Shown here one piece after another: positions 1 through 64,000 of a stretch of 64,000 bases of DNA (the first letter of the stretch is position 1; each line of letters opens with the position of its first letter). Made by a program: the position numbers and the translations under genes. This DNA is from a virus, in the IMG/VR virus record IMGVR_UViG_3300028393_000040, positions 1 through 64,000 of that record. One strand, given 5' to 3'. The notes beneath the pieces are model-generated. The model saw only the letters and a list, made by a program, of their open reading frames with translations, ran no database searches and was not told the DNA's origin.

Positions 1-1
1 T

Positions 2-217
2 AATCATCTTGATGTTGATGAACTAAGTCAATATGGTCGTGATGTATGTCAAATTATAGAGTTCTATAATAAAGCCTCCAGTGAATTGAAGACTATATTG
101 TGTAGTATTGATTTCAATCAATTTGTTACAACTGTTCAATCTGGTATTAACAATACAAAAGAAGACATTATTACAACACTAAACAAAGGAAGTTATTTAC
201 TTTCTATGGTTAATTAA
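2..217 (+). CDS. Unknown phage protein, C-terminal part (5' end outside window)
   Basis: An open frame runs from the window edge to a TAA at 215-217 and encodes the last 71 residues of a protein whose start lies outside. The visible part is mixed hydrophilic sequence with a predicted helical look (residues such as DVCQIIEFYNKASSELK) and no motif that I recognise. Codon use is the same A+T-rich style as its neighbours. Its end overlaps the convergent gene at 210-572 by 8 bp, a packing style seen at other convergent gene ends in this window, which supports it being real. Function unknown. Confidence 0.55.
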   Translation, partial: NHLDVDELSQYGRDVCQIIEFYNKASSELKTILCSIDFNQFVTTVQSGINNTKEDIITTLNKGSYLLSMVN

Positions 218-572
218 CTTCTACCCATGTTTGGGTTTCTTCATCCCAATTATAAAATTTATCATCTGATGGTTTGGGTGTTGGTGCTTGCCAGATATAT
301 GTAGTGTTGTCTAATGTCCAAGAAGGAAATGGTTGAGGTTCATAAAATCCTGTACCATCCCAATTATAACCAATTCCTGCATAGTTATAATTTATAGCAA
401 TGCCACCATCTGCTGATAACGGATAGGTGTTTGGTGCATAATGAACACCTCCTCTGGTGTTATAAGAAGTTTGTATCCAATCTGATGAATCAAAAAATGT
501 ATTGATAATATCTTGTTCTGCAACAATTACCTGTTGGACTATATTATTTTTGACCTGTGCGAAATGACTCAT
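210..572 (-). CDS. Conserved small phage protein next to tail-fibre genes
   Basis: A 120-residue soluble protein with the layout of a small family common in marine T4-like phages: an N-terminus of the form M-S-x-F-A-x-V-x-N-x-I-V-xx-V-I-V-A, a central WIQTSYNTRGGVHY motif (about residues 32-45), then an aromatic and proline-rich stretch ending in a W-x-E-V-type C-terminus. The family usually sits at the end of fibre or baseplate operons; its role is not known to me. The start is supported by this family N-terminus and by two overlapping late-promoter-like octamers that run into the ATG. It would be the last gene of the minus-strand fibre block. Confidence 0.75.
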   Translation of the reverse strand: MSHFAQVKNNIVQQVIVAEQDIINTFFDSSDWIQTSYNTRGGVHYAPNTYPLSADGGIAINYNYAGIGYNWDGTGFYEPQPFPSWTLDNTTYIWQAPTPKPSDDKFYNWDEETQTWVEVN

Positions 573-585
573 ATTTATATTTATT
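572..585 (-). promoter_or_regulatory. Two overlapping late-like octamers
   Basis: AATAAATA (585-578) and TATAAATA (579-572) run into the ATG of the 120-residue gene. If the first is used as in T4, transcription starts on the A of ATG. Confidence 0.55.
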
Positions 586-2266
586 ATGCGGTATATGTTC
601 CAGAAGAATTATAAGTTAAAATTGTGAATATACCGTATGTACTTATACTCGGAGAACCTGTAGTAATGCCTGAATAATTAGCTGTTGGTATTTTTAATAT
701 TACAATACCTTTACCACCACTTCCTCCCCCATATCCACCTGCACCTGCTCCACCTCCTCCACCAGTATTGCTCGTGCCATTGTTTCTTGTGGCACCACCG
801 CCCCCTAATCCACCTGCTGCTGTTACTCCTGCCCAATATGGATTAGCAGTACCGCTTGCACCACCACCAGCATAATATGTTGGGGTTCCTGATATATTAA
901 TTTGCAAACCATCGCCACCCGTAACAGCAACATAGTCAATACCATCTTTACCGACTTGTCCAGCACCACCACCAGAACCACCAAAGGCGTTGACGCTAAC
1001 AGCGGCAGCACCGCCACTTAATCCTTGACCTATTGTACCAGCACCACCACCTTCTGATCCACCACCTCCACCGCCAGATCCACCACTACCACCATTTTGA
1101 GAAGGAGGTGAGTAACTATTACCCCCACCGCCACCACCAAAAGCTGTTAATAAACCTACTATAGTTGTATCAGTACCTCTTTGTGAGATCGGATCACTAT
1201 TGCCAACAGAACCACCTACACCCCCCGCACCAACATTAATACTGTAAGTTACACCTTTTGTAAAATCAATAATAGGTTGAAATATTAATCCACCAGCACC
1301 ACCACCACCTGCTAATCCACCACCTCCACCGCCACCAACTAATAAAGCGTATGGTCTTGCAAAATATTTATTTTGAAGATATTTAATAATGCCTTCTGAA
1401 ACATTTTTAGGTAAATTTGTGTTAAATATTATTAATTCACTTAATTCAGTATTGAATGTTGATTCTGCATTATAACTACCAACACTAGCAAAAGGAGATA
1501 TGCCAATGCACGTAGGTGAACGGCTTGATAAGTTAAAATTTAATGCGTATGTATCACGGGCAGCGTTTGCTATTTTTCTATTTATAAAAAAAGATCCAGT
1601 ATTCACACTGTCAACAGTTGTACCAAAAAAATTACTAGTATTTAAAAGACTAACATTTTCACTATCAGATATGGTATTATGATCACCAAAATTGGAGGCA
1701 TATGAGGGACCATCACTACCATGATAATATTTCGCAGATATTGTTGTATTTGTAGTATTTGTATTTAATGCTAACTGAAGTTGTCTTCTATTAGGAGAAC
1801 CTCCAGATTGAGATATAATTGTCACGTTTGCAGTATCTTTAATAGTAGCCACATAAAAAATAGTTTTTTGAGATGATAAAGAATTTCCCCAAGTATAATC
1901 ATAATTAATTAAAAATTTTGCATCTGGATCGAAGTATCCACCTAAAGCCTTATTAGAACTTAACAAAATTGAATTTGATTTTAAATAAGATTGTTCTGGA
2001 GGTATAAGAATAGGTGCATTTTTTGACCTAAAGGCATAAAAATGTCTATTATTACCGCTTTTATCTAACCATGCAGATACTATTGGAAACCCCGTTTCAT
2101 TAAGATAATATTTATTTGAACTTAATATAACCGTAGTAGTATCTGTTGCATCTAACCATAATGCCAAATTTTTAGCATAAGCTGATAAAATTGAGCTTTT
2201 TGTGGAGTTAACCCAAACCGAAGATGGATAATTTGCTAGTATTCCGTAATTTAAAGTATTAAACAT
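584..2266 (-). CDS. LamG-like plus glycine-rich tail-tip adhesin
   Basis: A 560-residue protein in two parts. Residues about 30-300 look like a concanavalin/laminin-G-type lectin domain: LALWLDATDT near the start, WLDKSGNNRHF, and the closing ELIIFNTNLPKNVSEGIIKY element typical of LamG domains. Residues about 305-530 are a polyglycine region (runs of 5-8 Gly separated by A, S, N or T) ending in GKGIVILKIP and a FTILTYNSSGTYT closing motif, as in glycine-rich phage fibre-tip domains. By analogy with gp38-type polyglycine adhesins it is probably the distal, receptor-binding part of a fibre. It starts 4 bp after the stop of the large Cys-rich fibre gene, so the two are probably co-transcribed and co-assembled. 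It has no recognisable Shine-Dalgarno sequence. Confidence 0.75.
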   Translation of the reverse strand: MFNTLNYGILANYPSSVWVNSTKSSILSAYAKNLALWLDATDTTTVILSSNKYYLNETGFPIVSAWLDKSGNNRHFYAFRSKNAPILIPPEQSYLKSNSILLSSNKALGGYFDPDAKFLINYDYTWGNSLSSQKTIFYVATIKDTANVTIISQSGGSPNRRQLQLALNTNTTNTTISAKYYHGSDGPSYASNFGDHNTISDSENVSLLNTSNFFGTTVDSVNTGSFFINRKIANAARDTYALNFNLSSRSPTCIGISPFASVGSYNAESTFNTELSELIIFNTNLPKNVSEGIIKYLQNKYFARPYALLVGGGGGGGLAGGGGAGGLIFQPIIDFTKGVTYSINVGAGGVGGSVGNSDPISQRGTDTTIVGLLTAFGGGGGGNSYSPPSQNGGSGGSGGGGGGSEGGGAGTIGQGLSGGAAAVSVNAFGGSGGGAGQVGKDGIDYVAVTGGDGLQINISGTPTYYAGGGASGTANPYWAGVTAAGGLGGGGATRNNGTSNTGGGGGAGAGGYGGGSGGKGIVILKIPTANYSGITTGSPSISTYGIFTILTYNSSGTYTA

Positions 2267-2270
2267 TTTT

Positions 2271-5200
2271 TTAACTTGTTAAATCACCAAATACAACCCA
2301 TTGAGATCCAGTATAAAGTAAAGTTGCCGCAGAATATGGTACGGCAGTTTTATTAAATCCATATGCATGATTAACTGTTGTGTTATAACCAGAAAGATAA
2401 ATTTGACCACTACCAAGTTGTAAAAGTGTTGTTTGGAATCCTGATGGGTAGTTTGTCCCATTAACAATAGCAGTTAACATTGAACTATTTGTCGATGCAA
2501 TTATACCACCTGTATCACTATTTTTAATCTCATAACGAGTTCCGCTTTGGGTATTTATGGAATTTTGAATTATTAAAACTCCACTTACAACTAAGTTTTC
2601 AACAAAAGTTGTATTGTTTTGTGTAGCTGTAATACCAGAACCTAATATGTTTACATTTTTAAAACTATTATCTTTGTTATTACAACCGCCTAGGATAACT
2701 GAATAGTTTCCTGAAGCTGTATTACATTTGCCACCGCCAATAAAAGAATAACATCCAGAAACTGTGTTACGTGCACCACCTACTATAGAGTTTCCTACTA
2801 CATAAGTACCAGTATAACCTAAACAATTACAAAAACCTCCACCGATAAAATTACTATCAGTTCTGTAATAGTCGATAGTGTTACAGTATCCTCCAACAAT
2901 AGCACTATTACAAGCTTTATTAGTGTTATTACAACCACCTACAATAATAGAATAACACGTTGATAAACCACCTCCCCCAATAATGTTATTATAGCCTGAA
3001 CCAATAAAACTAAAAAATGTATAACCGCTCATCGAATTAGCAGAACCTGAAACTACTGTTGTATTACATCCTTTTCCTATACTATTTGAAGATCCATTAC
3101 CTATAAAAGCACAATTATTTCCATATATTGCATTATTATACCCACCTGTAATAACAGCATATTGAGGCACACCAGCAGAGCCAGCAGCAATAACATTACA
3201 ACCCAAAACGGGTGCTATAGCACCTATATAAGCATCCGTATAAGCGCATACGTAACAATAAGGAGAGTTTGCTATAGGGCCGACAATATTATTAGCATAA
3301 ATTGTACCGATTGTACTAAGATTATTAACATATGTAAAGTTAGCTTGAGAGGCGTTTAAGTTAGATCCTAAAATAAATGTATTAGCAAATCCTTTTGTAT
3401 CATTACAACAACCACCAGCAATAAAATTATATTTACCAGAAATATTATTATTATATCCATTAATTACACTTGAGTAATCTGCTTGTTCATAAATACCATT
3501 AATAGTATTACAAGATCCGTTACCAATAAAAACTTTGTTACCATTGTTGGTAACGTTACGTTCACCACCAACAATAGTTGTATATGTGCTGTTACAAATA
3601 GCTGAATTACATTTTCCATTACCGATAAATGAATTGTTTGAACCGTTACAAATGCAATTTAAGAAACCACCAGCTATAGTTGAACAAACTGATGCATCTA
3701 TAAGATTGTTAGAACCCCCATTTATGTTACTATAATTAGTATTTATGGTATTTTGCTTTCCACCACTTATATTCGCATAACCAATATAGTTACAAATACA
3801 ATTATTAGAACCACCTAATATTGATGAATTGTAACCAGAAATTGTATTACTGTTTCCACCGCCTATAAAACTATAATGGTTAGTACCTACTGCATTTATT
3901 GCATTTGCACATCCTGTAACTATACCTGAACTACATGAAGCATTAGAAATGATATTATTGCACCCACCAAGAATAACCGAATAATTTGAAGCAGTATCTG
4001 TTATTGAATTTGAACCACTTAAGAAAATAACAGATGCTGCTGTGTTTGGTGCATATCCATATATACTATTAGCTGCTACAACTGAACCTAATCCCGTGAT
4101 ACGAGAACCATCACCGTAAAATCCACCTGTTGCGCAGATTGTAGCACCACAAACAGAGGTTGTTCCGCAGATTTTTGGTGAACTAACCATTGTTGAACTA
4201 CAAATATTATTTGATGCACAAACATAACCCGTTGAACAAACTAATCCCGTACAAACAGAAGTTGTACCACAAATATTATTACCGCCTATATTGCCAGTTG
4301 CGCATACATTACCAGTTGAGCAAACTAATCCTGTACAAACTGAATTTAAAGCGCACAGATAATTTCCACACATGCTACCACCACAAACTGTTGGAGCACA
4401 CACACAATTTCCACCATAGACATTTGATCCACAAACGTTACCCTGTGAACAAATGTTATTTACATATGTATAATTTGCAGTTGGTGCAGTTATGTTGCAA
4501 CCTAAAATAAAAGTGTAATCCTTGTTGTTTGTATTATTAGCACTACCAGCTGCAATAAAAGAATAGCGACCAGATGAAGAATTATAACCACTTACTGGTT
4601 GAATGGAACTATTTGCTCCATATTTATATATACTGTTAGCAGCAATAATATTTCCTAATCCTGTTAACCCTGAACCGTTTCCATAAAAACCACCCGTTGC
4701 GCAAATTGTGTTACCACACACGGATGTTGATCCACAGATGGAAGGTGAGCAAACACTTGTTGAACCGCAGATGGAAGGTGAGCAAATTGTTGTTGCTCCA
4801 CAAATATTATTACCACAAAGATTACTTGAGGCGCAAATATTTCCACCATAAACGGAATTTGATCCACAAATAGAAGGTGAACATACAGAGGATTGACCAC
4901 AAATATTATATCCAAATATCGAACCTGTTGAGCAAACGTTACCAGAGCATACATTATTGGTTGCACATAAAAGTTGTGTGCATACGCTATTTGTTGCACA
5001 TAAACTTATACCACAAATTGCATTCTGTGAGGAAAGATTATTAACATATGTATAATTTGGAGTGGTTGCTGTTATGTTACAACCTAATATAAATGCATAT
5101 GCTGCTCCGTTTACATTGTTTGCAGAACCACCAACTATAGTTGAATATAACCCAGAATTTGTATTAAATCCACTAATTGGTAAAATTGATCCAGTAACAG

Positions 5201-5999
5201 TACCTGTTTTATAAACTGAATTGGCAGCAACTATATTATTAAGACCAGTGATGTTTGAACCATCACCATATAAAACACCACAAACACTTTTTCCACAAAT
5301 TGTAGAACCACAAACATAACCTTGTGAACTAATATTGTTTACATAGGTATAGTTTGCAGCAGGTGATGTTATATTGCAACCTAAAATAAATGTATTATTA
5401 TATGATGTATAGTTTGCACTACCAGCAGCAATAAATGAATTAATACCAGTATTACAGTTTGAACAACCTCCTACTATTGTTGCTCCTGTATTACATGCTG
5501 AATTACGGGAACCACCCCCCACAAAAGATCCTGTACCATATGTACTATTTGAATTACCACCAACAATTGTTGATTGTTGACCACAATTGCAATTGCATTT
5601 ACCACCACCAATAAACCCCTGAGAACATCTTGTTATGTTACAACAACCACCAACAATAGCACTACTTATACCGTTTACGTTATTACAATATCCTCCAGAT
5701 ATGGTTGTATAAACATTATTTGCATTATTGCAACTTCCACCACCAACATGTGCACAACTTGCTAATGCGTTGTTACAAGTTCCACCACCCAGAGTGGCAT
5801 AACTACCAGAAATAGTATTGTTTCCACTTACTGCAACGATACCAGTTTGACCGTTTCCATCATATTTATATGGTGAAGTACCACCACCGCCACCTCCAGA
5901 GTTTGGTACATTTGTTAAATATGATGCATCTCCATATATAAAACCAACAGAACTGATTGTTCCTGTAACTGTTAAATTATCTAAAAGGTTAATTGACAT
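2271..5999 (-). CDS. Giant cysteine-rich beta-roll tail fibre
   Basis: A 1242-residue fibre made of YadA/Hep_Hag-like beta-roll repeats (GGG-x-CNN-xxxx-S-x-I-x-GG) interrupted by four GDGS/GDAS-x-(L/I)TGL-type linkers and several FILG-xN...NYTYVNN cassettes. I count about 80 cysteines (roughly 6-7%), far above normal. They occur in two settings: next to the GG of the beta-roll, and in 11-residue ladders such as CSPSICGSTSV (33-bp DNA repeats near 4734-4800). The C-terminal 100 residues (TRYEIKNSDTGG to WVVFGDL) look like a fibre-tip or trimerisation domain. A GATAAATA octamer lies 10-17 bp upstream of the start. It is probably trimeric and host-binding; whether the cysteines form disulfides or bind metal is unknown. 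Confidence 0.8.
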   Translation of the reverse strand: MSINLLDNLTVTGTISSVGFIYGDASYLTNVPNSGGGGGGTSPYKYDGNGQTGIVAVSGNNTISGSYATLGGGTCNNALASCAHVGGGSCNNANNVYTTISGGYCNNVNGISSAIVGGCCNITRCSQGFIGGGKCNCNCGQQSTIVGGNSNSTYGTGSFVGGGSRNSACNTGATIVGGCSNCNTGINSFIAAGSANYTSYNNTFILGCNITSPAANYTYVNNISSQGYVCGSTICGKSVCGVLYGDGSNITGLNNIVAANSVYKTGTVTGSILPISGFNTNSGLYSTIVGGSANNVNGAAYAFILGCNITATTPNYTYVNNLSSQNAICGISLCATNSVCTQLLCATNNVCSGNVCSTGSIFGYNICGQSSVCSPSICGSNSVYGGNICASSNLCGNNICGATTICSPSICGSTSVCSPSICGSTSVCGNTICATGGFYGNGSGLTGLGNIIAANSIYKYGANSSIQPVSGYNSSSGRYSFIAAGSANNTNNKDYTFILGCNITAPTANYTYVNNICSQGNVCGSNVYGGNCVCAPTVCGGSMCGNYLCALNSVCTGLVCSTGNVCATGNIGGNNICGTTSVCTGLVCSTGYVCASNNICSSTMVSSPKICGTTSVCGATICATGGFYGDGSRITGLGSVVAANSIYGYAPNTAASVIFLSGSNSITDTASNYSVILGGCNNIISNASCSSGIVTGCANAINAVGTNHYSFIGGGNSNTISGYNSSILGGSNNCICNYIGYANISGGKQNTINTNYSNINGGSNNLIDASVCSTIAGGFLNCICNGSNNSFIGNGKCNSAICNSTYTTIVGGERNVTNNGNKVFIGNGSCNTINGIYEQADYSSVINGYNNNISGKYNFIAGGCCNDTKGFANTFILGSNLNASQANFTYVNNLSTIGTIYANNIVGPIANSPYCYVCAYTDAYIGAIAPVLGCNVIAAGSAGVPQYAVITGGYNNAIYGNNCAFIGNGSSNSIGKGCNTTVVSGSANSMSGYTFFSFIGSGYNNIIGGGGLSTCYSIIVGGCNNTNKACNSAIVGGYCNTIDYYRTDSNFIGGGFCNCLGYTGTYVVGNSIVGGARNTVSGCYSFIGGGKCNTASGNYSVILGGCNNKDNSFKNVNILGSGITATQNNTTFVENLVVSGVLIIQNSINTQSGTRYEIKNSDTGGIIASTNSSMLTAIVNGTNYPSGFQTTLLQLGSGQIYLSGYNTTVNHAYGFNKTAVPYSAATLLYTGSQWVVFGDLTS

Positions 6000-6008
6000 A
6001 TTATTATA

Positions 6009-6016
6009 TATTTATC
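6009..6016 (-). promoter_or_regulatory. Late-like octamer GATAAATA
   Basis: Predicted start of transcription 4 nt before the ATG of the Cys-rich fibre gene. Confidence 0.55.
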
Positions 6017-8633
6017 CCATTACAACAATTCTATAAGAGTTTGTACTTGGGGCTACATTGAAAGAAAGACTGACAGTTGTTGTGCTGATATTTGCTATTG
6101 TTGGCATCACTACCACATAGCTTCCATTATTACTATAAACTTGTGTAATAACATCTTGAGTTCCTAAGTTATGTTGAAAGTTAAATACACTATTATAATT
6201 GTCACCAATTGATGTTACTGCTTTTTTAACAGTTCCTGATCCACCATTAATGTTACCTCCACTAAATGCACTTGCAGCGAAGAAGACGTTTGCATAAACA
6301 TTTCCAGTTGCGCTAATGTCTCCAACAATTGTTAATGTTTTTATTGGTGTTTGTGTTCCGACACCAATATTACCACCAGAAGTAATAGATAAGATAGAAT
6401 TATTACCGATACCGTTATTATAAATACTAATCCCATCATTAGCACCAACGCTAATTCTTCCTTTACCTGTAACGTAATCTATTACAATGCCATCATTATA
6501 TGTTGATGAATATGCACTATTTGCTAAGAATCCAGTATTAGAATTTATTAAATTTCCATAAACCGAATTAGCAGAAACATTACCATAAAGATTTCCATAA
6601 ATTGAATTAGCAGAAACATTACCATAAAAATTTCCGTAAATTGAATTAGCAGAAACATTACCATAAAGGTTACCATAAAGGTTACCATAAAGATTACCAA
6701 GAGAACTTAAATTATTTACATAAGTTAAGTTTGTTTGACTTGCAATAATGTTACTTCCCAAAATAAACGTGTTATCAACCCCATTTATGTTATTGCCCGT
6801 ACCAGCGGCAATAAATGAATATTGACCAGATCCAACATTTGATCCACTAACGGGAATTATACTTCCACTAAGACTTCCATATTTATAGGGAATGTTTCCT
6901 GCTAAAGTTGCAAACAAGTTTGTTAATCCTGAACCATCACCTGTAAATTTTGCACCAATAAAATTATTTGCATAAACACTATCTTGGGAACTTATGTTGT
7001 TAACATATGTGAAGTTTGACTGTGATGCTGACAAGTTAGACCCAAGAATAAATGTGTTTGGTAAAACCGTATAGTTTGAGCTACCTGCTGCAACATATGA
7101 ATATAATCCACTTGATGTGTTATTGAATCCACCACCAACAACAGAAAAACTATTGCAAGCATTATTAAAGCAACCTCCACCAATTGTTGAAAAACAACCA
7201 CTGCTGTTATTGCACGATCCGCCATTTACAACGGAAAATTTTCCATAAGATGTATTGATACCACTTACTGGCATTATAGATGATGGAAGATTTCCAATTC
7301 TATATGGGCTTCCACTGACCGTAGTTGTTAACCCTGTTAAGTTTGAAGCATCTCCGTAAAATATACCAGATATGTTTACTCCATAAATAGAACCTTGAGA
7401 ACTTAAATTGTTTACGATAGTAAAATTGTTAAGATTGGTAGTAATATTGGAACCAATCGCAAAGGTATTAGTTCCAGAAACCGAATTGTTTCTACCACCT
7501 AATATACCAGAATAATTAGAATATGTTAAGTTTCCAGTTCCTCCACCTATGACAGAATATTTTCCTTGTCCGTTATTACTCAATCCACCACCGACAACTG
7601 CGTATAATCCATTGGTTTCATTGTATTCACCTCCACCAATTGTTGAAAAGTTTGCAGAAGTTTGTGTAATATTACCAACACCACCATCAATGTTTGAGTA
7701 TAATGCATTGGCAACGTTACTGTTACCACCACCAATATTTGCTCCTGCTGCACTTGCTAAATTTGAACCACTAACAGGAATAATTGATGCAACACCAACA
7801 CCATATTTATAAACTAAATAATTTGAATTTGTTCCACCCGTACTTTTTATGTTACCGTAAATATTTCCAGCATAAATGTCACCATTTGTGCTAAGGTTAT
7901 TAACGTAAGTAAAATTAGCAGATAATGCATTGAGCTTTGAACCCAATATAAATACATTGTTATAGTTGCAGGTGTTATTGTTACATCCACCAGCAATAAA
8001 GGAACAGGCACTATTAATGGTATTAGAATAACCACCACCTATAACCGAATAGCAATTTGAAAGGGTATTGTGACATCCACCAAGAATAGCTGATCTACAC
8101 CCTAATACACAATTACTCATTCCACCCGCAATAGTGGAATCATAACCAGATAGATTTATGTAATTTGTATTACCTCCGTTAATTACTGAACCCGGACCGT
8201 AATTACAATTATTATGTCCACCTGTTATTGTAGCGTAAAAACCAGATGCCGTATTGCAAGTTCCACCAACAATTATATTAGTGGAATTGTAATTTTTGTT
8301 ACAGCTACCCCCAAGTATACTTGCATAATTAACGGTAGTATTATTACAACCTACATTTAAATTGTTAGCAACGTAAACTGTTCCATTTTGGATGTATAAA
8401 TTATTAGAACCTGTTACTGCTCTTGACGAAAGATAAGAAGTATTTGTTGCTAAGACAGGAAAATAATATGGTACGGTTGCCTGTGTTGTTGCAGTTCCAG
8501 TAGGATACCCCAAACTAGGTTCAACAGAGTCTAAACTTATAAAATTATATTGATAAGAGTTTCTCTGTAAATCTGTTGCAGTTAAAGATTTTAACTGAAC
8601 TAAGTTACCTATTGTTTGATGGTAGGACTGCAT
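6012..8633 (-). CDS. Beta-roll tail fibre protein
   Basis: An 873-residue fibre. Residues about 95-270 are Cys-containing YadA-like beta-roll repeats (GGSCNKNYN, GGTCNTASGFYATITGG); further beta-roll blocks follow, separated by FILGS...FTYVNN cassettes and FYGDASNLTGL/FTGDGSGLTNL linkers. A 13-residue repeat (YGN-L/F-YGNVSANS-I/V) occurs near residues 645-695. NIGVGTQTPIKTLTIVGD is the element often found just before fibre C-terminal domains. The last 75 residues (FQHNLGTQDVITQVY to SYRIVVMG) match a C-terminal domain common in aquatic phage fibres. It lies in the same operon as the Cys-rich fibre, with a 12-bp gap. Cysteines cluster in the N-terminal half, so this is a hybrid of Cys-rich and ordinary beta-roll. 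Confidence 0.8.
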   Translation of the reverse strand: MQSYHQTIGNLVQLKSLTATDLQRNSYQYNFISLDSVEPSLGYPTGTATTQATVPYYFPVLATNTSYLSSRAVTGSNNLYIQNGTVYVANNLNVGCNNTTVNYASILGGSCNKNYNSTNIIVGGTCNTASGFYATITGGHNNCNYGPGSVINGGNTNYINLSGYDSTIAGGMSNCVLGCRSAILGGCHNTLSNCYSVIGGGYSNTINSACSFIAGGCNNNTCNYNNVFILGSKLNALSANFTYVNNLSTNGDIYAGNIYGNIKSTGGTNSNYLVYKYGVGVASIIPVSGSNLASAAGANIGGGNSNVANALYSNIDGGVGNITQTSANFSTIGGGEYNETNGLYAVVGGGLSNNGQGKYSVIGGGTGNLTYSNYSGILGGRNNSVSGTNTFAIGSNITTNLNNFTIVNNLSSQGSIYGVNISGIFYGDASNLTGLTTTVSGSPYRIGNLPSSIMPVSGINTSYGKFSVVNGGSCNNSSGCFSTIGGGCFNNACNSFSVVGGGFNNTSSGLYSYVAAGSSNYTVLPNTFILGSNLSASQSNFTYVNNISSQDSVYANNFIGAKFTGDGSGLTNLFATLAGNIPYKYGSLSGSIIPVSGSNVGSGQYSFIAAGTGNNINGVDNTFILGSNIIASQTNLTYVNNLSSLGNLYGNLYGNLYGNVSANSIYGNFYGNVSANSIYGNLYGNVSANSVYGNLINSNTGFLANSAYSSTYNDGIVIDYVTGKGRISVGANDGISIYNNGIGNNSILSITSGGNIGVGTQTPIKTLTIVGDISATGNVYANVFFAASAFSGGNINGGSGTVKKAVTSIGDNYNSVFNFQHNLGTQDVITQVYSNNGSYVVVMPTIANISTTTVSLSFNVAPSTNSYRIVVMG
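6551..6698 (-). repeat. Tandem 39-bp coding repeat in fibre gene
   Basis: Three copies of a 39-bp unit encode YGN-L/F-YGNVSANS-I/V, followed by partial YGNL units. The copies differ by single bases. Confidence 0.75.
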
Positions 8634-8641
8634 TGTTTATA

Positions 8642-8989
8642 TTATTGTATATTAACAGATTCTAATACTGATAATGTTATGTTGACAGCAGAATTGTTAT
8701 TTGATGTTATAATAAATGAATCGTTATATCCTAATACTAATTTATTTAAAACAACATTAGTTGTGTCATTAGGTGGTAATTGCAAATTCTTAACAATGTC
8801 AAAAAAACTACCCGCAGTTCCAACCGAAGACAATGAAATAGTTACAGTTTGTGCCGAATTTGTTAAATTTGATGCCAAAGCAGTAATAATAATTCCTGCC
8901 CTTTGGAAAGGTACTGTGTAAACAGTAGATGGTGTTGTTGTTACTGCTTGAGTTACTCTTCTAAAATAATTTAAGGGTATATTTGCCAT
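8642..8989 (-). CDS. Small virion protein, all-beta
   Basis: A 115-residue Thr/Ser/Asn-rich protein with alternating hydrophobic residues suggesting a beta-sandwich; no signal peptide or membrane segment. It begins MANIPLNYFRRVT and contains VYTVPFQRAGIIITALASN. This form is familiar as a small virion structural protein or decoration protein of marine T4-like phages, but I cannot assign a T4 equivalent. An AGTAAATA octamer lies 13-20 bp upstream of the ATG. It sits between the beta-helix protein and the beta-roll fibre in the fibre operon, which suggests an attachment or collar role. Confidence 0.6.
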   Translation of the reverse strand: MANIPLNYFRRVTQAVTTTPSTVYTVPFQRAGIIITALASNLTNSAQTVTISLSSVGTAGSFFDIVKNLQLPPNDTTNVVLNKLVLGYNDSFIITSNNNSAVNITLSVLESVNIQ

Positions 8990-9001
8990 ATGTGTTTAAT
9001 A

Positions 9002-9009
9002 TATTTACT
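9002..9009 (-). promoter_or_regulatory. Late-like octamer AGTAAATA
   Basis: Upstream of the 115-residue virion gene, predicted leader 7 nt. Confidence 0.5.
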
Positions 9010-10744
9010 CCAATGCAATGGTTAATGGGGTGACCAATGTTAAGATTGATTTTTTAAAAGTATCTCCCTCGATAGTTCCAGTACTTTGAACAATTTCAAA
9101 GCTGGGTCCTACCTTAAAATTACCCTTTTCGTTTGAACTTGTGTAGTACACAATGCCTGGTGCATTGGAATCGAATAAGCCGTCAAATACCACCTCATTA
9201 TCATTGTTAACCTGACCACCAAACGCAGGTAAAGCAGATAGAATAACCGTTCCAGTTCCCATGTATTCAAATGTATGAGAACCTGTTGCAATAATACTTC
9301 TTGCATAAAATAAAACTTGTGAACCATAATAAGCAGAAAGATCATTTGGTAAATTTGCATCTAATGTTATCTGGTATTGTGAATTACTAATTTTTGTTAC
9401 TGGTTGATTTACAAAGAAGTTATTTAAATCTGTTGAATTTGTTAATGGATTAACTTGATTTATTCTTAATCCCGCAATATTAAAACATGTACCCACATAA
9501 GGAACAGTACAAATATACTGAACATCATTATTGTTGCCAACATTAACTGGTAGTGCTACTGGATTGTTTATTATGAATTTATTATCACCTGGCGTGAATG
9601 CTCCAAATGTACCGCTTAAAATTGGAACAGTTGATTTACCTCTAGCAACTAATCCCGAAAGACCAAACGTGCAGTTTGATGTACTGATGGAGCAAGTGGC
9701 TCCATTTTCAACCAAAATTCCTTCGGTTGTGCATACAGTAAACGTACTAACAAACTGTGCATATGCATGATTTAAAAGATGTACACCTTTACCTCCTTGG
9801 TTAACCTGTGTGAAAGAGTCGATAACCATACTTTTAATTTTCCCATCCACTAAACTACCATCAATTCTCATTCCGCACCCTGCATCAAATGCACCATTTT
9901 GATTTGGAAAATCTGATGACGTTGCGTAAGACGTACAACCTTGTGTGTATGGACTTACGATAATATTTGGACGAGCAGTTGGTGGGGTGATGGTACAATC
10001 TATAAAGTTTGATTGTGCATCAGTATAAGTGTAAGAATAAGCATTATCAAATGAGCCACTAGTTATATAACTGACATAGCCATTGTTTTTAGTATTAAGA
10101 GGAAATGCAACAGCTGCTGATGGACTTTTATGTCCTCTAAATGTTATACCCCAAATGTAACAAGCATTATTTACCCAAAATATATCCATTGTGGAATTAG
10201 CTGGTCTTATGGATACTCTTCTTAAATTGTCACCGATTACAGATGTATTAGGAGGAAGATATAATGGGTTAGCTTCGGTGTAATCTCCTGATTTTACAAA
10301 AATTGTATATTGTTTTTTAACTGCATTTGTATCATTTGCTTGCAACTGTGCAATCTTAGCACAAGCTTTTTTAATTGTTGCATAAGGCAGATCTTCGTTT
10401 CTACCTCTGCTTGGAAAGTTTGTAGGATCATCAAAATCAGAAGCATCTGTGTTTTGGGCAACGTACAGACAATAATTAATTGTTGTAGGATTTGTCTGTA
10501 AATAGTTTAATAAATTTGTAACAGTAATTTTACCCGTTTCTATACTGGGGTTATTTAACGTTAAAGGTAGGTATTGATTATTTGGATCATCTACCGAAGT
10601 AACATTAGGCAACAATGGAATACCCTCACTAATTAATTGTAGCGGAGCTATCTGTCTGGTTATATCTTGTTCTATTGGAAGTCGATCAGCATTAGGATCT
10701 ACTGGTATAGAAAAAGGTAAATTTTTTATTTTGATATATGACAT
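9005..10744 (-). CDS. Beta-helix baseplate or fibre-connector protein
   Basis: A 579-residue structural protein. The N-terminal 100 residues (IKNLPFSIPVDPNADRLPIE) look like a virion-anchoring segment. Residues about 105-380 have the look of a right-handed parallel beta-helix: ATIKKACAKIAQL, YTIFVKSGDYTEANPLYLPP, TSVIGDNLRRVSIRP, then short hydrophobic strand-turn repeats up to HLLNHAYAQFVSTFTVCTTEGILVENG. The same arrangement is common in tail proteins of marine T4-like phages. Its place next to the fibres is where T4 has gp9/gp10-type fibre connectors, but I see no residue-level proof of homology. A perfect TATAAATA lies 6 bp upstream of the ATG. Confidence 0.7.
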   Translation of the reverse strand: MSYIKIKNLPFSIPVDPNADRLPIEQDITRQIAPLQLISEGIPLLPNVTSVDDPNNQYLPLTLNNPSIETGKITVTNLLNYLQTNPTTINYCLYVAQNTDASDFDDPTNFPSRGRNEDLPYATIKKACAKIAQLQANDTNAVKKQYTIFVKSGDYTEANPLYLPPNTSVIGDNLRRVSIRPANSTMDIFWVNNACYIWGITFRGHKSPSAAVAFPLNTKNNGYVSYITSGSFDNAYSYTYTDAQSNFIDCTITPPTARPNIIVSPYTQGCTSYATSSDFPNQNGAFDAGCGMRIDGSLVDGKIKSMVIDSFTQVNQGGKGVHLLNHAYAQFVSTFTVCTTEGILVENGATCSISTSNCTFGLSGLVARGKSTVPILSGTFGAFTPGDNKFIINNPVALPVNVGNNNDVQYICTVPYVGTCFNIAGLRINQVNPLTNSTDLNNFFVNQPVTKISNSQYQITLDANLPNDLSAYYGSQVLFYARSIIATGSHTFEYMGTGTVILSALPAFGGQVNNDNEVVFDGLFDSNAPGIVYYTSSNEKGNFKVGPSFEIVQSTGTIEGDTFKKSILTLVTPLTIALE

Positions 10745-10750
10745 TTAAAA

Positions 10751-10758
10751 TATTTATA
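10751..10758 (-). promoter_or_regulatory. Late promoter octamer TATAAATA
   Basis: Exact T4 late consensus; predicted leader of 1 nt before the beta-helix gene. Confidence 0.65.
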
Positions 10759-10776
10759 GGCAAAAGTTGCAATTTT

Positions 10777-11457
10777 CTAAGATATTGTTGATGATAGCGT
10801 ATTAACTGTTGCAAAAGGAATAAATGTGTTTATCTCATCTATCTCATATTCGTTGAAATTGATGCTTATCAAACCTAAATTATTGAAATCATTTCTTATT
10901 ATAAATGACATATTAAATATGTTGGTATCGGAGTTATAAGTTAATTTTGGATCTTCTTTTTTACCATTTGTATTACTCCAACCAGATGGTGATATCAAAT
11001 TAAGTGTTATTGTATTATTTAAATAACTTGTTGTTTGTGAGGTTTTTATATCAAAAGAATTAAAATAAAATGAAAATATTATATTTGATGAATTTGTACC
11101 AGCAAGTTGATTGAACCCGCAATAATATACAAGTTTTTTACTTTCACTAAACCAATAATCTATGTTAAGATAAGTGTTTGGTACAAAAGAATTAAATTGA
11201 GTAAATGGTTGAATATCAGATCCATTTACCACAATTTTTTCAAATGCATAACCACTACTAGTTTGGATAAAAAAAGAATCATAAAAGGTATCAAACTTAA
11301 TTATGTTATTTGAATTTAAATCATAAAAGAATTTTTTATTAGTATTCTTATATTTTATGAATACAGAGGATAATGCCAAATTAGCAGGAAGAACGGTGTT
11401 GGTTATATTTCTTAACCATAAATTACCTGCTGAATGACTTTGATTATATGTATTCAT
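10777..11457 (-). CDS. Structural protein of unknown function
   Basis: A 226-residue protein rich in Asn, Ser, Phe and Tyr, with predicted beta strands throughout (for example SSNIIFSFYFNSFDIKTS and TYNSDTNIFNMSFIIRND) and no cysteine clusters or membrane segments. I do not recognise the family. It is one base away from the 211-residue gene upstream, so the two are certainly co-transcribed and may form one structure. Position in the fibre/baseplate block is the only clue to its role; an accessory baseplate or fibre-attachment protein is plausible. Confidence 0.5.
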   Translation of the reverse strand: MNTYNQSHSAGNLWLRNITNTVLPANLALSSVFIKYKNTNKKFFYDLNSNNIIKFDTFYDSFFIQTSSGYAFEKIVVNGSDIQPFTQFNSFVPNTYLNIDYWFSESKKLVYYCGFNQLAGTNSSNIIFSFYFNSFDIKTSQTTSYLNNTITLNLISPSGWSNTNGKKEDPKLTYNSDTNIFNMSFIIRNDFNNLGLISINFNEYEIDEINTFIPFATVNTLSSTIS

Positions 11458-11458
11458 A

Positions 11459-12094
11459 TTATGGATATGTTTGTGTTATATATGTACCAGAATCAGGGTT
11501 AACTGGATTTGGTTGAAAATCAATATTTTTGATATCAAGGTTTGTGTTATTGAATTTATTTGCAAATGGAGAAACAAGATTATAAGGTCTACTTAATTGA
11601 CTTGCTGTGATTTGTTGTTTTGGTATTGGTTTCCATTTTACCAATGACATTAAAATATTGTTAGGATTTTGTGTTTCAAACGTATACAAAATTTGATTAT
11701 CTGCTCCAAACATTCTTGTCTTTATTAGGTGAACTTCATTAAATAATTTATTAATACCTTGATCTAAAGAAGGGTTTTGTAAATTTAAATTTATAGTAAA
11801 ACTAGATGGTTTACTTTCTCCAAATAAATATATATTAATTGTTATTATGTAAACTGAAAGCTTTGAATTTTTTGAAACAAAATTTTTTGTTTTTGGATAA
11901 TTTTTAGGATCACCATTTATGTTTGGATCTGGTTTAAATGTTTGAGAGTCCATCGAACCATCACCCCAAATATAATCAATTTGTCTTATTTTTTTATTTA
12001 AAGACAAATTTAAAGGATTAATTGTTAATGTATAAGGAGCAAAAGAATTAATTGTTTGATTTGCAATCGATACAGATGAACTATAAGGAGACAT
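11459..12094 (-). CDS. Structural protein with PKD-like motif
   Basis: A 211-residue protein of mainly beta character. IRQIDYIWGDGSMDSQTF (near residues 36-53) resembles the turn of a PKD/Ig-like domain, in which W/F-GDGS is followed by a strand; a similar FGDGS motif occurs in the 15277-17313 protein. The C-terminal third is proline- and asparagine-rich. No enzymatic motif is visible. It lies immediately upstream of its 226-residue partner and 21 bp downstream of the RCC1 fusion gene. The octamer in front of the start is degenerate (GATAATTA). Role unknown, probably part of the virion. Confidence 0.5.
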   Translation of the reverse strand: MSPYSSSVSIANQTINSFAPYTLTINPLNLSLNKKIRQIDYIWGDGSMDSQTFKPDPNINGDPKNYPKTKNFVSKNSKLSVYIITINIYLFGESKPSSFTINLNLQNPSLDQGINKLFNEVHLIKTRMFGADNQILYTFETQNPNNILMSLVKWKPIPKQQITASQLSRPYNLVSPFANKFNNTNLDIKNIDFQPNPVNPDSGTYITQTYP

Positions 12095-12101
12095 TATAAT
12101 A

Positions 12102-12109
12102 TAATTATC
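12102..12109 (-). promoter_or_regulatory. Degenerate octamer GATAATTA
   Basis: At the usual distance from the start of the 211-residue gene but with a weaker match. Confidence 0.35.
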
Positions 12110-12115
12110 CTATTT

Positions 12116-15100
12116 TTAGATGTTATAAATGCGGGTTGGAAGATAATAATAACCATTAGTGTTACCAAGACCCAATTCTCCGTTTGCATTAGTTCCACAA
12201 CCATAAACCTTTCCACTCTGGGTTATAATTACTAATGTATATTGATATTTATAACCTCTGCCATTATATGATATCCTTGCGGCTTTTTCATTATAAGGTA
12301 ATCTAACCTTTGTAAACGATGTAACATTAGCAACCGTACTTGATTGCGCACCTGCGCCTTGGTTGTCTGTATTATCACCAGCTGTCCAAACCGATCCGTC
12401 ACTTAATAATAGTGCAGATGAAGAACCACACATAATTATTTCAACAACTGTACAATCGTTTAATGGATTACCTGTCGTATAACCTTCCGTAACAGTAAAA
12501 ATAACCGAAGATGGTGAAAATTGACCAGTTGTAGATGATGTACCATTACTTAGTTGACCTTGATCATTATACCCCCAACTATATAATTTATTACCTGAAG
12601 TATAGGCTATAGCTGATCCCTTTAATCCCGCTGAATAACTTGCTTGAAATAATGTTACTGGATTTGTGTCTGGAATTGTTATTTTTGATGCATAATTAAG
12701 GCTTTTTACAGTAGTACCCAATCCTAATTCGCCAGATGCTCCGTTTCCACTTGCCCAAAGACTTCCATCATTCAGTAGGAAGTATGTTGTTGCCAGTGGT
12801 GAACCGCCAAGATTTCCGTTATCAGCGACATATATTCTATTTATACCATATAACATTTTGTCATATAATCCTGATAATACTGGAGCAAATGTTGCTTGAG
12901 TGGTGCCACCAATTGTAATGCCGTTTGCTAATGCACCATTGCCGTTCCACCCTGCTCCATATGCTGTACCATCATTTTTTAAAACAAAACTTATAATACT
13001 ACCTGCATATACATCTTTAAACATTAATGAAGGAGTTGTTACGGTTCCAGAATTTGCTTTATAATTGAATGCTGGATATGCTGATATTGCTTTTGTGCTA
13101 CCTGCACAATATTGTGGAGTATAATTTACAGCGGAAGGTGAATACACCACACTTAAATTATTAAGTCCACACTGTCCATTTGTATTAAATCCCCATGTGT
13201 ATATTGTTCCATCAGTTGCTAAAGCAATACAATGAATTTTTTCGGAACTTGCATTTGTAGTTACATCAGTTGGTAATGGAGTAGATGCAAATTTTATAAT
13301 TTGAGTACTAAGATTAGTTGTAAATGTTATTTTATCAAGTTTACTAGAATAAGTTAAAGAATCAAAAGCTTTACCCAATCCAAGTTGATTTACTGAATTA
13401 GATCCAGCTGCATGTAAATTTCCTAAACTATCTAAAACATATGTGTTGTAGGAACTTCTCCACATTTCAACAGGTCTATATGACGGTAATGATAAACTAC
13501 ATGTTGTGGGGGTAAGATAATTAATTGCAGTAGCGATTGAATATCCGTTTGGTACACTTCCTAAAGTACCATATCCCGACATGTATAAACTTCCATCATC
13601 ATATAAAATTCCAATATTATTAACGGATTCACGAGCTTTTGCGCTAAATGTTGCTCTGATATCTGCCATTCCGTAAGCATTATAACCAATATCTAAAACA
13701 CCATTATTGTACACATAAACTCTTGGATGAGTAGTATAACCAAATCCTGCATCGGTTATTTTAATTGATAAAAGGTTACCCGAACCATCTACAACAGGAA
13801 TTGCAGTTGCCTGACGATTATTAGAACCTAATGGATATGTTGGTGCATCAATTATAACCGTTGGATTTATTAATGACACTGCACCTCTAGTACCAACAAC
13901 AATGTTTCTAACCGAACCACTAATTACTGGTAAAGGTGGTGTAGCAAATGCTGTTACCCTGTTAACATAGGTATAAGTTTGATTCCAATTTGAACTCAAT
14001 GTTAAAACGTTAGAATAAACCGAATTCCAATTTGCACTTAATTTATTAACATTTAAATAAACCGAACTATTAGCAGGTGTATTGCCACCCCATGTACTAA
14101 TAATGGTATATCCAGTATAACCTTGTTGCCAACCACTACTTAAATTTGATACTGAAGTGTAAGCAGCAACACCTTCTAGTGCTGCTTCACCTGGATTCCA
14201 GCTTTGATAATTGTCATGGACAAGTTTATTTATGTATAAATTATCGGCAGACTGTTGAGCAAACGTTGCATACACATTATTCCAATTTGCACTTAACTTA
14301 TTAACGTTTGTGTAATTGGAATTCCATGCAATACTATTTCCCCCGTTTACAATAATATTGCCATATGAACTAATGTTTCCATTTATTGTTAGAATATTAT
14401 TACTGGTTGGTGTTAATCCCCCAATTACAACATTTCCACTGTTATCAATTATAAATGGAGATGAATCGTTAGCTTGATCATCGACTCGGAACGAGTCGCC
14501 AGTTCCCATTTGAGTTATTCTCAGTGCTTCAAAATTAGTGTTTGCGTAAACTGATGCATTATTAGCAGATAGAATATTTGTTGAAATACTAACTTGTGAA
14601 CTTAAATTGTTAACATATGTAAAATTAGCTTTTGAAGCTGTAAGATTAGAACCAAATATAAAAGTATTAGGCTGTAAATTTGTATTATTGAGAATACCAC
14701 CCCCAATAAATGAATGATAACCAGATGCAATGTTTTCTCTTCCGTTTACTACAGTGGAATAAGCAGATAATGCTGAGTTAGCTCGTCCACCCAGTGTACT
14801 GGAATAATATCCATTTGCTATATTAGAATTTCCAATTGCTGTTGCATATTGACCACCTGCTAAATTATTAGCACCTATGATATTTGAAGTATTAATGCTT
14901 GAGTTATTAGGTCCTATGGTAAGATTACCCATTGCACTTATTGAACCAATAACAGTTAAAGCAACATTTGGTGTTGCTGTTCCGATACCCACGTTGCCAC
15001 CTATAAAGGCAGCTGCATATGCACTGGTGGATGGGACAACTGCGCTTAATGCTCCTGTTAAGACGAAATCGCCTCTAAAGGGGTTATCATAACTAGCAAT

Positions 15101-15187
15101 TGGATCGTGACCTGCATCAGGATTTGATGCATTTGGATACGTGTGGTGGTTTGCTCTGTGGAATTTTGAATGGAATCTATTTGACAT
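12116..15187 (-). CDS. Beta-roll / coiled-coil / RCC1-repeat fusion fibre
   Basis: A 1023-residue mosaic. Residues about 65-190 are YadA-like beta-roll repeats preceded by NVGIGTATPNVALTVIG and followed by a FIFGSNLTASKANFTYVNN cassette. Residues about 270-440 contain scattered copies of the 14-residue NSVYSNV-x-x-LS-x-NW coiled-coil unit that dominates the fibre at 38965-41367. Residues about 500-1020 hold about eight RCC1-type repeats (for example IYTWGFNTNGQCGLN, LYSWGYNDQGQLSNG, VYGCGTNANGELGLG), enough for a seven-bladed propeller. RCC1 propellers bind proteins or chromatin in eukaryotes; here a receptor-binding head on a stalk is the natural reading. The leader is about 60 nt, with GATAAATA at 15256-15263 and a weak GAGAA upstream of the ATG. 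Confidence 0.75.
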   Translation of the reverse strand: MSNRFHSKFHRANHHTYPNASNPDAGHDPIASYDNPFRGDFVLTGALSAVVPSTSAYAAAFIGGNVGIGTATPNVALTVIGSISAMGNLTIGPNNSSINTSNIIGANNLAGGQYATAIGNSNIANGYYSSTLGGRANSALSAYSTVVNGRENIASGYHSFIGGGILNNTNLQPNTFIFGSNLTASKANFTYVNNLSSQVSISTNILSANNASVYANTNFEALRITQMGTGDSFRVDDQANDSSPFIIDNSGNVVIGGLTPTSNNILTINGNISSYGNIIVNGGNSIAWNSNYTNVNKLSANWNNVYATFAQQSADNLYINKLVHDNYQSWNPGEAALEGVAAYTSVSNLSSGWQQGYTGYTIISTWGGNTPANSSVYLNVNKLSANWNSVYSNVLTLSSNWNQTYTYVNRVTAFATPPLPVISGSVRNIVVGTRGAVSLINPTVIIDAPTYPLGSNNRQATAIPVVDGSGNLLSIKITDAGFGYTTHPRVYVYNNGVLDIGYNAYGMADIRATFSAKARESVNNIGILYDDGSLYMSGYGTLGSVPNGYSIATAINYLTPTTCSLSLPSYRPVEMWRSSYNTYVLDSLGNLHAAGSNSVNQLGLGKAFDSLTYSSKLDKITFTTNLSTQIIKFASTPLPTDVTTNASSEKIHCIALATDGTIYTWGFNTNGQCGLNNLSVVYSPSAVNYTPQYCAGSTKAISAYPAFNYKANSGTVTTPSLMFKDVYAGSIISFVLKNDGTAYGAGWNGNGALANGITIGGTTQATFAPVLSGLYDKMLYGINRIYVADNGNLGGSPLATTYFLLNDGSLWASGNGASGELGLGTTVKSLNYASKITIPDTNPVTLFQASYSAGLKGSAIAYTSGNKLYSWGYNDQGQLSNGTSSTTGQFSPSSVIFTVTEGYTTGNPLNDCTVVEIIMCGSSSALLLSDGSVWTAGDNTDNQGAGAQSSTVANVTSFTKVRLPYNEKAARISYNGRGYKYQYTLVIITQSGKVYGCGTNANGELGLGNTNGYYYLPTRIYNI

Positions 15188-15255
15188 AATCTTTTCTCAA
15201 GCCAATGGTTGTCCATAGAACCATTTCTGGTTACTATTGTTGAATTGATTACTAA

Positions 15256-15263
15256 TATTTATC
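15256..15263 (-). promoter_or_regulatory. Late-like octamer GATAAATA with long leader
   Basis: Upstream of the beta-roll/RCC1 fusion; the predicted leader is about 62 nt, unlike most genes here. Confidence 0.5.
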
Positions 15264-15276
15264 TTAAAACATTACA

Positions 15277-17313
15277 TTATGAACAACATTTTGAAATTGC
15301 TTTACCCCATGTAATATTTGGTGCATATCCAGCATTTGGAAAGTCACTGGTAAGTTCCAAATATGTTATTGGATTAATTCCACAGGTTCTAATTACAGGT
15401 AAAGATACATTATATGAAGAAGTTGCCTTCCATGACCAACAGAACTGACCATCACAATCAGAATTATTGTTTCGGCTATCAATGTTAACGTTTTGAACTG
15501 CTAAAAACTGGTTTAAAACTTCTAAAGAATCATATAGTTTCTTAAGTTCTTTATTAAAAACAGATGGAATATGCAATTCATTTACACCAACGCCCAATGT
15601 CTCATTTTCGACATCATTATTGAGAACAGGAGCATTAGCAACATCTATTGGTAAAAATGAAAAATATTGAATAGTTCCGTTTGTTGTTTGTTCCGTAGCA
15701 AGGATAAATTGAGCATTTAATGTATCTCTGAATGTTTTTATGTTTTGAGCTATTCTTATTAATGATCGATTATAATTTAAGTCTGATGAAAATTCTTCGC
15801 TTGTTACTTTAAGTTGATCACTAGACCAATATTCATATGATAACCCACCACCTATTTTAAATATATCTAAAACATCTTGGAATTTTAACAAACAGGAATT
15901 TGAACTTATTAATAGTGATCGACTTACACTACTTCTAATACTATTATATATTGTTGATGATGTTTTTGGTATTTGAACATTTGTTATAAATGTATTTGAA
16001 GAAGAATACTTGTATACGTTTTGACTTGTTAATACATAAAAGAAATCTCCATTTTCATCAAAGGATATTTTTATAGGATTAGTAGTAACTATATCCTTTA
16101 TGGAAAAATTAACAAAAGGATTTGCTGCTCTATTATCATAAACATATATGTTTTTTGAAAGTGTCAATATATAAACAAGGGATGTTATGGGATGAACAGC
16201 AACACTTATTATCTGTTCTCCTTTGTAAGAATCTGAAAAATAAGTATAAATCCAATTTAAATCTTGGTTGTATTGTTTAACGCAATTGTTATTATAATCA
16301 ACGACATATACGTTTTCATTTGCATAGTTAACTTCAGTAGGGGAATTAAACTTATCATGATCATTAAGTAAACCAAATCCTCCAGTGTAAAGTTGTATGT
16401 TTATTGATGGTGAATACAAACTACTTAAATCTATATTAAATTTATAAATTTTATTTGCACCCGTATCGGCAATAAATATATATTGACCTGTGCTGTCAAT
16501 ATCAAAAGACTGTGGAGCAATTAAAAGATCTTGTATGTCGTTTGCATTAGTAAAAATTGTTTCTTGGGGAATTGCAGAAGATGAAAAAGCTCTGAAACGT
16601 GTACCATCTAAAACATAAATTCCGTTTGAATTTTCTTTTGCATCCCTGATATCCGAAAAATAAGATTTACCATCGGAAACTGCTAATTCTGGGTTGTTTA
16701 TATATTCAGAATTGTATGTTTGCGTTGACCATGAAATACCAGCAGCTTTTGAATGGGATGGACTACCCAACCATCCAAAATATTCACTGGGTGATTCAGT
16801 ATTCATTGTCTGTGTATTGGATTTAAGATAATCCAAATTATCTTGTAATCTTGTGATTGCAGTATTAAAGATATCTTCCACGCCCCATTCGTTTGGTTGA
16901 ATGTAAATTTGATCCAATGTGTATGGCATCATCAAGTTTATTTCATTTATCAATCTTATATTTTCTTGATTGTAAACATCCCAACTATTTTTAACTATAA
17001 ATGGAACAGGGGAAACAAAAGATTGTATTGTATTGTCTGAATATATGGCAGAATAAGATACATGATAAGTTCCCTTGGTTTTGTAAGTTTGGTGAATTTT
17101 ATCCGTTGGATTTGAATAAACCAAATTACTACCGTCTCCAAAATTTGTAACAAATTGTGTTATGTAATAATTTGATGTATAATAAACAGGTGCTTTATAT
17201 TCTACATATAAATCTTTACCAGTTAAACAATAAACAGTCGATAGAAACAATTGTGGATTTAACGAAGTTGTGTAGGCATTTATAGTTGTACCAGTATTAT
17301 TAATTAAACTCAT
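15277..17313 (-). CDS. Structural protein with PKD-like and NHL beta-propeller domains
   Basis: About 678 residues. The N-terminal 110 residues include FVTNFGDGSNLVYSNP and HVSYSAIYSD, a PKD-like fold. Residues about 250-490 contain NHL/SMP-30-type propeller motifs (YIFIADTGANKIYKFNID, NVYVVDYNNNCVKQYNQD, LVYILTLSKNIYVYD). The C-terminal 160 residues are helical, then end in a Cys-containing tail (CDGQFCWSWKATSSYNVSLP). I chose the start at 17313 because its ATG overlaps the TGA of the gene upstream in an ATGA arrangement; an in-frame ATG at 17331 would add six residues. It is the third large gene after gp6, so a tail or baseplate role is likely. Confidence 0.65.
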   Translation of the reverse strand: MSLINNTGTTINAYTTSLNPQLFLSTVYCLTGKDLYVEYKAPVYYTSNYYITQFVTNFGDGSNLVYSNPTDKIHQTYKTKGTYHVSYSAIYSDNTIQSFVSPVPFIVKNSWDVYNQENIRLINEINLMMPYTLDQIYIQPNEWGVEDIFNTAITRLQDNLDYLKSNTQTMNTESPSEYFGWLGSPSHSKAAGISWSTQTYNSEYINNPELAVSDGKSYFSDIRDAKENSNGIYVLDGTRFRAFSSSAIPQETIFTNANDIQDLLIAPQSFDIDSTGQYIFIADTGANKIYKFNIDLSSLYSPSINIQLYTGGFGLLNDHDKFNSPTEVNYANENVYVVDYNNNCVKQYNQDLNWIYTYFSDSYKGEQIISVAVHPITSLVYILTLSKNIYVYDNRAANPFVNFSIKDIVTTNPIKISFDENGDFFYVLTSQNVYKYSSSNTFITNVQIPKTSSTIYNSIRSSVSRSLLISSNSCLLKFQDVLDIFKIGGGLSYEYWSSDQLKVTSEEFSSDLNYNRSLIRIAQNIKTFRDTLNAQFILATEQTTNGTIQYFSFLPIDVANAPVLNNDVENETLGVGVNELHIPSVFNKELKKLYDSLEVLNQFLAVQNVNIDSRNNNSDCDGQFCWSWKATSSYNVSLPVIRTCGINPITYLELTSDFPNAGYAPNITWGKAISKCCS

Positions 17314-20300
17314 AGACTTATTTGGTTCCAATTATTTATAACACTTGGTAGTTGTGATGATATTTTTGCAAAAACTGTAGATGGTATACCCTGAAATACC
17401 TTTGGGGTTGCATAAACAAAAAAATCTTGAATTCCTAAACTTCCACTATAAAGAGGAACATAAGGATCTCCTATTTTTATTTTAAATATGGTAACTGGAT
17501 TGTTGTTATTATATGCTACCCCCGAACTAAGATCTTGGCAGACTGTCCAATAAACACCTGATAAACAATAATACACACTACCAGCCATAATATTAGTTGG
17601 TGAAGTTGGGGATGACACATTAAAATTCTGTTGGATTACAACGTTTTTAGTATCATCCAAATTAATGGATGTATTTAAAACGCTGAAAGTAAATTCGACA
17701 TCATCATATGGTAAAATCAAAGGTGAACATTGGAATGGATTTGCACTTACTGAACAAATTGAATCATATGTTGTGAATGTATTATTAAATGAACGTTTTA
17801 CAATACTATTATTTTCACCAATAGCAGATAATGCATAATAACTAGTACCCATTGATTCGGGGAATGTTGTATCATTATAAGCAACTAATGATAATTTAAG
17901 ACCATTATTCATTAATTGTATGTCATTTGGATTATATGGAATATCAGCAACAGCATAACTACTGTTTATTGTTGTTATTTCATATGTACTAAAATTTTGA
18001 TATTCATAATAATTAAAATCATTTCGGTTTGAAGATAACCACAATGATATAGTATCATTAGCAGTATTGTTATAACTTGATGGGTAATTGGTTAATGTAT
18101 AATTTAAATAAGTTTTGCTGTCGGTAGCATCCACTGATGTTAAAAGATAAGCAAATCCATTATTGAACCCAACTTGAGGATATGTTAAAAATTCAATGGG
18201 ATTTTCAAAAATAACAGAACTTAAAAAGTAAACATATGTTGATGCTTTGAAATCATGAGCACTCGTCCAGCCTGGTGCCACTACTGATGTCAACTGCATT
18301 GTAACTAATGCAGATAATAGATTACTATCGTTTGTTGGTAAGGAACTGGTATAAAAATTGAAATATAGATTAGGAGATCCATCTTCAATATTGATATATG
18401 GTATTCCTTGAGAACTGTCCTTATTATTAACAAGTTGACCATTAATATACCAATTTATATTAGCATAATAATTTTGATTTTTTGTTAAAGGTGTAAACTG
18501 AAAAATTGAATAATTAAGTTCTGATCTTGTGATTGTATTTTGACCAATATTAGTATTTGATAATATTTTATTATCTGAATCTATATCATATGTAGATATA
18601 AAATCCGCATTTATAATATTAGAATCTGGTAAATCATCTACCGAAAAATTATATGATCCAGATAAGCATGGATAAATAATATCTGTATAGGCATTCACAT
18701 AAATTTTATGTAACTCAGGATATGTGTTATTACTGTAAGGTGCTACTAAAATTTTAATTGTGCTTATTTCTTGAAAGGTTGATTGTGTTCCAAATTTATA
18801 ACTAGAAATTATATTTCCATTTGAATCGATTTTATATGCACTGATTGGTTGATTTGTTGGATCAGTTTGTGCATCATAACTCCATGTCCAATACATTGGT
18901 ACGCTTCCGTAATCTGGTGATAAATTATAAAGTTTACCATTAAAAGGAATATATGTTGATAATTCTATTTCTCTTGGTGATTGTAAATTATATAAAGGTG
19001 AACTAGGTGCTACACCAAGCTGCCCCGTTGAAAAATAATTAAATAAGCTAGGGTCAGTTATAATACTAGATGGTTTGATTTCTAAATTAGCAGAAAGATA
19101 GACTGTTATAGTGTCAGGACCAAACCCCGAAACATTTATAAGCCAAGTATTAGCATTAAATGCATATTGTGAATTTGGTTCTATTGGTTGTAAAATATTG
19201 CCATTTTGATCAACACCATTAAAGTATAAATCGTTTCTAATGTTACCTTGTGAATCTTTCGCATACCATATTATATTTGAATATGTTAAATCAACATAGG
19301 GCCACCCATCAAGAGAATTATTTGTACTTGCATCTATTGTTATTGAATTGCTGGTTTCATTAAAAATATCTAATTCAATACTCCAAGGATTAACTGGCTT
19401 CAAATATTTACCAAGTGTTATATTTGTTGCATTGAACGCATCGAGTTGACCTGCTACACTTGATGATAGACTTGCACGTATTGTAAAATTAAGCTCACCT
19501 AAATCAAGATTAGGATAATTTATCAAAAGATCTTTACCAGAAATTACTGGTATCCAAGGACTTTTTACTATATCATAAAATTTACCAGTAAGAGATTGCG
19601 ATAAATTTTCACCATAACTAAAATTAACATAAGGTAGATATTGTGAGGATATATTTGTTTTAAATCTTATGTAATCATTTGGACAAGTTGAGTAAAGATC
19701 GTAAGATAAACAATTATAATCAGAAGTTATGTAACTTGATAGTTTAACATAATTACTATTTAATTGATTTGTTGTTGGATCAACAATTTTAGAATAAAGA
19801 TAAAAATTTAATGAATTACTATCAACTATAGCAGAATTTGAATCTCTTAATGTTGTTTTATATGAATAATAATGGGGTGGATATTTTGTTTCATAAATTT
19901 TAGGTTGATCTATTATGTCTGTAAGTTTATATGGGACATTTAAATTCCATGTTGTTGTTGGGTTTACAGTGCCAAAAATTAATTCTTTTGTTTTTCTAAT
20001 GTAAGGAGAATCTGCAATATAGCTAACACCTATAAATGAACCTACTAATCCTTTTGCATAATAAGGAGAACCAGTATAATTGTTAAAATATGCAAAATTA
20101 CAATTATTTGTAGATAATGTTACATACATTACACAATTTTTAGGACTATGTAATGCAGAAGCGGGATCTATTGTTGTTTGTATTAATTGAAAATTTGGAT
20201 TGTTAAACTTATTCGTAGTAGCATTTGGATAATATATAATATAACTAGAATTAAACAATGGAACATTGTTATAATATTTTGTTACATCTGGTAAGGTTTG

Positions 20301-21164
20301 AACAACTAATGCATTGGATATGTTATAGGTTGGGTTGCTAACACAAGCACTATAAGTTACGAAAAGAGAATCTACATTTAAAGAATTAGAATAATTTGCT
20401 GATAAAGATGGTTCTAAATTTAATGAAATATATGATGGGTTTTTGCTTGTAAAATCAACAACATTACGATCAACTCTAGTTGTTGATCCGCTTATGCCAT
20501 ATGTTAAGCTATAGTTAGCATAATTAGTAACTGGAATAAAATCCGAAAGATTAACAGTTGTGGGTAGTGCAGATAATCGATTATATAAATGATAAACCGT
20601 TGCATCATATTCTATTGTTGTTGACGCAAAATATTTAACGGAAGATAACATTACCTTAGTACTGGTAGTTAATTGCCACCCATATGGAATTTTTACTAAA
20701 TCAGTTGGAATGGTAATAAGTTTGTTTGGATATAAAACATACCCTATTGATGCATCACTTGTTGGGTTTGGTGTTATATAAAAAAAGTTAAATTCGGAAG
20801 GTATTTGAAATGTTTTTCTTATAGTGCTAGTATTATAAGTAAATCCTATTGGTTTTTGATTACTTACATCTGTACTATATATTGCTGGATATGCGCTGGA
20901 AAAATTTCCTGCTGGGTCAAGTGGTGATATAACCGAACCAGTTGAAGTATATGAACCCAAAGTAAAAAACTGATTGTATGTGTTGGTATTTAAATATGCA
21001 TTAGCTATATCATTTGTTGGTCTTTTTTGATATCTAAGATAATTTCTATAAATGTAAGGACCTAAATTGGGATCTACAATTTGTGTGTCAGTTTCTGTTA
21101 CATATGCCTCCGTATCAGGATATTTTCCTGTTGGATTAAAATTAAATGATTGTAAATTGCCCAT
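17310..21164 (-). CDS. Very large beta-rich virion protein
   Basis: 1284 residues, rich in Tyr, Asn, Ser and Thr, with repeated short strand-like segments throughout and no glycine runs, no beta-roll motifs and no obvious enzyme signature. It resembles chains of immunoglobulin-like domains (for example IKILVAPYSNNTYPELHKIYV and FVYATPKVFQGIPSTVFAKI). A TCTAAATA octamer and a GAAG lie just before the ATG, so it probably starts its own transcript. It sits two genes after gp6, where T4 carries gp7/gp8 baseplate wedge genes. I cannot show homology to those and treat it as an unknown baseplate-proximal structural protein. Confidence 0.6.
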   Translation of the reverse strand: MGNLQSFNFNPTGKYPDTEAYVTETDTQIVDPNLGPYIYRNYLRYQKRPTNDIANAYLNTNTYNQFFTLGSYTSTGSVISPLDPAGNFSSAYPAIYSTDVSNQKPIGFTYNTSTIRKTFQIPSEFNFFYITPNPTSDASIGYVLYPNKLITIPTDLVKIPYGWQLTTSTKVMLSSVKYFASTTIEYDATVYHLYNRLSALPTTVNLSDFIPVTNYANYSLTYGISGSTTRVDRNVVDFTSKNPSYISLNLEPSLSANYSNSLNVDSLFVTYSACVSNPTYNISNALVVQTLPDVTKYYNNVPLFNSSYIIYYPNATTNKFNNPNFQLIQTTIDPASALHSPKNCVMYVTLSTNNCNFAYFNNYTGSPYYAKGLVGSFIGVSYIADSPYIRKTKELIFGTVNPTTTWNLNVPYKLTDIIDQPKIYETKYPPHYYSYKTTLRDSNSAIVDSNSLNFYLYSKIVDPTTNQLNSNYVKLSSYITSDYNCLSYDLYSTCPNDYIRFKTNISSQYLPYVNFSYGENLSQSLTGKFYDIVKSPWIPVISGKDLLINYPNLDLGELNFTIRASLSSSVAGQLDAFNATNITLGKYLKPVNPWSIELDIFNETSNSITIDASTNNSLDGWPYVDLTYSNIIWYAKDSQGNIRNDLYFNGVDQNGNILQPIEPNSQYAFNANTWLINVSGFGPDTITVYLSANLEIKPSSIITDPSLFNYFSTGQLGVAPSSPLYNLQSPREIELSTYIPFNGKLYNLSPDYGSVPMYWTWSYDAQTDPTNQPISAYKIDSNGNIISSYKFGTQSTFQEISTIKILVAPYSNNTYPELHKIYVNAYTDIIYPCLSGSYNFSVDDLPDSNIINADFISTYDIDSDNKILSNTNIGQNTITRSELNYSIFQFTPLTKNQNYYANINWYINGQLVNNKDSSQGIPYINIEDGSPNLYFNFYTSSLPTNDSNLLSALVTMQLTSVVAPGWTSAHDFKASTYVYFLSSVIFENPIEFLTYPQVGFNNGFAYLLTSVDATDSKTYLNYTLTNYPSSYNNTANDTISLWLSSNRNDFNYYEYQNFSTYEITTINSSYAVADIPYNPNDIQLMNNGLKLSLVAYNDTTFPESMGTSYYALSAIGENNSIVKRSFNNTFTTYDSICSVSANPFQCSPLILPYDDVEFTFSVLNTSINLDDTKNVVIQQNFNVSSPTSPTNIMAGSVYYCLSGVYWTVCQDLSSGVAYNNNNPVTIFKIKIGDPYVPLYSGSLGIQDFFVYATPKVFQGIPSTVFAKISSQLPSVINNWNQISL

Positions 21165-21173
21165 CTTCTATAA

Positions 21174-21181
21174 TATTTAGA
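21174..21181 (-). promoter_or_regulatory. Late-like octamer TCTAAATA
   Basis: Before the 1284-residue gene; predicted leader 4 nt (GAAG). Confidence 0.45.
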
Positions 21182-21206
21182 TTAAACTCTTTGTTTTTAT
21201 AGTGGT

Positions 21207-24200
21207 TTATGATATTAACCCTAATCCATTATAAAGCTTATATGAAAATAATTGATCAACTATCTGTTCATCTCCTAACCATTGATAAAATGATGAAAGG
21301 TTTTGATTTACTGTTGTTTGTGAATTATTCCAATCTATAACATTATCATAATATGTTGTACTAATTGTAGGTATAAAATGATAAAACTCATAATAAAAAT
21401 TCCAAGTAATAACATCTAATCCTATAAAGTCGATTAATGTGCTTATTGGATATGAACTTAACCCTTTAATATTTCCAGTTTGTATTAAATTGTACTTATT
21501 TAATGATTTTGTTCGTAGAATAATAGGTGTTCCTGCTGAAACTATGTAATTATTTGATAATAGGGTTCCTCTGTTAAAAATACCGTCTTCAGATGCTTTG
21601 CTAAAATTATTTTGGTTTTTAGCAGGTGATCCCCATAATCTTGATTGATTAATGGATATTAAATCCATTAATCTTTGTATATCGGGTGGGTAACTTAATT
21701 GATAATCATCTGTTAGTTCATTAACCGAAGCAGCTAAACTGTAAAGTTCGTTTATACCACAAACATCAACGTCTGCAATATTTTTGGTAAAATTAGATAT
21801 TTTTTCATATGACTTAACACCTAAATCATCATGTTTAAATGGATACTCACCATATATGGAAGGTAAAAATTCATCAAACATGTATGTGCTATCTTGTAAT
21901 GTTGGCATAAATGCCAATGATTTCATTTGCGCCCCCAGATCTTTATTTTCGTTGACCTTGAATGCGTCTACGCTATCATTTATATAAAAATTAAGCGGAA
22001 TGGATTGACCAGATAAAGAAATTTGATGCGGTGCAATGTCTATGTTATGATTATATTTGTTTATCCATTTAAATCCTGTCCAATCTCCATAAGCTTGAGC
22101 AGACTTTTGATATGGGTTATATTGAATGATTGTACCAGACTGATCAGTTGGTGAAAAAAACGTAAATCCTTTTGGGTTTACATAAAATTTATTTATGAAT
22201 TTTTTTGTATTGCTATTAAAAACATAAACTTGATTTTCAACAGAATTTATAACGTATATAAATCCTCTTGCGTCTGATGCTATACCTTCCAATGCTGTCT
22301 CTGATGTATTATCGTCGGGAACAGTTAATCCTTTATCTGGATAGACATTATATTCTGAAACTGCTGATGAAGTAATGTTGCCATTTGCTACAAGAATATT
22401 CTTTATACATTTATTAAGATAATTGAACGTGTCAATTGTTTTGTTTTTGTGATCTGAAACCAAACTATCTGGTAATCTTGATGTACTACCATTCCAATAA
22501 GCTAATCCATATTCTATTGATCTTGAATTCACACCCGTTAACAAATCGTTATATATTGCATCAACTATTAAACCTACATCTCTGTTGCAAATCTGAATTA
22601 TACTAGAATTTGTGTTTATTAAATATTGTTTTGCTGCAACATAATTAGAAACTTGATTTTGTAAAAGTGATCGGTTTGCTATTATGATATTGGCAATATT
22701 AATATCAGTTGCTGTTGCAGAACCAGCTGGAAAATATGAATTTAATGCACCGCTATTTTGAAGAGGATATACTATGTTAGCAACTCTTGCTGCTACATTT
22801 GCTTGTCTTGCGCTATCGGTAACAATATTATTATTTGTAACATATGTTGCAATCTGTAAAATAGCATTAATAGTTGGTTGTACTTCTTCTGTCGGTATAA
22901 CTGGTATATTTATACCATTTCCTGTGGTTAATGTTTTTAATACACCCTTAAAATATAAATTACCAACTTCAATACAGCGATGATTTGCATTATTTGCAAT
23001 ATCAGATGATAATGCATCTACTATATACCCAGTATCTCTAAAGCATTTTGCTGTTAAAGTTGGGTTATTAGACATTGCATCTGGATAGTTAGTAATCGAA
23101 TAATCAACAACTGCTTGTTGTATTTGAGACTTTGCTGTTAAAAGTTGTTGACTTGCTAACTGATATGAAGAGTTGGAAATAGCACCATATGGTTTACTTG
23201 CAGGAACATTATCAAGACTTAAAATTATTTTATTAATGTTATTAATACTATTGGTTATCGTATCAGATTGAGGAGATGGTGTATAAATTAATTCTGTAGG
23301 GTTGTCACGAGTTGTTGTTAACGGCGTGTCGTCATAATTAGATATATCAATTGTTGCAACACTTCCAGAAAGATTATCAATTGTTGCTATTCTAGAATAT
23401 GAATATGTAAACCATATGTTTTGATTTATGTCAACAGTAAGGTTATTTAAGCCTCTTATATTACCAAATGAACTTAAAAGATTTCCATTAGTATCTCTTT
23501 TTTCAAGTGATCCAATTGAATTATAAATGTCATTGGAAAGAGCTACCCATACGTTATTATTACAATCAACTAAGACATCTTGTGGACAAGTTGATACAGG
23601 ATAATTTATGGTTTTTAAAACGTTTCCATTTTCATCATATTTTATAAGATAACCGCTTGCATAATTTGAGTAAGTTACCCAAACGTTATTGAATGTATCA
23701 GTATCTAAATATGTTGGCTCAACAAAATTTTGAGTTTCAATGGCAATATTAATTGGTTCATTTGCTTTATACCAATCATTATTAATATTTGGTTTTAATG
23801 AAACTAATGGATTTACAGCAAATTTAAATTTTCCGTTATTATCAAATTTTAATATTGATGATGTATCATATAACGTCATCCAAATATTTTGTTTTCCATC
23901 GAGTGAAATTGATGCTGGAGAAACTTGATTTTCTACAAAGAATGTCAGATTATTATCTGTTGCAACTTGATTAATATCAATTGCACATAATATTGTGCCA
24001 CTTGATGAAAATTTATAAAGATAATTTAAGTCACCATCACATGCCCATGCTTGATGTATCGGTGGTGGTAATACAGCAATACTATTTATATTATGAAATC
24101 CTGATGTGGAATAGTTGTCTTTTGTAAAATCGGGTGTTTGTATAATCGGAACATTAAAATTATAAAGCTGTATTGTTTGTAAATTTTGATTATTCTCCAA

Positions 24201-25205
24201 TAAAAAATTTTGCGGAGCATGATATTCCACGAGTCCAATCACACCTGCATTTGGATTTGATATCCAAATTTTGTTTGAATAATCATTTCCTGACAATGTA
24301 GGAGACATAAATGTCGAAGAAGCTGTTAAGATGACATTTAAAGTTGTTTGATATGGAACGTTTAAAAATGTTTTGCAATATCCAGATGCAAGATATCCAT
24401 TTTGATCTGTTTTTTTGATTTCTAGGGGTGTGGTAAAGTATGAACTTAAATTTACGGTTCCTGCATGAATATTAATATTGGATGATGCATTGCATGGAAA
24501 GTAATGACAGAAATTTGATTGTTCGTTAATTGGTGTAATTTCATTACCATCATTGAAAGTATCTTTATACTGTTTCCAATTGATATTAAAAATAACAGGG
24601 TGTTGAATTGCTGACCATCTAGGATTTATAAAATCTCTTATTCCATTTTCGGATACTTTAATGTAATCTGGTTCTCTATAATAAAAAATGTGTGGTTGTA
24701 ATGCAATTGCCTCACTGTTACTATATCCCAATGTTATGTATTCTCTGTTACCGTCTATTACATTTAATCCGCTCGTTTGTAATGTTGCTAAAATGGTTGT
24801 ATAAGGTTGATTTGATATAGCTAAATCAAAGTTATAAAGGTCATCAACAAAGTAAAACTCTGCTGTTCCACTAACACCAGCAAATGTACCACTAAGTGTA
24901 TTTAAATTATTATTGCTATCTAAAAATAAAGAGGTATCTTTGGTTTTTATGGAATAAATTTGTTTGCCGCTTAAATCATAGAATCTACATTCTGGTCTTA
25001 AGAATGACCATTTATAGGTGTTAGCTTGTGGTGTGTATGATCTTGAATACTTGCTATCCAATGTTACAATATGATCACCTTCATAAGAAGACGTTATGTT
25101 GATTTTAAATGGAAACCTATTAATGTGACCAGCATAAGTTGGTGGTGGTGTAAAATCAAAATATATTGATTCGTTTAATGGTAATGGAAATTCAACTATA
25201 TACAT
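21207..25205 (-). CDS. Large baseplate-proximal protein with NHL propeller and duplicated CRD-x-G-x-IVDA module
   Basis: 1332 residues, the largest protein in the window. Residues about 370-620 carry NHL-type propeller strands (NVWVTYSNYASGYLIKYDEN, NNVWVALSND, NQNIWFTYSYS). Residues about 670-930 contain two copies of a module known from aquatic phage tail proteins: a helix, then CFRDTGYIVDALSSDI and HRCIEVGNLYFKG in copy 1, and CNRDVGLIVDAIYNDL with SRSIEYGLAYWNG in copy 2. The C-terminal 270 residues are mixed helix and strand without repeats. It starts 5 bp after the gp6 stop, which is the T4 gp7 position, and may do the gp7 job or anchor fibres to the wedge. That is inference from position only. 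Confidence 0.65.
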   Translation of the reverse strand: MYIVEFPLPLNESIYFDFTPPPTYAGHINRFPFKINITSSYEGDHIVTLDSKYSRSYTPQANTYKWSFLRPECRFYDLSGKQIYSIKTKDTSLFLDSNNNLNTLSGTFAGVSGTAEFYFVDDLYNFDLAISNQPYTTILATLQTSGLNVIDGNREYITLGYSNSEAIALQPHIFYYREPDYIKVSENGIRDFINPRWSAIQHPVIFNINWKQYKDTFNDGNEITPINEQSNFCHYFPCNASSNINIHAGTVNLSSYFTTPLEIKKTDQNGYLASGYCKTFLNVPYQTTLNVILTASSTFMSPTLSGNDYSNKIWISNPNAGVIGLVEYHAPQNFLLENNQNLQTIQLYNFNVPIIQTPDFTKDNYSTSGFHNINSIAVLPPPIHQAWACDGDLNYLYKFSSSGTILCAIDINQVATDNNLTFFVENQVSPASISLDGKQNIWMTLYDTSSILKFDNNGKFKFAVNPLVSLKPNINNDWYKANEPINIAIETQNFVEPTYLDTDTFNNVWVTYSNYASGYLIKYDENGNVLKTINYPVSTCPQDVLVDCNNNVWVALSNDIYNSIGSLEKRDTNGNLLSSFGNIRGLNNLTVDINQNIWFTYSYSRIATIDNLSGSVATIDISNYDDTPLTTTRDNPTELIYTPSPQSDTITNSINNINKIILSLDNVPASKPYGAISNSSYQLASQQLLTAKSQIQQAVVDYSITNYPDAMSNNPTLTAKCFRDTGYIVDALSSDIANNANHRCIEVGNLYFKGVLKTLTTGNGINIPVIPTEEVQPTINAILQIATYVTNNNIVTDSARQANVAARVANIVYPLQNSGALNSYFPAGSATATDINIANIIIANRSLLQNQVSNYVAAKQYLINTNSSIIQICNRDVGLIVDAIYNDLLTGVNSRSIEYGLAYWNGSTSRLPDSLVSDHKNKTIDTFNYLNKCIKNILVANGNITSSAVSEYNVYPDKGLTVPDDNTSETALEGIASDARGFIYVINSVENQVYVFNSNTKKFINKFYVNPKGFTFFSPTDQSGTIIQYNPYQKSAQAYGDWTGFKWINKYNHNIDIAPHQISLSGQSIPLNFYINDSVDAFKVNENKDLGAQMKSLAFMPTLQDSTYMFDEFLPSIYGEYPFKHDDLGVKSYEKISNFTKNIADVDVCGINELYSLAASVNELTDDYQLSYPPDIQRLMDLISINQSRLWGSPAKNQNNFSKASEDGIFNRGTLLSNNYIVSAGTPIILRTKSLNKYNLIQTGNIKGLSSYPISTLIDFIGLDVITWNFYYEFYHFIPTISTTYYDNVIDWNNSQTTVNQNLSSFYQWLGDEQIVDQLFSYKLYNGLGLIS

Positions 25206-25210
25206 AGTTT

Positions 25211-27004
25211 TTAATAGTCTGTTACTTGTATAACCCCAGAAGGTTCTATTATCTCAATTCTGGAAATTAAATTTGTAATATTGTTGAATTTTGGATATTG
25301 GAAATATTGCAATTGTATATTTTGTGTAGTAACATTTGCGTCTAGGTTAGCATATGTTTCATTCCATATAATCAATGAAAGACCGTTAACATATGTATTT
25401 GTATCGCTTCTATAAGTTTGAAATGATTCAATGCCATCAACATTTGTAATGTCAGTTGATAGTTGATTAATATCAATCATCTGACCTAAAGTTGAAGTGG
25501 TATTATTAAAGTAAGAATTTATAATTTTAATAACATCATTTAATATACCAGAAGATGCTCTTCTCGTGTTTGAACTTTTACGAATTAAAAGTTTACATTT
25601 AGAAATATCATTAATGTTTACTTTAGATAATGGAGATTTTACATAAAAATCTAAATCCATATAAACTGGATCAATTGGTACAACCTGTGACGTTAAAACT
25701 TTACCAGCCTGTAAATCATTTAAAATGAGTTCTTTTTGTGCAGCATTTACATATTGTTGGGTTCCATTTAATGGAACAAGATACACATAAATGTTGTTAA
25801 AGTTACAACTGTTTGCAAATTGAACTTGGTTATATAATACTCTACCATCAAGTTGAGGGTAATTTAAACCAATATCATAAAGATACTTTAAATGACCTGT
25901 TAAGTAATCATCATTGTTAACTACATGAACATCTGATATGATATTGTTATAATTATTTTTAATAAAGTTTTTAAAGTCTAACGTTGTGACTAATCTTTGT
26001 TGGTAACTGAAATTTTTTGATGCATTGCTTCTAATTTGATCAACGCTTTCTTCTTGTGAATAAGGATTTGATGGATATTCATTAGATAACGAAATATACT
26101 TGATTTGATCACTTGTTAATAAAGATGAAATTTGAGAACTAGTTAAAATATCATTTTGGATTTCTGAAAAATTAATGCTATTATATGGAATTAAACTACT
26201 AGTGTTTATAGTGTTTGCAGCTATAGTTTGTGCATCGGGATCTAAATTTAGATAATAAACAATTACATTGTCATTTATATTTAAAGATTTGCCATTAATA
26301 TTATCACCAAATTTAATTTCATAATTTTGATTTGGGTTATATCTTAATTCATAAACTCTATCAGTTGATTTATTTAAAAATAAATTTTGAGTCTGTGACC
26401 ACTGTGACCAAGTACCAGTATTAATATCCTTTACATAAACAAAAATATTAAAATGATCAATATAAGTTGATGTGCCTAAATTTAAATATAAAACTTCATT
26501 GTTATTACCTAATGCATTATAAGTTGGATATTCTTGAAACTGTCCTTGGTATAAGAATAAATCAGAAATTTGATTCTGTAAATGAATTAACCCGTCAGCA
26601 GTATTTGTAAAATATATGTCATTATTAACCGAAAAACTTGTTCCACCAACACTTAAATATGTGTATCTAGGTATTATATAATTTCCAGCTGGTAAATTAG
26701 TTTTTGAGTTAATATTGTACCCAACAGTTTGTGTAACTTTACCAACAGGATTATAATTTAAAAGTTTTACAATTCTATTCATGTTTTCATAGATTTGTGC
26801 TTCTGAAAACAAACTTTCTGATGATGTTTTATTTAAATAGTATAAAAGTGTACTGAAAGTATAGCTTATTACGTCTATCAATGCAGATAAATTTGATCCT
26901 TGATAATTTTGATCGGTGAATATCTGTCCTTCGTTTAGTCTTTGAACTATTAGATCTCTTATACTAGTACCGTCAAAAGAAATGTATGAATTGTTATTAG
27001 CCAT
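25211..27004 (-). CDS. 6: Baseplate wedge protein gp6 (baseplate J-like)
   Basis: A 597-residue protein (T4 gp6 is about 660). The N-terminus has the gp6-type pattern IRDLIVQRLNEGQIF, NLSALIDVISYTFSTLLYYL and SLFSEAQIYENMNRIVKLLN. The C-terminal half contains the baseplate-J core: RLVTTLDFKNFIKNNY, VYLVPLNGTQQYVNAAQKEL, and PIDPVYMDLDFYVK. In T4, gp6 dimers form the inner ring joining the six wedges around the hub. It follows gp25 by 14 bp, the same pair order as in T4. The GTTG-rich start region has no Shine-Dalgarno sequence; it is probably expressed from the gp25 promoter. Confidence 0.9.
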   Translation of the reverse strand: MANNNSYISFDGTSIRDLIVQRLNEGQIFTDQNYQGSNLSALIDVISYTFSTLLYYLNKTSSESLFSEAQIYENMNRIVKLLNYNPVGKVTQTVGYNINSKTNLPAGNYIIPRYTYLSVGGTSFSVNNDIYFTNTADGLIHLQNQISDLFLYQGQFQEYPTYNALGNNNEVLYLNLGTSTYIDHFNIFVYVKDINTGTWSQWSQTQNLFLNKSTDRVYELRYNPNQNYEIKFGDNINGKSLNINDNVIVYYLNLDPDAQTIAANTINTSSLIPYNSINFSEIQNDILTSSQISSLLTSDQIKYISLSNEYPSNPYSQEESVDQIRSNASKNFSYQQRLVTTLDFKNFIKNNYNNIISDVHVVNNDDYLTGHLKYLYDIGLNYPQLDGRVLYNQVQFANSCNFNNIYVYLVPLNGTQQYVNAAQKELILNDLQAGKVLTSQVVPIDPVYMDLDFYVKSPLSKVNINDISKCKLLIRKSSNTRRASSGILNDVIKIINSYFNNTTSTLGQMIDINQLSTDITNVDGIESFQTYRSDTNTYVNGLSLIIWNETYANLDANVTTQNIQLQYFQYPKFNNITNLISRIEIIEPSGVIQVTDY

Positions 27005-27018
27005 TATTAATAATTATC

Positions 27019-27615
27019 TTAAACTATCACTTGTCCTCCCATTTGAGCAAGAATAGTGATAACATCCTTGTTTGGTAAATCTTTAAATTGATAAAATACA
27101 CTTATCGCATAACCTTCGCCATAAGATGCAGTTGGATTTTTTGAAATTGTATTGTTGTTTCTTACAAATACTGAAAGTTGACTACCATCTAAATTATATG
27201 ATGGTGAATTGTTTTGATTTGGTACAACATAAACTTGTAAAACTGTGATTCTTGGTTCATATTGTGTTATGCCATCATATATTAAGTTTCCTATTGCTTG
27301 TGCACCTAATTCACTAACTGGCTCAAATAAAAATGATTCTAAAGAACAACCAAAATTGGGATCTAAAACTTTTTGACCTTTCATGGTTGTAAAAAGGTTT
27401 CTTATTGAGTTTTTAACAGCTTGAATATCAGTATCTACAGATATATCACCACCTTGTGCTGGTTTATCTCCTAATCCAACATTATTAGAAAAAGAAAGAT
27501 CCAAGTGCAAATCTTTATAAACTGGACTAGTAATGGTAACTTGATTACTATTTAAAGTATTAGGTGAATTAACTTTTTTTGGTTGAATTAAATTATTTAG
27601 GTCGATTGTTGCCAT
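27019..27615 (-). CDS. 25: Baseplate wedge protein gp25
   Basis: 198 residues, somewhat longer than T4 gp25 (132), with an N-terminal extension of about 50 residues. The gp25 core starts at VDTDIQAVKNSIRNLFTTMK and continues through GQKVLDPNFGCSLESFLFEP and GNLIYDGITQYEPRITVLQV, the classic gp25/lysozyme-like baseplate motif, and FVRNNNT to the C-terminal VFYQFKDLP. gp25 binds the gp6 and gp53 subunits and helps nucleate sheath assembly. It is the first gene of a minus-strand run (gp25, gp6, large structural proteins). Its promoter octamer TATAAGTA overlaps that of the divergent gene at 27642. Confidence 0.9.
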   Translation of the reverse strand: MATIDLNNLIQPKKVNSPNTLNSNQVTITSPVYKDLHLDLSFSNNVGLGDKPAQGGDISVDTDIQAVKNSIRNLFTTMKGQKVLDPNFGCSLESFLFEPVSELGAQAIGNLIYDGITQYEPRITVLQVYVVPNQNNSPSYNLDGSQLSVFVRNNNTISKNPTASYGEGYAISVFYQFKDLPNKDVITILAQMGGQVIV

Positions 27616-27621
27616 GACAAG

Positions 27622-27629
27622 TGTAAATA
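27622..27629 (+). promoter_or_regulatory. Late-like octamer TGTAAATA
   Basis: Drives the plus-strand gene at 27642; shares a 26-bp spacer with the divergent gp25 octamer. Confidence 0.5.
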
Positions 27630-27637
27630 TACTTATA
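27630..27637 (-). promoter_or_regulatory. Late-like octamer TATAAGTA for gp25
   Basis: Adjacent and divergent to the octamer at 27622-27629; predicted leader 9 nt. Confidence 0.55.
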
Positions 27638-27641
27638 GCAT

Positions 27642-28226
27642 ATGACCAAGTTTAATAAATTTGATACACTTTTAGAAACAGCCTTTTCACATTACTCAAA
27701 TGGTGGATTCCGTGAGGGTAGTCCAGTAAGACTTAAACCTTCATTTCTAAAAAGCAATTATTTTATCAACCATTATAGTGGTGATGAAGTTTTTGTTAAT
27801 TGGATTACTGATTTAATCGAAAGAAATTATTTCTTCTTTATCAAAAGAGTTGTTGGTCATGGTGCAATGCAGGATGTAAAGGACGCAAATGATAATGAAG
27901 GTGCGGGTATGGCTTACTTAATTTTAAAGCAAGATCCTAGAAGTGTATCAGTTCCTACAGAGTTAGGAGAATTCACCGTTCCTGCTAGTTTTGAAATACT
28001 TGAAGTTTTAAAGTTTGGAAATAATCTTCCTCCAGTTCAAGGAACACCAAATAAGTACGAGCTTCCTATTGGTGATCAGAAAGCTCAACCAGTTAAAATT
28101 GACATTACTATTAATAATCGTCCTTCTGATGATGAGTTACCTTTAACTAATACTGCAATCCCTGCATCCCCTGCTAGTGGTGCAGTATATGCTAAACCTA
28201 CAAAGCTTAAAAAATATTCTCGATAG
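27642..28226 (+). CDS. Conserved T4-like phage protein, probable virion component
   Basis: 194 residues. The N-terminal 110 residues are well folded by composition (FRGSPVRLKP-like segment FREGSPVRLKPSFLKSNYF, then VFVNWITDLIERNYFFFIKRVVGHGA). The C-terminal 80 residues are Pro/Asn-rich and look disordered, ending in a basic LKKYSR tail. The family appears in marine T4-like phages near gp25, but I know of no function. The gene is divergent from gp25 and shares its intergenic region. A TGTAAATA octamer at 27622-27629 precedes the ATG. The 3' end overlaps the convergent gp44 gene by 20 bp. Confidence 0.65.
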   Translation: MTKFNKFDTLLETAFSHYSNGGFREGSPVRLKPSFLKSNYFINHYSGDEVFVNWITDLIERNYFFFIKRVVGHGAMQDVKDANDNEGAGMAYLILKQDPRSVSVPTELGEFTVPASFEILEVLKFGNNLPPVQGTPNKYELPIGDQKAQPVKIDITINNRPSDDELPLTNTAIPASPASGAVYAKPTKLKKYSR

Positions 28227-29136
28227 CCATTAGGCAACAAAAGAAGTTAATTTCGTGATCTACTACGAAATTGTCTCTATATAAATGTTCGCCTATATCA
28301 AGTAAGATTCTTTTCTTCTTATCGTCCTTTATATTTGCCGAATTATAGAAGAAATCCATAATTTCTTTCATAAGAGTCTGATAATCTCCAGCAAAACTTC
28401 TTTCGTTTTCTATGACGATCTTTCGTATCTCAATAGAATCGATTTTACATGTCAAATTGGTATATACTTTCTTTGCCAAATTCTTAATATCATCAGACTC
28501 TTTAATTGTCAGTGCACCTGAAGCAGAAAATCTCTGTAAATCATTGATAATCCTCCTTAAATCAGGATAGTGTTTTTTGATATGTTCTACCAAAGTAATC
28601 TTTTGTTGCTCATCTACAGTTATATTCTCAGATTTAAGAATATAACTGCATCTTTTAATACAATCAGTTATATCAGGTTGTATCTTAAACCTCAAACACC
28701 TAGATTGTATGGGTTCAATGATTCTATTAATATAGTTCGCCGTTAAAATGAATCTAGTGGTATTAGAATACTCTTCCATTACGCTTCTCAAGATCCTTTG
28801 AGCTTCCCCTGACGTACCACAAAATTCATCTAATATGATTACCTTCTTTTTACCATCAAGTGATGAGGTTTGCGCAAAAGAAATTACCTTGTTTCTTATT
28901 GTGTCTACGCCATTTTCATCTGATGCATTAATGTAAAGATATTGGCATTTCAATACATCATTAACTAAGATCTTGGCAAGAGTTGTTTTACCTGTTCCAG
29001 CATTACCATGTAGAAGCAAATGTGGAGTATTTTCGTCTATAGTTGAAAAAAACTTTGAATTCTCTTCAGACAATACCAAATCTTGCAAAATTTTGGGTCT
29101 GTATTTTTCGACCCATAATTGATTATACAAACTCAT
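28207..29136 (-). CDS. 44: Sliding-clamp loader large subunit gp44
   Basis: 309 residues (T4 gp44 is 319), an AAA+ ATPase. Visible motifs: VEKYRPKILQDLV near the N-terminus, Walker A GNAGTGKTT (residues 44-52), Walker B VIILDEF (99-105), sensor-1 region RFILTANYINRI (128-139) and the clamp-loader SRC motif QSRCLRF (144-150). With gp62 it loads the gp45 sliding clamp onto primer-template DNA for phage DNA synthesis. In T4 the gp62 gene directly follows; here the gp62-like gene is about 32 kb away. It lies alone among late genes. The start codon context has no clear Shine-Dalgarno sequence or octamer. Confidence 0.92.
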   Translation of the reverse strand: MSLYNQLWVEKYRPKILQDLVLSEENSKFFSTIDENTPHLLLHGNAGTGKTTLAKILVNDVLKCQYLYINASDENGVDTIRNKVISFAQTSSLDGKKKVIILDEFCGTSGEAQRILRSVMEEYSNTTRFILTANYINRIIEPIQSRCLRFKIQPDITDCIKRCSYILKSENITVDEQQKITLVEHIKKHYPDLRRIINDLQRFSASGALTIKESDDIKNLAKKVYTNLTCKIDSIEIRKIVIENERSFAGDYQTLMKEIMDFFYNSANIKDDKKKRILLDIGEHLYRDNFVVDHEINFFCCLMAIENIF

Positions 29137-29167
29137 ACCCTCAATGATAGAGGATATTTTGAAAATG

Positions 29168-29341
29168 TCAACCGTTTATCAAAGTTCTACCATCACTTTG
29201 AGTATGGCTAGAAAGCATTTCCGTTGTTTGTTGTTGGGGCATTATAACCTGTGCAGATTTAATCCAGTTAATGATTTCGTGTACTCTTGAAGTTGGAATA
29301 GTAAAAGTTCCAACGTTTTGTATTGTTATTGTTGTTGTCAT
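29168..29341 (-). CDS. Small phage protein, 57 residues
   Basis: A short open frame in an otherwise empty 230-bp gap. It encodes 57 residues starting MTTTITIQNVGTFTIPTSRV and continuing HEIINWIKSAQVI, then a polar tail ending in RTLING. The first half reads as a strand followed by an amphipathic helix (VHEIINWIKS). Support for a real gene: it fills the gap, has a TGTAAGTA octamer 22-29 bp upstream in the same position range as other genes here, and lies divergent to the gp16-like gene. Small proteins of this form occur in T4-like phages. Function unknown. Confidence 0.6.
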   Translation of the reverse strand: MTTTITIQNVGTFTIPTSRVHEIINWIKSAQVIMPQQQTTEMLSSHTQSDGRTLING

Positions 29342-29342
29342 A

Positions 29343-29362
29343 TATAAATATATAGGTAAATA
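29343..29362 (+). promoter_or_regulatory. Two late-like octamers for the gp16-like gene
   Basis: TATAAATA (29343-29350) and GGTAAATA (29355-29362); predicted leaders 14 and 2 nt. Confidence 0.55.
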
Positions 29363-29370
29363 TACTTACA
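29363..29370 (-). promoter_or_regulatory. Late-like octamer TGTAAGTA
   Basis: For the 57-residue gene; it overlaps the start of the divergent gp16-like gene. Confidence 0.45.
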
Positions 29371-29855
29371 TGTCAAGCGATAACGAAATAGATTCAATTA
29401 TAGATCAATTAAAGGCAGATGCAGTTCCTGCCAAAACAATTATACCAGAACCAGAACCATTAGAGGAACTTACTGATGAGAATGTTGGGGATTATGTGTA
29501 CAAGAAATCAGCATCATTAGTTGAATCAACACTTGGTGCTGTTCAAGCATTAAAGGATAATGTTTTAACTGGTAGTGACCCAAGAGAAATATCAGCATTG
29601 TCACAGCTTATTAATTCAGCAACAAAAGCACTTGATCAACTTAATAAAATTAATATTCAAAACAAACAAAGTAAAAATAACATTGAAGTTAAGAGAATGG
29701 AAATTGCCGCTAATGCAGACAGACCACAATTACCTAACACTACAAACGTATTAATTGCAACGAGAGATGAAATTATGTCTCAAATTTTTAATCCTAAATC
29801 AACAAAAAAACAACCATTAGAGATTGTTGATGCTGAGTTTTCTAAAGAAAATTGA
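29370..29855 (+). CDS. 16: Terminase small subunit gp16-like
   Basis: 161 residues from the ATG at 29370. Features consistent with T4-like gp16: an acidic N-terminal tail, a central helical hairpin (ALSQLINSATKALDQLNKIN, then a basic, Gln/Lys-rich helix) and the C-terminal NTTNVLIATRDEIMSQIF motif, which matches the small-terminase tail in marine T4-like phages. gp16 binds DNA and stimulates the gp17 packaging motor; gp17 does not follow here. An upstream in-frame ATG at 29271 was rejected because it would overlap the divergent small gene and because GGTAAATA and TATAAATA octamers lie directly before 29370. Confidence 0.65.
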   Translation: MSSDNEIDSIIDQLKADAVPAKTIIPEPEPLEELTDENVGDYVYKKSASLVESTLGAVQALKDNVLTGSDPREISALSQLINSATKALDQLNKINIQNKQSKNNIEVKRMEIAANADRPQLPNTTNVLIATRDEIMSQIFNPKSTKKQPLEIVDAEFSKEN

Positions 29856-29857
29856 TG

Positions 29858-29879
29858 TTCCCGAAATTGGTTTCGGGAA
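29858..29879. terminator. Hairpin after gp16-like gene
   Basis: A perfect 9-bp inverted repeat, TTCCCGAAA / TTTCGGG AA, with a TTGG loop, starts 3 bp after the stop codon at 29855. No strong T-run follows on the plus strand, so it may protect the mRNA 3' end or end transcription inefficiently; it lies between convergent genes. Confidence 0.55.
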
Positions 29880-29986
29880 GATAATATAAATTATTGATTT
29901 TAAATAATTTATATAAATAAAAATTACATTTCCTATACATTTATTAACAAATGAAGAGGTTTTGTAAAGAATTTGGGCAAGAAAAT
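29880..29986. other. Intergenic A+T-rich stretch with plus-strand octamer
   Basis: Between the two hairpins there is no convincing gene. A TATAAATA lies on the plus strand at 29912-29919; transcription from it would run about 100 nt into the bidirectional terminator, giving a possible small RNA. A 26-codon plus-strand frame (29951-30031) also exists but runs through the terminator stem. Confidence 0.35.
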
Positions 29987-30016
29987 GCCCCAACCCATAG
30001 CAATCTGGATTGGGGC
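29987..30016. terminator. Strong bidirectional terminator hairpin after the major capsid gene
   Basis: GCCCCAACCC (29987-29996) pairs with GGATTGGGGC (30007-30016) in a 10-bp G+C-rich stem (one wobble) with a 10-nt loop. On the minus strand it lies 27 bp after the gp23 stop and is followed by ATTTTCTT; on the plus strand it is followed by GAACTTTTTCTTT. It stands out in this A+T-rich genome. A second hairpin, GGGCA (29975-29979) with TGCCC (29986-29990), would compete with it. Confidence 0.8.
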
Positions 30017-30042
30017 GAACTTTTTCTTTAGCTGAACTAAAC

Positions 30043-31533
30043 TTAGAGGTAGTTGGCGACTGCGCCGTTACCTGCAAAGTTTTGTCCGAGACCCTTAACT
30101 ATGATCATGTGATAGTATAAAGATGCACCGAAGATATGATCAACTACGCCGTAGCGAGTCATAAGACCTACACGTGGTGCAAAGTCATTAGGACCAACTG
30201 TGCGTTGGATCATAACTGGGATGTATGGGCAATATACAATACCTGTATCATAGTATTCGGTTCCCTTGTAGCCTAAGAGGGCGTACTCAACCTGATTTGT
30301 TCTTGCTCCTGAAAGATACTGCGCATCTGTACGGGTATCACGGTAGACGGTAAAACGTCCTCCGAGAGTACCAACTTTAGCGATTCCTGTTGGCTGCGTG
30401 TTAACGTTGCCGTTAACTGGCATCCACTGGAATTCTGGTAACATTTCTAAAATTGCACACACACGAGGTGTAGCAATGATGAAGTTAGCAGAACCTCTAC
30501 GGTTACGGATTGCGACACGATTAGCCTCGACAATTACCTTACTGTAGAAATCACGATTTCTTTCGCCCAACCAACGTGCGTCAGCTGAAGCGGCGTACCA
30601 ATACGAGAATCCGTTACCTGCTGTTGCAGAAATGCCAGAGCCTGTTGGGCCTCCAGCATTGAGACATACTTGGATCATACGGATAACCATTTCACGGTCG
30701 ATTTCTGCCTGAATTTCATAACTCATTGCGTTAGTTAATTCAGAGTCGATGTCGAGTCCGTTCATGTTCTTAAGATCCTGTTCAAGTTCAACTGACCAAC
30801 GAGCGGCAAGGCGGCGTGTGCCAGCCTCAACTGCTGTCTTGCTGAACTGAACAACAACCTGTGGGATGTTACCAGTTAATTCATAGTCACTTAAAAGTGC
30901 TGCAATACCTTGATCTGCTCCGACCATGTCGAAATCAGATCCGTTGTTTGCTAACCCAGAAAGCTGGGCTGCACTTGTGCCTGTGAATCTTGTATCTAAG
31001 TATTGATAGCCTAGTTCCTGTCCATCGGAAGCTGTACGGGGGTTTCCATTAACGTCACTTGTTGTGAGTCCTGTACTATACCCGTCGATTCCGTTGACAC
31101 CTAAACTATCTGCCTCATATTTGTAACGAAGAGCAAATGCAAGTCCGACTGGTCCGCTCATTGGCTGTACACCAACGATCTCGTTTGTGATAAGCTCTGG
31201 GAAAGTACGACGAACCATCGGTATAAGAACCTTTGGTAAGCGACTATCACCAGCAGCATAACGATCTCCTGAAAAATTAGAAGATGCAGCACCTGGGTTT
31301 CCGAAGACTCCCGAAGCACCACCGTAGATACCACCAGAGACATTTCCTCCTGCCTCTTCGATGCACCAACGCTCCTGATTTTCCATGAGAATAGCAGTAG
31401 TTAAGCGTGAGTGCTCGTTTTCGATTGCAGCAACCTTATCGGATGTGTAATCAAGAACTGGGGCCCACTTTTCAACTAACTGCTGTGCACGAGAACGATC
31501 AATGTAGCCTGTGGCTGGATTAACGTTTTTCAT
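30043..31533 (-). CDS. 23: Major capsid protein gp23
   Basis: 496 residues (T4 gp23 is 521). The N-terminus has the T4-type sequence RLTTAILMENQERW followed by WCIEE-AGGN at residues 56-64; IEE|A fits the (I/L)-x-E cleavage rule of the gp21 protease, so the mature protein would begin near Ala61. Downstream blocks include LPKVLIPMVRRTFPELI, NEIVGVQPMSGPVGLAFALR, AVEAGTRRLAARWSVELEQDL, and the C-terminal GLMTRYGVVDHIFGASLYYH. It follows gp22 on the minus strand as in T4. It is the only gene here with a clear Shine-Dalgarno sequence (AGGAGT, 11 nt before ATG), and it ends in a strong terminator. Codon use looks more G+C-rich than its neighbours, as expected for the most highly expressed gene. 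Confidence 0.95.
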   Translation of the reverse strand: MKNVNPATGYIDRSRAQQLVEKWAPVLDYTSDKVAAIENEHSRLTTAILMENQERWCIEEAGGNVSGGIYGGASGVFGNPGAASSNFSGDRYAAGDSRLPKVLIPMVRRTFPELITNEIVGVQPMSGPVGLAFALRYKYEADSLGVNGIDGYSTGLTTSDVNGNPRTASDGQELGYQYLDTRFTGTSAAQLSGLANNGSDFDMVGADQGIAALLSDYELTGNIPQVVVQFSKTAVEAGTRRLAARWSVELEQDLKNMNGLDIDSELTNAMSYEIQAEIDREMVIRMIQVCLNAGGPTGSGISATAGNGFSYWYAASADARWLGERNRDFYSKVIVEANRVAIRNRRGSANFIIATPRVCAILEMLPEFQWMPVNGNVNTQPTGIAKVGTLGGRFTVYRDTRTDAQYLSGARTNQVEYALLGYKGTEYYDTGIVYCPYIPVMIQRTVGPNDFAPRVGLMTRYGVVDHIFGASLYYHMIIVKGLGQNFAGNGAVANYL

Positions 31534-31544
31534 TTGTTTTGTTT

Positions 31545-31550
31545 ACTCCT
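31545..31550 (-). promoter_or_regulatory. Shine-Dalgarno of the major capsid gene
   Basis: AGGAGT on the minus strand, 11 nt before the gp23 ATG. It is notable because most genes in the window have no such sequence. Confidence 0.8.
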
Positions 31551-31585
31551 ATGGAATAGAATACTGTGATTGTTAAATAATTCAG

Positions 31586-31593
31586 AATTTATA
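31586..31593 (-). promoter_or_regulatory. Late-like promoter octamer for gp23
   Basis: TATAAATT on the minus strand, predicting a leader of roughly 45 nt before the gp23 ATG, much longer than for other genes here. Confidence 0.45.
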
Positions 31594-31597
31594 GAAT

Positions 31598-32509
31598 TTA
31601 ACTTCTATAAGATTCAGATTTCTTTAACTCACTCAGATATCCGCTAACTTGGGAAAATCCCTCATTAGAATTAGCTACCGATTCGGTAACTACTGAACTT
31701 ACAGGAATCTTAGCGTCTCTGGTTTTAGCAGAAAGCTTTGCTTCCGTAACAAGTTCAGACGTAGCTTCTTGTTCGCTACGCTCAAACATCTCAACAACAT
31801 AATTAAAATTCTCTTCAATATAAGAACTGTCTTTGTCGTTTAACAATTTAACAATAAAATCTTTTTTAGTTGATGGCATACCCTTGGTTTTTTGTTCAAG
31901 AATAATAGTAGATTCAACTAATTTAAGCTTTCCTATGAGAGCTTCATTTTCTTTATAAGACTCATTGATCTTTTCATTAAGATTATCAATGGTTCTTTTA
32001 CCTTCAGCAATTGTTGTCTTAATTCCAGAATTAATTGATTCTGGATTAAATCCAACGATCTGACGGATTTTTTCAAGCTGTGTACGAGCATATGTGTTCT
32101 CTACAGCTTCTTGTAATTGAGTTTTTGGTAAAGCCTTCTCCAATGCTATATCGATGAAGTTACTAACGTCATCAATCATTTTATTTGAAAAAGCTTCTGC
32201 CTTTTCATTTAAAGCCTTGCGGTAAAAATTAACAAGCTTTTCTAATTTGCTTGTGTGATCTTCATTAATTGAATTAACAACCATTTGAAGTTTTTCGGTA
32301 TGATCACTATCAATAGCCTCTAAAAGTTTTTCTAACTTAACTGCATGTTGTTCGTCTTGTTGTGAAAGAGCATTTTCAACTTGGAGTGCTGATCTTGATT
32401 CTACTTTTTCGCTTACAGCAGCTTCAAATGCTTCAGCGATTGCTGTTGCTGTTTCTTCGGAGATTACACTCTTGTCTAAGTTTTCTAAGATGGCTTTGAA
32501 ATTCTTCAT
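31598..32509 (-). CDS. 22: Prohead core scaffold protein gp22
   Basis: 303 residues (T4 gp22 is 269), almost entirely helical and charged, with an acidic N-terminal half and long heptad-like segments (HAVKLEKLLEAIDSDHTEKL, HTSKLEKLVNFYRKALNEKA). The core PKTQLQEAVENTYARTQLEK and RTIDNLNEKINESYKENEAL regions match the expected coiled-coil scaffold. gp22 forms the inner core around which gp23 assembles and is then degraded by gp21. Its position directly before gp23 and after gp21 is the T4 order. A GATAAGTT octamer precedes the start. Confidence 0.85.
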   Translation of the reverse strand: MKNFKAILENLDKSVISEETATAIAEAFEAAVSEKVESRSALQVENALSQQDEQHAVKLEKLLEAIDSDHTEKLQMVVNSINEDHTSKLEKLVNFYRKALNEKAEAFSNKMIDDVSNFIDIALEKALPKTQLQEAVENTYARTQLEKIRQIVGFNPESINSGIKTTIAEGKRTIDNLNEKINESYKENEALIGKLKLVESTIILEQKTKGMPSTKKDFIVKLLNDKDSSYIEENFNYVVEMFERSEQEATSELVTEAKLSAKTRDAKIPVSSVVTESVANSNEGFSQVSGYLSELKKSESYRS

Positions 32510-32522
32510 ATTATGTTATAAT

Positions 32523-32530
32523 AACTTATC
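32523..32530 (-). promoter_or_regulatory. Late-like octamer GATAAGTT
   Basis: Before gp22; predicted leader 8 nt. Confidence 0.5.
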
Positions 32531-32531
32531 C

Positions 32532-32801
32532 TTACTTGTTCCCTTTTTTAGAAACTTTTTTAGTTACTCCAATTTTCTTTAAGAAAGCCGCTTGTTTAGC
32601 GGATACTGGCTTTTTGGGATCTGACTTTTTTGAAGTTGATTTTTTTGAGTCTGACTTTTTAGTATCCTTTTTGTCTATGACTTTTTCAATCTGCTTGGTG
32701 GCTTTTGCCTCAACAATTTGATTGAGTGATTTATTAGCTTGTGCGTAATCTCTTGCACAAACTTGTGCTAAAAAGTTTTTTATTGATTTACGAATATCCA
32801 T
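32532..32801 (-). CDS. Small lysine-rich prohead-region protein
   Basis: 89 residues. The N-terminal 40 residues form a possible helix (IRKSIKNFLAQVCARDYAQA). Residues about 48-75 are an extremely basic Ser/Lys/Pro repeat (KKSDSKKSTSKKSDPKKP), and the C-terminus is AAFLKKIGVTKKVSKKGNK. T4 has small core proteins gp67 and gp68 near this place, but gp67 is acidic; here the histone-H1-like tail suggests binding to DNA or to the acidic scaffold. It lies between gp21 and gp22 with its own GATAAGTA octamer. Function inferred from position only. Confidence 0.6.
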   Translation of the reverse strand: MDIRKSIKNFLAQVCARDYAQANKSLNQIVEAKATKQIEKVIDKKDTKKSDSKKSTSKKSDPKKPVSAKQAAFLKKIGVTKKVSKKGNK

Positions 32802-32812
32802 ATGTGTATTAT

Positions 32813-32820
32813 TACTTATC
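32813..32820 (-). promoter_or_regulatory. Late-like octamer GATAAGTA
   Basis: Before the lysine-rich small protein; predicted leader 6 nt. Confidence 0.55.
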
Positions 32821-32834
32821 CTAAAATGTTACAA

Positions 32835-33503
32835 TTAATAACTTTTTAATGCATTAATGAATGCAACAAATTGTTCACGAAGATATGCATCTTTGTTTTT
32901 TAAAGGAAGATTTGAAATACTTTTTTCAAACTTTTCATAAAATGCTTCGAGTTCACCATTGTCTTTTAACACCCATTGTTTGGATTCTAATATACCGTTA
33001 ACAAATGCAGTTGGCACAGAAGGATCAGCAACAACATCAATTGCTACAAGTCTAAAGTCAGAAACTTTACCAACTCCATTTTCTTGATCAACTCTTCCAA
33101 GTGCTCTTGATGAAACGCCAAGTTTTACTCCATCCATAATTAATGAACGAACAACTTGACCAACAGGTGTTGAAAGAATTTTTGATTTACCTTCAAATAT
33201 ATTTCCATCTTGCTTTAATTCTGTAACAATGTGACAGGCTCTTTCTAAATTGATTTCAGGAGATGATGGGTGATTGAGTTCGCCTGTTGCACGGTTGCCT
33301 TTGATCATTTCTTTATCATAACGAGCAACTTCTCTGACCATCTCTTCCAATGGATATACACGCTTGTTACGATTTGCTTCATTAGCCATTAGAAACGGTC
33401 CTTTAATGTACATGTTTGAAGGTGAATTACGATTTTGTTCTTCAACCAAATACTTTAATTCATATGTAGGTTGCTCGACCAAAAGATTATAAACGTTACT
33501 CAT
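32835..33503 (-). CDS. 21: Prohead core protease gp21
   Basis: 222 residues (T4 gp21 is 212), a herpesvirus-assemblin-type serine protease. Catalytic residues are visible as His78 in GELNHPSSPEINLERACH and Ser131/132 in KLGVSSRALGRV, with the typical VYPLEEMVREVARYDKEMI region before them and FRLVAIDVVADPSVPTAFV after them. It cuts gp22, gp23 and other head proteins at (I/L)-x-E sites during head maturation. It carries two octamers upstream (ACTAAGTA and TATAAATA) and leads the gp21, small basic protein, gp22, gp23 series. Confidence 0.92.
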   Translation of the reverse strand: MSNVYNLLVEQPTYELKYLVEEQNRNSPSNMYIKGPFLMANEANRNKRVYPLEEMVREVARYDKEMIKGNRATGELNHPSSPEINLERACHIVTELKQDGNIFEGKSKILSTPVGQVVRSLIMDGVKLGVSSRALGRVDQENGVGKVSDFRLVAIDVVADPSVPTAFVNGILESKQWVLKDNGELEAFYEKFEKSISNLPLKNKDAYLREQFVAFINALKSY

Positions 33504-33511
33504 ATATTAAT

Positions 33512-33531
33512 TACTTAGTCTTTTATTTATA
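33512..33531 (-). promoter_or_regulatory. Tandem octamers before gp21
   Basis: ACTAAGTA (33519-33512) and TATAAATA (33531-33524); predicted leaders 3 and 15 nt. Confidence 0.55.
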
Positions 33532-33978
33532 CTAATTAAGGTGTTTTTCATTAAGAATTAAAAAAGTATATCCATTTTTTTTACACCATTGCCTAGCAGC
33601 GTCCCATTTAGCCTGATTAACTGCCCATGTGACTTTTTCGTAAAGCATGGTGGATTGCTTTTTTTTGTTAGTTATAGTTGGGGGTCTTGTTTGCTTTTCT
33701 GGTTTAACTTCAATTAATAGTTTTTGAATTTTTCCAGTTTTATCTTTTAATGTGGCTACGAGATCAACAAAGTATTTGTGTACTTTTCCATCTTTTGGTG
33801 ATTGGTATGGTATTACAACAGACTCGCTTCCCCATGTTAATATATTATTATTCTTATCCAAATATCTCATTGAAATTAATTCAAGTTTTGATCTGTATAT
33901 TATGGGTATGCTTCCTTTGTATTTTAAGGGGTTTAGTGGTTGATATATGCCCTGTGTGTAGTTTTGGTTTTTTTTCAT
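33532..33978 (-). CDS. 4: Head completion nuclease-like protein gp4
   Basis: 148 residues (T4 gp4 is about 150). The sequence follows the gp4 pattern: IYQPLNPLKYKGSIPIIYRS, KLELISMRYLDKNNNILTWG, SESVVIPYQSPKDGKVHKYF, VDLVATLKDKTGKIQKLLIE, then VKPEKQTRPP. The E...D...E-x-K spacing (SKLE, YFVDL, IEVKP) is that of a TnsA/restriction-type nuclease fold. gp4 finishes packaged heads before tail joining, perhaps by trimming DNA ends. A 10-bp inverted repeat lies in its leader (33984-34004). Confidence 0.85.
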   Translation of the reverse strand: MKKNQNYTQGIYQPLNPLKYKGSIPIIYRSKLELISMRYLDKNNNILTWGSESVVIPYQSPKDGKVHKYFVDLVATLKDKTGKIQKLLIEVKPEKQTRPPTITNKKKQSTMLYEKVTWAVNQAKWDAARQWCKKNGYTFLILNEKHLN

Positions 33979-33983
33979 GGTTG

Positions 33984-34004
33984 TTCATTTGAGTCTCAAA
34001 TGAA
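33984..34004. promoter_or_regulatory. Perfect inverted repeat in the gp4 leader
   Basis: TTCATTTGAG and CTCAAATGAA are perfect inverted repeats separated by a single T, ending six bases before the gp4 ATG on the minus strand. It could be a hairpin in the mRNA between gp13 and gp4 (processing site or weak terminator) or a protein-binding site. Confidence 0.5.
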
Positions 34005-34044
34005 GTAGTGGTTCATTTTAAAACACTAAGATAATCAATTAAGA

Positions 34045-34974
34045 TTATCCCAAGAAAAAGTGAATAGGATCTCTATCGATCATATCCGTTACTATTTCTT
34101 TTTCTAAATCATCTTTTTCTTTCTCGCCTTGACGTTGTAAATCTGCATAATTAACGGTTTGATTTCCAAATAAATTAGTTCCAGCATATTTTCCTCTAAC
34201 GTGTCCTAGAGTTATTTTACAAAGTGCCAATGTATATCTATAAACCCATAACTGGCTTACGATATCTTTAATTGCTTTTTGAACTCTACATCCAATTAAC
34301 CCGTAATATGGTGATAATAAGAAATTTGGTTCTGGGATGATTTTTAAAATTTGATTATCTGCGTTAAATCTAAGATATGGTTTTAATGCCAAAAGTTTTT
34401 CACGGGTATCGATCCATGTTTTAAGTGCTTGCCAAGTGATAAGATCATAACCAACATTACCTAGTAAATGCCCAAAGTATGCTTGCTGTGCAATTGTATG
34501 TTCAATGGTGAAAAGTGTATTCACGCCAGAATTGTTTCCTTCTTCGTATGAAAAGACATCAATTACCTTTCTATATTGATTCATATCATAATCCCACCCT
34601 GCGGAATTTTTTAATGCACTAGCTACAGGAGAAAATGTAGAATTGCCAGTTTGCATTGTGCTAACCGCTGGGGTTTGCGTTGTAGAATTGTACATATCAG
34701 GTGTGATATTAATTAATTTGTCAATTCTCAACCCAACACCAGTTTGGTATAAATCTGATCTGAAGATTAGATATTCTTCGGTTGTACCTGCAAATTTTGT
34801 AAAGAATTCACATGCTAAATCGATGTTTTCATAAATTTGTTCCGCTGATAATTCAACCTGAACCAACGGCTCACCCATTACTCTTCTTATTCTTTGAGCT
34901 AAAAGATCATAAGTGGTAACCTTTGGTGAAAAGGTCATTGAACCGTGAAAACTATTTGGTAGTACTGTATCCAT
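34045..34974 (-). CDS. 13: Neck protein gp13
   Basis: 309 residues, the same size class as T4 gp13. Characteristic parts are TYDLLAQRIRRVMGEPLVQV and ELSAEQIYENIDLACEFFTK at the N-terminus and, near the C-terminus, RKVIDVFSYEEG, the KDIVSQLWVYRYTLALCKIT helix and LGHVRGKYAGTN. gp13 joins gp14 to form the neck that closes the portal and receives the tail. A GATAAGTA octamer ends six bases before the ATG, so the predicted transcript is nearly leaderless. gp14 is not in the window next to it. Confidence 0.75.
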   Translation of the reverse strand: MDTVLPNSFHGSMTFSPKVTTYDLLAQRIRRVMGEPLVQVELSAEQIYENIDLACEFFTKFAGTTEEYLIFRSDLYQTGVGLRIDKLINITPDMYNSTTQTPAVSTMQTGNSTFSPVASALKNSAGWDYDMNQYRKVIDVFSYEEGNNSGVNTLFTIEHTIAQQAYFGHLLGNVGYDLITWQALKTWIDTREKLLALKPYLRFNADNQILKIIPEPNFLLSPYYGLIGCRVQKAIKDIVSQLWVYRYTLALCKITLGHVRGKYAGTNLFGNQTVNYADLQRQGEKEKDDLEKEIVTDMIDRDPIHFFLG

Positions 34975-34980
34975 TAACAG

Positions 34981-34988
34981 TACTTATC
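34981..34988 (-). promoter_or_regulatory. Late-like octamer GATAAGTA
   Basis: Before gp13; predicted leader 1 nt. Confidence 0.55.
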
Positions 34989-35003
34989 TTTTTTTAATCT
35001 AGT

Positions 35004-35792
35004 TTAGATTAAAGCATCCCAAAATATTTGACTGTTATACTGTTGATATAAATCTAAACCTATGTATTCAACACAATTTGTTGTGGTTTTTTCTAATTGT
35101 GGTTTAACCTTGTGTAGGTTTGGTAAATCGGTTGCCAAGTCATTATAAACTTCTGTTTGTTGAATTTGTTGAAAATTGTGTTCAAACTTTGGAAGTTCAA
35201 AAAAGTTATAAATTCTTTTAAGTTGTGATTTTGGATTATTACAAAATAGATTGTAATCCACAAAAAGTAAACGATCTTCATATCCTGTTATAAGTGCATC
35301 TTTTAACATTGCATGACTTAGTCCAAGGATACCATCAGGGGAAGAATAATACATTGCTCTGGCTGCAACTGTATTTGCACCGTTTAATTCGGGTGCAACT
35401 AATTTTGTTGGATTATCTTTCCTTATTCGTTCAAATGATGATAGAATCTCTGCTGGATTTCTAACTGGGCATAAGATTTTCACTTTTTGTTGAAGTAAAT
35501 TTTCCAAAAGTGGGATTTTTGAAATCCACATTCTATCTTTATCAAATATAATATCCTTTGTGGATGTTTTGTGATAACTTTCAAGAATGCCCTTTAAAAC
35601 GTTTAAACGAGCGTATTCATTGGGATATTCTCTATTTGCTTCAATATTATTCCAATTGCTTTGTACTGCATTTAAAACTGATGCAAGTGAACTTACTGAA
35701 ACACCATCAACTTTAGTATTTTGTTTTAAAATGTTTATCATCATTGTTGCACCGCTTCTTGGTAATCCAGCAACAAAATGTAAAGTCTTCAT
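35004..35792 (-). CDS. Sulfotransferase (PAPS-dependent, P-loop type)
   Basis: 262 residues with the two cofactor motifs of the sulfotransferase family: the 5'-phosphosulfate loop at the N-terminus (FVAGLPRSGATMMINILKQN, residues 6-25) and the 3'-phosphate motif VKILCPVRNPAEILSSFERI in mid-protein. The C-terminal part (LLFVDYNLFCNNPKSQLKRI) matches the usual helix that follows. It would move sulfate from PAPS to a sugar or tyrosine; the acceptor is unknown. It follows the TPR-glycosyltransferase with a 4-bp gap, so sugar addition and sulfation may act on one target. An ATTAAGTT octamer lies inside the end of the upstream gene. Confidence 0.8.
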   Translation of the reverse strand: MKTLHFVAGLPRSGATMMINILKQNTKVDGVSVSSLASVLNAVQSNWNNIEANREYPNEYARLNVLKGILESYHKTSTKDIIFDKDRMWISKIPLLENLLQQKVKILCPVRNPAEILSSFERIRKDNPTKLVAPELNGANTVAARAMYYSSPDGILGLSHAMLKDALITGYEDRLLFVDYNLFCNNPKSQLKRIYNFFELPKFEHNFQQIQQTEVYNDLATDLPNLHKVKPQLEKTTTNCVEYIGLDLYQQYNSQIFWDALI

Positions 35793-35796
35793 ATGT

Positions 35797-36846
35797 TTAA
35801 CTTAATAGATTTTTTGGTTTTTTCAACTTGAATTTTTTTAATAGTGCGCTTTCTATTTTTGTAAAAGTTTCTTCCCATTTACTAAATGTTTTTTGTCTAA
35901 AAATCTTAACATTATCCTCATACCAAGGACTACTATCTTTTCCATATGCCCAAATATGATATGGTAATATTGGAGTTATTACCCATGTTGGTATGCCCAT
36001 TGCACCTGCTAAATGAGCAATACTTGTGCAAGAAGTTATTACTAAGTCTAAATTTTTAATAGCTGCTGCTGTGTCTTCCCATGAAATTAATAGATGTTGC
36101 AAGTCAGTAATATCATTTGGTAATTCCATCGTATCTGTATCCCTTTGGAGAGAATAAAATTGTATATGTTTATATTTTTTAAGATCAATTAATTTATTAG
36201 GTGGAAATATCCTAAATTGTTGATGTTCAAATTTTGTATTTCCACTCCACCTAATACCAACTTTGTATTTGTTTGAATTTATTAAATTTGCCCACTGAGA
36301 AACACTTTGTTTATTTGGTTTTATATAAGGTTTATTTGGTAGGTTTTTAAAATCATAACCAAACAACCAACAACAACTAAACGAAGGAATCCAATAGTCG
36401 TGTTTTGTAGTTTTAATATCATTATAATTCACATAACCCTTCACACCATCAACTCTCAATAGCAAACTTTTTAAACTTGGGTCACAACATATCAGGCATT
36501 TACCACCTCTGTTTTTAATATCCCGTGCAAACCTTACATGAATAATTTGATCTCCCAATCCACCTTCAAGATTTAAAATCACCGTTTTGTTTTTTAAATT
36601 TTCTTGATCCCAAATAGGTTTGTCAGTTGGTATTTTTCTATTACCATAAACATTTAAAAATCTACCTGCTTCTAATGATTGAAACCCTTCCTGTAATTTG
36701 CCTTGGTTAATTAAAAACCATCCCCTGTTAAATTTATGTCTCAAATCGTTAGGGTCTTGTTTCTCTAATTTTTGAGAAATTTTCCATGCTTCACGAAATC
36801 TACCTCTTACCATTAAGTTAAGCTGTTGATCTATGAGATGCATCAA
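35797..36846 (-). CDS. TPR-containing GT-B glycosyltransferase
   Basis: 349 residues. The N-terminal 65 residues form one or two TPR motifs (RGRFREAWKISQKLEKQDPN, FNRGWFLINQGKLQEGFQSL). The rest is a GT-B fold of the GT9/GT41-like kind: VILNLEGGLGDQIIHVRFAR (near residue 90), GVKGYVNYNDIK, GIRWSGNTKFEHQQFRIFPP, and the nucleotide-sugar site LVITSCTSIAHLAGAMGIPT. Such TPR-GT enzymes modify proteins or glycans in the cytoplasm. The start may be 36846 or the next codon (two ATGs). It is probably transcribed with the sulfotransferase downstream. Acceptor unknown; fibre proteins encoded next door are candidates. Confidence 0.75.
   Translation of the reverse strand: MMHLIDQQLNLMVRGRFREAWKISQKLEKQDPNDLRHKFNRGWFLINQGKLQEGFQSLEAGRFLNVYGNRKIPTDKPIWDQENLKNKTVILNLEGGLGDQIIHVRFARDIKNRGGKCLICCDPSLKSLLLRVDGVKGYVNYNDIKTTKHDYWIPSFSCCWLFGYDFKNLPNKPYIKPNKQSVSQWANLINSNKYKVGIRWSGNTKFEHQQFRIFPPNKLIDLKKYKHIQFYSLQRDTDTMELPNDITDLQHLLISWEDTAAAIKNLDLVITSCTSIAHLAGAMGIPTWVITPILPYHIWAYGKDSSPWYEDNVKIFRQKTFSKWEETFTKIESALLKKFKLKKPKNLLS
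35799..35806 (-). promoter_or_regulatory. Internal octamer ATTAAGTT
   Basis: Lies over the stop codon of the TPR-glycosyltransferase and predicts a 1-nt leader for the sulfotransferase. Confidence 0.4.
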
Positions 36847-36877
36847 TATAGTATACTACAAAGTATCTATTTTGCAA

Positions 36878-38962
36878 TTAAATTGATAATCCACTAGTAT
36901 GAGATAATCCAGCATTTACATTAAACCATTTGTTATTACCAACTATTACAGGTGAGGATTTGTTTGTGGTTGTACCATCACCCAATTGACCAGAATCATT
37001 TTTACCCCATGCATATAAAATGTCGCTTGTTATTGCTGCGGAATGTAAATTACCAGCACTTATATTTGACCAAGATAAATTACCTATTGCTACTGGACTA
37101 GATTTATTTATTGTATTAGAGTTTCCCAACTGACCAAAATTGTTTAATCCCCATGCAAATAGATTTCCATTTGTAAGAGTTGCCAATGTATGATTACCAC
37201 CTAAACTAAGTGCCAACCAAGTATTAGTACCAATTTGAACTGGAGAAGATCTTGTTATACTGTCATTTGTTCCCAACTGACCATAGTTGTTTGACCCCCA
37301 TGTTTTTAAATGGTTATTTGTATCTATTGCTCCCGAATGATACCCACCAGCTTCTGATGTAGTCCATTTATCCGCACCAATTTGAACGGGGCTACTTACG
37401 TTAGATGTTGCACTGTTTCCTAACTGTCCTTGTTGCCCAAGCCCCCAAGCATATAAAAGATTGTTTGAATCTATTGCTATATTATGAAATTTTCCACTGT
37501 GTACTTCAGACCAAACGTTGGAATTAACCTGAATAGGGGATGATGTATTATCTGTTGAAAAATTTCCAAGTTGACCGTTTGAATTTAATCCCCATGCAAA
37601 TAAAATACCATTGCTATTAATAGCAACTGTGTGTTTAAATCCTGCACTTGCATTCAACCAGTTTCCTGTTCCTATTTGAACGGGTGATGATCTATCAGAA
37701 ATATCATTTGTACCAAGTTGTCCACTTTGATTATATCCCCATGTAAATAATTTATTGTCTGAACGAATCGCAACACTATGATACCCTCCAGATTTTATCA
37801 CTCTCCATGATAATGATCCGAGTTGAACTGGTAATGACTGATTGTAATTTCTACCAAGCTGTCCAAATTTATTAGATCCCCATGTTTTGAGAGAACCCGT
37901 ACTGAGTATACCAGCACCATTATAACTACCAGCACCAAGTTTATTCCAATTTGAATATGTTCCAATTTGAACTGGAGATGATCTTGTTATGAGAGTTCCG
38001 TCACCGATTTGCGCCTTTGAATTAAATCCCCAAGTAAAGAGATATCCATTGTTAATTGCTTCCGTATGATACTGTCCAGCTTTTGAAAGTGTCCAATTGG
38101 TAGATGAACCTATTTGAACAGGTGAAAATCTTGTTGTTGTTGTCTGGTCACCAAGTTGTCCATTGTTATTAAATCCCCAAGTAAACAAATATCCATCGGA
38201 ACGAATGGCACTACTATGTGATGCACCAGCACCAACTTTAGACCATTGTAATGAACCAATTTGAATTGGAAGAATTTGAAGAGTTCCTGTTCCATCGCCT
38301 AATTGTCCAAATTCATTTGAACCCCATGCCCACAAATAATTATTTGTGTCTATTGCAAGACCGTGTAAATCACCAAAACTTAAAGTTTTCCATGTGTTTG
38401 ATCCAATTTGAACTGGTGAACTTTGTGAGGCTCCTGTTGGTCCGTCTTGAAATTGTGTGATACCCCATGTCCACAAAGATCCATCACTTCTTATTGCCCC
38501 AGTATGAAATGCACCACAGGTAATATCTCCCCAAGTATTTGCACCAATTTGAACTGGAGAAGATTTATCAAGAATTGTATTATCTCCAAGTTTTCCTAAA
38601 CTGTTAGATCCCCAAGAAAATAATAATCCATCAGATCTTATTGCTAGGGTATTGTCTAAACCACATTTAACACTTGACCATGTTTGAGATCCAATTTTAA
38701 TTGGAATATTAGAACTTATAGTGGTTGAATTGCCAAGTTGACCAGCATCGTTTGATCCCCATGTCCACAGGTATCCGCTACTATCGATAGCAGCCATATG
38801 AGAACCACCTACGCTTATATCATTCCATTGAGAATTGTTTACGTTTTCTGGAAATGTGGAATCTAAATTACCCAACTGACCATAAAAATCATTACCCCAC
38901 AAATACAATAATTTGTTAGAGGTGTTGACATTTGTAGTTATTTTTCTAAAAAGAAAACTCAT
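36878..38962 (-). CDS. RCC1-repeat protein, 14 repeats (probable double beta-propeller adhesin)
   Basis: 694 residues built almost wholly of RCC1 repeats of about 48-50 residues. I count 14 copies of the L-x-x-WG-x-N-x-x-GQLG core (for example LWTWGSNDAGQLG, LFAWGLNSNGQLG, LYAWGKNDSGQLG), with the in-between element SSPVQIG-x-x-x-W and HS/HTxAI. Fourteen is twice seven, so two complete seven-bladed propellers are the likely fold. The only non-repeat part is the first 17 residues (MSFLFRKITTNVNTSNK), a possible attachment segment. It starts 2 bp after the 800-residue coiled-coil fibre, so it may be that fibre's tip. Confidence 0.8.
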   Translation of the reverse strand: MSFLFRKITTNVNTSNKLLYLWGNDFYGQLGNLDSTFPENVNNSQWNDISVGGSHMAAIDSSGYLWTWGSNDAGQLGNSTTISSNIPIKIGSQTWSSVKCGLDNTLAIRSDGLLFSWGSNSLGKLGDNTILDKSSPVQIGANTWGDITCGAFHTGAIRSDGSLWTWGITQFQDGPTGASQSSPVQIGSNTWKTLSFGDLHGLAIDTNNYLWAWGSNEFGQLGDGTGTLQILPIQIGSLQWSKVGAGASHSSAIRSDGYLFTWGFNNNGQLGDQTTTTRFSPVQIGSSTNWTLSKAGQYHTEAINNGYLFTWGFNSKAQIGDGTLITRSSPVQIGTYSNWNKLGAGSYNGAGILSTGSLKTWGSNKFGQLGRNYNQSLPVQLGSLSWRVIKSGGYHSVAIRSDNKLFTWGYNQSGQLGTNDISDRSSPVQIGTGNWLNASAGFKHTVAINSNGILFAWGLNSNGQLGNFSTDNTSSPIQVNSNVWSEVHSGKFHNIAIDSNNLLYAWGLGQQGQLGNSATSNVSSPVQIGADKWTTSEAGGYHSGAIDTNNHLKTWGSNNYGQLGTNDSITRSSPVQIGTNTWLALSLGGNHTLATLTNGNLFAWGLNNFGQLGNSNTINKSSPVAIGNLSWSNISAGNLHSAAITSDILYAWGKNDSGQLGDGTTTNKSSPVIVGNNKWFNVNAGLSHTSGLSI

Positions 38963-38964
38963 GA

Positions 38965-41367
38965 TTAGGCATTTTGTCCAGCTAAAAATCCAAAATATGA
39001 AGTTCCACCATCGGTAGTAAAAAATGATAATGTATCAATTTTTCCATTAGTTGAAGTAATAGTTGGAACAATACCACCCGACCATTTTACCGAAGCGGGC
39101 CATGTTACAATATACTGTGAACCATTGGCAACAAATTGTAAAGTGAATGAAAAAACTTTACCTGCTGGAGGTGGGTTATTAAAGTTTACTGAAACTGTAC
39201 TTGTAAGATTTGTTTTGAAAAATGTTCCACTTGCTAAATTTAAATTTAAAATATTTGATGCAATAACAGGACTTATTAAAGTTTCTGTTATTGTTGCAAA
39301 ATCAGATTCGCCAGCAACAGTTAAAGTGTTTGTATTAATTGCAGCAACTGAACTTAAATTGTTTACATATGTATAATTTGCAGAAATAGCTATTATATTA
39401 GATCCTAAAATAAATGTATTAGAAAGTGACGTAGAATTGTTAACTCCAGCAGCAATAAACGAATATGATCCTGTAGAAGTATTTGAACCATAATGTGGTT
39501 GAATTGATGAGTTTGGAAAAACAACAGTATATGGTTGAATACCAGATGTTATGTTTGTATAACTATAAACAGAATTCCAATTTGCACTAGTATTATTAAC
39601 ATTACTATAAACGGAAAGGTTATTTGCCGACTGACTCCCAAAAGTTGAATAAACAGAATTCCAATTTGAACTTAAACTATTAACCTGACTATAAACAGAT
39701 TTATCATTTGCACTTAATCCGTTAAGTGTCGTGTAACCAGAAAGATTGTTAGCTGACTGTGTTCCAAAAGTGCTGTAAACCGAATTCCAGTTTGTGCTTA
39801 AATTATTAACGTTGCTGTAAACAGAATTCCAATTTGAACTAACATTATTAACATTGCTGTAAACAGAAAGATTATTTGCTGACTGACTACCGAAGGTTGA
39901 ATAGACAGAATTCCAGTTTGAACTAACATTATTAACATTGCTGTAAACAGAATTCCAGTTTGTGCTTAAACTATTGACATCACTATAAACGGAAAGATTA
40001 TTTGCTGATTGTGTTCCAAAAGTGCTGTAAACAGAATTCCAGTTTGTGCTTAAACTATTGACATCACTATAAACGGAAAGATTATTTGCTGATTGTGTTC
40101 CAAAAGTACTATAAACGGAAAGATTATTTGCTGACTGAGTGCCAAAGGTTGAGTAGACAGAAAGGTTGTTTGCCGACTGACTACCAAAAGTTGAATAAAC
40201 CGAATTCCAGTTTGTGCTTAAACTATTAACCTGACTATAGACAGATTTATCATTTGCACTTAATCCATTAAGTGTCGTGTAACCAGAAACGTTATTTGCC
40301 GATTGATTACCAAAGGTGCTGTAAACGGAATTCCAGTTTGAACTAACATTATTAACATTACTATAAACAGAAAGGTTATTTGCTGACTGTGTACCAAAAG
40401 TTGAATAGACAGAAAGGTTGTTTGCTGACTGTGTTCCAAAGGTGCTGTAAACATAATTCCAGTTTGTGCTTAAAGAACCAACGTTACTATAAACAGAAAG
40501 GTTGTTTGCTGACTGTGTTCCAAAAGTTGAATAAACCGAATTCCAGTTTGTGCTTAAACTATTAACCTGACTATAGACAGATTTATCATTTGCACTCAAT
40601 CCGTTAATTGTAGTGTAACCAGAAACGTTATTTGCCGATTGATTACCAAAGTTTGAATAAACAGAATTCCAGTTTGTACTTAAAGAACCAACGTTACTGT
40701 AAACAGAAAGGTTATTTGCTGATTGAGTTCCAATTGTAGTGTAACCAGAAAGGTTGTTTGCTGATTGAGTTCCAAAAGTGCTGTAAACAGAATTCCAGTT
40801 TGTGCTTAAATTATTAACCTGACTATAGACAGAAAGATTATTTGCTGATTGATTATAAAAAGCTGAACTTAATCCATTAACATTACTATAAACAGAATTC
40901 CAATTTGCACTAGTTTTAATTACTAATGTATCAACATTATTGATATTTGATGAATTATTTACAACAAATGTTGTAACTTGGTTTTGATAGCCTTGAATGC
41001 TACTACTTGAATTTACGAAAGTATAAGCAGCTTGCCATAAAGAACTTAAAAGATTAACATCACTGTAAACGGAAACGTTATTTGCCGATTGAGAAACAAA
41101 AGTAATATAAATAGAAGATTGTGAAAAATATGAACTATAAACACTGTTCCAATTTGGATAATTAGAAACAACACCAGATATTTGATTAAAAACTGTCTGT
41201 GTTGCTAGAGAAACTGGTTTATTTAAGTCGCTAGTATTGTTTACTGCGCTTAATCCCATATCATTTTTTGTTAAAATTACGGTTCCAGAATAGCCATTTA
41301 CCGTATTTACATTATTATCGTAAATTACTATTGTATCGTTGTCTACTGTTACATATGGGTCGCTCAT
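38965..41367 (-). CDS. Coiled-coil tail fibre with 14-residue repeats
   Basis: 800 residues. Residues about 157-610 are about 32 near-identical 14-residue units (types NSVYSTFGTQSANN, LSVYSNVNNLSTNW, VSGYTTLNGLSAND). Hydrophobic residues recur at positions 3, 7, 10 and 14, a 4-3-4-3 heptad spacing, so a long coiled-coil stalk is expected. Then come one beta-roll repeat (GSYSFIAAGVNNSTS), a FILGSN...NYTYVNN cassette and a C-terminal domain of about 100 residues (VNFNNPPPAGKVFSFTLQFV, WPASVKWSGG, TLSFFTTDGGTSYFGF) common at fibre tips. The N-terminal 50 residues probably attach to the virion. It overlaps the gene upstream by ATGA and is 2 bp from the RCC1 gene. Confidence 0.85.
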   Translation of the reverse strand: MSDPYVTVDNDTIVIYDNNVNTVNGYSGTVILTKNDMGLSAVNNTSDLNKPVSLATQTVFNQISGVVSNYPNWNSVYSSYFSQSSIYITFVSQSANNVSVYSDVNLLSSLWQAAYTFVNSSSSIQGYQNQVTTFVVNNSSNINNVDTLVIKTSANWNSVYSNVNGLSSAFYNQSANNLSVYSQVNNLSTNWNSVYSTFGTQSANNLSGYTTIGTQSANNLSVYSNVGSLSTNWNSVYSNFGNQSANNVSGYTTINGLSANDKSVYSQVNSLSTNWNSVYSTFGTQSANNLSVYSNVGSLSTNWNYVYSTFGTQSANNLSVYSTFGTQSANNLSVYSNVNNVSSNWNSVYSTFGNQSANNVSGYTTLNGLSANDKSVYSQVNSLSTNWNSVYSTFGSQSANNLSVYSTFGTQSANNLSVYSTFGTQSANNLSVYSDVNSLSTNWNSVYSTFGTQSANNLSVYSDVNSLSTNWNSVYSNVNNVSSNWNSVYSTFGSQSANNLSVYSNVNNVSSNWNSVYSNVNNLSTNWNSVYSTFGTQSANNLSGYTTLNGLSANDKSVYSQVNSLSSNWNSVYSTFGSQSANNLSVYSNVNNTSANWNSVYSYTNITSGIQPYTVVFPNSSIQPHYGSNTSTGSYSFIAAGVNNSTSLSNTFILGSNIIAISANYTYVNNLSSVAAINTNTLTVAGESDFATITETLISPVIASNILNLNLASGTFFKTNLTSTVSVNFNNPPPAGKVFSFTLQFVANGSQYIVTWPASVKWSGGIVPTITSTNGKIDTLSFFTTDGGTSYFGFLAGQNA
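39538..40899 (-). repeat. Tandem 42-bp coding repeat (about 32 copies)
   Basis: The DNA for the 14-residue units forms a tandem array of 42-bp repeats. Several blocks of 2-4 units are nearly identical to one another at the DNA level, which shows recent duplication; copy number is likely to vary between relatives. Confidence 0.9.
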
Positions 41368-41705
41368 GATTTTGTTATAGTTGGGTTAATTTTCCAAGTT
41401 CCTGACCAAAATGTTTTAATTTCACCAGTTTGTAGTGTTACCTTTAAATCCCATACATAATTACCTATGGGAGCGTTAATTACCTGCGGTGGAAAATAAA
41501 AAAACCCTTGTGTTGGGTTAGATATGATTATACCACCATTAGTAGAAGAGAAAGTTATTACTGCTGGAGCATCATATTGAGTTCTAACCTGCATTTCAAT
41601 GTATGCATTAGTTAAGTCTAGTGATGAAGCATTTCTATAGATGGTCAAACTTGGTATTCCTTTCCAAGTTTCTTTTGTTCTCTGATCGGGTATGGCGTAA
41701 CTCAT
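41364..41705 (-). CDS. Small Ig-like fibre-associated protein
   Basis: 113 residues with the arrangement of the BppU N-terminal-like / Ig-like fibre-associated family: PSLTIYRNASSLDLTNAYIE, a strand with MQVRTQ, the G-G-I-I-I-S element, then NAPIGNYVWDLKVTLQTGEI and the closing TFWSGTWKINPTITKS. Such domains link fibres or receptor-binding proteins to the tail. It overlaps the coiled-coil fibre gene by 4 bp (ATGA), so it may be the adaptor of that fibre. A GATAAATA octamer lies 8-15 bp upstream of the ATG. Confidence 0.65.
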   Translation of the reverse strand: MSYAIPDQRTKETWKGIPSLTIYRNASSLDLTNAYIEMQVRTQYDAPAVITFSSTNGGIIISNPTQGFFYFPPQVINAPIGNYVWDLKVTLQTGEIKTFWSGTWKINPTITKS

Positions 41706-41712
41706 TACCCTA

Positions 41713-41720
41713 TATTTATC
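41713..41720 (-). promoter_or_regulatory. Late-like octamer GATAAATA
   Basis: Before the Ig-like adaptor that heads the coiled-coil fibre unit; predicted leader 2 nt. Confidence 0.55.
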
Positions 41721-41755
41721 TTAAAAAAATATCAATTCGGGATTAATATTTATTA

Positions 41756-42301
41756 TCAAGAATAAGTTTGTTCTTGAAAGATAATATTGTTATTAATTTG
41801 GAAATCTTGTAATATTTTTTCTCCTTGTGAAAGATTATCAGGAGAATGTACAAAAATACCTAAAATACACTGTTTTTGTATATTAACCGCATCTTTATAT
41901 GTGCTTAAAAATGGAACATAACTATCTCTTGAAAGAACACCATATCCAGCTTCGTTTTCTACTAATACATCAACAAACCCAGATGCATTAAAAATTTCAG
42001 GTGCATGAAGTACAATATAATTGTTATTTTCGATAGTGTAATTTGTTACTAATGAGGCATTAAAACCTGGATTTAATGCGGATAAATGATTTGCTGAAAA
42101 CGGATTAAAATAACTAGTAGTATTTGGAAGTATATTTGGGTTTGATCCACTTAAATAAACATTTCTAACATTAATGAAATTAGCTCCCAGAACATTTATA
42201 TAAAGATTTGTTTCTGTAGGAGATAATGCAGATTGTAATATAATTGTAGATGGATAGACATCATATAGCCTAGGTCTAGCGTTTATGATAAAATGATCCA
42301 T
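41756..42301 (-). CDS. Structural protein with IPT/TIG-like segment
   Basis: 181 residues. YPSTIILQSALSPTETNLYI followed by VLGANFINVRNVYLSGSN resembles an IPT/TIG Ig-like domain (G-x-N-F-x-x-V-x-x-V). The C-terminal third is helical and polar. No catalytic motif. It starts six bases after the portal stop codon and is therefore probably co-transcribed with gp20. Role unknown; a head- or fibre-associated virion protein is likely. Confidence 0.55.
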   Translation of the reverse strand: MDHFIINARPRLYDVYPSTIILQSALSPTETNLYINVLGANFINVRNVYLSGSNPNILPNTTSYFNPFSANHLSALNPGFNASLVTNYTIENNNYIVLHAPEIFNASGFVDVLVENEAGYGVLSRDSYVPFLSTYKDAVNIQKQCILGIFVHSPDNLSQGEKILQDFQINNNIIFQEQTYS

Positions 42302-42307
42302 ACACTA

Positions 42308-44170
42308 TTATGTTGCTGGTGTTTCTATTCCTGCTGCTGGTGTTTCTACCCCTGCTGCTGGTGTTTCTACCCCTGCTGCTGGTGTTTCTGCTCCTGTTGC
42401 TGGCGGTGTTCCGAAATCTGGTATTGCTGATGCGCCACCACCACCACCTATTGCTGGTGGTGCTCCTGCTTCTGCTCCGAGGCTTCCTGATGCCTCTTCT
42501 GCTGCTTCTAGGTGCTCTCTCCAGTTAGGACCTGTCTGACTGATTTGTGCAAGCTCCCAAGTAAGTGCTGCATCTTTTCTGAGCCATTCCATGTTTTCAG
42601 ATATTTTGGAATCATTGAGACCAAGATAATGTCTTTGACAGAATGTTTTAGACATTGATTCGTTCTGAGATAGATTATTAAAATTGTTATATTTCAACTC
42701 AAACTCTTGATTTTTTCTCATCGCAAAATAATTGGATGGAGGATTGAAGTGGGTATCAAAATACGACTCGTGTAATTTATATTCATTCCACCATCCACGA
42801 AGTTTAAGGTGAGTTATGAATGAATCTTTAAATGCCTTTGTAAATTGACCTTGGACACGAACAATAAATTTTGCAAAACGCAATTCTTCTCTTAAAATTT
42901 CTGCGCCATCTTTATATCCTTCGTCGGGATTCATACGAGTTAATGGTACTTTAAGACTCTTATAAAGTTTGTTTACAAAGTATGTTAAATCTTCTATCTT
43001 TCCTAGGTTTGCTCCACCATTTAATAACTCCACATCACTGCCACTTTCTCCTGCTCTTTTGGCAAACCAGAAAGAATCCAACATGGACTGTGGATCATAA
43101 ACATTACCTGCGCCCTTGCCACTCTGGGAGTCATAGGTCTTCTTTGACCAATACGATTGCATAAGTTGTCTAAGATAAGCTTCTGCTTTTGCTGGTGGCA
43201 TATTACCAACATCAATTTTAAATTTTAAACGTTCTGGTGCACGAACCATACGATAGATAACAACTGCATCTTCAAGGAGTGATACCTGTTTATAAGCACG
43301 ACGAGCATTTTCTATAAAGGGAATCTTTATGGTCATGTCCTCGTTCCACATTCCAGAATTAACATAAGTAATTTGGTTTCCTTGGAATGTTACCAATTGC
43401 TGCTGCATTGCATTTGCAGGTGAATTATTCATCTGCTGTGGTTGAGTTGGGTTGTTGCTACCAGCTTGATTTTGCTGTAAATTAATTGGTTTTGAGAAAA
43501 TGAAATTTTCAATTACATTATTCTGAACGCTATCATAAACTGGATTGATTAGTTCACCAGGTATGTTTAACACACCGATAATACCCAAATCTCTTTTCTT
43601 TTCATGGACTACGTTTTCAAAGAAAATTTCTCCTTCAACTAATAATTGTCTGCAATACCCCCAACCTTTATGCTCAAGATCAAACACCTGAATGAACTTG
43701 TAAAACTCTCTTTCAATTTCACTTCTTTGAGAAGAATCCAACTTTCCAAAAGAAGAAAATGAAATTCTTATAAATTTATCTTCATCGTCTTTGTTTAAAA
43801 AATCATCACAAATTTCATCTAAGCAATCACCGATTTCTGCATACGATGCCATTCTACGGTATTCTGCAATTCTTCTTATCTTATCGGTATCTACACTGGC
43901 ATAAATGTATTTGTGGTAAGCGTGATCCGAACCAAATGAGCCTGGTGTATAATTGTCGTTTTGACGAAGATGCGGTCCCGTAATAACAGACTGCTGCATG
44001 ACTTTATATTCATGTCTCTTTGATAATCTATCGAATAATTCATATCTAGGATTGCCTTCGTCTGCATCTACTGCGTCCTGTATATATGGTAATCTTGATA
44101 AGATAGATTGGATAAAGTTTCTCTGTCCATTATCTGGCTGTCTTTGTGCTGTTGGTAAAATATCAGGCAT
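42308..44170 (-). CDS. 20: Portal vertex protein gp20
   Basis: 620 residues (T4 gp20 is 524). Recognisable portal blocks are IAEYRRMASYAEIGDCLDEI, FILFSKP-like EN FIFSKPINLQ, LLEDAVVIYRMVRAPERLKF, KIDVGNMPPAKAEAYLRQLM, YWSKKTYDSQSGK, LPLTRM-type KVPLTRMNPDEGYKDGAEIL and REELRFAKFIVRVQGQFTKA. The portal is the dodecameric gate for DNA packaging and tail joining. The extra length is a low-complexity Gly/Ala/Pro/Thr C-terminus after about residue 545, ending in four ETPAAGV-type heptapeptides. Two octamers precede the start (ACTAAATA, GATAAATA). It leads a minus-strand run and is divergent to the accessory island. Confidence 0.93.
   Translation of the reverse strand: MPDILPTAQRQPDNGQRNFIQSILSRLPYIQDAVDADEGNPRYELFDRLSKRHEYKVMQQSVITGPHLRQNDNYTPGSFGSDHAYHKYIYASVDTDKIRRIAEYRRMASYAEIGDCLDEICDDFLNKDDEDKFIRISFSSFGKLDSSQRSEIEREFYKFIQVFDLEHKGWGYCRQLLVEGEIFFENVVHEKKRDLGIIGVLNIPGELINPVYDSVQNNVIENFIFSKPINLQQNQAGSNNPTQPQQMNNSPANAMQQQLVTFQGNQITYVNSGMWNEDMTIKIPFIENARRAYKQVSLLEDAVVIYRMVRAPERLKFKIDVGNMPPAKAEAYLRQLMQSYWSKKTYDSQSGKGAGNVYDPQSMLDSFWFAKRAGESGSDVELLNGGANLGKIEDLTYFVNKLYKSLKVPLTRMNPDEGYKDGAEILREELRFAKFIVRVQGQFTKAFKDSFITHLKLRGWWNEYKLHESYFDTHFNPPSNYFAMRKNQEFELKYNNFNNLSQNESMSKTFCQRHYLGLNDSKISENMEWLRKDAALTWELAQISQTGPNWREHLEAAEEASGSLGAEAGAPPAIGGGGGASAIPDFGTPPATGAETPAAGVETPAAGVETPAAGIETPAT
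42313..42399 (-). repeat. Tandem 21-bp repeat in the portal C-terminus
   Basis: Four copies of a 21-bp unit encode ETPAAGV-type heptapeptides at the end of gp20. Two copies are identical and two differ by a few bases; slippage could change the copy number without a frameshift. Confidence 0.8.
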
Positions 44171-44176
44171 TTTTAA

Positions 44177-44201
44177 TATTTAGTCTTAAAAAGTATTTAT
44201 C
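44177..44201 (-). promoter_or_regulatory. Tandem octamers before the portal gene
   Basis: ACTAAATA (44184-44177) and GATAAATA (44201-44194); predicted leaders 1 and 18 nt. Confidence 0.55.
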
Positions 44202-44228
44202 AAGCATATTGACTTAAAAACAACTTAT

Positions 44229-44236
44229 GATAAATT
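44229..44236 (+). promoter_or_regulatory. Late-like octamer GATAAATT
   Basis: Before the GT9-like gene; predicted leader about 1 nt. It shows that the accessory island uses the same signal as the structural genes. Confidence 0.5.
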
Positions 44237-44242
44237 CTATAT

Positions 44243-45178
44243 ATGGACAAATACGTAATTTTTCACATTGATGGTGGTTGTGGTAAAAATATTGTTGCTA
44301 CTGCTGTAGTAAAATCAATTAAAGCTGCTTATCCAGATCATAAACTTATAGTTGTAACAGCATGGCCCGATGTATTTGCACATAATCCAAATATTCATAG
44401 AGTTTATAGGTTTGGAAATATTCCTTATTTTTATGAGGATTATATAGATAATAAAGAGTCTGTTATTTTAAGATCAGAACCATATCATTCTGGTGACTTA
44501 CTATATAAAAGAAAATCATTAACTGAAATTTGGTGTGACGTATTTAATATTCCATGTATTGATAAAAAACCAGAAATTTTCTTAGCCGAAAGAGAATTAT
44601 TATTTGCAGAAAATCAATTACAAAAGCAAGGACCTATCTTATTGATACAATCATCTGGTGGTGCAGAGCAACAAGGTCATCCTTATTCTTGGTCAAGAGA
44701 TTTACCACCCGTTTTTGCTCAAGAAATAGTTAATTCTGTAAAAGATAAATTTAATAAAATTCTCCATGTACGAAGAGATAATCAGCCCGAATTACAAAAT
44801 ACAATAAAACTTACTGACGGTTTTAGAAATTTATTTTGCTACATTGCTCATTCTGATAAAATATTGGGAATTGATTCTTTTGTTCAACATGCTGCTGCTG
44901 CATTTAATAAAAAAGCAACAGTTGGATGGATTTCAAATTCCCCCGTTGTGTTTGGTCATGAAATACACGATAACATCTTAGCATCTGGCGCAAAATCATT
45001 TAGACATCGAATAGATTCATACTTAGAAGAAGAAGATTGGACGGGTGGAAAATTTCATGAATGTCCATATGACAATATCAATAATCTTTTTGATAAGGAT
45101 CAGTTTATTGAATCTCTTTTGGGATCAAAAAATGATTTAGTTTTTGACTTTGCCGATCAACCAAAAATTGTATTTTAA
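44243..45178 (+). CDS. GT9-like glycosyltransferase
   Basis: 311 residues with a heptosyltransferase-like GT-B fold: an N-terminal strand-loop-helix (FHIDGGCGKNIVATAVVKSI), then AAYPDHKLIVVTAWPDVFAH and NIHRVYRFG, and a C-terminal donor-site region (FCYIAHSDKILGIDSFVQHA, AAAFNKKATVGWISNSPVVF). GT9 enzymes add heptose or related sugars to lipopolysaccharide cores; in phages the target may be host glycans or virion proteins. It is the first gene of the plus-strand arm of the accessory island, divergent from gp20. A GATAAATT octamer precedes the ATG, giving a predicted leader of about one nucleotide. Confidence 0.7.
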   Translation: MDKYVIFHIDGGCGKNIVATAVVKSIKAAYPDHKLIVVTAWPDVFAHNPNIHRVYRFGNIPYFYEDYIDNKESVILRSEPYHSGDLLYKRKSLTEIWCDVFNIPCIDKKPEIFLAERELLFAENQLQKQGPILLIQSSGGAEQQGHPYSWSRDLPPVFAQEIVNSVKDKFNKILHVRRDNQPELQNTIKLTDGFRNLFCYIAHSDKILGIDSFVQHAAAAFNKKATVGWISNSPVVFGHEIHDNILASGAKSFRHRIDSYLEEEDWTGGKFHECPYDNINNLFDKDQFIESLLGSKNDLVFDFADQPKIVF

Positions 45179-45801
45179 TTGATATTTGATTCATATTGTT
45201 TATCTTGAATAATAGAATTAAATGGGAATAGTGGCTTTACGATATATCTTCCTTCTAAATTATAATTGTAACTCATATGCTGCATGATTTTTGCATAGAA
45301 ATTATCTATTTCCATTCCTGATGCTTCCGCCATATAAATAATGTCATCAAAAACCTTTTTGGAAATTGCATACGAATGTGTTGTTACTATTTGATTTCTG
45401 AACATTGATTCGATCAACCCACCAAAATACAAAAAATCCCAATCCTTGTTTAAGGTTTCCTGATTATTTAGAAGAACTTCATTAGGATCGTTTAAGAATT
45501 TTATATCATCTTCAAATATAAGAATCTTCTTGTATGAATTTGTTTTTGCATCATTTACAATATTTAAATGAGATGATCTACAACCTAATGCACCAAGAAC
45601 ATACTTTGTGTCTTGCTTGTTAAAATTTCTAAACAAACTAAAACTTGGTGGTAATTGATTATAAGATGTTGCTGATATCCTTTGAAAATTTTTTATATTA
45701 AAGGTTTTAAATTGATTTAAAATATTTTCGTTGCGTTGTTTATCATTATCTAAATTAATGTAATAAATTTTATCGAAATATGTATCTATTAAAGATTTCA
45801 T
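45175..45801 (-). CDS. GT25-family glycosyltransferase
   Basis: 208 residues. The GT25 (LPS-biosynthesis LgtB/LgtF-like) pattern is clear: KIYYINLDNDKQRNENILNQ at the N-terminus, FQRISATSYN, GALGCRSSHLNIVNDAKTN, and the E-D-D metal/nucleotide motif in YKKILIFEDDIKFLNDP, followed by DWDFLYFGGLI and HSYAISKKVFDDI. It transfers a hexose onto a glycan. It is convergent with the GT9-like gene (4-bp overlap) and divergent from the sulfotransferase at 45878, so it is likely to have its own promoter. Confidence 0.8.
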   Translation of the reverse strand: MKSLIDTYFDKIYYINLDNDKQRNENILNQFKTFNIKNFQRISATSYNQLPPSFSLFRNFNKQDTKYVLGALGCRSSHLNIVNDAKTNSYKKILIFEDDIKFLNDPNEVLLNNQETLNKDWDFLYFGGLIESMFRNQIVTTHSYAISKKVFDDIIYMAEASGMEIDNFYAKIMQHMSYNYNLEGRYIVKPLFPFNSIIQDKQYESNIN

Positions 45802-45877
45802 ACTTTTATCATAACGTATTATGGATACATGTCAAATAGAACTTGATTTACTTGGTTTACATGTTAAATTTATAATA

Positions 45878-46702
45878 ATGAAAAACATATTTTTTAATTC
45901 TTCCATGCCTCGTAGCATGAGTACATTGTTTCAATGTATATTGAATCAAAATCCAGAGATAAATGCAACCCAAACCGATCCAGTTTTAGAGTATCTATAC
46001 GGCGCAAGAATGAATTATACTTCAACGCTTGAAGTTAAAGCAATGAATGATGATTTAGCAAAAAAGACATGGAGAGGTTTTTGTTGGGGTGGATTAGAAG
46101 GATATGCTAATTCTTATACAGACAAACCAAATATTTGTATCAAGACTCGTGGAGGAACAATTCATTATCGTTGGTTTGAATCCTTTATGCCATACAAACC
46201 CAAAATGATTTGTATGGTAAGAAATTTAAAAAGTATTTTTTCTTCTATGGAAAAAATCTACAGAAATAGTCAAGAATATCATCAGGCTATACAGAATCAT
46301 TCGGAAATGAAAGGAACTTCTACTGCCAAGAGAATTGATGCTTGGATTGCTTCGCCACCTGTTGGATTAGCATTGGAGAGACTTCAACAAACTTTCTTAG
46401 AGGGAATCAACAAAGAAGTTTTATATATTAGAGCAGAAGACTTAACCAGTTATCCTGATAGAGAGATGGATAAAGTTTATCAGTATCTTAATTTAGAAAC
46501 TTTTAAACACGACTTCGATAATGTTGAACAGACTATTAAGGAAGATGATTCAGTTTATGGTTTAACTTCTGATCTTCATACTATTAAACGTAAAGTTCAA
46601 CCTTTATCTGCTGATTATAATAATATTTTAGGAAAGCAAGTTTGTGATTGGATTGATAACAATTTTGCTTGGTATCAGCAAGGATTTGGCTATACTAAAT
46701 AA
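45878..46702 (+). CDS. Sulfotransferase (P-loop type)
   Basis: 274 residues from the ATG at 45878. The 5'-phosphosulfate loop is right at the N-terminus (IFFNSSMPRSMSTLFQCILN), the 3'-phosphate motif is PKMICMVRNLKSIFSSMEKI near residue 110, and a family helix EVLYIRAEDLTSYPDREMDK follows. An upstream ATG at 45821 would add 19 residues before the P-loop and is less likely. It is of the same broad group as the 35004-35792 enzyme, but only the motifs align well by eye. The radical SAM gene begins 4 bp after its stop, suggesting one transcript. Confidence 0.8.
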   Translation: MKNIFFNSSMPRSMSTLFQCILNQNPEINATQTDPVLEYLYGARMNYTSTLEVKAMNDDLAKKTWRGFCWGGLEGYANSYTDKPNICIKTRGGTIHYRWFESFMPYKPKMICMVRNLKSIFSSMEKIYRNSQEYHQAIQNHSEMKGTSTAKRIDAWIASPPVGLALERLQQTFLEGINKEVLYIRAEDLTSYPDREMDKVYQYLNLETFKHDFDNVEQTIKEDDSVYGLTSDLHTIKRKVQPLSADYNNILGKQVCDWIDNNFAWYQQGFGYTK

Positions 46703-46706
46703 TTAT

Positions 46707-47702
46707 ATGTACAATGTAACAGACATAAGGGACATACACATTGAATTAACTAGTAAATGTAATGCTAGATGTCCAATGTGTTCTCGCACACGTTTAATTC
46801 AGTCTGGTAAAGAAGATTTATTACGAGATGAAATAACATTAGAATTATTTAAAAAATGGTTTTCTGTGGATTTTGTTAAGCAATTAACAGGATTAAGAAT
46901 GTGTGGTAATTTAGGAGATGCTGTTATGGCAAAGGATACAGTTGAAGTTTTTCAATATTTGAGAGAAAACAATTCGAATATGAATCTTAAATTGTTTACA
47001 AACGGAGGAGCAAGAGATGATAATTGGTGGAAAAAACTTGCAGAAACTAACGTCGAAGTTATTTTTGCTATTGATGGTTTAGAAGATACAAACAAACTTT
47101 ATAGAGTTAATACTGTTTGGGAAAAAATTATGCACAATGCAAAAGTTTTTATTGATGCTGGTGGAACTGCTTCTTGGTATATGCTTGTTTTTAAACACAA
47201 CGAACATCAAGTAGATGAATGTAGAGCATTAGCTTATAGTATGGGTTTTAAAAAATTTGATCCAAAACATTCCAATCGTTTTGGATCTGGATCTGGTTTA
47301 GCTGTATATGATAGTGATGGTGTTTATACGCATACAATAGAGCCTACAACATATAGTTTAAATATAAAGGATAAAGAAAAAAAGATTAATACTGGCAACA
47401 ATATTGATTGTAAATCTTTAAGGAAAAAAAGTATATATGTAGCAGCAAGTGGAATTATAACTCCATGTTGTTGGACTGAATTATCTAAAAAAGCAATGCA
47501 TGATAAACGTAAAGAATATGAAAACAAAATTGGTTCTTATTACAGTTTACATGATTACACTTTAGAAGAAATTCTCAACAAAGATTCATTCAATAATATT
47601 GCAAAATTATGGACAAACGAACCTTTATCTATTTGCAGTAGTCAGTGTGGTAATTTTAAAAAATGTGAATCACAATTTATTGAAAGAGTCTCAAACTCTT
47701 AA
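46707..47702 (+). CDS. Radical SAM enzyme with SPASM-like C-terminus
   Basis: 331 residues from the ATG at 46707. The radical SAM cluster motif is C-x3-C-x2-C at Cys18, Cys22 and Cys25 (ELTSKCNARCPMCSRT). Later glycine motifs (MCGNLGDAVMAKD) and VEVIFAIDGLEDTNKLYRVN are as in the family. The C-terminal part has extra cysteines in a SPASM-like pattern (GIITPCCWTEL, LSICSSQCGNFKKCESQF), which would hold one or two auxiliary Fe-S clusters. SPASM enzymes modify peptides or proteins, and some act on sugars. Substrate unknown. The stop overlaps the convergent 83-residue gene by 4 bp. An ATG upstream at 46644 lies inside the sulfotransferase and was rejected. Confidence 0.82.
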   Translation: MYNVTDIRDIHIELTSKCNARCPMCSRTRLIQSGKEDLLRDEITLELFKKWFSVDFVKQLTGLRMCGNLGDAVMAKDTVEVFQYLRENNSNMNLKLFTNGGARDDNWWKKLAETNVEVIFAIDGLEDTNKLYRVNTVWEKIMHNAKVFIDAGGTASWYMLVFKHNEHQVDECRALAYSMGFKKFDPKHSNRFGSGSGLAVYDSDGVYTHTIEPTTYSLNIKDKEKKINTGNNIDCKSLRKKSIYVAASGIITPCCWTELSKKAMHDKRKEYENKIGSYYSLHDYTLEEILNKDSFNNIAKLWTNEPLSICSSQCGNFKKCESQFIERVSNS

Positions 47703-47950
47703 TATATCCACTGAATACTATCTGCACTAAGAGTAAGCAATTCAGTAGCACGAGCAAGTATACTTTCATTTGTCCAAGCACTTGCTGCTGCATATTCTGT
47801 GGAACCATCCCAAACAACAAAAGAAAGAGGTACTTTTTTAATATGTGCAATAATTCTTTGCTTAGATGGTAAATCTCTTATTGATGTTAAAGCTAATTCG
47901 GATTCTTCTATAGTAATAGTATTACTGGGTAAATTGATTGTTAAACTCAT
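47699..47950 (-). CDS. Small conserved-looking phage protein
   Basis: 83 residues: an N-terminal strand region (TINLPSNTITIEESELALTS), then QRIIAHIKKVPLSFVVWDGS and a C-terminal helix (NESILARATELLTLSADSI). The VxxWxG-x-x-Y-x-A centre looks like small proteins found in many aquatic T4-like phages; I do not know their function. It has one of the cleanest octamers (TATAAATA, 7 bp before the ATG). It is convergent with the radical SAM gene, so it is not an obvious substrate peptide for that enzyme. Confidence 0.65.
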   Translation of the reverse strand: MSLTINLPSNTITIEESELALTSIRDLPSKQRIIAHIKKVPLSFVVWDGSTEYAAASAWTNESILARATELLTLSADSIQWIY

Positions 47951-47956
47951 ATATAC

Positions 47957-47964
47957 TATTTATA
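47957..47964 (-). promoter_or_regulatory. Late promoter octamer TATAAATA
   Basis: Before the 83-residue gene; predicted leader 1 nt. Confidence 0.6.
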
Positions 47965-47981
47965 CAATTTTTGTTTAATTG

Positions 47982-48701
47982 TTAAATATTTTTTTCTTTA
48001 ATTGTTGTTTGAAACCAAAAATCATCTTTCAAGGCAAGTTTTACTTCATTATAATTTAAAAGTTGTTCTTCTAAAGTATATATATTTTGTTTTAATATGG
48101 TGGGAGTTACGTTTTTATACCTTTCTTTAAATTCTGTTATAAATTCATATTCTTTTTGAATATTAAATTTATTTTCAATTAAATCTTCGTAGTATACTTG
48201 TAAAAAACTAATATTATTTTGTTCAAAATATGTACTATATTTTTTGTGTATTGCTTCCCGTTTATCCGTTTCGTAATAATATTTTTCAACATCAAAATTA
48301 AATTTAATATTGGTACTATTCAGTAATTGTTTGTTTGTTTCTGTAATACAAAAATGCTTTGTTATACGTGCTTTTTGTAGAGAGAGATTTTTTAAAAATT
48401 TATTTTTTCTTTCCAGAAAAATAACTTTTAGGTTTTTATCTTTTATATACTCCTCTATACTAAAATTATATTTCTTTTCGAGAGCTAACGCTTGGGAAAA
48501 AGTTAGTTTGAATCCTGTAAATAACTTTTTAGTATGTAAGTTACTAATTATTTTTTGAGGAGTATTATCTACTGTAATAATATCATTTAAATTTCTAATT
48601 AAAAAAATTTCAGGATGACACCAAACATTGTTTTGTTGGTTTAATAAATTTTTAATTAAATTACTTCCACACCTTGTATCACTAAATATTATAAATTTCA
48701 T
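47982..48701 (-). CDS. Stf0-like sulfotransferase, copy 1
   Basis: 239 residues. The P-loop-like start IIFSDTRCGSNLIKNLLNQQ with WCHPEIF after it is typical of Stf0-type sulfotransferases; the second motif is LKVIFLERKNKFLKNLSLQK. Late blocks NISFLQVYYEDLIENK and IYTLEEQLLNYNEVKLALKD closely parallel the neighbouring protein (48705-49547), so the two are paralogues. The gene is extremely A+T-rich even for this window. The usual PRSGS loop is here TRCGS. It probably transfers sulfate to a sugar; acceptor unknown. An AATAAATA octamer precedes the start. Confidence 0.72.
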   Translation of the reverse strand: MKFIIFSDTRCGSNLIKNLLNQQNNVWCHPEIFLIRNLNDIITVDNTPQKIISNLHTKKLFTGFKLTFSQALALEKKYNFSIEEYIKDKNLKVIFLERKNKFLKNLSLQKARITKHFCITETNKQLLNSTNIKFNFDVEKYYYETDKREAIHKKYSTYFEQNNISFLQVYYEDLIENKFNIQKEYEFITEFKERYKNVTPTILKQNIYTLEEQLLNYNEVKLALKDDFWFQTTIKEKNI

Positions 48702-48704
48702 TTA

Positions 48705-49547
48705 TTATATATTTATTGCTTTTAAAAAAAATATATCTTCTTTTAATAAAGAATAGATTTCATCAAAATTTTCTATTTGTTCCTGTAAAGAAAAAATATT
48801 TATTTTTTTAAACAAAAGCCTATTATCAGGAATTTCTATAAAACTCAATTGTTTGTTGATAAACGTAACTATATCTTTAATTTTTTTTGATTTCTGTTTA
48901 TTAGAAAATTCTTCATATGAAACATTTAATACATTTATATTATTTTCTTTAAAAAGTTGATCATATTTTTTATATAAAAAATCATATAATTTTGATCTTT
49001 CTAAATATAGATTAACATCAAATATAATTTTTTGTTTGATTTGTTGTTCGTTTTGTCCTAATGTAACAATATTTGTTTGTTTTCTTCTTTGATATGAAAA
49101 CTCTTGCAAAAATTTATTTTGTCTATTTAAATGAATTATTTTTATATTGTTTTCTTTAATGTACTCAATTACATTAAAATTCTGCAAACTTTCAATTTGA
49201 TTGTAAAAAATTTTACATCCTAAATATTTTTTTGTATTATATTTTTTAAGAATATCAATCAAATGAATAGGATTTGTTAATCTATTTAAGTTTAATTTAT
49301 TTTGTACTATTTCAGATGCAATTTTAAAATACTCAATAGTAATTTTTTTTTGTTTGTACTGTTTATTAAAAAAATTAATTTTACTAATATGAGGATTAAC
49401 AGAAAACTTTTTACTATCTTCACTAGATAATTTTATACCTGTATCTAAAAATATCTCATAGTGACATTTAATATCTGTTTGTTTATTCAGATAATCGCAA
49501 AGCATTGTTGAACCTGTTCTAGGTGTACCAATAATAATAAAATTCAT
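48705..49547 (-). CDS. Stf0-like sulfotransferase, copy 2
   Basis: 280 residues from the ATG at 49547, whose A is shared with the TGA of the gene upstream. The N-terminal loop is FIIIGTPRTGSTMLCDYLNK followed by KCHYEIFLDTG; the second motif is IKIIHLNRQNKFLQEFSYQR; then NINVLNVSYEEFSNKQ and IFSLQEQIENFDEIYSLLKE. These blocks match copy 1 in order and spacing. An in-frame ATG 12 bases earlier (49559) lies inside the upstream gene and would add four residues. The gene is very A+T-rich. It is translationally coupled to the glycosyltransferase upstream, which suggests a shared product, such as a sulfated sugar. Confidence 0.78.
   Translation of the reverse strand: MNFIIIGTPRTGSTMLCDYLNKQTDIKCHYEIFLDTGIKLSSEDSKKFSVNPHISKINFFNKQYKQKKITIEYFKIASEIVQNKLNLNRLTNPIHLIDILKKYNTKKYLGCKIFYNQIESLQNFNVIEYIKENNIKIIHLNRQNKFLQEFSYQRRKQTNIVTLGQNEQQIKQKIIFDVNLYLERSKLYDFLYKKYDQLFKENNINVLNVSYEEFSNKQKSKKIKDIVTFINKQLSFIEIPDNRLLFKKINIFSLQEQIENFDEIYSLLKEDIFFLKAINI
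48710..48717 (-). promoter_or_regulatory. Late-like octamer AATAAATA
   Basis: Before Stf0-like copy 1; predicted leader 3 nt. It lies partly within the 3' end of copy 2. Confidence 0.45.
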
Positions 49548-50494
49548 CAATATAAACAAGGTGGTAAAGGTAAATTCTCTTTCCTTTTTATAAAATATTC
49601 CATTATATCATTTTTAAGATCTAATGAAACATGATTAGCAAATTTAAAAGGTTTATTTGGTATATCAATTAAATCTTTGTTTGAATCAAACATATGTGAT
49701 GTGAGAATGTTGTGTCTGTTTACATAATCTCTATTATATAATTCTCCATGATACATTGAATAAACAGTAACATCTTCTAAAAAAGATATATCAGATGGTT
49801 TTATTTCATTTAATACATTATTACAATATTCTAAATAAGATGTTATGTTAACACCTGCTATTTCCTGTCTAAATTTTAAGTCAAAAAGAGAACCAAATAA
49901 AAGTTTATCCCCACTACCAATAATGTTATAATCATATAATTTTATTTTCTTTAATACATCATATCTGAATGCCCAAGCAAGACCATATGCTGAACTTTTA
50001 TTATTAAATGATTTATATATAAGATGATTTCTAACAACCGATATACCAGAATTACAAAAGTTATATGTTAAATCATGATTTAATTTAAAAAAATTTATAT
50101 TTTCTAATTCTAATAATGGATTAAAAACTAAAGTATCAGAAAAGCACTGAACAACTTTATATTGTTCTAAGTTCTTACATAAAACATCTACAAAATCTTC
50201 TTTACCAAAAATAATATCTGTATCTGCAATTATTACTATGTCAGTATTTTGAGGCAATAAATCAATTCCTATATTGAGTAATCTTTCCTTCTGCCACATT
50301 ATATCTCCATCAGATATTTGAATTAAAGAATCAGCATCCCTATTATTAAGTTCAAAATTTCCATTAGGACTAAATTCAACAGTTAATAACTTAACATTAT
50401 GTTTGCGAATGTTTTTTTGAAAAATATTATAATTTTTATATCTGAAAGCACTACCTGTATAGTTAAAATAACAACAAACTACAGCTACATTCAT
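49547..50494 (-). CDS. GT-A glycosyltransferase (galactosyltransferase-like)
   Basis: 315 residues. It opens with NVAVVCCYFNYTGSAFRYKN, typical of small GT-A fold enzymes, has the metal-binding D-x-D in TDIVIIADTDIIFGKEDFVD (near residue 95), and a second acceptor-side block YGLAWAFRYDVLKKIKLYDY followed by IIGSGDKLLFGSLF, which has the GxGD form of GT2/GT7-like enzymes. The C-terminal part is helical. It heads a two-gene unit with Stf0-like copy 2 (1-bp overlap). A TATAAAAT box-like element lies before the start. Likely product: a sugar later sulfated; acceptor unknown. Confidence 0.72.
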   Translation of the reverse strand: MNVAVVCCYFNYTGSAFRYKNYNIFQKNIRKHNVKLLTVEFSPNGNFELNNRDADSLIQISDGDIMWQKERLLNIGIDLLPQNTDIVIIADTDIIFGKEDFVDVLCKNLEQYKVVQCFSDTLVFNPLLELENINFFKLNHDLTYNFCNSGISVVRNHLIYKSFNNKSSAYGLAWAFRYDVLKKIKLYDYNIIGSGDKLLFGSLFDLKFRQEIAGVNITSYLEYCNNVLNEIKPSDISFLEDVTVYSMYHGELYNRDYVNRHNILTSHMFDSNKDLIDIPNKPFKFANHVSLDLKNDIMEYFIKRKENLPLPPCLY

Positions 50495-50534
50495 TATTAT
50501 ATTTTATAGAAGAATTTTAAAAAATCAAGATTTA

Positions 50535-52217
50535 TTAAGCGGCTCCCAAACCTACTGGATTACCACTTGTATCAACTCCTACTTTCCATCTTTTACCTGT
50601 GGAGTCTTTTAATACTATTATAGATGGTGTATTTGTTACTTCAAGACTATTAATATATGTATAGTTAGCTGATAATGCTGTTATATTAGATCCTAAAACA
50701 AATGAATTATCCAAACCTAAATTAATACAATTGTTTGAACCCGCTGCAATAAATGAGCAGTTTGATCCTATATAGTTGCCTTGACCACCAGCTATAACAG
50801 AACTACGAGTAGTTAAACCATAATCATTACCATAAGGATAAGTGACACCATTACCTTTATTATACAAAAATGTAATTTCTGCTTCGGATAATGGTCTGTA
50901 CCATATTCCAAGTTCATCCATTTTAACACCATTTGCAGACGATGCATATGAACCATCTGGCTGCGCAAGTACACCATATATATTTGTATAATTTGTATTA
51001 TCTATTTTATGTCCAATATAAACTCCATTTCGATACATACGTACTCTACCATTAACATCTCTAGTAAGAGTAGCCATAGTCCAAGCGTTTGTTGGGCTGC
51101 CTATAATAACATTTAAACGATAATATGCATTTGGAACACCATAATACATACAATTATAATTTACATTAAAGTTTAATGATCCGTAGCCTTGTCCAGAAAA
51201 TTGTTGAATATTTGAATTGTAAGTAGGAATTGTCCAATAATTAATTGTAAATTCTCCAGAAAGATTAACAGTACTGGTTGTAGATAACCATCCAGTAGTG
51301 TTACCTATAATACCATTTCCAATACGACCTGTTGTAGATGAAATTGTATTATGTTGTATTAAATGATTAGATCCAATTGAATTATTTCTTGTTCCAGTTC
51401 CTGATTCATCAAGTTTCCAATAAGAAGTAAGATTCTGGTTTGGTATAGCTACAGTATTAGAAACACCACCCCCAATAAATGAAGAATATCCTGAATTTGT
51501 GTTACGTATACCTGAAGCAATATATGATTCAGCTTCGTATATAACATTACCACAACCACTACCAATACCAGACCACCAACCAGCATTTAAAATACGATTT
51601 CTATCTCCACCCCCAATACTTGCACAATTTTGTGATAATGTATTATTTTCTCCACCATTTATTGTTGAACTCCTACTATTAATACAAATTTTATTACCAT
51701 AACCACCAGCTACATTAGAGTATAAACCACCAATATCAATATTATTATTATTACCACCACCTACATTAGAGTATAAACCAGAAACTGTATTACCATAACC
51801 ACCTGCAATAACAGATCTATTAGCAAATACTTTATTATAGGCACCTCCCCCTATAGCGGCACTATCTCCAGTAACACAATTACCAAGACCACCTGCAATA
51901 CTAGTAAAATTATAATTAGCACAATTACTACAACCACCTACAACATTAGATGCTACTCCTGTAGCTTGATTGTTACTACCACCACCGACAAATGAATAAA
52001 CAGCAGAAGCTGTATTATTACCTCTTTTGGGTCGTATAGAGCTTGTAGAATCAATTAATGTATAAGGCTGAGACGATACAGATTGATAAGCTGTATCCCA
52101 TTGATTACTATTACCACCAGTTATAGAAGTAGCAGAAACAGAATTAAATACAGCACTGCTTAAACCAGTAACAGTATTATTAAATTGAAATGGTTGTGTT
52201 TCTATCTGTAAAGACAT
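50535..52217 (-). CDS. Beta-roll tail fibre with inserted LamG lectin domain
   Basis: 560 residues. Residues about 60-260 are Cys- and Gly-containing beta-roll repeats (GGGSNNQATGVASNVVGGCS, GGGYGNKI-type). At about residue 262 the repeats stop and a complete LamG-like domain is inserted (YWKLDESGTGTRNNSIGS, GEFTINYWTIP, GRVRMYRNGVYIG, closing with MDELGIWYRPLSEAEITFLY). At about residue 465 the beta-roll resumes (RSSVIAGGQGNYIGSN), then the FVLGSNITALSANYTYINS cassette and a short C-terminus ending KDSTGKRWKVGVDTSGN. The N-terminal SYNTAYQSVSSQPYTLIDS-type stretch is shared with the fibre at 52946-55576. Likely receptor-binding. Confidence 0.8.
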   Translation of the reverse strand: MSLQIETQPFQFNNTVTGLSSAVFNSVSATSITGGNSNQWDTAYQSVSSQPYTLIDSTSSIRPKRGNNTASAVYSFVGGGSNNQATGVASNVVGGCSNCANYNFTSIAGGLGNCVTGDSAAIGGGAYNKVFANRSVIAGGYGNTVSGLYSNVGGGNNNNIDIGGLYSNVAGGYGNKICINSRSSTINGGENNTLSQNCASIGGGDRNRILNAGWWSGIGSGCGNVIYEAESYIASGIRNTNSGYSSFIGGGVSNTVAIPNQNLTSYWKLDESGTGTRNNSIGSNHLIQHNTISSTTGRIGNGIIGNTTGWLSTTSTVNLSGEFTINYWTIPTYNSNIQQFSGQGYGSLNFNVNYNCMYYGVPNAYYRLNVIIGSPTNAWTMATLTRDVNGRVRMYRNGVYIGHKIDNTNYTNIYGVLAQPDGSYASSANGVKMDELGIWYRPLSEAEITFLYNKGNGVTYPYGNDYGLTTRSSVIAGGQGNYIGSNCSFIAAGSNNCINLGLDNSFVLGSNITALSANYTYINSLEVTNTPSIIVLKDSTGKRWKVGVDTSGNPVGLGAA

Positions 52218-52219
52218 GA

Positions 52220-52942
52220 TTATGTATTAGAAATTTTTTGATATAATGCAACATCATCTGCATAATAATCTTTAAGAATATTTATCTGATCTTGTGTTAA
52301 TGTTGGTTTATTTGTTATATCAGTTTCATTTATAGTTGGAAGAGGAACTGGTAATCCGATTGTAGCACCCAAAGTATCCAATCCTTTATTAAAATCATAA
52401 TAATTTATATTTTCAAAATTACCTATGATTATTGTTTGTGGTCTAAAGTGCCAATTTAAAGTTCCTTTATCTTGTTTAATTAACCAAGAAATAAAATCTT
52501 CAATATTAAGATTACTTGGAACCCCCATGAGTTTTTTTGCATATGCACTAATAAAACGATCAATAGGATCTCTTACAATTGCATGTGGTGTTCCTGTTGG
52601 AACACTTGATAATGGAATCACGGTATTAATATGTAAACCATCTTGTGCTGACAAATCAGGAAAAAATGTATTTGCTATTATTGTTGTTAGTGTTGAACTA
52701 CCTACTCTTCTAATATTAGCAATTGAATGTCCATTAGGTAGATTAAAATATATACTTTGATGAGAATCTAAATTAGTTAAACCTAAATCGTTTGCTTTAT
52801 TTATAACTTCAATTTCCGTTTGTGCCAAAAAGAATTGAGGTGAGATTTGATTAAATTCGCCAGAAAGACTGACTATTAATGGATTTGAATTTTTAGCTCC
52901 GTAAAAAATTCCGTAGTATGGATTTGTATATTGTGTTGTCAT
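52220..52942 (-). CDS. Sulfotransferase-like protein (family 2 type)
   Basis: 240 residues. HSIANIRRVGSSTLTTIIAN (near residue 72) occupies the place of the 5'-phosphosulfate loop, in the form seen in family 2 sulfotransferases where the lysine/arginine is followed by G-S/C-x-T/S. PHAIVRDPIDRFISAYAKKL (near residue 117) is the classic 3'-phosphate motif (R-D-P-x-x-R-x-x-S-x-Y). The flanking NWHFRPQTIIIGN and the NLGTL-like end fit that family. It sits tightly between two fibre genes (gaps 2-3 bp), so it is expressed together with them; this is the strongest positional link between sulfation and fibres in the window. Confidence 0.75.
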   Translation of the reverse strand: MTTQYTNPYYGIFYGAKNSNPLIVSLSGEFNQISPQFFLAQTEIEVINKANDLGLTNLDSHQSIYFNLPNGHSIANIRRVGSSTLTTIIANTFFPDLSAQDGLHINTVIPLSSVPTGTPHAIVRDPIDRFISAYAKKLMGVPSNLNIEDFISWLIKQDKGTLNWHFRPQTIIIGNFENINYYDFNKGLDTLGATIGLPVPLPTINETDITNKPTLTQDQINILKDYYADDVALYQKISNT

Positions 52943-52945
52943 AAA

Positions 52946-55576
52946 TTATAATGTATAGTCCCAAAGTTGAATTGCTTTATTAGTTCCATTTACATTTATT
53001 ATTAAAAATGTACCAGATGCAGTTACTGGATTAGTAAATGTAGTAGGTGCAGATGTTATATTTAATGCACTAGCATAGATTGTGTTTGTAGCACTAATAT
53101 TACCAGAAACTGTTAATTTTGCATTTGGTGTTGTTGTTCCAATACCTACATTTCCATTAGCTGATATAAATACCGTAGATGTATTACCTATACCTTTGTT
53201 ATAAAAAGATAAAGATTCATTGCCAACACTTATACGCCCTAATCCACTTGTGTAATCTACAATTAAACCTGTTGTAAATAAATTTGTATAACCACCATTT
53301 GTAAAAAAACCTTTAAAGGCAGTAATAGAACCTCCTGCTCCTATACTATTATTATCGACAAGTCCTGCACCTAAATTTATATTATTAGCGAATAAAGTAT
53401 TTGTAGCACTAATATTACCAGAAACTGTTAATTTTGTATTTGGTGTTGTTGTTCCAATACCTAAATTACCAGATGAGTTAATTCTCATTCTTTCATTGGT
53501 GTTTAACGTACCACCAGTAAAAAATGTTAAATTGCTTGTACTTGCTGCTGCTCCTAATACAAGATTGGCACTTGTTGAATAAACATATGAATCTCCTGCA
53601 TTAACTACATTAAATGTAGGACTATATAAATTACCATTATATTTTGTACTTGCTATACCTAAATCCAAATAGTTAATATTATCGTCATTATAGAGAGAAA
53701 TATCGGTACTTGAACTAACACTTGGTGTTATATTTTGAATCTGATTAAATACTGATCCACTAGCCGAAGAAATAATAGTAAGAGGTGCAGAGTTTAATGT
53801 TGCAATACTAGCAGTTGATCCAAATTGAGCAACGGGAGAAGCCACTATACCTTGAGAAGAAATATTATTAACAAATGTATAATTATTTGCACTTACTGAA
53901 ATATTAGAACCTAAAATAAAATTGTTTGTTCCGCTTAAAGCATTATTTTTTCCATTTAATATAGTATTATAGTTTCCGCAAATTTTATTATTACATCCAT
54001 TTATAATTGAACTAAAATTACTACACGTTGAAGAATTACCGTAACAAGATTGAATACAGTTACGAGATCCATTTAAAATTGTATTGTAACTTGAATATGT
54101 ATCGGTATTGTATGTATATGAAAGATTTTTATTTGTAATACAATTAGCAGATCCATTTATAATGGAATTATTTATAAATGCTCCACCAGCTTGATAATAA
54201 CAAGAATTATTATTATAATAACCAGAACCAGTACCAAGTATACTATTACCATATCCGCTTATATTACTATAAGTAATACTACTTGTTGAATATGGTGTTG
54301 CAGCACCGCCACTTCCTACAGATGATATAATTGATGTTGCAAGAATTGTATTAAGAGTTCCATTTATTACTGTATTATAATTTGTGCATCCTAGTGTGCC
54401 ATTACCTGTATAATTTCTATTACCATTTAAAATAGAATTATAACCTGCACTTATAGTACTATTATCACTAAGTGAATTAAGATATGGTAAAATAGATGGT
54501 TGACTAATATATCCACCAATAGAACCACAATGTTTATAAAATTGTGTAATATTTGATATGTTACTACCTCTACAAGTAAAATTATCTGTAGTTAAATTTT
54601 TTGCACATACACTAGCACCCGAAATATTTCCCATACCTACACCACCAGCAGACAAATTGTTTACATATGTAGTACAATCACAAGAGGCTTTAATGCTATT
54701 ACCCAATATAAAAACATTAGTTTTATTATTTGTATTATTACTATAACCACCTAATACTACCGAATAACCTCCAGAAGCTGTATTGTCTTTTCCAGTACCA
54801 ATAAAATTATAATTATTTGTAACACAATTATTACATCCGCTACCAATAAAAGAATAATCACTTACTATACATCCAGAAAAACCACCAACAATTGATGAAT
54901 AATTTCCTGCAATATTATTACGACAACCAGTTCCTATAAAATTATTTGCTATTTTTATATAACCACTATTAGATGCATTTGGAGCACCACTATAATTTGG
55001 TGTAAGAATTTGTGGTTGTTGAGAAATACAATTTTTATAACCATTTAAAATTGTGTTTGAACAAACTACCGAACAACCAATAATTGGGTTGGTCGTGCAA
55101 TTACCGTTATCATAATAATCAGATGCAGCAGCACATGCTTTAATAAAATTACAACAACCACCAGCAATAATATTATTATTTAAAATATTTGGGGGTGTAC
55201 CATAACTTATTAATGAATAACTTCCGCTATATGTGCAAGTTGCAGATATAGAACTATTGTATGAATTTAAAATAGTATTGCAACTATCATTAATAGTATT
55301 ATTTATACCATTACCTATAAAATTATAAGAACTTAGTGCTCTATTATTAGATCCGCCTAGAACAGTAGACCAATTTCCAGATGCTATGTTATTACCTATT
55401 TTTAATACTATAGATGATGTAGAGGAAATTAAAGTATAAGGCTGAGTAGATAGAGACCTATATGCAGTATTCCATTGACTACTATTACCACTTATATCAT
55501 AAAACAAATTACTGGTTGAAACATTACCAGTAACTGTTAGGTCATTTTTAGTCTTAAATGATACGTTGATAGCCAT
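52946..55576 (-). CDS. Cys-containing beta-roll tail fibre
   Basis: 876 residues. It starts with AINVSFKTKNDLTVTGNVST and an AYRSLSTQPYTLISSTSS element shared with the fibre at 50535-52217. Long beta-roll regions with N-x-I-x-N-G/GG-C-N-N repeats (Cys-rich but irregular) fill residues about 65-590, with two FILGN/FILGS...TYVNN cassettes. Residues about 680-875 hold two copies of the element GNLGIGTTTPNTKLTVSGNI / GNVGIGTTTPNAKLTVSGNI with ISATNT, flanking a GLIVDYTSGLGRISVGNESL segment. There is no intramolecular-chaperone triad that I can identify. Octamer ATTAAGTA before the start. Confidence 0.8.
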   Translation of the reverse strand: MAINVSFKTKNDLTVTGNVSTSNLFYDISGNSSQWNTAYRSLSTQPYTLISSTSSIVLKIGNNIASGNWSTVLGGSNNRALSSYNFIGNGINNTINDSCNTILNSYNSSISATCTYSGSYSLISYGTPPNILNNNIIAGGCCNFIKACAAASDYYDNGNCTTNPIIGCSVVCSNTILNGYKNCISQQPQILTPNYSGAPNASNSGYIKIANNFIGTGCRNNIAGNYSSIVGGFSGCIVSDYSFIGSGCNNCVTNNYNFIGTGKDNTASGGYSVVLGGYSNNTNNKTNVFILGNSIKASCDCTTYVNNLSAGGVGMGNISGASVCAKNLTTDNFTCRGSNISNITQFYKHCGSIGGYISQPSILPYLNSLSDNSTISAGYNSILNGNRNYTGNGTLGCTNYNTVINGTLNTILATSIISSVGSGGAATPYSTSSITYSNISGYGNSILGTGSGYYNNNSCYYQAGGAFINNSIINGSANCITNKNLSYTYNTDTYSSYNTILNGSRNCIQSCYGNSSTCSNFSSIINGCNNKICGNYNTILNGKNNALSGTNNFILGSNISVSANNYTFVNNISSQGIVASPVAQFGSTASIATLNSAPLTIISSASGSVFNQIQNITPSVSSSTDISLYNDDNINYLDLGIASTKYNGNLYSPTFNVVNAGDSYVYSTSANLVLGAAASTSNLTFFTGGTLNTNERMRINSSGNLGIGTTTPNTKLTVSGNISATNTLFANNINLGAGLVDNNSIGAGGSITAFKGFFTNGGYTNLFTTGLIVDYTSGLGRISVGNESLSFYNKGIGNTSTVFISANGNVGIGTTTPNAKLTVSGNISATNTIYASALNITSAPTTFTNPVTASGTFLIINVNGTNKAIQLWDYTL

Positions 55577-55584
55577 TTAATATA

Positions 55585-55592
55585 TACTTAAT
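55585..55592 (-). promoter_or_regulatory. Late-like octamer ATTAAGTA
   Basis: Before the 876-residue fibre; predicted leader 3 nt. The following sulfotransferase and LamG fibre probably share this transcript. Confidence 0.5.
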
Positions 55593-55627
55593 CAAATTGT
55601 TAAATATTTCCATTCAGAAATAATAAT

Positions 55628-57619
55628 TTATATTAAAGCTAAACAATGTACACTTATTAAGTAAGAATATGATGCTACGAATATAAAGTTAATATCTAAA
55701 GTGGTAGATACAGCACTAATTGTTATTCCTGATGGGGTATTTTGAATAATACCATATGGATCAATAAAGCCATATATTGTATAATTCCAATTTGCTCCAT
55801 CATAGTGTGCTAATATTTCAGCAATACCTGATTGATTAGTTGGAGAAGCTGAACCAGTATTAACAAATTTTACCAAAAACTTTGCTGTGGTGTAACTTGC
55901 AACGGGTACGGTTGTTATTGTTGGTGCTGAAGATGTTCCAGTTGCATAATAATTTTTAGCAAGTGTTTTTGAGCTACCAGATGATCCAGTTGTTATTACA
56001 CCTTGGAAAGTTGGTGAGTCTCCAGTACCTAGACCTAATGCGGTTGCACCATTTGCTACGCTTGTTGCAGTTAATACTGCAAATCCTGTTGTTGATACAC
56101 CGATTGCGCTTACGTTTGCAGTAGAACCTGTGGGATTACCAAGAACACTATTAGCTGCAACTTGTTGAATCTGGTTATATTGAACTTTATTTGTACCAAT
56201 TGCAGTTGGAATTGTTATATCCGCACTACCATCAAATGATGTTGATGTAAATGTTATATCACCACTAGATGTGATATTTCTTGCTGTTTTAAGTTTTGTT
56301 GCTGTATCAGCATTACCTGTAACTGAACCAGAGAGATTTGCAACAAGTGTATCAATTGTTTTTGTATTTGTTGATACTGAATTTGCACTTGGTTCAGTAA
56401 CCATGCTACTGAATAAATACCAAGGTTTTATACCATTTACTAAATCTTTACTTCTTAATAAACCAGCGTGTGCATATGTACCTGAAGTATAATGACCTAC
56501 AAGACCAATATCTAATGAATCTGTAGGATTATCTTCCCCAAGATAAATTATTGGTGCGTTAACTACCAATTCACCTTGAACTATTTGTATTGCAGAACCA
56601 CCAAAATATAAACTTCCTCCAACACTAAGATTAGATCCAACACTAAGATTAGATCCAATACTAACACTATTTGTAAAATTACCAGAAGCTGCTTGGAATG
56701 ATGCAGCGGTTGAAACAATACCTGTTCCATTTGGACTTAATGTAATATTACCGTTTGATGCTGTTGAAATTGTTATACCAGCACTACCTGTAATATTACC
56801 AACACTTGAAAGATTACCTGTAACATCTTGAGTACCATTAAAATTTTGACCCCATAATGTATGAGTAGTTGTAAGGGATGCAGCACTACCTGTTGTATTT
56901 TGGTTAAGTGTTGGAATATCTGCTGCCACTATTGCACGGAATGATGGTGCTGCGGGTATACCATTTGGTGCTGCTAAAAAGTAATTTGCAGTTTTACTAC
57001 CATAAGGATTTAATGTATCACCATAAGCTGCATTAAGAGAAATTGTTGGTGTTGTACCTCCAGATGAAGCAACTGGAGATGTTGCACCAACACTAGTTAA
57101 TCTATTATTTATTTGCGTTTGAATTGCACTTGTAACACCACTAACATAACCAAGTTCTGTTGATGTTGTTGCTGATGCTACTGGAATACCGTTTGTATCT
57201 GATACCAGTGCTCTGCTTGCGGTAATGGCAGCAGCTTCAATTATAGCTCCTCCACTTGATTGCATTACCCTATTGTTATTCAGGGCGGTTGTACTGTTAG
57301 TGCCACCATGACTAATATCAATTGCAGTACCATTCCATGTTCCCGAAGTAATCGTACCAACTGTTACAATACTTGAACTACCAGCAAGAGGAGAAGCACC
57401 AATTGTATTATATGATACCGTTTTTGTTGAAGATCCATCAAAAGTTAAAGGTGAAGATCCACCAGATCCACCAGAATTAAACGTAATAGCATTGGCAACA
57501 CTTGCAGCAGCATTACCAGAAAGTAAAAATATATTTGTAAGATTAGTTCCACTAGATAAAATTTTACCAAATGTGTTTTGGTCATTTCTAATTGTAAAAG
57601 CTGAATTTATATTTGACAT
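55628..57619 (-). CDS. Tail fibre protein
   Basis: 663 residues without cysteine-rich repeats. The N-terminal half has the phage-fibre pattern SPLTFDGSSTKTVSYNTIGA, GTITSGTWNGTAIDISHGGT, and TELGYVSGVTSAIQTQINNR, common to long tail fibres of many phages. Residues about 270-370 contain SVGNITGSAGITISTASNGN and a short repeated NLSVGSNLSVG. The stretch LVVNAPIIYLGEDNPTDSLD with GLVGHYTSG is a known fibre module. The C-terminal 130 residues (TTAKFLVKFVNTG to DINFIFVASYSYLISVH) look like the C-terminal domain of the gp15-like fusion next door. TGTAAGTA octamer before the start. Confidence 0.8.
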   Translation of the reverse strand: MSNINSAFTIRNDQNTFGKILSSGTNLTNIFLLSGNAAASVANAITFNSGGSGGSSPLTFDGSSTKTVSYNTIGASPLAGSSSIVTVGTITSGTWNGTAIDISHGGTNSTTALNNNRVMQSSGGAIIEAAAITASRALVSDTNGIPVASATTSTELGYVSGVTSAIQTQINNRLTSVGATSPVASSGGTTPTISLNAAYGDTLNPYGSKTANYFLAAPNGIPAAPSFRAIVAADIPTLNQNTTGSAASLTTTHTLWGQNFNGTQDVTGNLSSVGNITGSAGITISTASNGNITLSPNGTGIVSTAASFQAASGNFTNSVSIGSNLSVGSNLSVGGSLYFGGSAIQIVQGELVVNAPIIYLGEDNPTDSLDIGLVGHYTSGTYAHAGLLRSKDLVNGIKPWYLFSSMVTEPSANSVSTNTKTIDTLVANLSGSVTGNADTATKLKTARNITSSGDITFTSTSFDGSADITIPTAIGTNKVQYNQIQQVAANSVLGNPTGSTANVSAIGVSTTGFAVLTATSVANGATALGLGTGDSPTFQGVITTGSSGSSKTLAKNYYATGTSSAPTITTVPVASYTTAKFLVKFVNTGSASPTNQSGIAEILAHYDGANWNYTIYGFIDPYGIIQNTPSGITISAVSTTLDINFIFVASYSYLISVHCLALI

Positions 57620-57630
57620 AATATTTTATA

Positions 57631-57638
57631 TACTTACA
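57631..57638 (-). promoter_or_regulatory. Late-like octamer TGTAAGTA
   Basis: Before the 663-residue fibre; predicted leader 6 nt. Confidence 0.5.
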
Positions 57639-57656
57639 ATTTATATAATTATTAAA

Positions 57657-59345
57657 TTAAAAATGGTTTGTTCTTAGACCTTTTATAAAAAAAGAATCTG
57701 TATTATTAATACTATTGGGATAATTTATCCAGAAATAAACATAATTTGAATCTATTGTTGCGTTATAATTTACTAAAATATTACCTGTTGTAATTTGACC
57801 ATATTCTGAAACCACTGCTATATTGTCAATTAACGAAGCAACTAAATTTATTTCTGAATAATAAATATCGTTACTATAATTTGCCTCTACTTGAAGCGTA
57901 TACTTTGCTGTTTTAAAATCAGATAAATGAAATCTATCAACCAATGATTGCGTGTTAGTTCCCGATAATGGAATTTGAACGAATATTGGTGTATGGGGAT
58001 TTAAATTTATTGGTAAAAAATGATTTGGATTTGTTTGATCATTTCCTGCAAATTTATAAACTCTTCCATTTGTTAAGACTACATCATAACCTTTTTGTAA
58101 TTGTTGAGTATTATATTGCGTAAATTGTTGTATGGTTTTATATGATGATGGTGCAACTACATCAGAATATATTAATGGAGCAAGAGATGTCGTATTACTT
58201 TCACCTAAAGAAAGTTGACCCGAAGCTGCATCGTATATTAAATTTCCACCACCTGTTTTAATATTTGTTAAATGGCTACCGTCTCCATAAAGATAATTTG
58301 CTGTAATATTATCAGCATTTAAATTATTAACATATGTTGTGTTATCCTGTGAAGTAACAATATTTGAACCTATGACGAATGAATTGTTGTTGGTTGCTGT
58401 ATTATTTTCACCTCCCAATATACCAGCATAGTTACCAGATGCAGTATTGTTTTTACCGCCTAGAACATTAGAATATGTACCAGATGCAGTATTATTACCG
58501 TTTGTTGGCACTATTGAAAAATCACCAGTACCTGACATGTAAATCTGTTCACTTATGACAGGTATTGACGGACTAACTTGACCTACCGTTAACCCTATTC
58601 CTTGTGAAAAATCAGAAAAGCTTCTTAATAATGGGGGAGCAGAAGATTGAGTAGAATCTTCTAAGGTTTTACCATCGGTTGTTAAAAATTTAGAATCAAT
58701 GGTATAGATTTTTTTGTAAACCTCATCCATGCTTTTAAACATCCAACCTTTAATGGTAAATTGTGTCGTTGCGGTTATTCTATATGGTTGAGTGGGTCCC
58801 AAATTGTCTGGGTACTGCATGTTTATATTACCACTCCAAAGAACTTCACTTCTTATTTCATAAGGTGTGCTTGATTTGTGATTGCTTGGTAATTTCCAAG
58901 ATATAATAATATATGGATCGGTATAGGGAACAAAATTCGTAAGAATTTGATCCATGTCAGCTTGATACCTTGTTATAATTGTCATGTCAATTGTTATATT
59001 GACGGGAACAGGTTGAGGTATATGTTTTAAGAAGTTTCCACTTCCATCTTTAGGATCATAATCAATGGTAAACCCATCAATTTTATTAAAAACTCTTGCT
59101 TGGTCTCTTGAAATACTTCCAATATTAACGGCAATAACAGGAACGGTTAATCCACCCGCCGCAGGACTATTTAAATTACTAAAAACCCTTTGTTTTGGTG
59201 AATATACGAATAAAACCTTATCACCAGTAACAGGCTCGACTAAAGTTTCATTTTGATCATACCTTTTGATGATAACATCATTAAAAGCACCGATAAATTG
59301 CTCAACAAGCGTCTGGACTTCCCAATTAAAAGTATAATTCTTCAC
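57657..59345 (-). CDS. 15: gp15-like tail terminator fused to fibre-type domains
   Basis: 562 residues, GTG start. Residues 1-215 resemble T4 gp15 (272 residues), the protein that caps the tail tube and sheath: VQTLVEQFIGAFNDVIIKRY, a central IDMTIITRYQADMDQILTNF matching the T4 IFTRYEDDMFQIVEQ region, and FTIKGWMFKS matching FEVNGWMYPP. After a linker, residues about 280-345 are YadA-like beta-roll (YSNVLGGKNNTASGNYAGIL, NNSFVIGSN, TTYVNN), then a GDGSHLTNI motif and a 170-residue domain like other fibre C-termini (TAKYTLQVEANYSNDIYYSE). An ACTAAGTA octamer lies directly before the GTG; no ATG start is available nearby. I am sure of the two halves, less sure that the fusion acts as gp15. Confidence 0.75.
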   Translation of the reverse strand: MKNYTFNWEVQTLVEQFIGAFNDVIIKRYDQNETLVEPVTGDKVLFVYSPKQRVFSNLNSPAAGGLTVPVIAVNIGSISRDQARVFNKIDGFTIDYDPKDGSGNFLKHIPQPVPVNITIDMTIITRYQADMDQILTNFVPYTDPYIIISWKLPSNHKSSTPYEIRSEVLWSGNINMQYPDNLGPTQPYRITATTQFTIKGWMFKSMDEVYKKIYTIDSKFLTTDGKTLEDSTQSSAPPLLRSFSDFSQGIGLTVGQVSPSIPVISEQIYMSGTGDFSIVPTNGNNTASGTYSNVLGGKNNTASGNYAGILGGENNTATNNNSFVIGSNIVTSQDNTTYVNNLNADNITANYLYGDGSHLTNIKTGGGNLIYDAASGQLSLGESNTTSLAPLIYSDVVAPSSYKTIQQFTQYNTQQLQKGYDVVLTNGRVYKFAGNDQTNPNHFLPINLNPHTPIFVQIPLSGTNTQSLVDRFHLSDFKTAKYTLQVEANYSNDIYYSEINLVASLIDNIAVVSEYGQITTGNILVNYNATIDSNYVYFWINYPNSINNTDSFFIKGLRTNHF

Positions 59346-59351
59346 TTACAC

Positions 59352-59359
59352 TACTTAGT
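59352..59359 (-). promoter_or_regulatory. Late-like octamer ACTAAGTA
   Basis: Its place decides the GTG start at 59345 of the gp15-like fusion; predicted leader 1 nt. Confidence 0.5.
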
Positions 59360-59368
59360 GAAAAAGAT

Positions 59369-59641
59369 TTACTTTATAAGATTGCTTAACTCTAAATTAT
59401 TAGTAATACTGCTTTTAATTGCTTCAAGATCAAGAGCTTTTTTAACACAGTTACAAAGATAGTAATGAAAATTTTGATTATCTCTTCCAATGTGACCTCT
59501 ACCAAAGCATTTTTTACAAGATGATGATGGTTTTTTCAATAATGGAAGCTGCCCCATGTCTAATAATGAGAAATCGGACTCTGGAATGGTGTAAAATGTT
59601 CCAGAAAATGCGCTATATATGATTTTAGTTGATTCTTGCAT
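59369..59641 (-). CDS. Small zinc-finger-like phage protein
   Basis: 90 residues. SCKKCFGRGHIGRDNQNFHY (residues about 41-60) followed by YLCNCVKKAL gives a CxxCxGRGHxG...CxC pattern like a DnaJ zinc finger, so one zinc ion is likely. The N-terminal 40 residues have two short strands. Small CxxC-G-RG-x-G proteins of this form are frequent in T4-like phages of water bacteria; role unknown. It overlaps the upstream gene by 17 bp, so is translated from the same message. Confidence 0.7.
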   Translation of the reverse strand: MQESTKIIYSAFSGTFYTIPESDFSLLDMGQLPLLKKPSSSCKKCFGRGHIGRDNQNFHYYLCNCVKKALDLEAIKSSITNNLELSNLIK

Positions 59642-59984
59642 CGATTGTTAAAATTTTATCCCAAAATTTGTTACCAGAAACTTTTGCAGGATAAACCATA
59701 AGATTATTTTCAATTTCTGGTGCATGTTTTGCTAATGTTTTAATTCGGTAATCAAAATATATTAAATTATCTTCTTCGTGTATTTCGGTTTCAAATGGGA
59801 TGGGTATTTCTATCTTTTCTTTTAATTTCTTTGTAGTATCCATTATAAAAGTAAGATAAAAATTCTTTTGATAAAAAATAACTAATTTTCCTTGTTTGTG
59901 AATTTTTTTATCAATTTCTATTGAAATTTGTTTTTGTAATAAAAATTTACAGGCTTTTTCTAAAATTGTTCCAGATATAGTCAT
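59625..59984 (-). CDS. Phage protein of unknown function
   Basis: 119 residues, mixed alpha/beta, rich in Lys and Ile, starting MTISGTILEKACKFLLQKQI and containing LVIFYQKNFYLTFIMDTT and DNLIYFDYRIKTLAKHAPEI. No cysteine motif or membrane span. I do not recognise a specific family. It is joined to its neighbours by a TAATG overlap upstream and a 17-bp overlap downstream, so it belongs to the same small operon (59369-60367). Confidence 0.6.
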   Translation of the reverse strand: MTISGTILEKACKFLLQKQISIEIDKKIHKQGKLVIFYQKNFYLTFIMDTTKKLKEKIEIPIPFETEIHEEDNLIYFDYRIKTLAKHAPEIENNLMVYPAKVSGNKFWDKILTIDARIN

Positions 59985-60367
59985 TATTTGTCCATGAATC
60001 CTTTTTTCTGTGCAGGTGACATTTTTAATATTACATCCACAAAGTATTTTAAAAATTTTGCCATTGGTGTTGTTGGTATAATGGATACAATTTCACACCC
60101 TTCGCATGAAACGTTTCTCCAATCCTGCATCATGATATCCCAAACTGTTGCCAAGTTCTTTTTTATAGCATTATATGGTGGTGGATTTTTTGGTTTTTTA
60201 AAATTTAATGTTTCTTTACCAAAAACCGAATTTAAAAGTTTTCTATCCAACGTACAAAGCATTCTTCTTGATGTTGGTTTTCTGGTTTTGTCTCTTCTAG
60301 TAAATTTTAATTCCACCAAATTAGTTTGGCAAATTTTCATTACTGTTAATGGAGATAAACCTGCCAT
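59984..60367 (-). CDS. SH3-like beta-barrel phage protein
   Basis: 127 residues. The sequence follows a widespread phage family annotated as SH3 beta-barrel fold: VELKFTRRDKTRKPTSRRML, CTLDRKLLNSVFGKETLNFK, PKNPPPYNAIKKNLATVWDI, MMQDWRNVSCEGCEIVSIIP and the C-terminal FLKYFVDVILKMSPAQKKGF. These proteins are thought to help in transcription or DNA metabolism, but no activity is proven to my knowledge. An ATTAAGTA octamer gives a predicted two-nucleotide leader. First gene of a three-gene overlapping unit. Confidence 0.7.
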   Translation of the reverse strand: MAGLSPLTVMKICQTNLVELKFTRRDKTRKPTSRRMLCTLDRKLLNSVFGKETLNFKKPKNPPPYNAIKKNLATVWDIMMQDWRNVSCEGCEIVSIIPTTPMAKFLKYFVDVILKMSPAQKKGFMDK

Positions 60368-60373
60368 AATTTA

Positions 60374-60790
60374 TTACTTAATCTTTTTGTTAATTTTTTT
60401 TAATTGAGGTTGTGGTTTTGCTTCACATACACCAAATATTCTACTTTCGTTTAAAAATACAATGTGTTTTAAATCATTAAGGTTTGATACTTTGATACCT
60501 TTGTCATTTGGGAACACAATAATATCATTAGCCTTAACAGTCTTGCAATCAGGTCCTGCAAGGATTACTCTTGCAAGTCTCCATGCAAAATTTACGGTGT
60601 TAATTGGAACCCATATACTACCTCTTAAAATTTCCGTACCATCATCGTTAACGTCAATATACTGACACATCAATATATCATCTAAAACTTTTGTTAATGT
60701 CCAACTATCTAATTCAAAAGCATGACCTAGATAGTTATCTAGCTGTACTTTACCACCGATATTGTCATTTTGTTCTGGTCTTTCAATCAT
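60374..60790 (-). CDS. GroES-like co-chaperonin-type protein
   Basis: 138 residues. The C-terminal half has the order of a GroES-type barrel: VKANDIIVFPNDKGIKVSNL followed by KHIVFLNESRIFGVCE, similar to the GD-x-V-x-F...L-x-E-x-x-I-x-x-V pattern. The N-terminal half (FELDSWTLTKVLDDILMCQY) does not match GroES clearly. T4 replaces host GroES with gp31 for folding gp23, which makes the idea attractive, but the identification rests on pattern only. A CCTAAATA octamer lies directly upstream. Alternative: an unrelated conserved protein of T4-like phages. Confidence 0.5.
   Translation of the reverse strand: MIERPEQNDNIGGKVQLDNYLGHAFELDSWTLTKVLDDILMCQYIDVNDDGTEILRGSIWVPINTVNFAWRLARVILAGPDCKTVKANDIIVFPNDKGIKVSNLNDLKHIVFLNESRIFGVCEAKPQPQLKKINKKIK
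60375..60382 (-). promoter_or_regulatory. Late-like octamer ATTAAGTA
   Basis: Before the SH3-barrel protein gene; it overlaps the 3' end of the GroES-like gene; predicted leader 2 nt. Confidence 0.45.
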
Positions 60791-60795
60791 ATATT

Positions 60796-61161
60796 TTATT
60801 TAGGCAATAAATTTAATTCTTCAAGTGTGTTATTATACATTTCTAATTCTTTTCTTGAAATTTCCATAACCGAACACAAATTATCAAGGTTTGGATCGCT
60901 TTCTTCTACCCCTTTATTGCTTTTTTTAATGTATTGTATTTTTTTAGTATGCTTTGGGATTACTTTATAATAAAACTTCGCTAAAAATTCTTCATCTGAT
61001 ATATTCCACTTGTTCGTAGTCATATTGACAATCTGTGCAATTGGTTTACTCGTCATTGACAGCCATCTATTTGTCATATAACTTATATTTTTAGGTATCT
61101 CTGGCTTTTTGGAATCAATTTTAAGAATCCAATTTAAAAATGGAAAGAATATGTTTTTCAC
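60796..61161 (-). CDS. 62: Clamp loader small subunit gp62-like
   Basis: 121 residues, all helical by look. PKNISYMTNRWLSMTSKPIA and IVNMTTNKWNISDEEFLAKF, then YYKVIPKHTKKIQYIKKSNK resemble the core of gp62 from marine T4-like phages (F/Y-M-x-N-R-x-L-S..., K-L-x-Y-x-x-L-x-x-x-x-x-K-x-K-R-x-x-x-W-x-K). T4 gp62 is 187 residues; marine versions are shorter. gp62 binds four gp44 subunits to form the clamp loader. Here it is far from gp44 and joined by an ATGA overlap to the glycosyltransferase upstream. Moderate confidence, no active-site residue to check. Confidence 0.55.
   Translation of the reverse strand: MKNIFFPFLNWILKIDSKKPEIPKNISYMTNRWLSMTSKPIAQIVNMTTNKWNISDEEFLAKFYYKVIPKHTKKIQYIKKSNKGVEESDPNLDNLCSVMEISRKELEMYNNTLEELNLLPK
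60797..60804 (-). promoter_or_regulatory. Late-like octamer CCTAAATA
   Basis: Overlaps the stop region of the gp62-like gene; predicted leader 1 nt for the GroES-like gene. Confidence 0.45.
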
Positions 61162-61829
61162 TTATAGAATCTATCAAATTTAAGTGCACTAACTTGCCAT
61201 TCATTACTATTCATCGAATCGCCTAGTCCAAAATGCACAACTCTAATAGGAGTAACACCCATCTTAAGCTTTTTCTGGTTAGCATTCAAGCATAATGTCA
61301 TGTCGTAATGATGAAAGTCAAAATTTTCATCAAATTTTAATTGTTTTTCTAAAAATTTATCTATGTTTACGGCAAGAAATAGTCCATCAAGTATTAATGC
61401 ACGAGAATCTGACTTTCCAAAAACACTTGTCCAAACAATACCTTGGTGTGAATGACCAACTTCACCCACATGATCCTGTTTCTCGCTCATTAAATGCCAT
61501 GCAGGTGGTTTTGATAGGTCGCATTTCTTTGATCCAGCTAACCCAACAATATCATATTTTTCAAATGCTATGTTTAGTTTCTCTTCCCAAAACAAATCTT
61601 CAATTAAAACATCGTCATGAACAAAAATTACTCTTTTTCCCTTGTAAGATTCATTTATAAATTTGTTGTAGATTTTAGATAATCCTTCTTTGTTTTCAAA
61701 TAATATTGAACATTGATTGGTTAATCCTGCCTTTTCTAAAAAAATTGCAATTTGAGATTTTTCCCAAAAATCGTTGTGATTATATTGAGTTGCAATTACA
61801 AAATGGTAAATACTTGATAGATTTGTCAT
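61158..61829 (-). CDS. StrF-like (GT2-type) glycosyltransferase
   Basis: 223 residues. GLSKIYNKFINESYKGKRVI with IFVHDDVLIEDLFWEEKLNI is the StrF-type GT-A signature (the HDD is the metal/nucleotide site, near residue 77), followed by YDIVGLAGSKK, LDGLFLAVNIDKFLEKQLKF, DENFDFHHYDMTLCLNANQK and VVHFGLGDS, all in family order. It probably transfers a sugar to a glycan. Similar genes are common in marine T4-like phages. It is divergent from the plus-strand gene at 61857 and overlaps gp62-like by 4 bp. Confidence 0.78.
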   Translation of the reverse strand: MTNLSSIYHFVIATQYNHNDFWEKSQIAIFLEKAGLTNQCSILFENKEGLSKIYNKFINESYKGKRVIFVHDDVLIEDLFWEEKLNIAFEKYDIVGLAGSKKCDLSKPPAWHLMSEKQDHVGEVGHSHQGIVWTSVFGKSDSRALILDGLFLAVNIDKFLEKQLKFDENFDFHHYDMTLCLNANQKKLKMGVTPIRVVHFGLGDSMNSNEWQVSALKFDRFYK

Positions 61830-61836
61830 ATTAAAG

Positions 61837-61854
61837 GATAAATAGTTGTAAATA
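61837..61854 (+). promoter_or_regulatory. Two late-like octamers before the 213-residue gene
   Basis: GATAAATA (61837-61844) and TGTAAATA (61847-61854). The first gives a 7-nt leader; the second would start transcription inside the start codon region. Confidence 0.5.
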
Positions 61855-61856
61855 TA

Positions 61857-62498
61857 ATGATGAAGAACACTAAAAAAGTCAAGAGTAAATTAAAGCCTCG
61901 TATGAAGCTTAAGAAAACTAATTTAAAATCAACTGTTCCTGATCAGTGTAGTTGTGAGCAAAAAGAAGCAAGAAATATTCTTAAAAAGAATATGGCAGGT
62001 GATCCAAAATTAAATGAATCATCAAATCTTTTGTTCGCAGAACAATTTTTAATTTCATTATTAACAGAAGAAGAGGAACTTCAAGGTGAGTTGCCAGCAG
62101 GACCGCCAGCCGAAACTGCACCTGAAGATTTTACACCAGAAAAAAACCAAAAGGATTTTACAGATTCATTAGAGCAGGGAACAGATGCCAACGAGTTTGA
62201 TGTTGAAGGTGTTTCTTCGGATATCACACTTGAAACAATTAAAAAGGTTAAAGATTGGGCTATCAAATTAAATGATTTTGAAAAGTTTTTAAATAACCCA
62301 TCACAAGATTCACTTCACCGTATTTTAGCTGATAATGATCGTGCTGGTAGCTTACTTCGTGGTATTACCCGTAAGGCTTCTGATTCAATCACTCGTATTG
62401 CTGGCGAAATTGCAAAGCTTAAAGAAGTTCTCAATACATTCGTCAACACCGCACCAAAGAAGATGCGTGATACTGAGCAGTTAAAGTTAGGTAGTTAA
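61857..62498 (+). CDS. Phage protein of unknown function, basic N-terminus and helical C-terminus
   Basis: 213 residues. The first 25 residues are very basic (KKVKSKLKPRMKLKKTNLKS), then a short Cys pair (CSCEQKEA), an acidic Pro/Glu linker (about residues 75-115) and a C-terminal helical region with ITLETIKKVKDWAIKLNDFE, NDRAGSLLRGITRKASDSIT and RIAGEIAKLKEVLNTF. No enzyme motif. The start may be 61857 or 61860 (two ATGs). Octamers GATAAATA and TGTAAATA lie directly upstream. The 3' end overlaps gp61 by 12 bp. A virion or scaffolding role is possible but not shown. Confidence 0.65.
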   Translation: MMKNTKKVKSKLKPRMKLKKTNLKSTVPDQCSCEQKEARNILKKNMAGDPKLNESSNLLFAEQFLISLLTEEEELQGELPAGPPAETAPEDFTPEKNQKDFTDSLEQGTDANEFDVEGVSSDITLETIKKVKDWAIKLNDFEKFLNNPSQDSLHRILADNDRAGSLLRGITRKASDSITRIAGEIAKLKEVLNTFVNTAPKKMRDTEQLKLGS

Positions 62499-63464
62499 TT
62501 GTAAACAATTATCAAGGATTACTTGGTAATCAATTTCATTTAAATCTTCAAAGATACACCATTCGTTAAAATCTTTGTAACCTGTTCCTTTCTTCCAAGA
62601 AAAGATTGATTCGTTATTCATAAGAATTTCTTTCATCTTTTCCTTTGCTGTATCATCATGATTAGGATTATCCAATACCCATATTCTTTTGTGAAATGGA
62701 AACTCTGCTAATTGATCAGACTGGGTTTTTGTTAAACTAATACCAGCAACACCCACTGCGTTTTTAACGCACATTGAATCAATAGGTCCTTCAAACAAAA
62801 AGATGTAAGGAATGTCTACGTTCACCCTTTCAATTCCAAAAACTGTTTTCTCATATCCAGACTTGCCTAAATACCTTGGTTCACTTCTATCAAGTGCTCT
62901 GGTTTGGTAAAACGTTACCTTTCTGTTTCTATCATAGAAAGGTATACAAAGTCTGTTAGCATGAGTGCTGTCAGTAAGACTTATAAAAAGATTTGGAGAT
63001 TTATTTACAAGAGTATCGAGTTTTCTATTTTTAACATATGTTAATGCTTCACTAAAATACTTGTTGTTTTTATAATACTGTTGCTGAACTTGATCAAATA
63101 TATTAATTGAATCATAAGGTAGGTCAGGAATTGTTTTTCTTTTATATGTTGTTGTAATATTTTCCTTTTTAAATACATCCACTGATATATCATCGGAATT
63201 AATCTCCAGTTGAATATCTTCATATGACATACCTGTAGTTTTCTTAATCCAATTCAAAGCTGACCAAGTTTCATTACAGTTAAAACAATGAAAAGTATTG
63301 GTATTAGGATAATACCAGAGTCTTTTTTTTCTACCCAAACTTTTTCCTTCTTTACAGATAGGACATGATGCATTATACTGACCGTTATGCTTTTTAAATT
63401 CTGGTTCTATGGAATAACTCATGAATTTATTCATGACATAGGTAGACGGAAGCCTGTGTTTCAT
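62487..63464 (-). CDS. 61: DNA primase gp61
   Basis: 325 residues (T4 gp61 is 342). An N-terminal CHC2-type zinc ribbon has cysteines at 34, 37, 60 and 63 (SCPICKEG and FHCFNCNETW). The Toprim core follows: FLFEGPIDSMCVKNAVGVAG with catalytic Glu, then HKRIWVLDNPNHDDTAKEKM with the Asp pair. Between them is RLCIPFYDRNRKVTFYQTRA. It makes RNA primers at the replication fork with helicase gp41. The region before its start lacks the late octamer (TATTGAGAATATG is seen instead), consistent with earlier expression. Downstream its end overlaps a plus-strand gene. Confidence 0.92.
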   Translation of the reverse strand: MKHRLPSTYVMNKFMSYSIEPEFKKHNGQYNASCPICKEGKSLGRKKRLWYYPNTNTFHCFNCNETWSALNWIKKTTGMSYEDIQLEINSDDISVDVFKKENITTTYKRKTIPDLPYDSINIFDQVQQQYYKNNKYFSEALTYVKNRKLDTLVNKSPNLFISLTDSTHANRLCIPFYDRNRKVTFYQTRALDRSEPRYLGKSGYEKTVFGIERVNVDIPYIFLFEGPIDSMCVKNAVGVAGISLTKTQSDQLAEFPFHKRIWVLDNPNHDDTAKEKMKEILMNNESIFSWKKGTGYKDFNEWCIFEDLNEIDYQVILDNCLQLTT

Positions 63465-63498
63465 ATTCTCAATATAACAGAGAATATCTTGAAGTCAA

Positions 63499-63951
63499 TT
63501 AAATTTCAGTATGCTGAACTTTAGGTGGTGATTCGGCATTGAACCATTCTGCGGTTTCTTTAGAAGTTGGTTCTTTTGGATTTGTTACCATATCCTCTAA
63601 GTTTTGCTCTTCTGGTTGGGATTCTTCTTCTTTGTAAGGTTCAAACGGACACTCATCATGGTTTTTTAACCAATCATAAAATATAACAGCATATCCATCT
63701 GCAATTTCACTTTTTTTAAGTTGTTTAAAGATTAAAGAAATTGCATTTTTAAGAGTTTTAGGTGTATAAAAATCTTTATCTTTTAATTTTAAAGCAATTG
63801 ATTTAAAATGCCCCTTGTGTTCATCTTCTGGGTCAAGTTCATTAATTAATTTTTTAACCGAATCAAGATTAAACTTAAACTTTTTTGTTTCATCTTTTTT
63901 TCTTCCTTCCTCTAAAAGATTTTCAACTAAAATATCATAATTCTTTAACAT
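63499..63951 (-). CDS. Phage protein of unknown function
   Basis: 150 residues: a charged helical N-terminal part (ILVENLLEEGRKKDETKKFK, LDSVKKLINELDPEDEHKGH), a central DFYTPKTLKNAISLIFKQLK and EIADGYAVIFYDWLKNHDEC, and an acidic, probably disordered tail from about residue 110. I do not recognise it. It is 34 bp upstream of gp61 on the same strand. A perfect TATAAGTA ends six bases before the ATG, predicting a leaderless transcript. Confidence 0.6.
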   Translation of the reverse strand: MLKNYDILVENLLEEGRKKDETKKFKFNLDSVKKLINELDPEDEHKGHFKSIALKLKDKDFYTPKTLKNAISLIFKQLKKSEIADGYAVIFYDWLKNHDECPFEPYKEEESQPEEQNLEDMVTNPKEPTSKETAEWFNAESPPKVQHTEI

Positions 63952-63956
63952 ATTAC

Positions 63957-63964
63957 TACTTATA
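63957..63964 (-). promoter_or_regulatory. Late-like octamer TATAAGTA
   Basis: Before the 150-residue gene; predicted transcription start coincides with the A of ATG. Confidence 0.55.
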
Positions 63965-64000
63965 TGTTATATATTACCTTTTCTTACTTTCAATAATTTT

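Follow-up and report, generated by a model that had tools for sequence, protein, structure and literature searches.

Cysteine is generally scarce on the surface of secreted and virion proteins. One open reading frame in the stretch of viral DNA analyzed here (the window, 64 kb in length, part of an 82,451-base IMG/VR virus record) encodes a tail fibre with 6.6% of this residue (61 TGT and 21 TGC codons), and the locus thus raises the question of what so many thiols do along the shaft of a phage fibre. The sequence-only reading of this DNA had estimated about 80 cysteines, in agreement with the 82 counted in 1242 amino acids, and had proposed that they could form disulfide, thioether, or metal-binding ladders in a trimeric beta-roll.

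Source Record and Architecture of the Fibre Protein

The T4-type portal, major head, and baseplate wedge proteins were matched in the record (phrog_213, phrog_138, and phrog_219), the portal being about 30% identical to cyanophage gp20, and the open reading frames near the 2271-5999 gene match phage tail families. According to these portal, head, baseplate, and tail-fibre similarities the phage belongs among divergent T4-like myoviruses. A second IMG/VR contig is a near-identical copy and carries the same gene, while a whole-protein tblastn search against the phage collection gave no matches, for which the low-complexity filter is possibly responsible. Another contig (L113), binned in an uncultured Chitinophagaceae metagenome-assembled genome, contains a 2187-aa frame of a Cys-rich roll fibre with 74 Cys; this binning is only a hint of a Chitinophagaceae host, as the bin may be wrong. 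The tail region of the window also includes a large open reading frame (12116-15187) matching PHROGs named regulator of chromosome condensation (RCC1-like repeats). The 82-kb record, possibly incomplete, contained no match to the reverse transcriptase family RVT_1, which was sought as a mark of a diversity-generating retroelement.

The repeats divide the protein into four beta-roll stretches and three ladder stalks of 5/6-residue steps, followed by a Cys-free C-terminal region (Table 1). The stalks, 282 residues in total, hold 39 of the cysteines and the remaining 43 lie elsewhere, with none in residues 1-70 and 1130-1242. Tandem Repeats Finder at score 40 detected no array inside the open reading frame, and recent DNA duplication is therefore not the explanation of the cysteine repeats.

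Table 1: Features of the window, with positions counted from its first letter (LPBR, left-handed parallel beta-roll; AF2, AlphaFold2).
Feature	Position	Strand	Basis or remark
Cys-rich tail-fibre shaft protein, 1242 aa, 82 Cys	2271..5999	(-)	open reading frame
LPBR roll 1, residues 60-215, mostly 15-residue layers; Cys after GG and at other predicted outward columns	5355..5822	(-)	AF2, Foldseek 3pr7
Ladder stalk 1, residues 225-258, YVCGSTICGKSVCGVLYGDGSNITGL	5226..5327	(-)	repeat pattern
Short roll 2, residues 262-321, FILG...NYTYVNN junction	5037..5216	(-)	layer pattern
Ladder stalk 2, residues 322-450, 11-residue double steps [VIL]C-x3-[VIL]C-x4, end FYGNGSGLTGL	4650..5036	(-)	repeat pattern
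Short roll 3, residues 451-515	4455..4649	(-)	layer pattern
Ladder stalk 3, residues 516-640, end FYGDGSRITGL	4080..4454	(-)	repeat pattern
Long roll 4, residues 641-1125, Cys-bearing LPBR layers	2625..4079	(-)	layer pattern
C-terminal tip region, Cys-free from residue 1130	2271..2624	(-)	Cys count
Paralogous LPBR fibre, 15 Cys, 1.7%	6012..8633	(-)	Cys count, layer pattern
Paralogous LPBR fibre, 9 Cys, 1.6%	50535..52217	(-)	Cys count, layer pattern
Paralogous LPBR fibre, 26 Cys, 3.0%	52946..55576	(-)	Cys count, layer pattern
Sulfotransferase-family matches	35004, 45821, 48705		above Pfam cut-off
Sulfotransferase-family match	47982		below Pfam cut-off
GT25 glycosyltransferase	45175		next to second fibre cluster
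Radical SAM/SPASM protein	46644-47702		next to second fibre cluster

Beta-Roll Fold and Ladder Stalks

Several approaches assigned the roll to a known fold. In phmmer the protein matched the UspA1 head 3PR7 with an E value of 1.2e-18, and a profile built from the alignment of 32 related segments reached 1.4e-38 for 3pr7 and 5.1e-15 for 3ntn. AlphaFold2 supplied with the same 32-segment alignment predicted roll 1 with pLDDT of about 98, and Foldseek search with this model returned 3PR7 as the top match (TMq 0.71, rmsd 2.1), while the matches in the viral library came mostly from uncultured Caudovirales, with some from giant viruses. The layers are mostly 15 residues long with conserved GG and Asn, as expected for this type. 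Thus, by profile and model, the roll is a UspA1-type LPBR, and the earlier proposal of a beta-roll of trimer-forming type agrees with the profile match, the AlphaFold2 model, and Foldseek; the shaft protein is presumably a homotrimer, the AlphaFold2 predictions being those of monomers only. Stacking of same-column residues between neighboring layers, also proposed, holds for this fold, where the layer rise is 4.8 A (PMC9543794). A trimeric autotransporter adhesin was considered and rejected: no Pfam match, and hence none to a C-terminal YadA membrane anchor, was obtained for the protein at E 0.1, and the neighboring open reading frames match phage tail families.

The 5-6-residue spacing of cysteine in the ladders, noticed from the sequence, is real by repeat pattern: the steps consist of 5 or 6 residues in the order hydrophobic-Cys-small and terminate in FYGDGSxLTGL. 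The slots between the large hydrophobic and the small residue are occupied by Cys in 37 of 54 cases and by Tyr in 5. The ladder of locus L011 mixes both residues, and short Cys/Tyr ladders were found by pattern search in L015 and L011, while the ladder-like stretches of the 6012-8633 paralog have Tyr (IYGN/LYGN) where the 2271-5999 ladders have Cys. Because the ladder position accepts Tyr, its outward orientation is more likely, and the exchange of Cys for Tyr argues against an interior disulfide. The only relative obtained in a ladder-only search was the near-identical contig, the ladder sequence had no match in PDB, and single-sequence AlphaFold2 of residues 40-480 gave a mean pLDDT of 38, with about 25-35 in the ladders. 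At the DNA level the YGN ladder of the 6012-8633 fibre is encoded by 39-base and 12-base tandem repeats (window 6552-6699).

Position of Cysteine in the Roll Layers

For comparison of layers the columns of the 15-residue unit were numbered from the residue preceding Ile/Val of the GG strand. Three viral-contig scans and one genome-contig scan gave about 100 loci, from which a set of 73 distinct fibre open reading frames of IMG/VR phages with 600 regular layers was obtained. In these layers the cysteine content of columns 5, 6, 8, 10, 12, and 13 was 13.2, 19.0, 12.2, 7.0, 9.2, and 7.8%, respectively, that is, 7-19% of each of the six, compared with 3.3% at column 11 and 0-0.2% at the remaining ones. 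The layer-finding pattern leaves no room for Cys at columns 1-4 or 7; in 71 pattern-failing layers, located by spacing, no Cys was observed at columns 1, 2, 3, 4, 7, and 9, and one each at columns 0 and 14. At columns 5 and 6, directly after GG, Cys is the commonest residue of the phage layers. The earlier reading put a cysteine behind every GG, but only 14 of the 31 recognized layers of the 2271-5999 protein have it there, at one or both of the two post-GG positions, and further Cys occur at four other alternate columns.

In the BpaC structure positions 2 and 10 lie outside, and the core of the trimer contains positions 5 and 7 (PMC9543794); these four correspond to columns 12, 6, 0, and 2 of the phage layer register. 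Columns 8, 10, and 13 would face outward as well, since they alternate with the Asn and Ala columns that point inward. We infer from this that the six Cys-bearing roll columns are exposed to solvent; the core columns are essentially Cys-free.

Cysteine across Phage Fibres and Bacterial Rolls

Homologs with the same cysteine column pattern, whose search the earlier reading had suggested, were found across the 73 fibre open reading frames, where the cysteine content ranges from 0 to 6.6% with the 2271-5999 protein as the highest, and the trait is common to dozens of related uncultured phages. The weaker enrichment reported for the fibres at 6012, 50535, and 52946 was likewise confirmed (Table 1); the last of them also had a weak Pfam LbR_Ice_bind match, under the family cut-off. 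In contrast to the phage layers, those of bacterial rolls of this type had 0% Cys at all six columns in a sample of 159 layers from the class to which the Chitinophagaceae genome of L113 belongs (Fisher p 5e-5 to 3e-13 per column, a calculation that counts layers as independent although related repeats are not). The codon-based neutral expectation for Cys is 2.9-3.7% versus 31 of 162 exposed codons in 2271-5999, and this excess together with the Cys-free bacterial columns excludes chance.

Family-wide, Cys constitutes 0.62% of the first 50 residues, 0.85% of the last 100, and 2.48% between them; the surplus belongs to the shaft rather than to the ends. The pooled content of 271 non-roll open reading frames of related loci was 1.17%. 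Cysteine content shows no clustering by genome (p 0.30); fibres within one genome contain from 0.2 to 3.7% Cys and in another from 1.6 to 5.3%. A genome- or habitat-level cysteine habit is thus unsupported, as fibres of the same genome differ widely and the other open reading frames are ordinary.

Pairing and Conservation of the Roll Cysteines

The pairing of cysteines was tested by shuffling them within columns and proteins. Same-layer pairs were not in excess overall over the shuffle, while pairs in neighboring layers (lag-1) numbered 403 against 354 expected (p 0.003). The same-column lag-1 ratio was 1.26 for Cys, 1.17 for Ser, 1.20 for Tyr, and 1.26 for Gly; such an excess is what local similarity of repeats would give, and this other-residue control explains the lag-1 Cys excess for same-column stacking only. 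Among 168 tests, nominal excesses were seen for Cys at column 8 in successive layers (26 vs 15.6 expected at lag 1) and at columns 8 and 10 of one layer (19 vs 11.7), while columns 6 and 10 of one layer carried fewer than expected (6 vs 14.4). An earlier pairing test on fewer fibres had shown no coupling at all and is superseded by the larger set.

In 12 related fibre pairs (90 directed Cys comparisons) exposed Cys was kept in 49% of cases versus 53% for all exposed residues, being most often replaced by Ser, Asn, and Thr. The free replacement of Cys by Asn/Ser in homologs, named beforehand as evidence against functional ladders, was therefore found in the roll, and disulfide, thioether, or metal ladders there are unsupported: the cysteines occupy columns predicted to face solvent and stack as Ser, Tyr, and Gly do, without same-layer excess and with free replacement. 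A Cys-ladder (paired) beta-solenoid was rejected for the roll, where Cys is neither conserved nor coupled between layers. The density of cysteine, and not particular pairs, persists, and the roll does not behave as one with fixed pairs.

Possible Explanations of the Cysteine Surplus

The explanation that we hold to be right with a little better than even probability is that of a T4-like tail-fibre shaft whose uncharged and fast-changing outer surface favors cysteine, each residue being individually dispensable and without fixed pairs. The shaft consists of UspA1-type LPBR layers and short ladder stalks, presumably as a homotrimer. The fold fixes the core columns (Ile/Val, Gly, Asn, Ala), while the predicted solvent-facing columns are free to change; in these phages they carry few charges and hold chiefly Asn, Ser, Thr, Tyr, and Cys. 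The outside of the shaft would then offer a nearly uncharged surface for contacts, rich in thiols, on which disulfides would arise only incidentally, if at all, at places where two cysteines chance to stack, and the Cys surplus would reflect a favored surface composition. As neutral codons give about 3% Cys, relaxed constraint is by itself insufficient. It is accordingly improbable that Cys is merely tolerated on exposed columns by drift or habitat, for example, in hosts living in reducing water: individual cysteines do turn over freely, and a single base substitution separates their codons from those of Ser, Tyr, Gly, and Phe, but Cys reaches 2-6 times the neutral expectation and prevails at columns 5 and 6. 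The wide differences between same-genome fibres and the ordinary Cys content of other open reading frames of the loci speak against this explanation as well. A less likely alternative to the favored surface, though the one deserving most attention among the rest, is oxidative stapling, where the fibre would keep its thiols reduced while folding in the cytoplasm of the host and be stiffened after lysis by disulfides between stacked or neighboring cysteines; many different pairs could serve, hence no single pair would be conserved. Consistent with this are the 25 of 32 regular-layer roll cysteines of 2271-5999 with a Cys neighbor at an adjacent column or layer, the 4.8 A rise, the total lag-1 pairs above the shuffle, and the Cys at every 5-6 residues of the stalks. 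However, 7 of the 32 have no in-chain neighbor, Ser, Tyr, and Gly match the same-column excess, same-layer pairs show no overall excess, and exposed Cys is replaced as freely as other residues. In addition, a search of 28 records for glutaredoxin gave a single match, below the curated cut-off, and the search for sulfhydryl oxidase was uninformative, because no control genome matched either.

It is also doubtful that the outward cysteines, including those of outer-strand CxC/CxCxC, serve along the shaft as binding sites for soft metals or for other ligands of thiols. Such motifs are present (KCNCNCG, NCICN) and columns 8 and 10 co-occur in one layer, but columns 6 and 10 are under-paired, and there is no fixed site, individual Cys turning over freely. 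The least probable proposal, to which we attach very little weight, is enzymatic modification of the fibre, perhaps on Cys, by the radical SAM/SPASM protein, sulfotransferases, and glycosyltransferase of the phage, whose genes adjoin the second fibre cluster. Another radical-SAM phage, represented by the near-identical records L072/L073, has a fibre with 6.0% Cys, but radical SAM occurred in only 3 of 50 virus records searched and is absent from L022, a 199-kb record with 4-5% Cys fibres, which rules it out as a requirement for Cys-rich fibres. Sulfotransferases as a rule act on hydroxyls or amines, which was also counted against Cys modification.

The sulfotransferase-family, GT25, and radical SAM genes form a cluster in the window (44243-49559 with 35004-35792), for which a role in virion or surface modification is possible. 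L072 and L073 contain two radical SAM matches each, the 6.0% fibre being that of L072, and this co-occurrence in them and in the phage of the window may be due to chance.

Comparison with Known Systems and Significance

The phage roll resembles the UspA1 head of Moraxella catarrhalis (PDB 3PR7) in its 15-residue layer, the extra Gly after the conserved one, and the GGxxN turn, and differs from it in lacking a matched autotransporter anchor, in its location in a tail-fibre gene region, and in Cys-rich outer columns, ladder stalks, and few charges. The YadA/BpaC-type heads of trimeric autotransporter adhesins share the left-handed parallel beta-roll and variable solvent-facing columns (PMC9543794), while they have 14-residue layers and charged surface residues, and Cys was not noted at these columns. 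The nearest viral fold matches are LbR/YadA-like BFVD proteins of uncultured Caudovirales (for example, A0A6J5PYS3 and A0A6J7X9E5) with 32-35% identity.

The disulfide-laddered antifreeze beta-helix of the insect Tenebrio has a short repeat with two Cys per turn. The 11-residue unit of the phage ladder is reminiscent of this turn, but has no PDB sequence match and admits Tyr in place of Cys. In the open-access literature searched, no report matching Cys-rich or LPBR phage fibres was found, a CASP16 review merely mentioning these terms.

In summary, cysteine is the commonest residue at two predicted outward columns of the fibres of dozens of phages and is absent from the same columns of the sampled bacterial rolls. 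There is a slight chance that in this large group of uncultured phages the thiols, dense along the fibre shaft whatever their exact positions, have a chemical role: they could undergo thiol-disulfide exchange with proteins on the host surface or be bridged by soft metals, and in that case adhesion would be partly covalent or metal-dependent. The finding thus raises the question of why it pays a phage to keep its fibre shaft rich in thiols when no single one of them matters.
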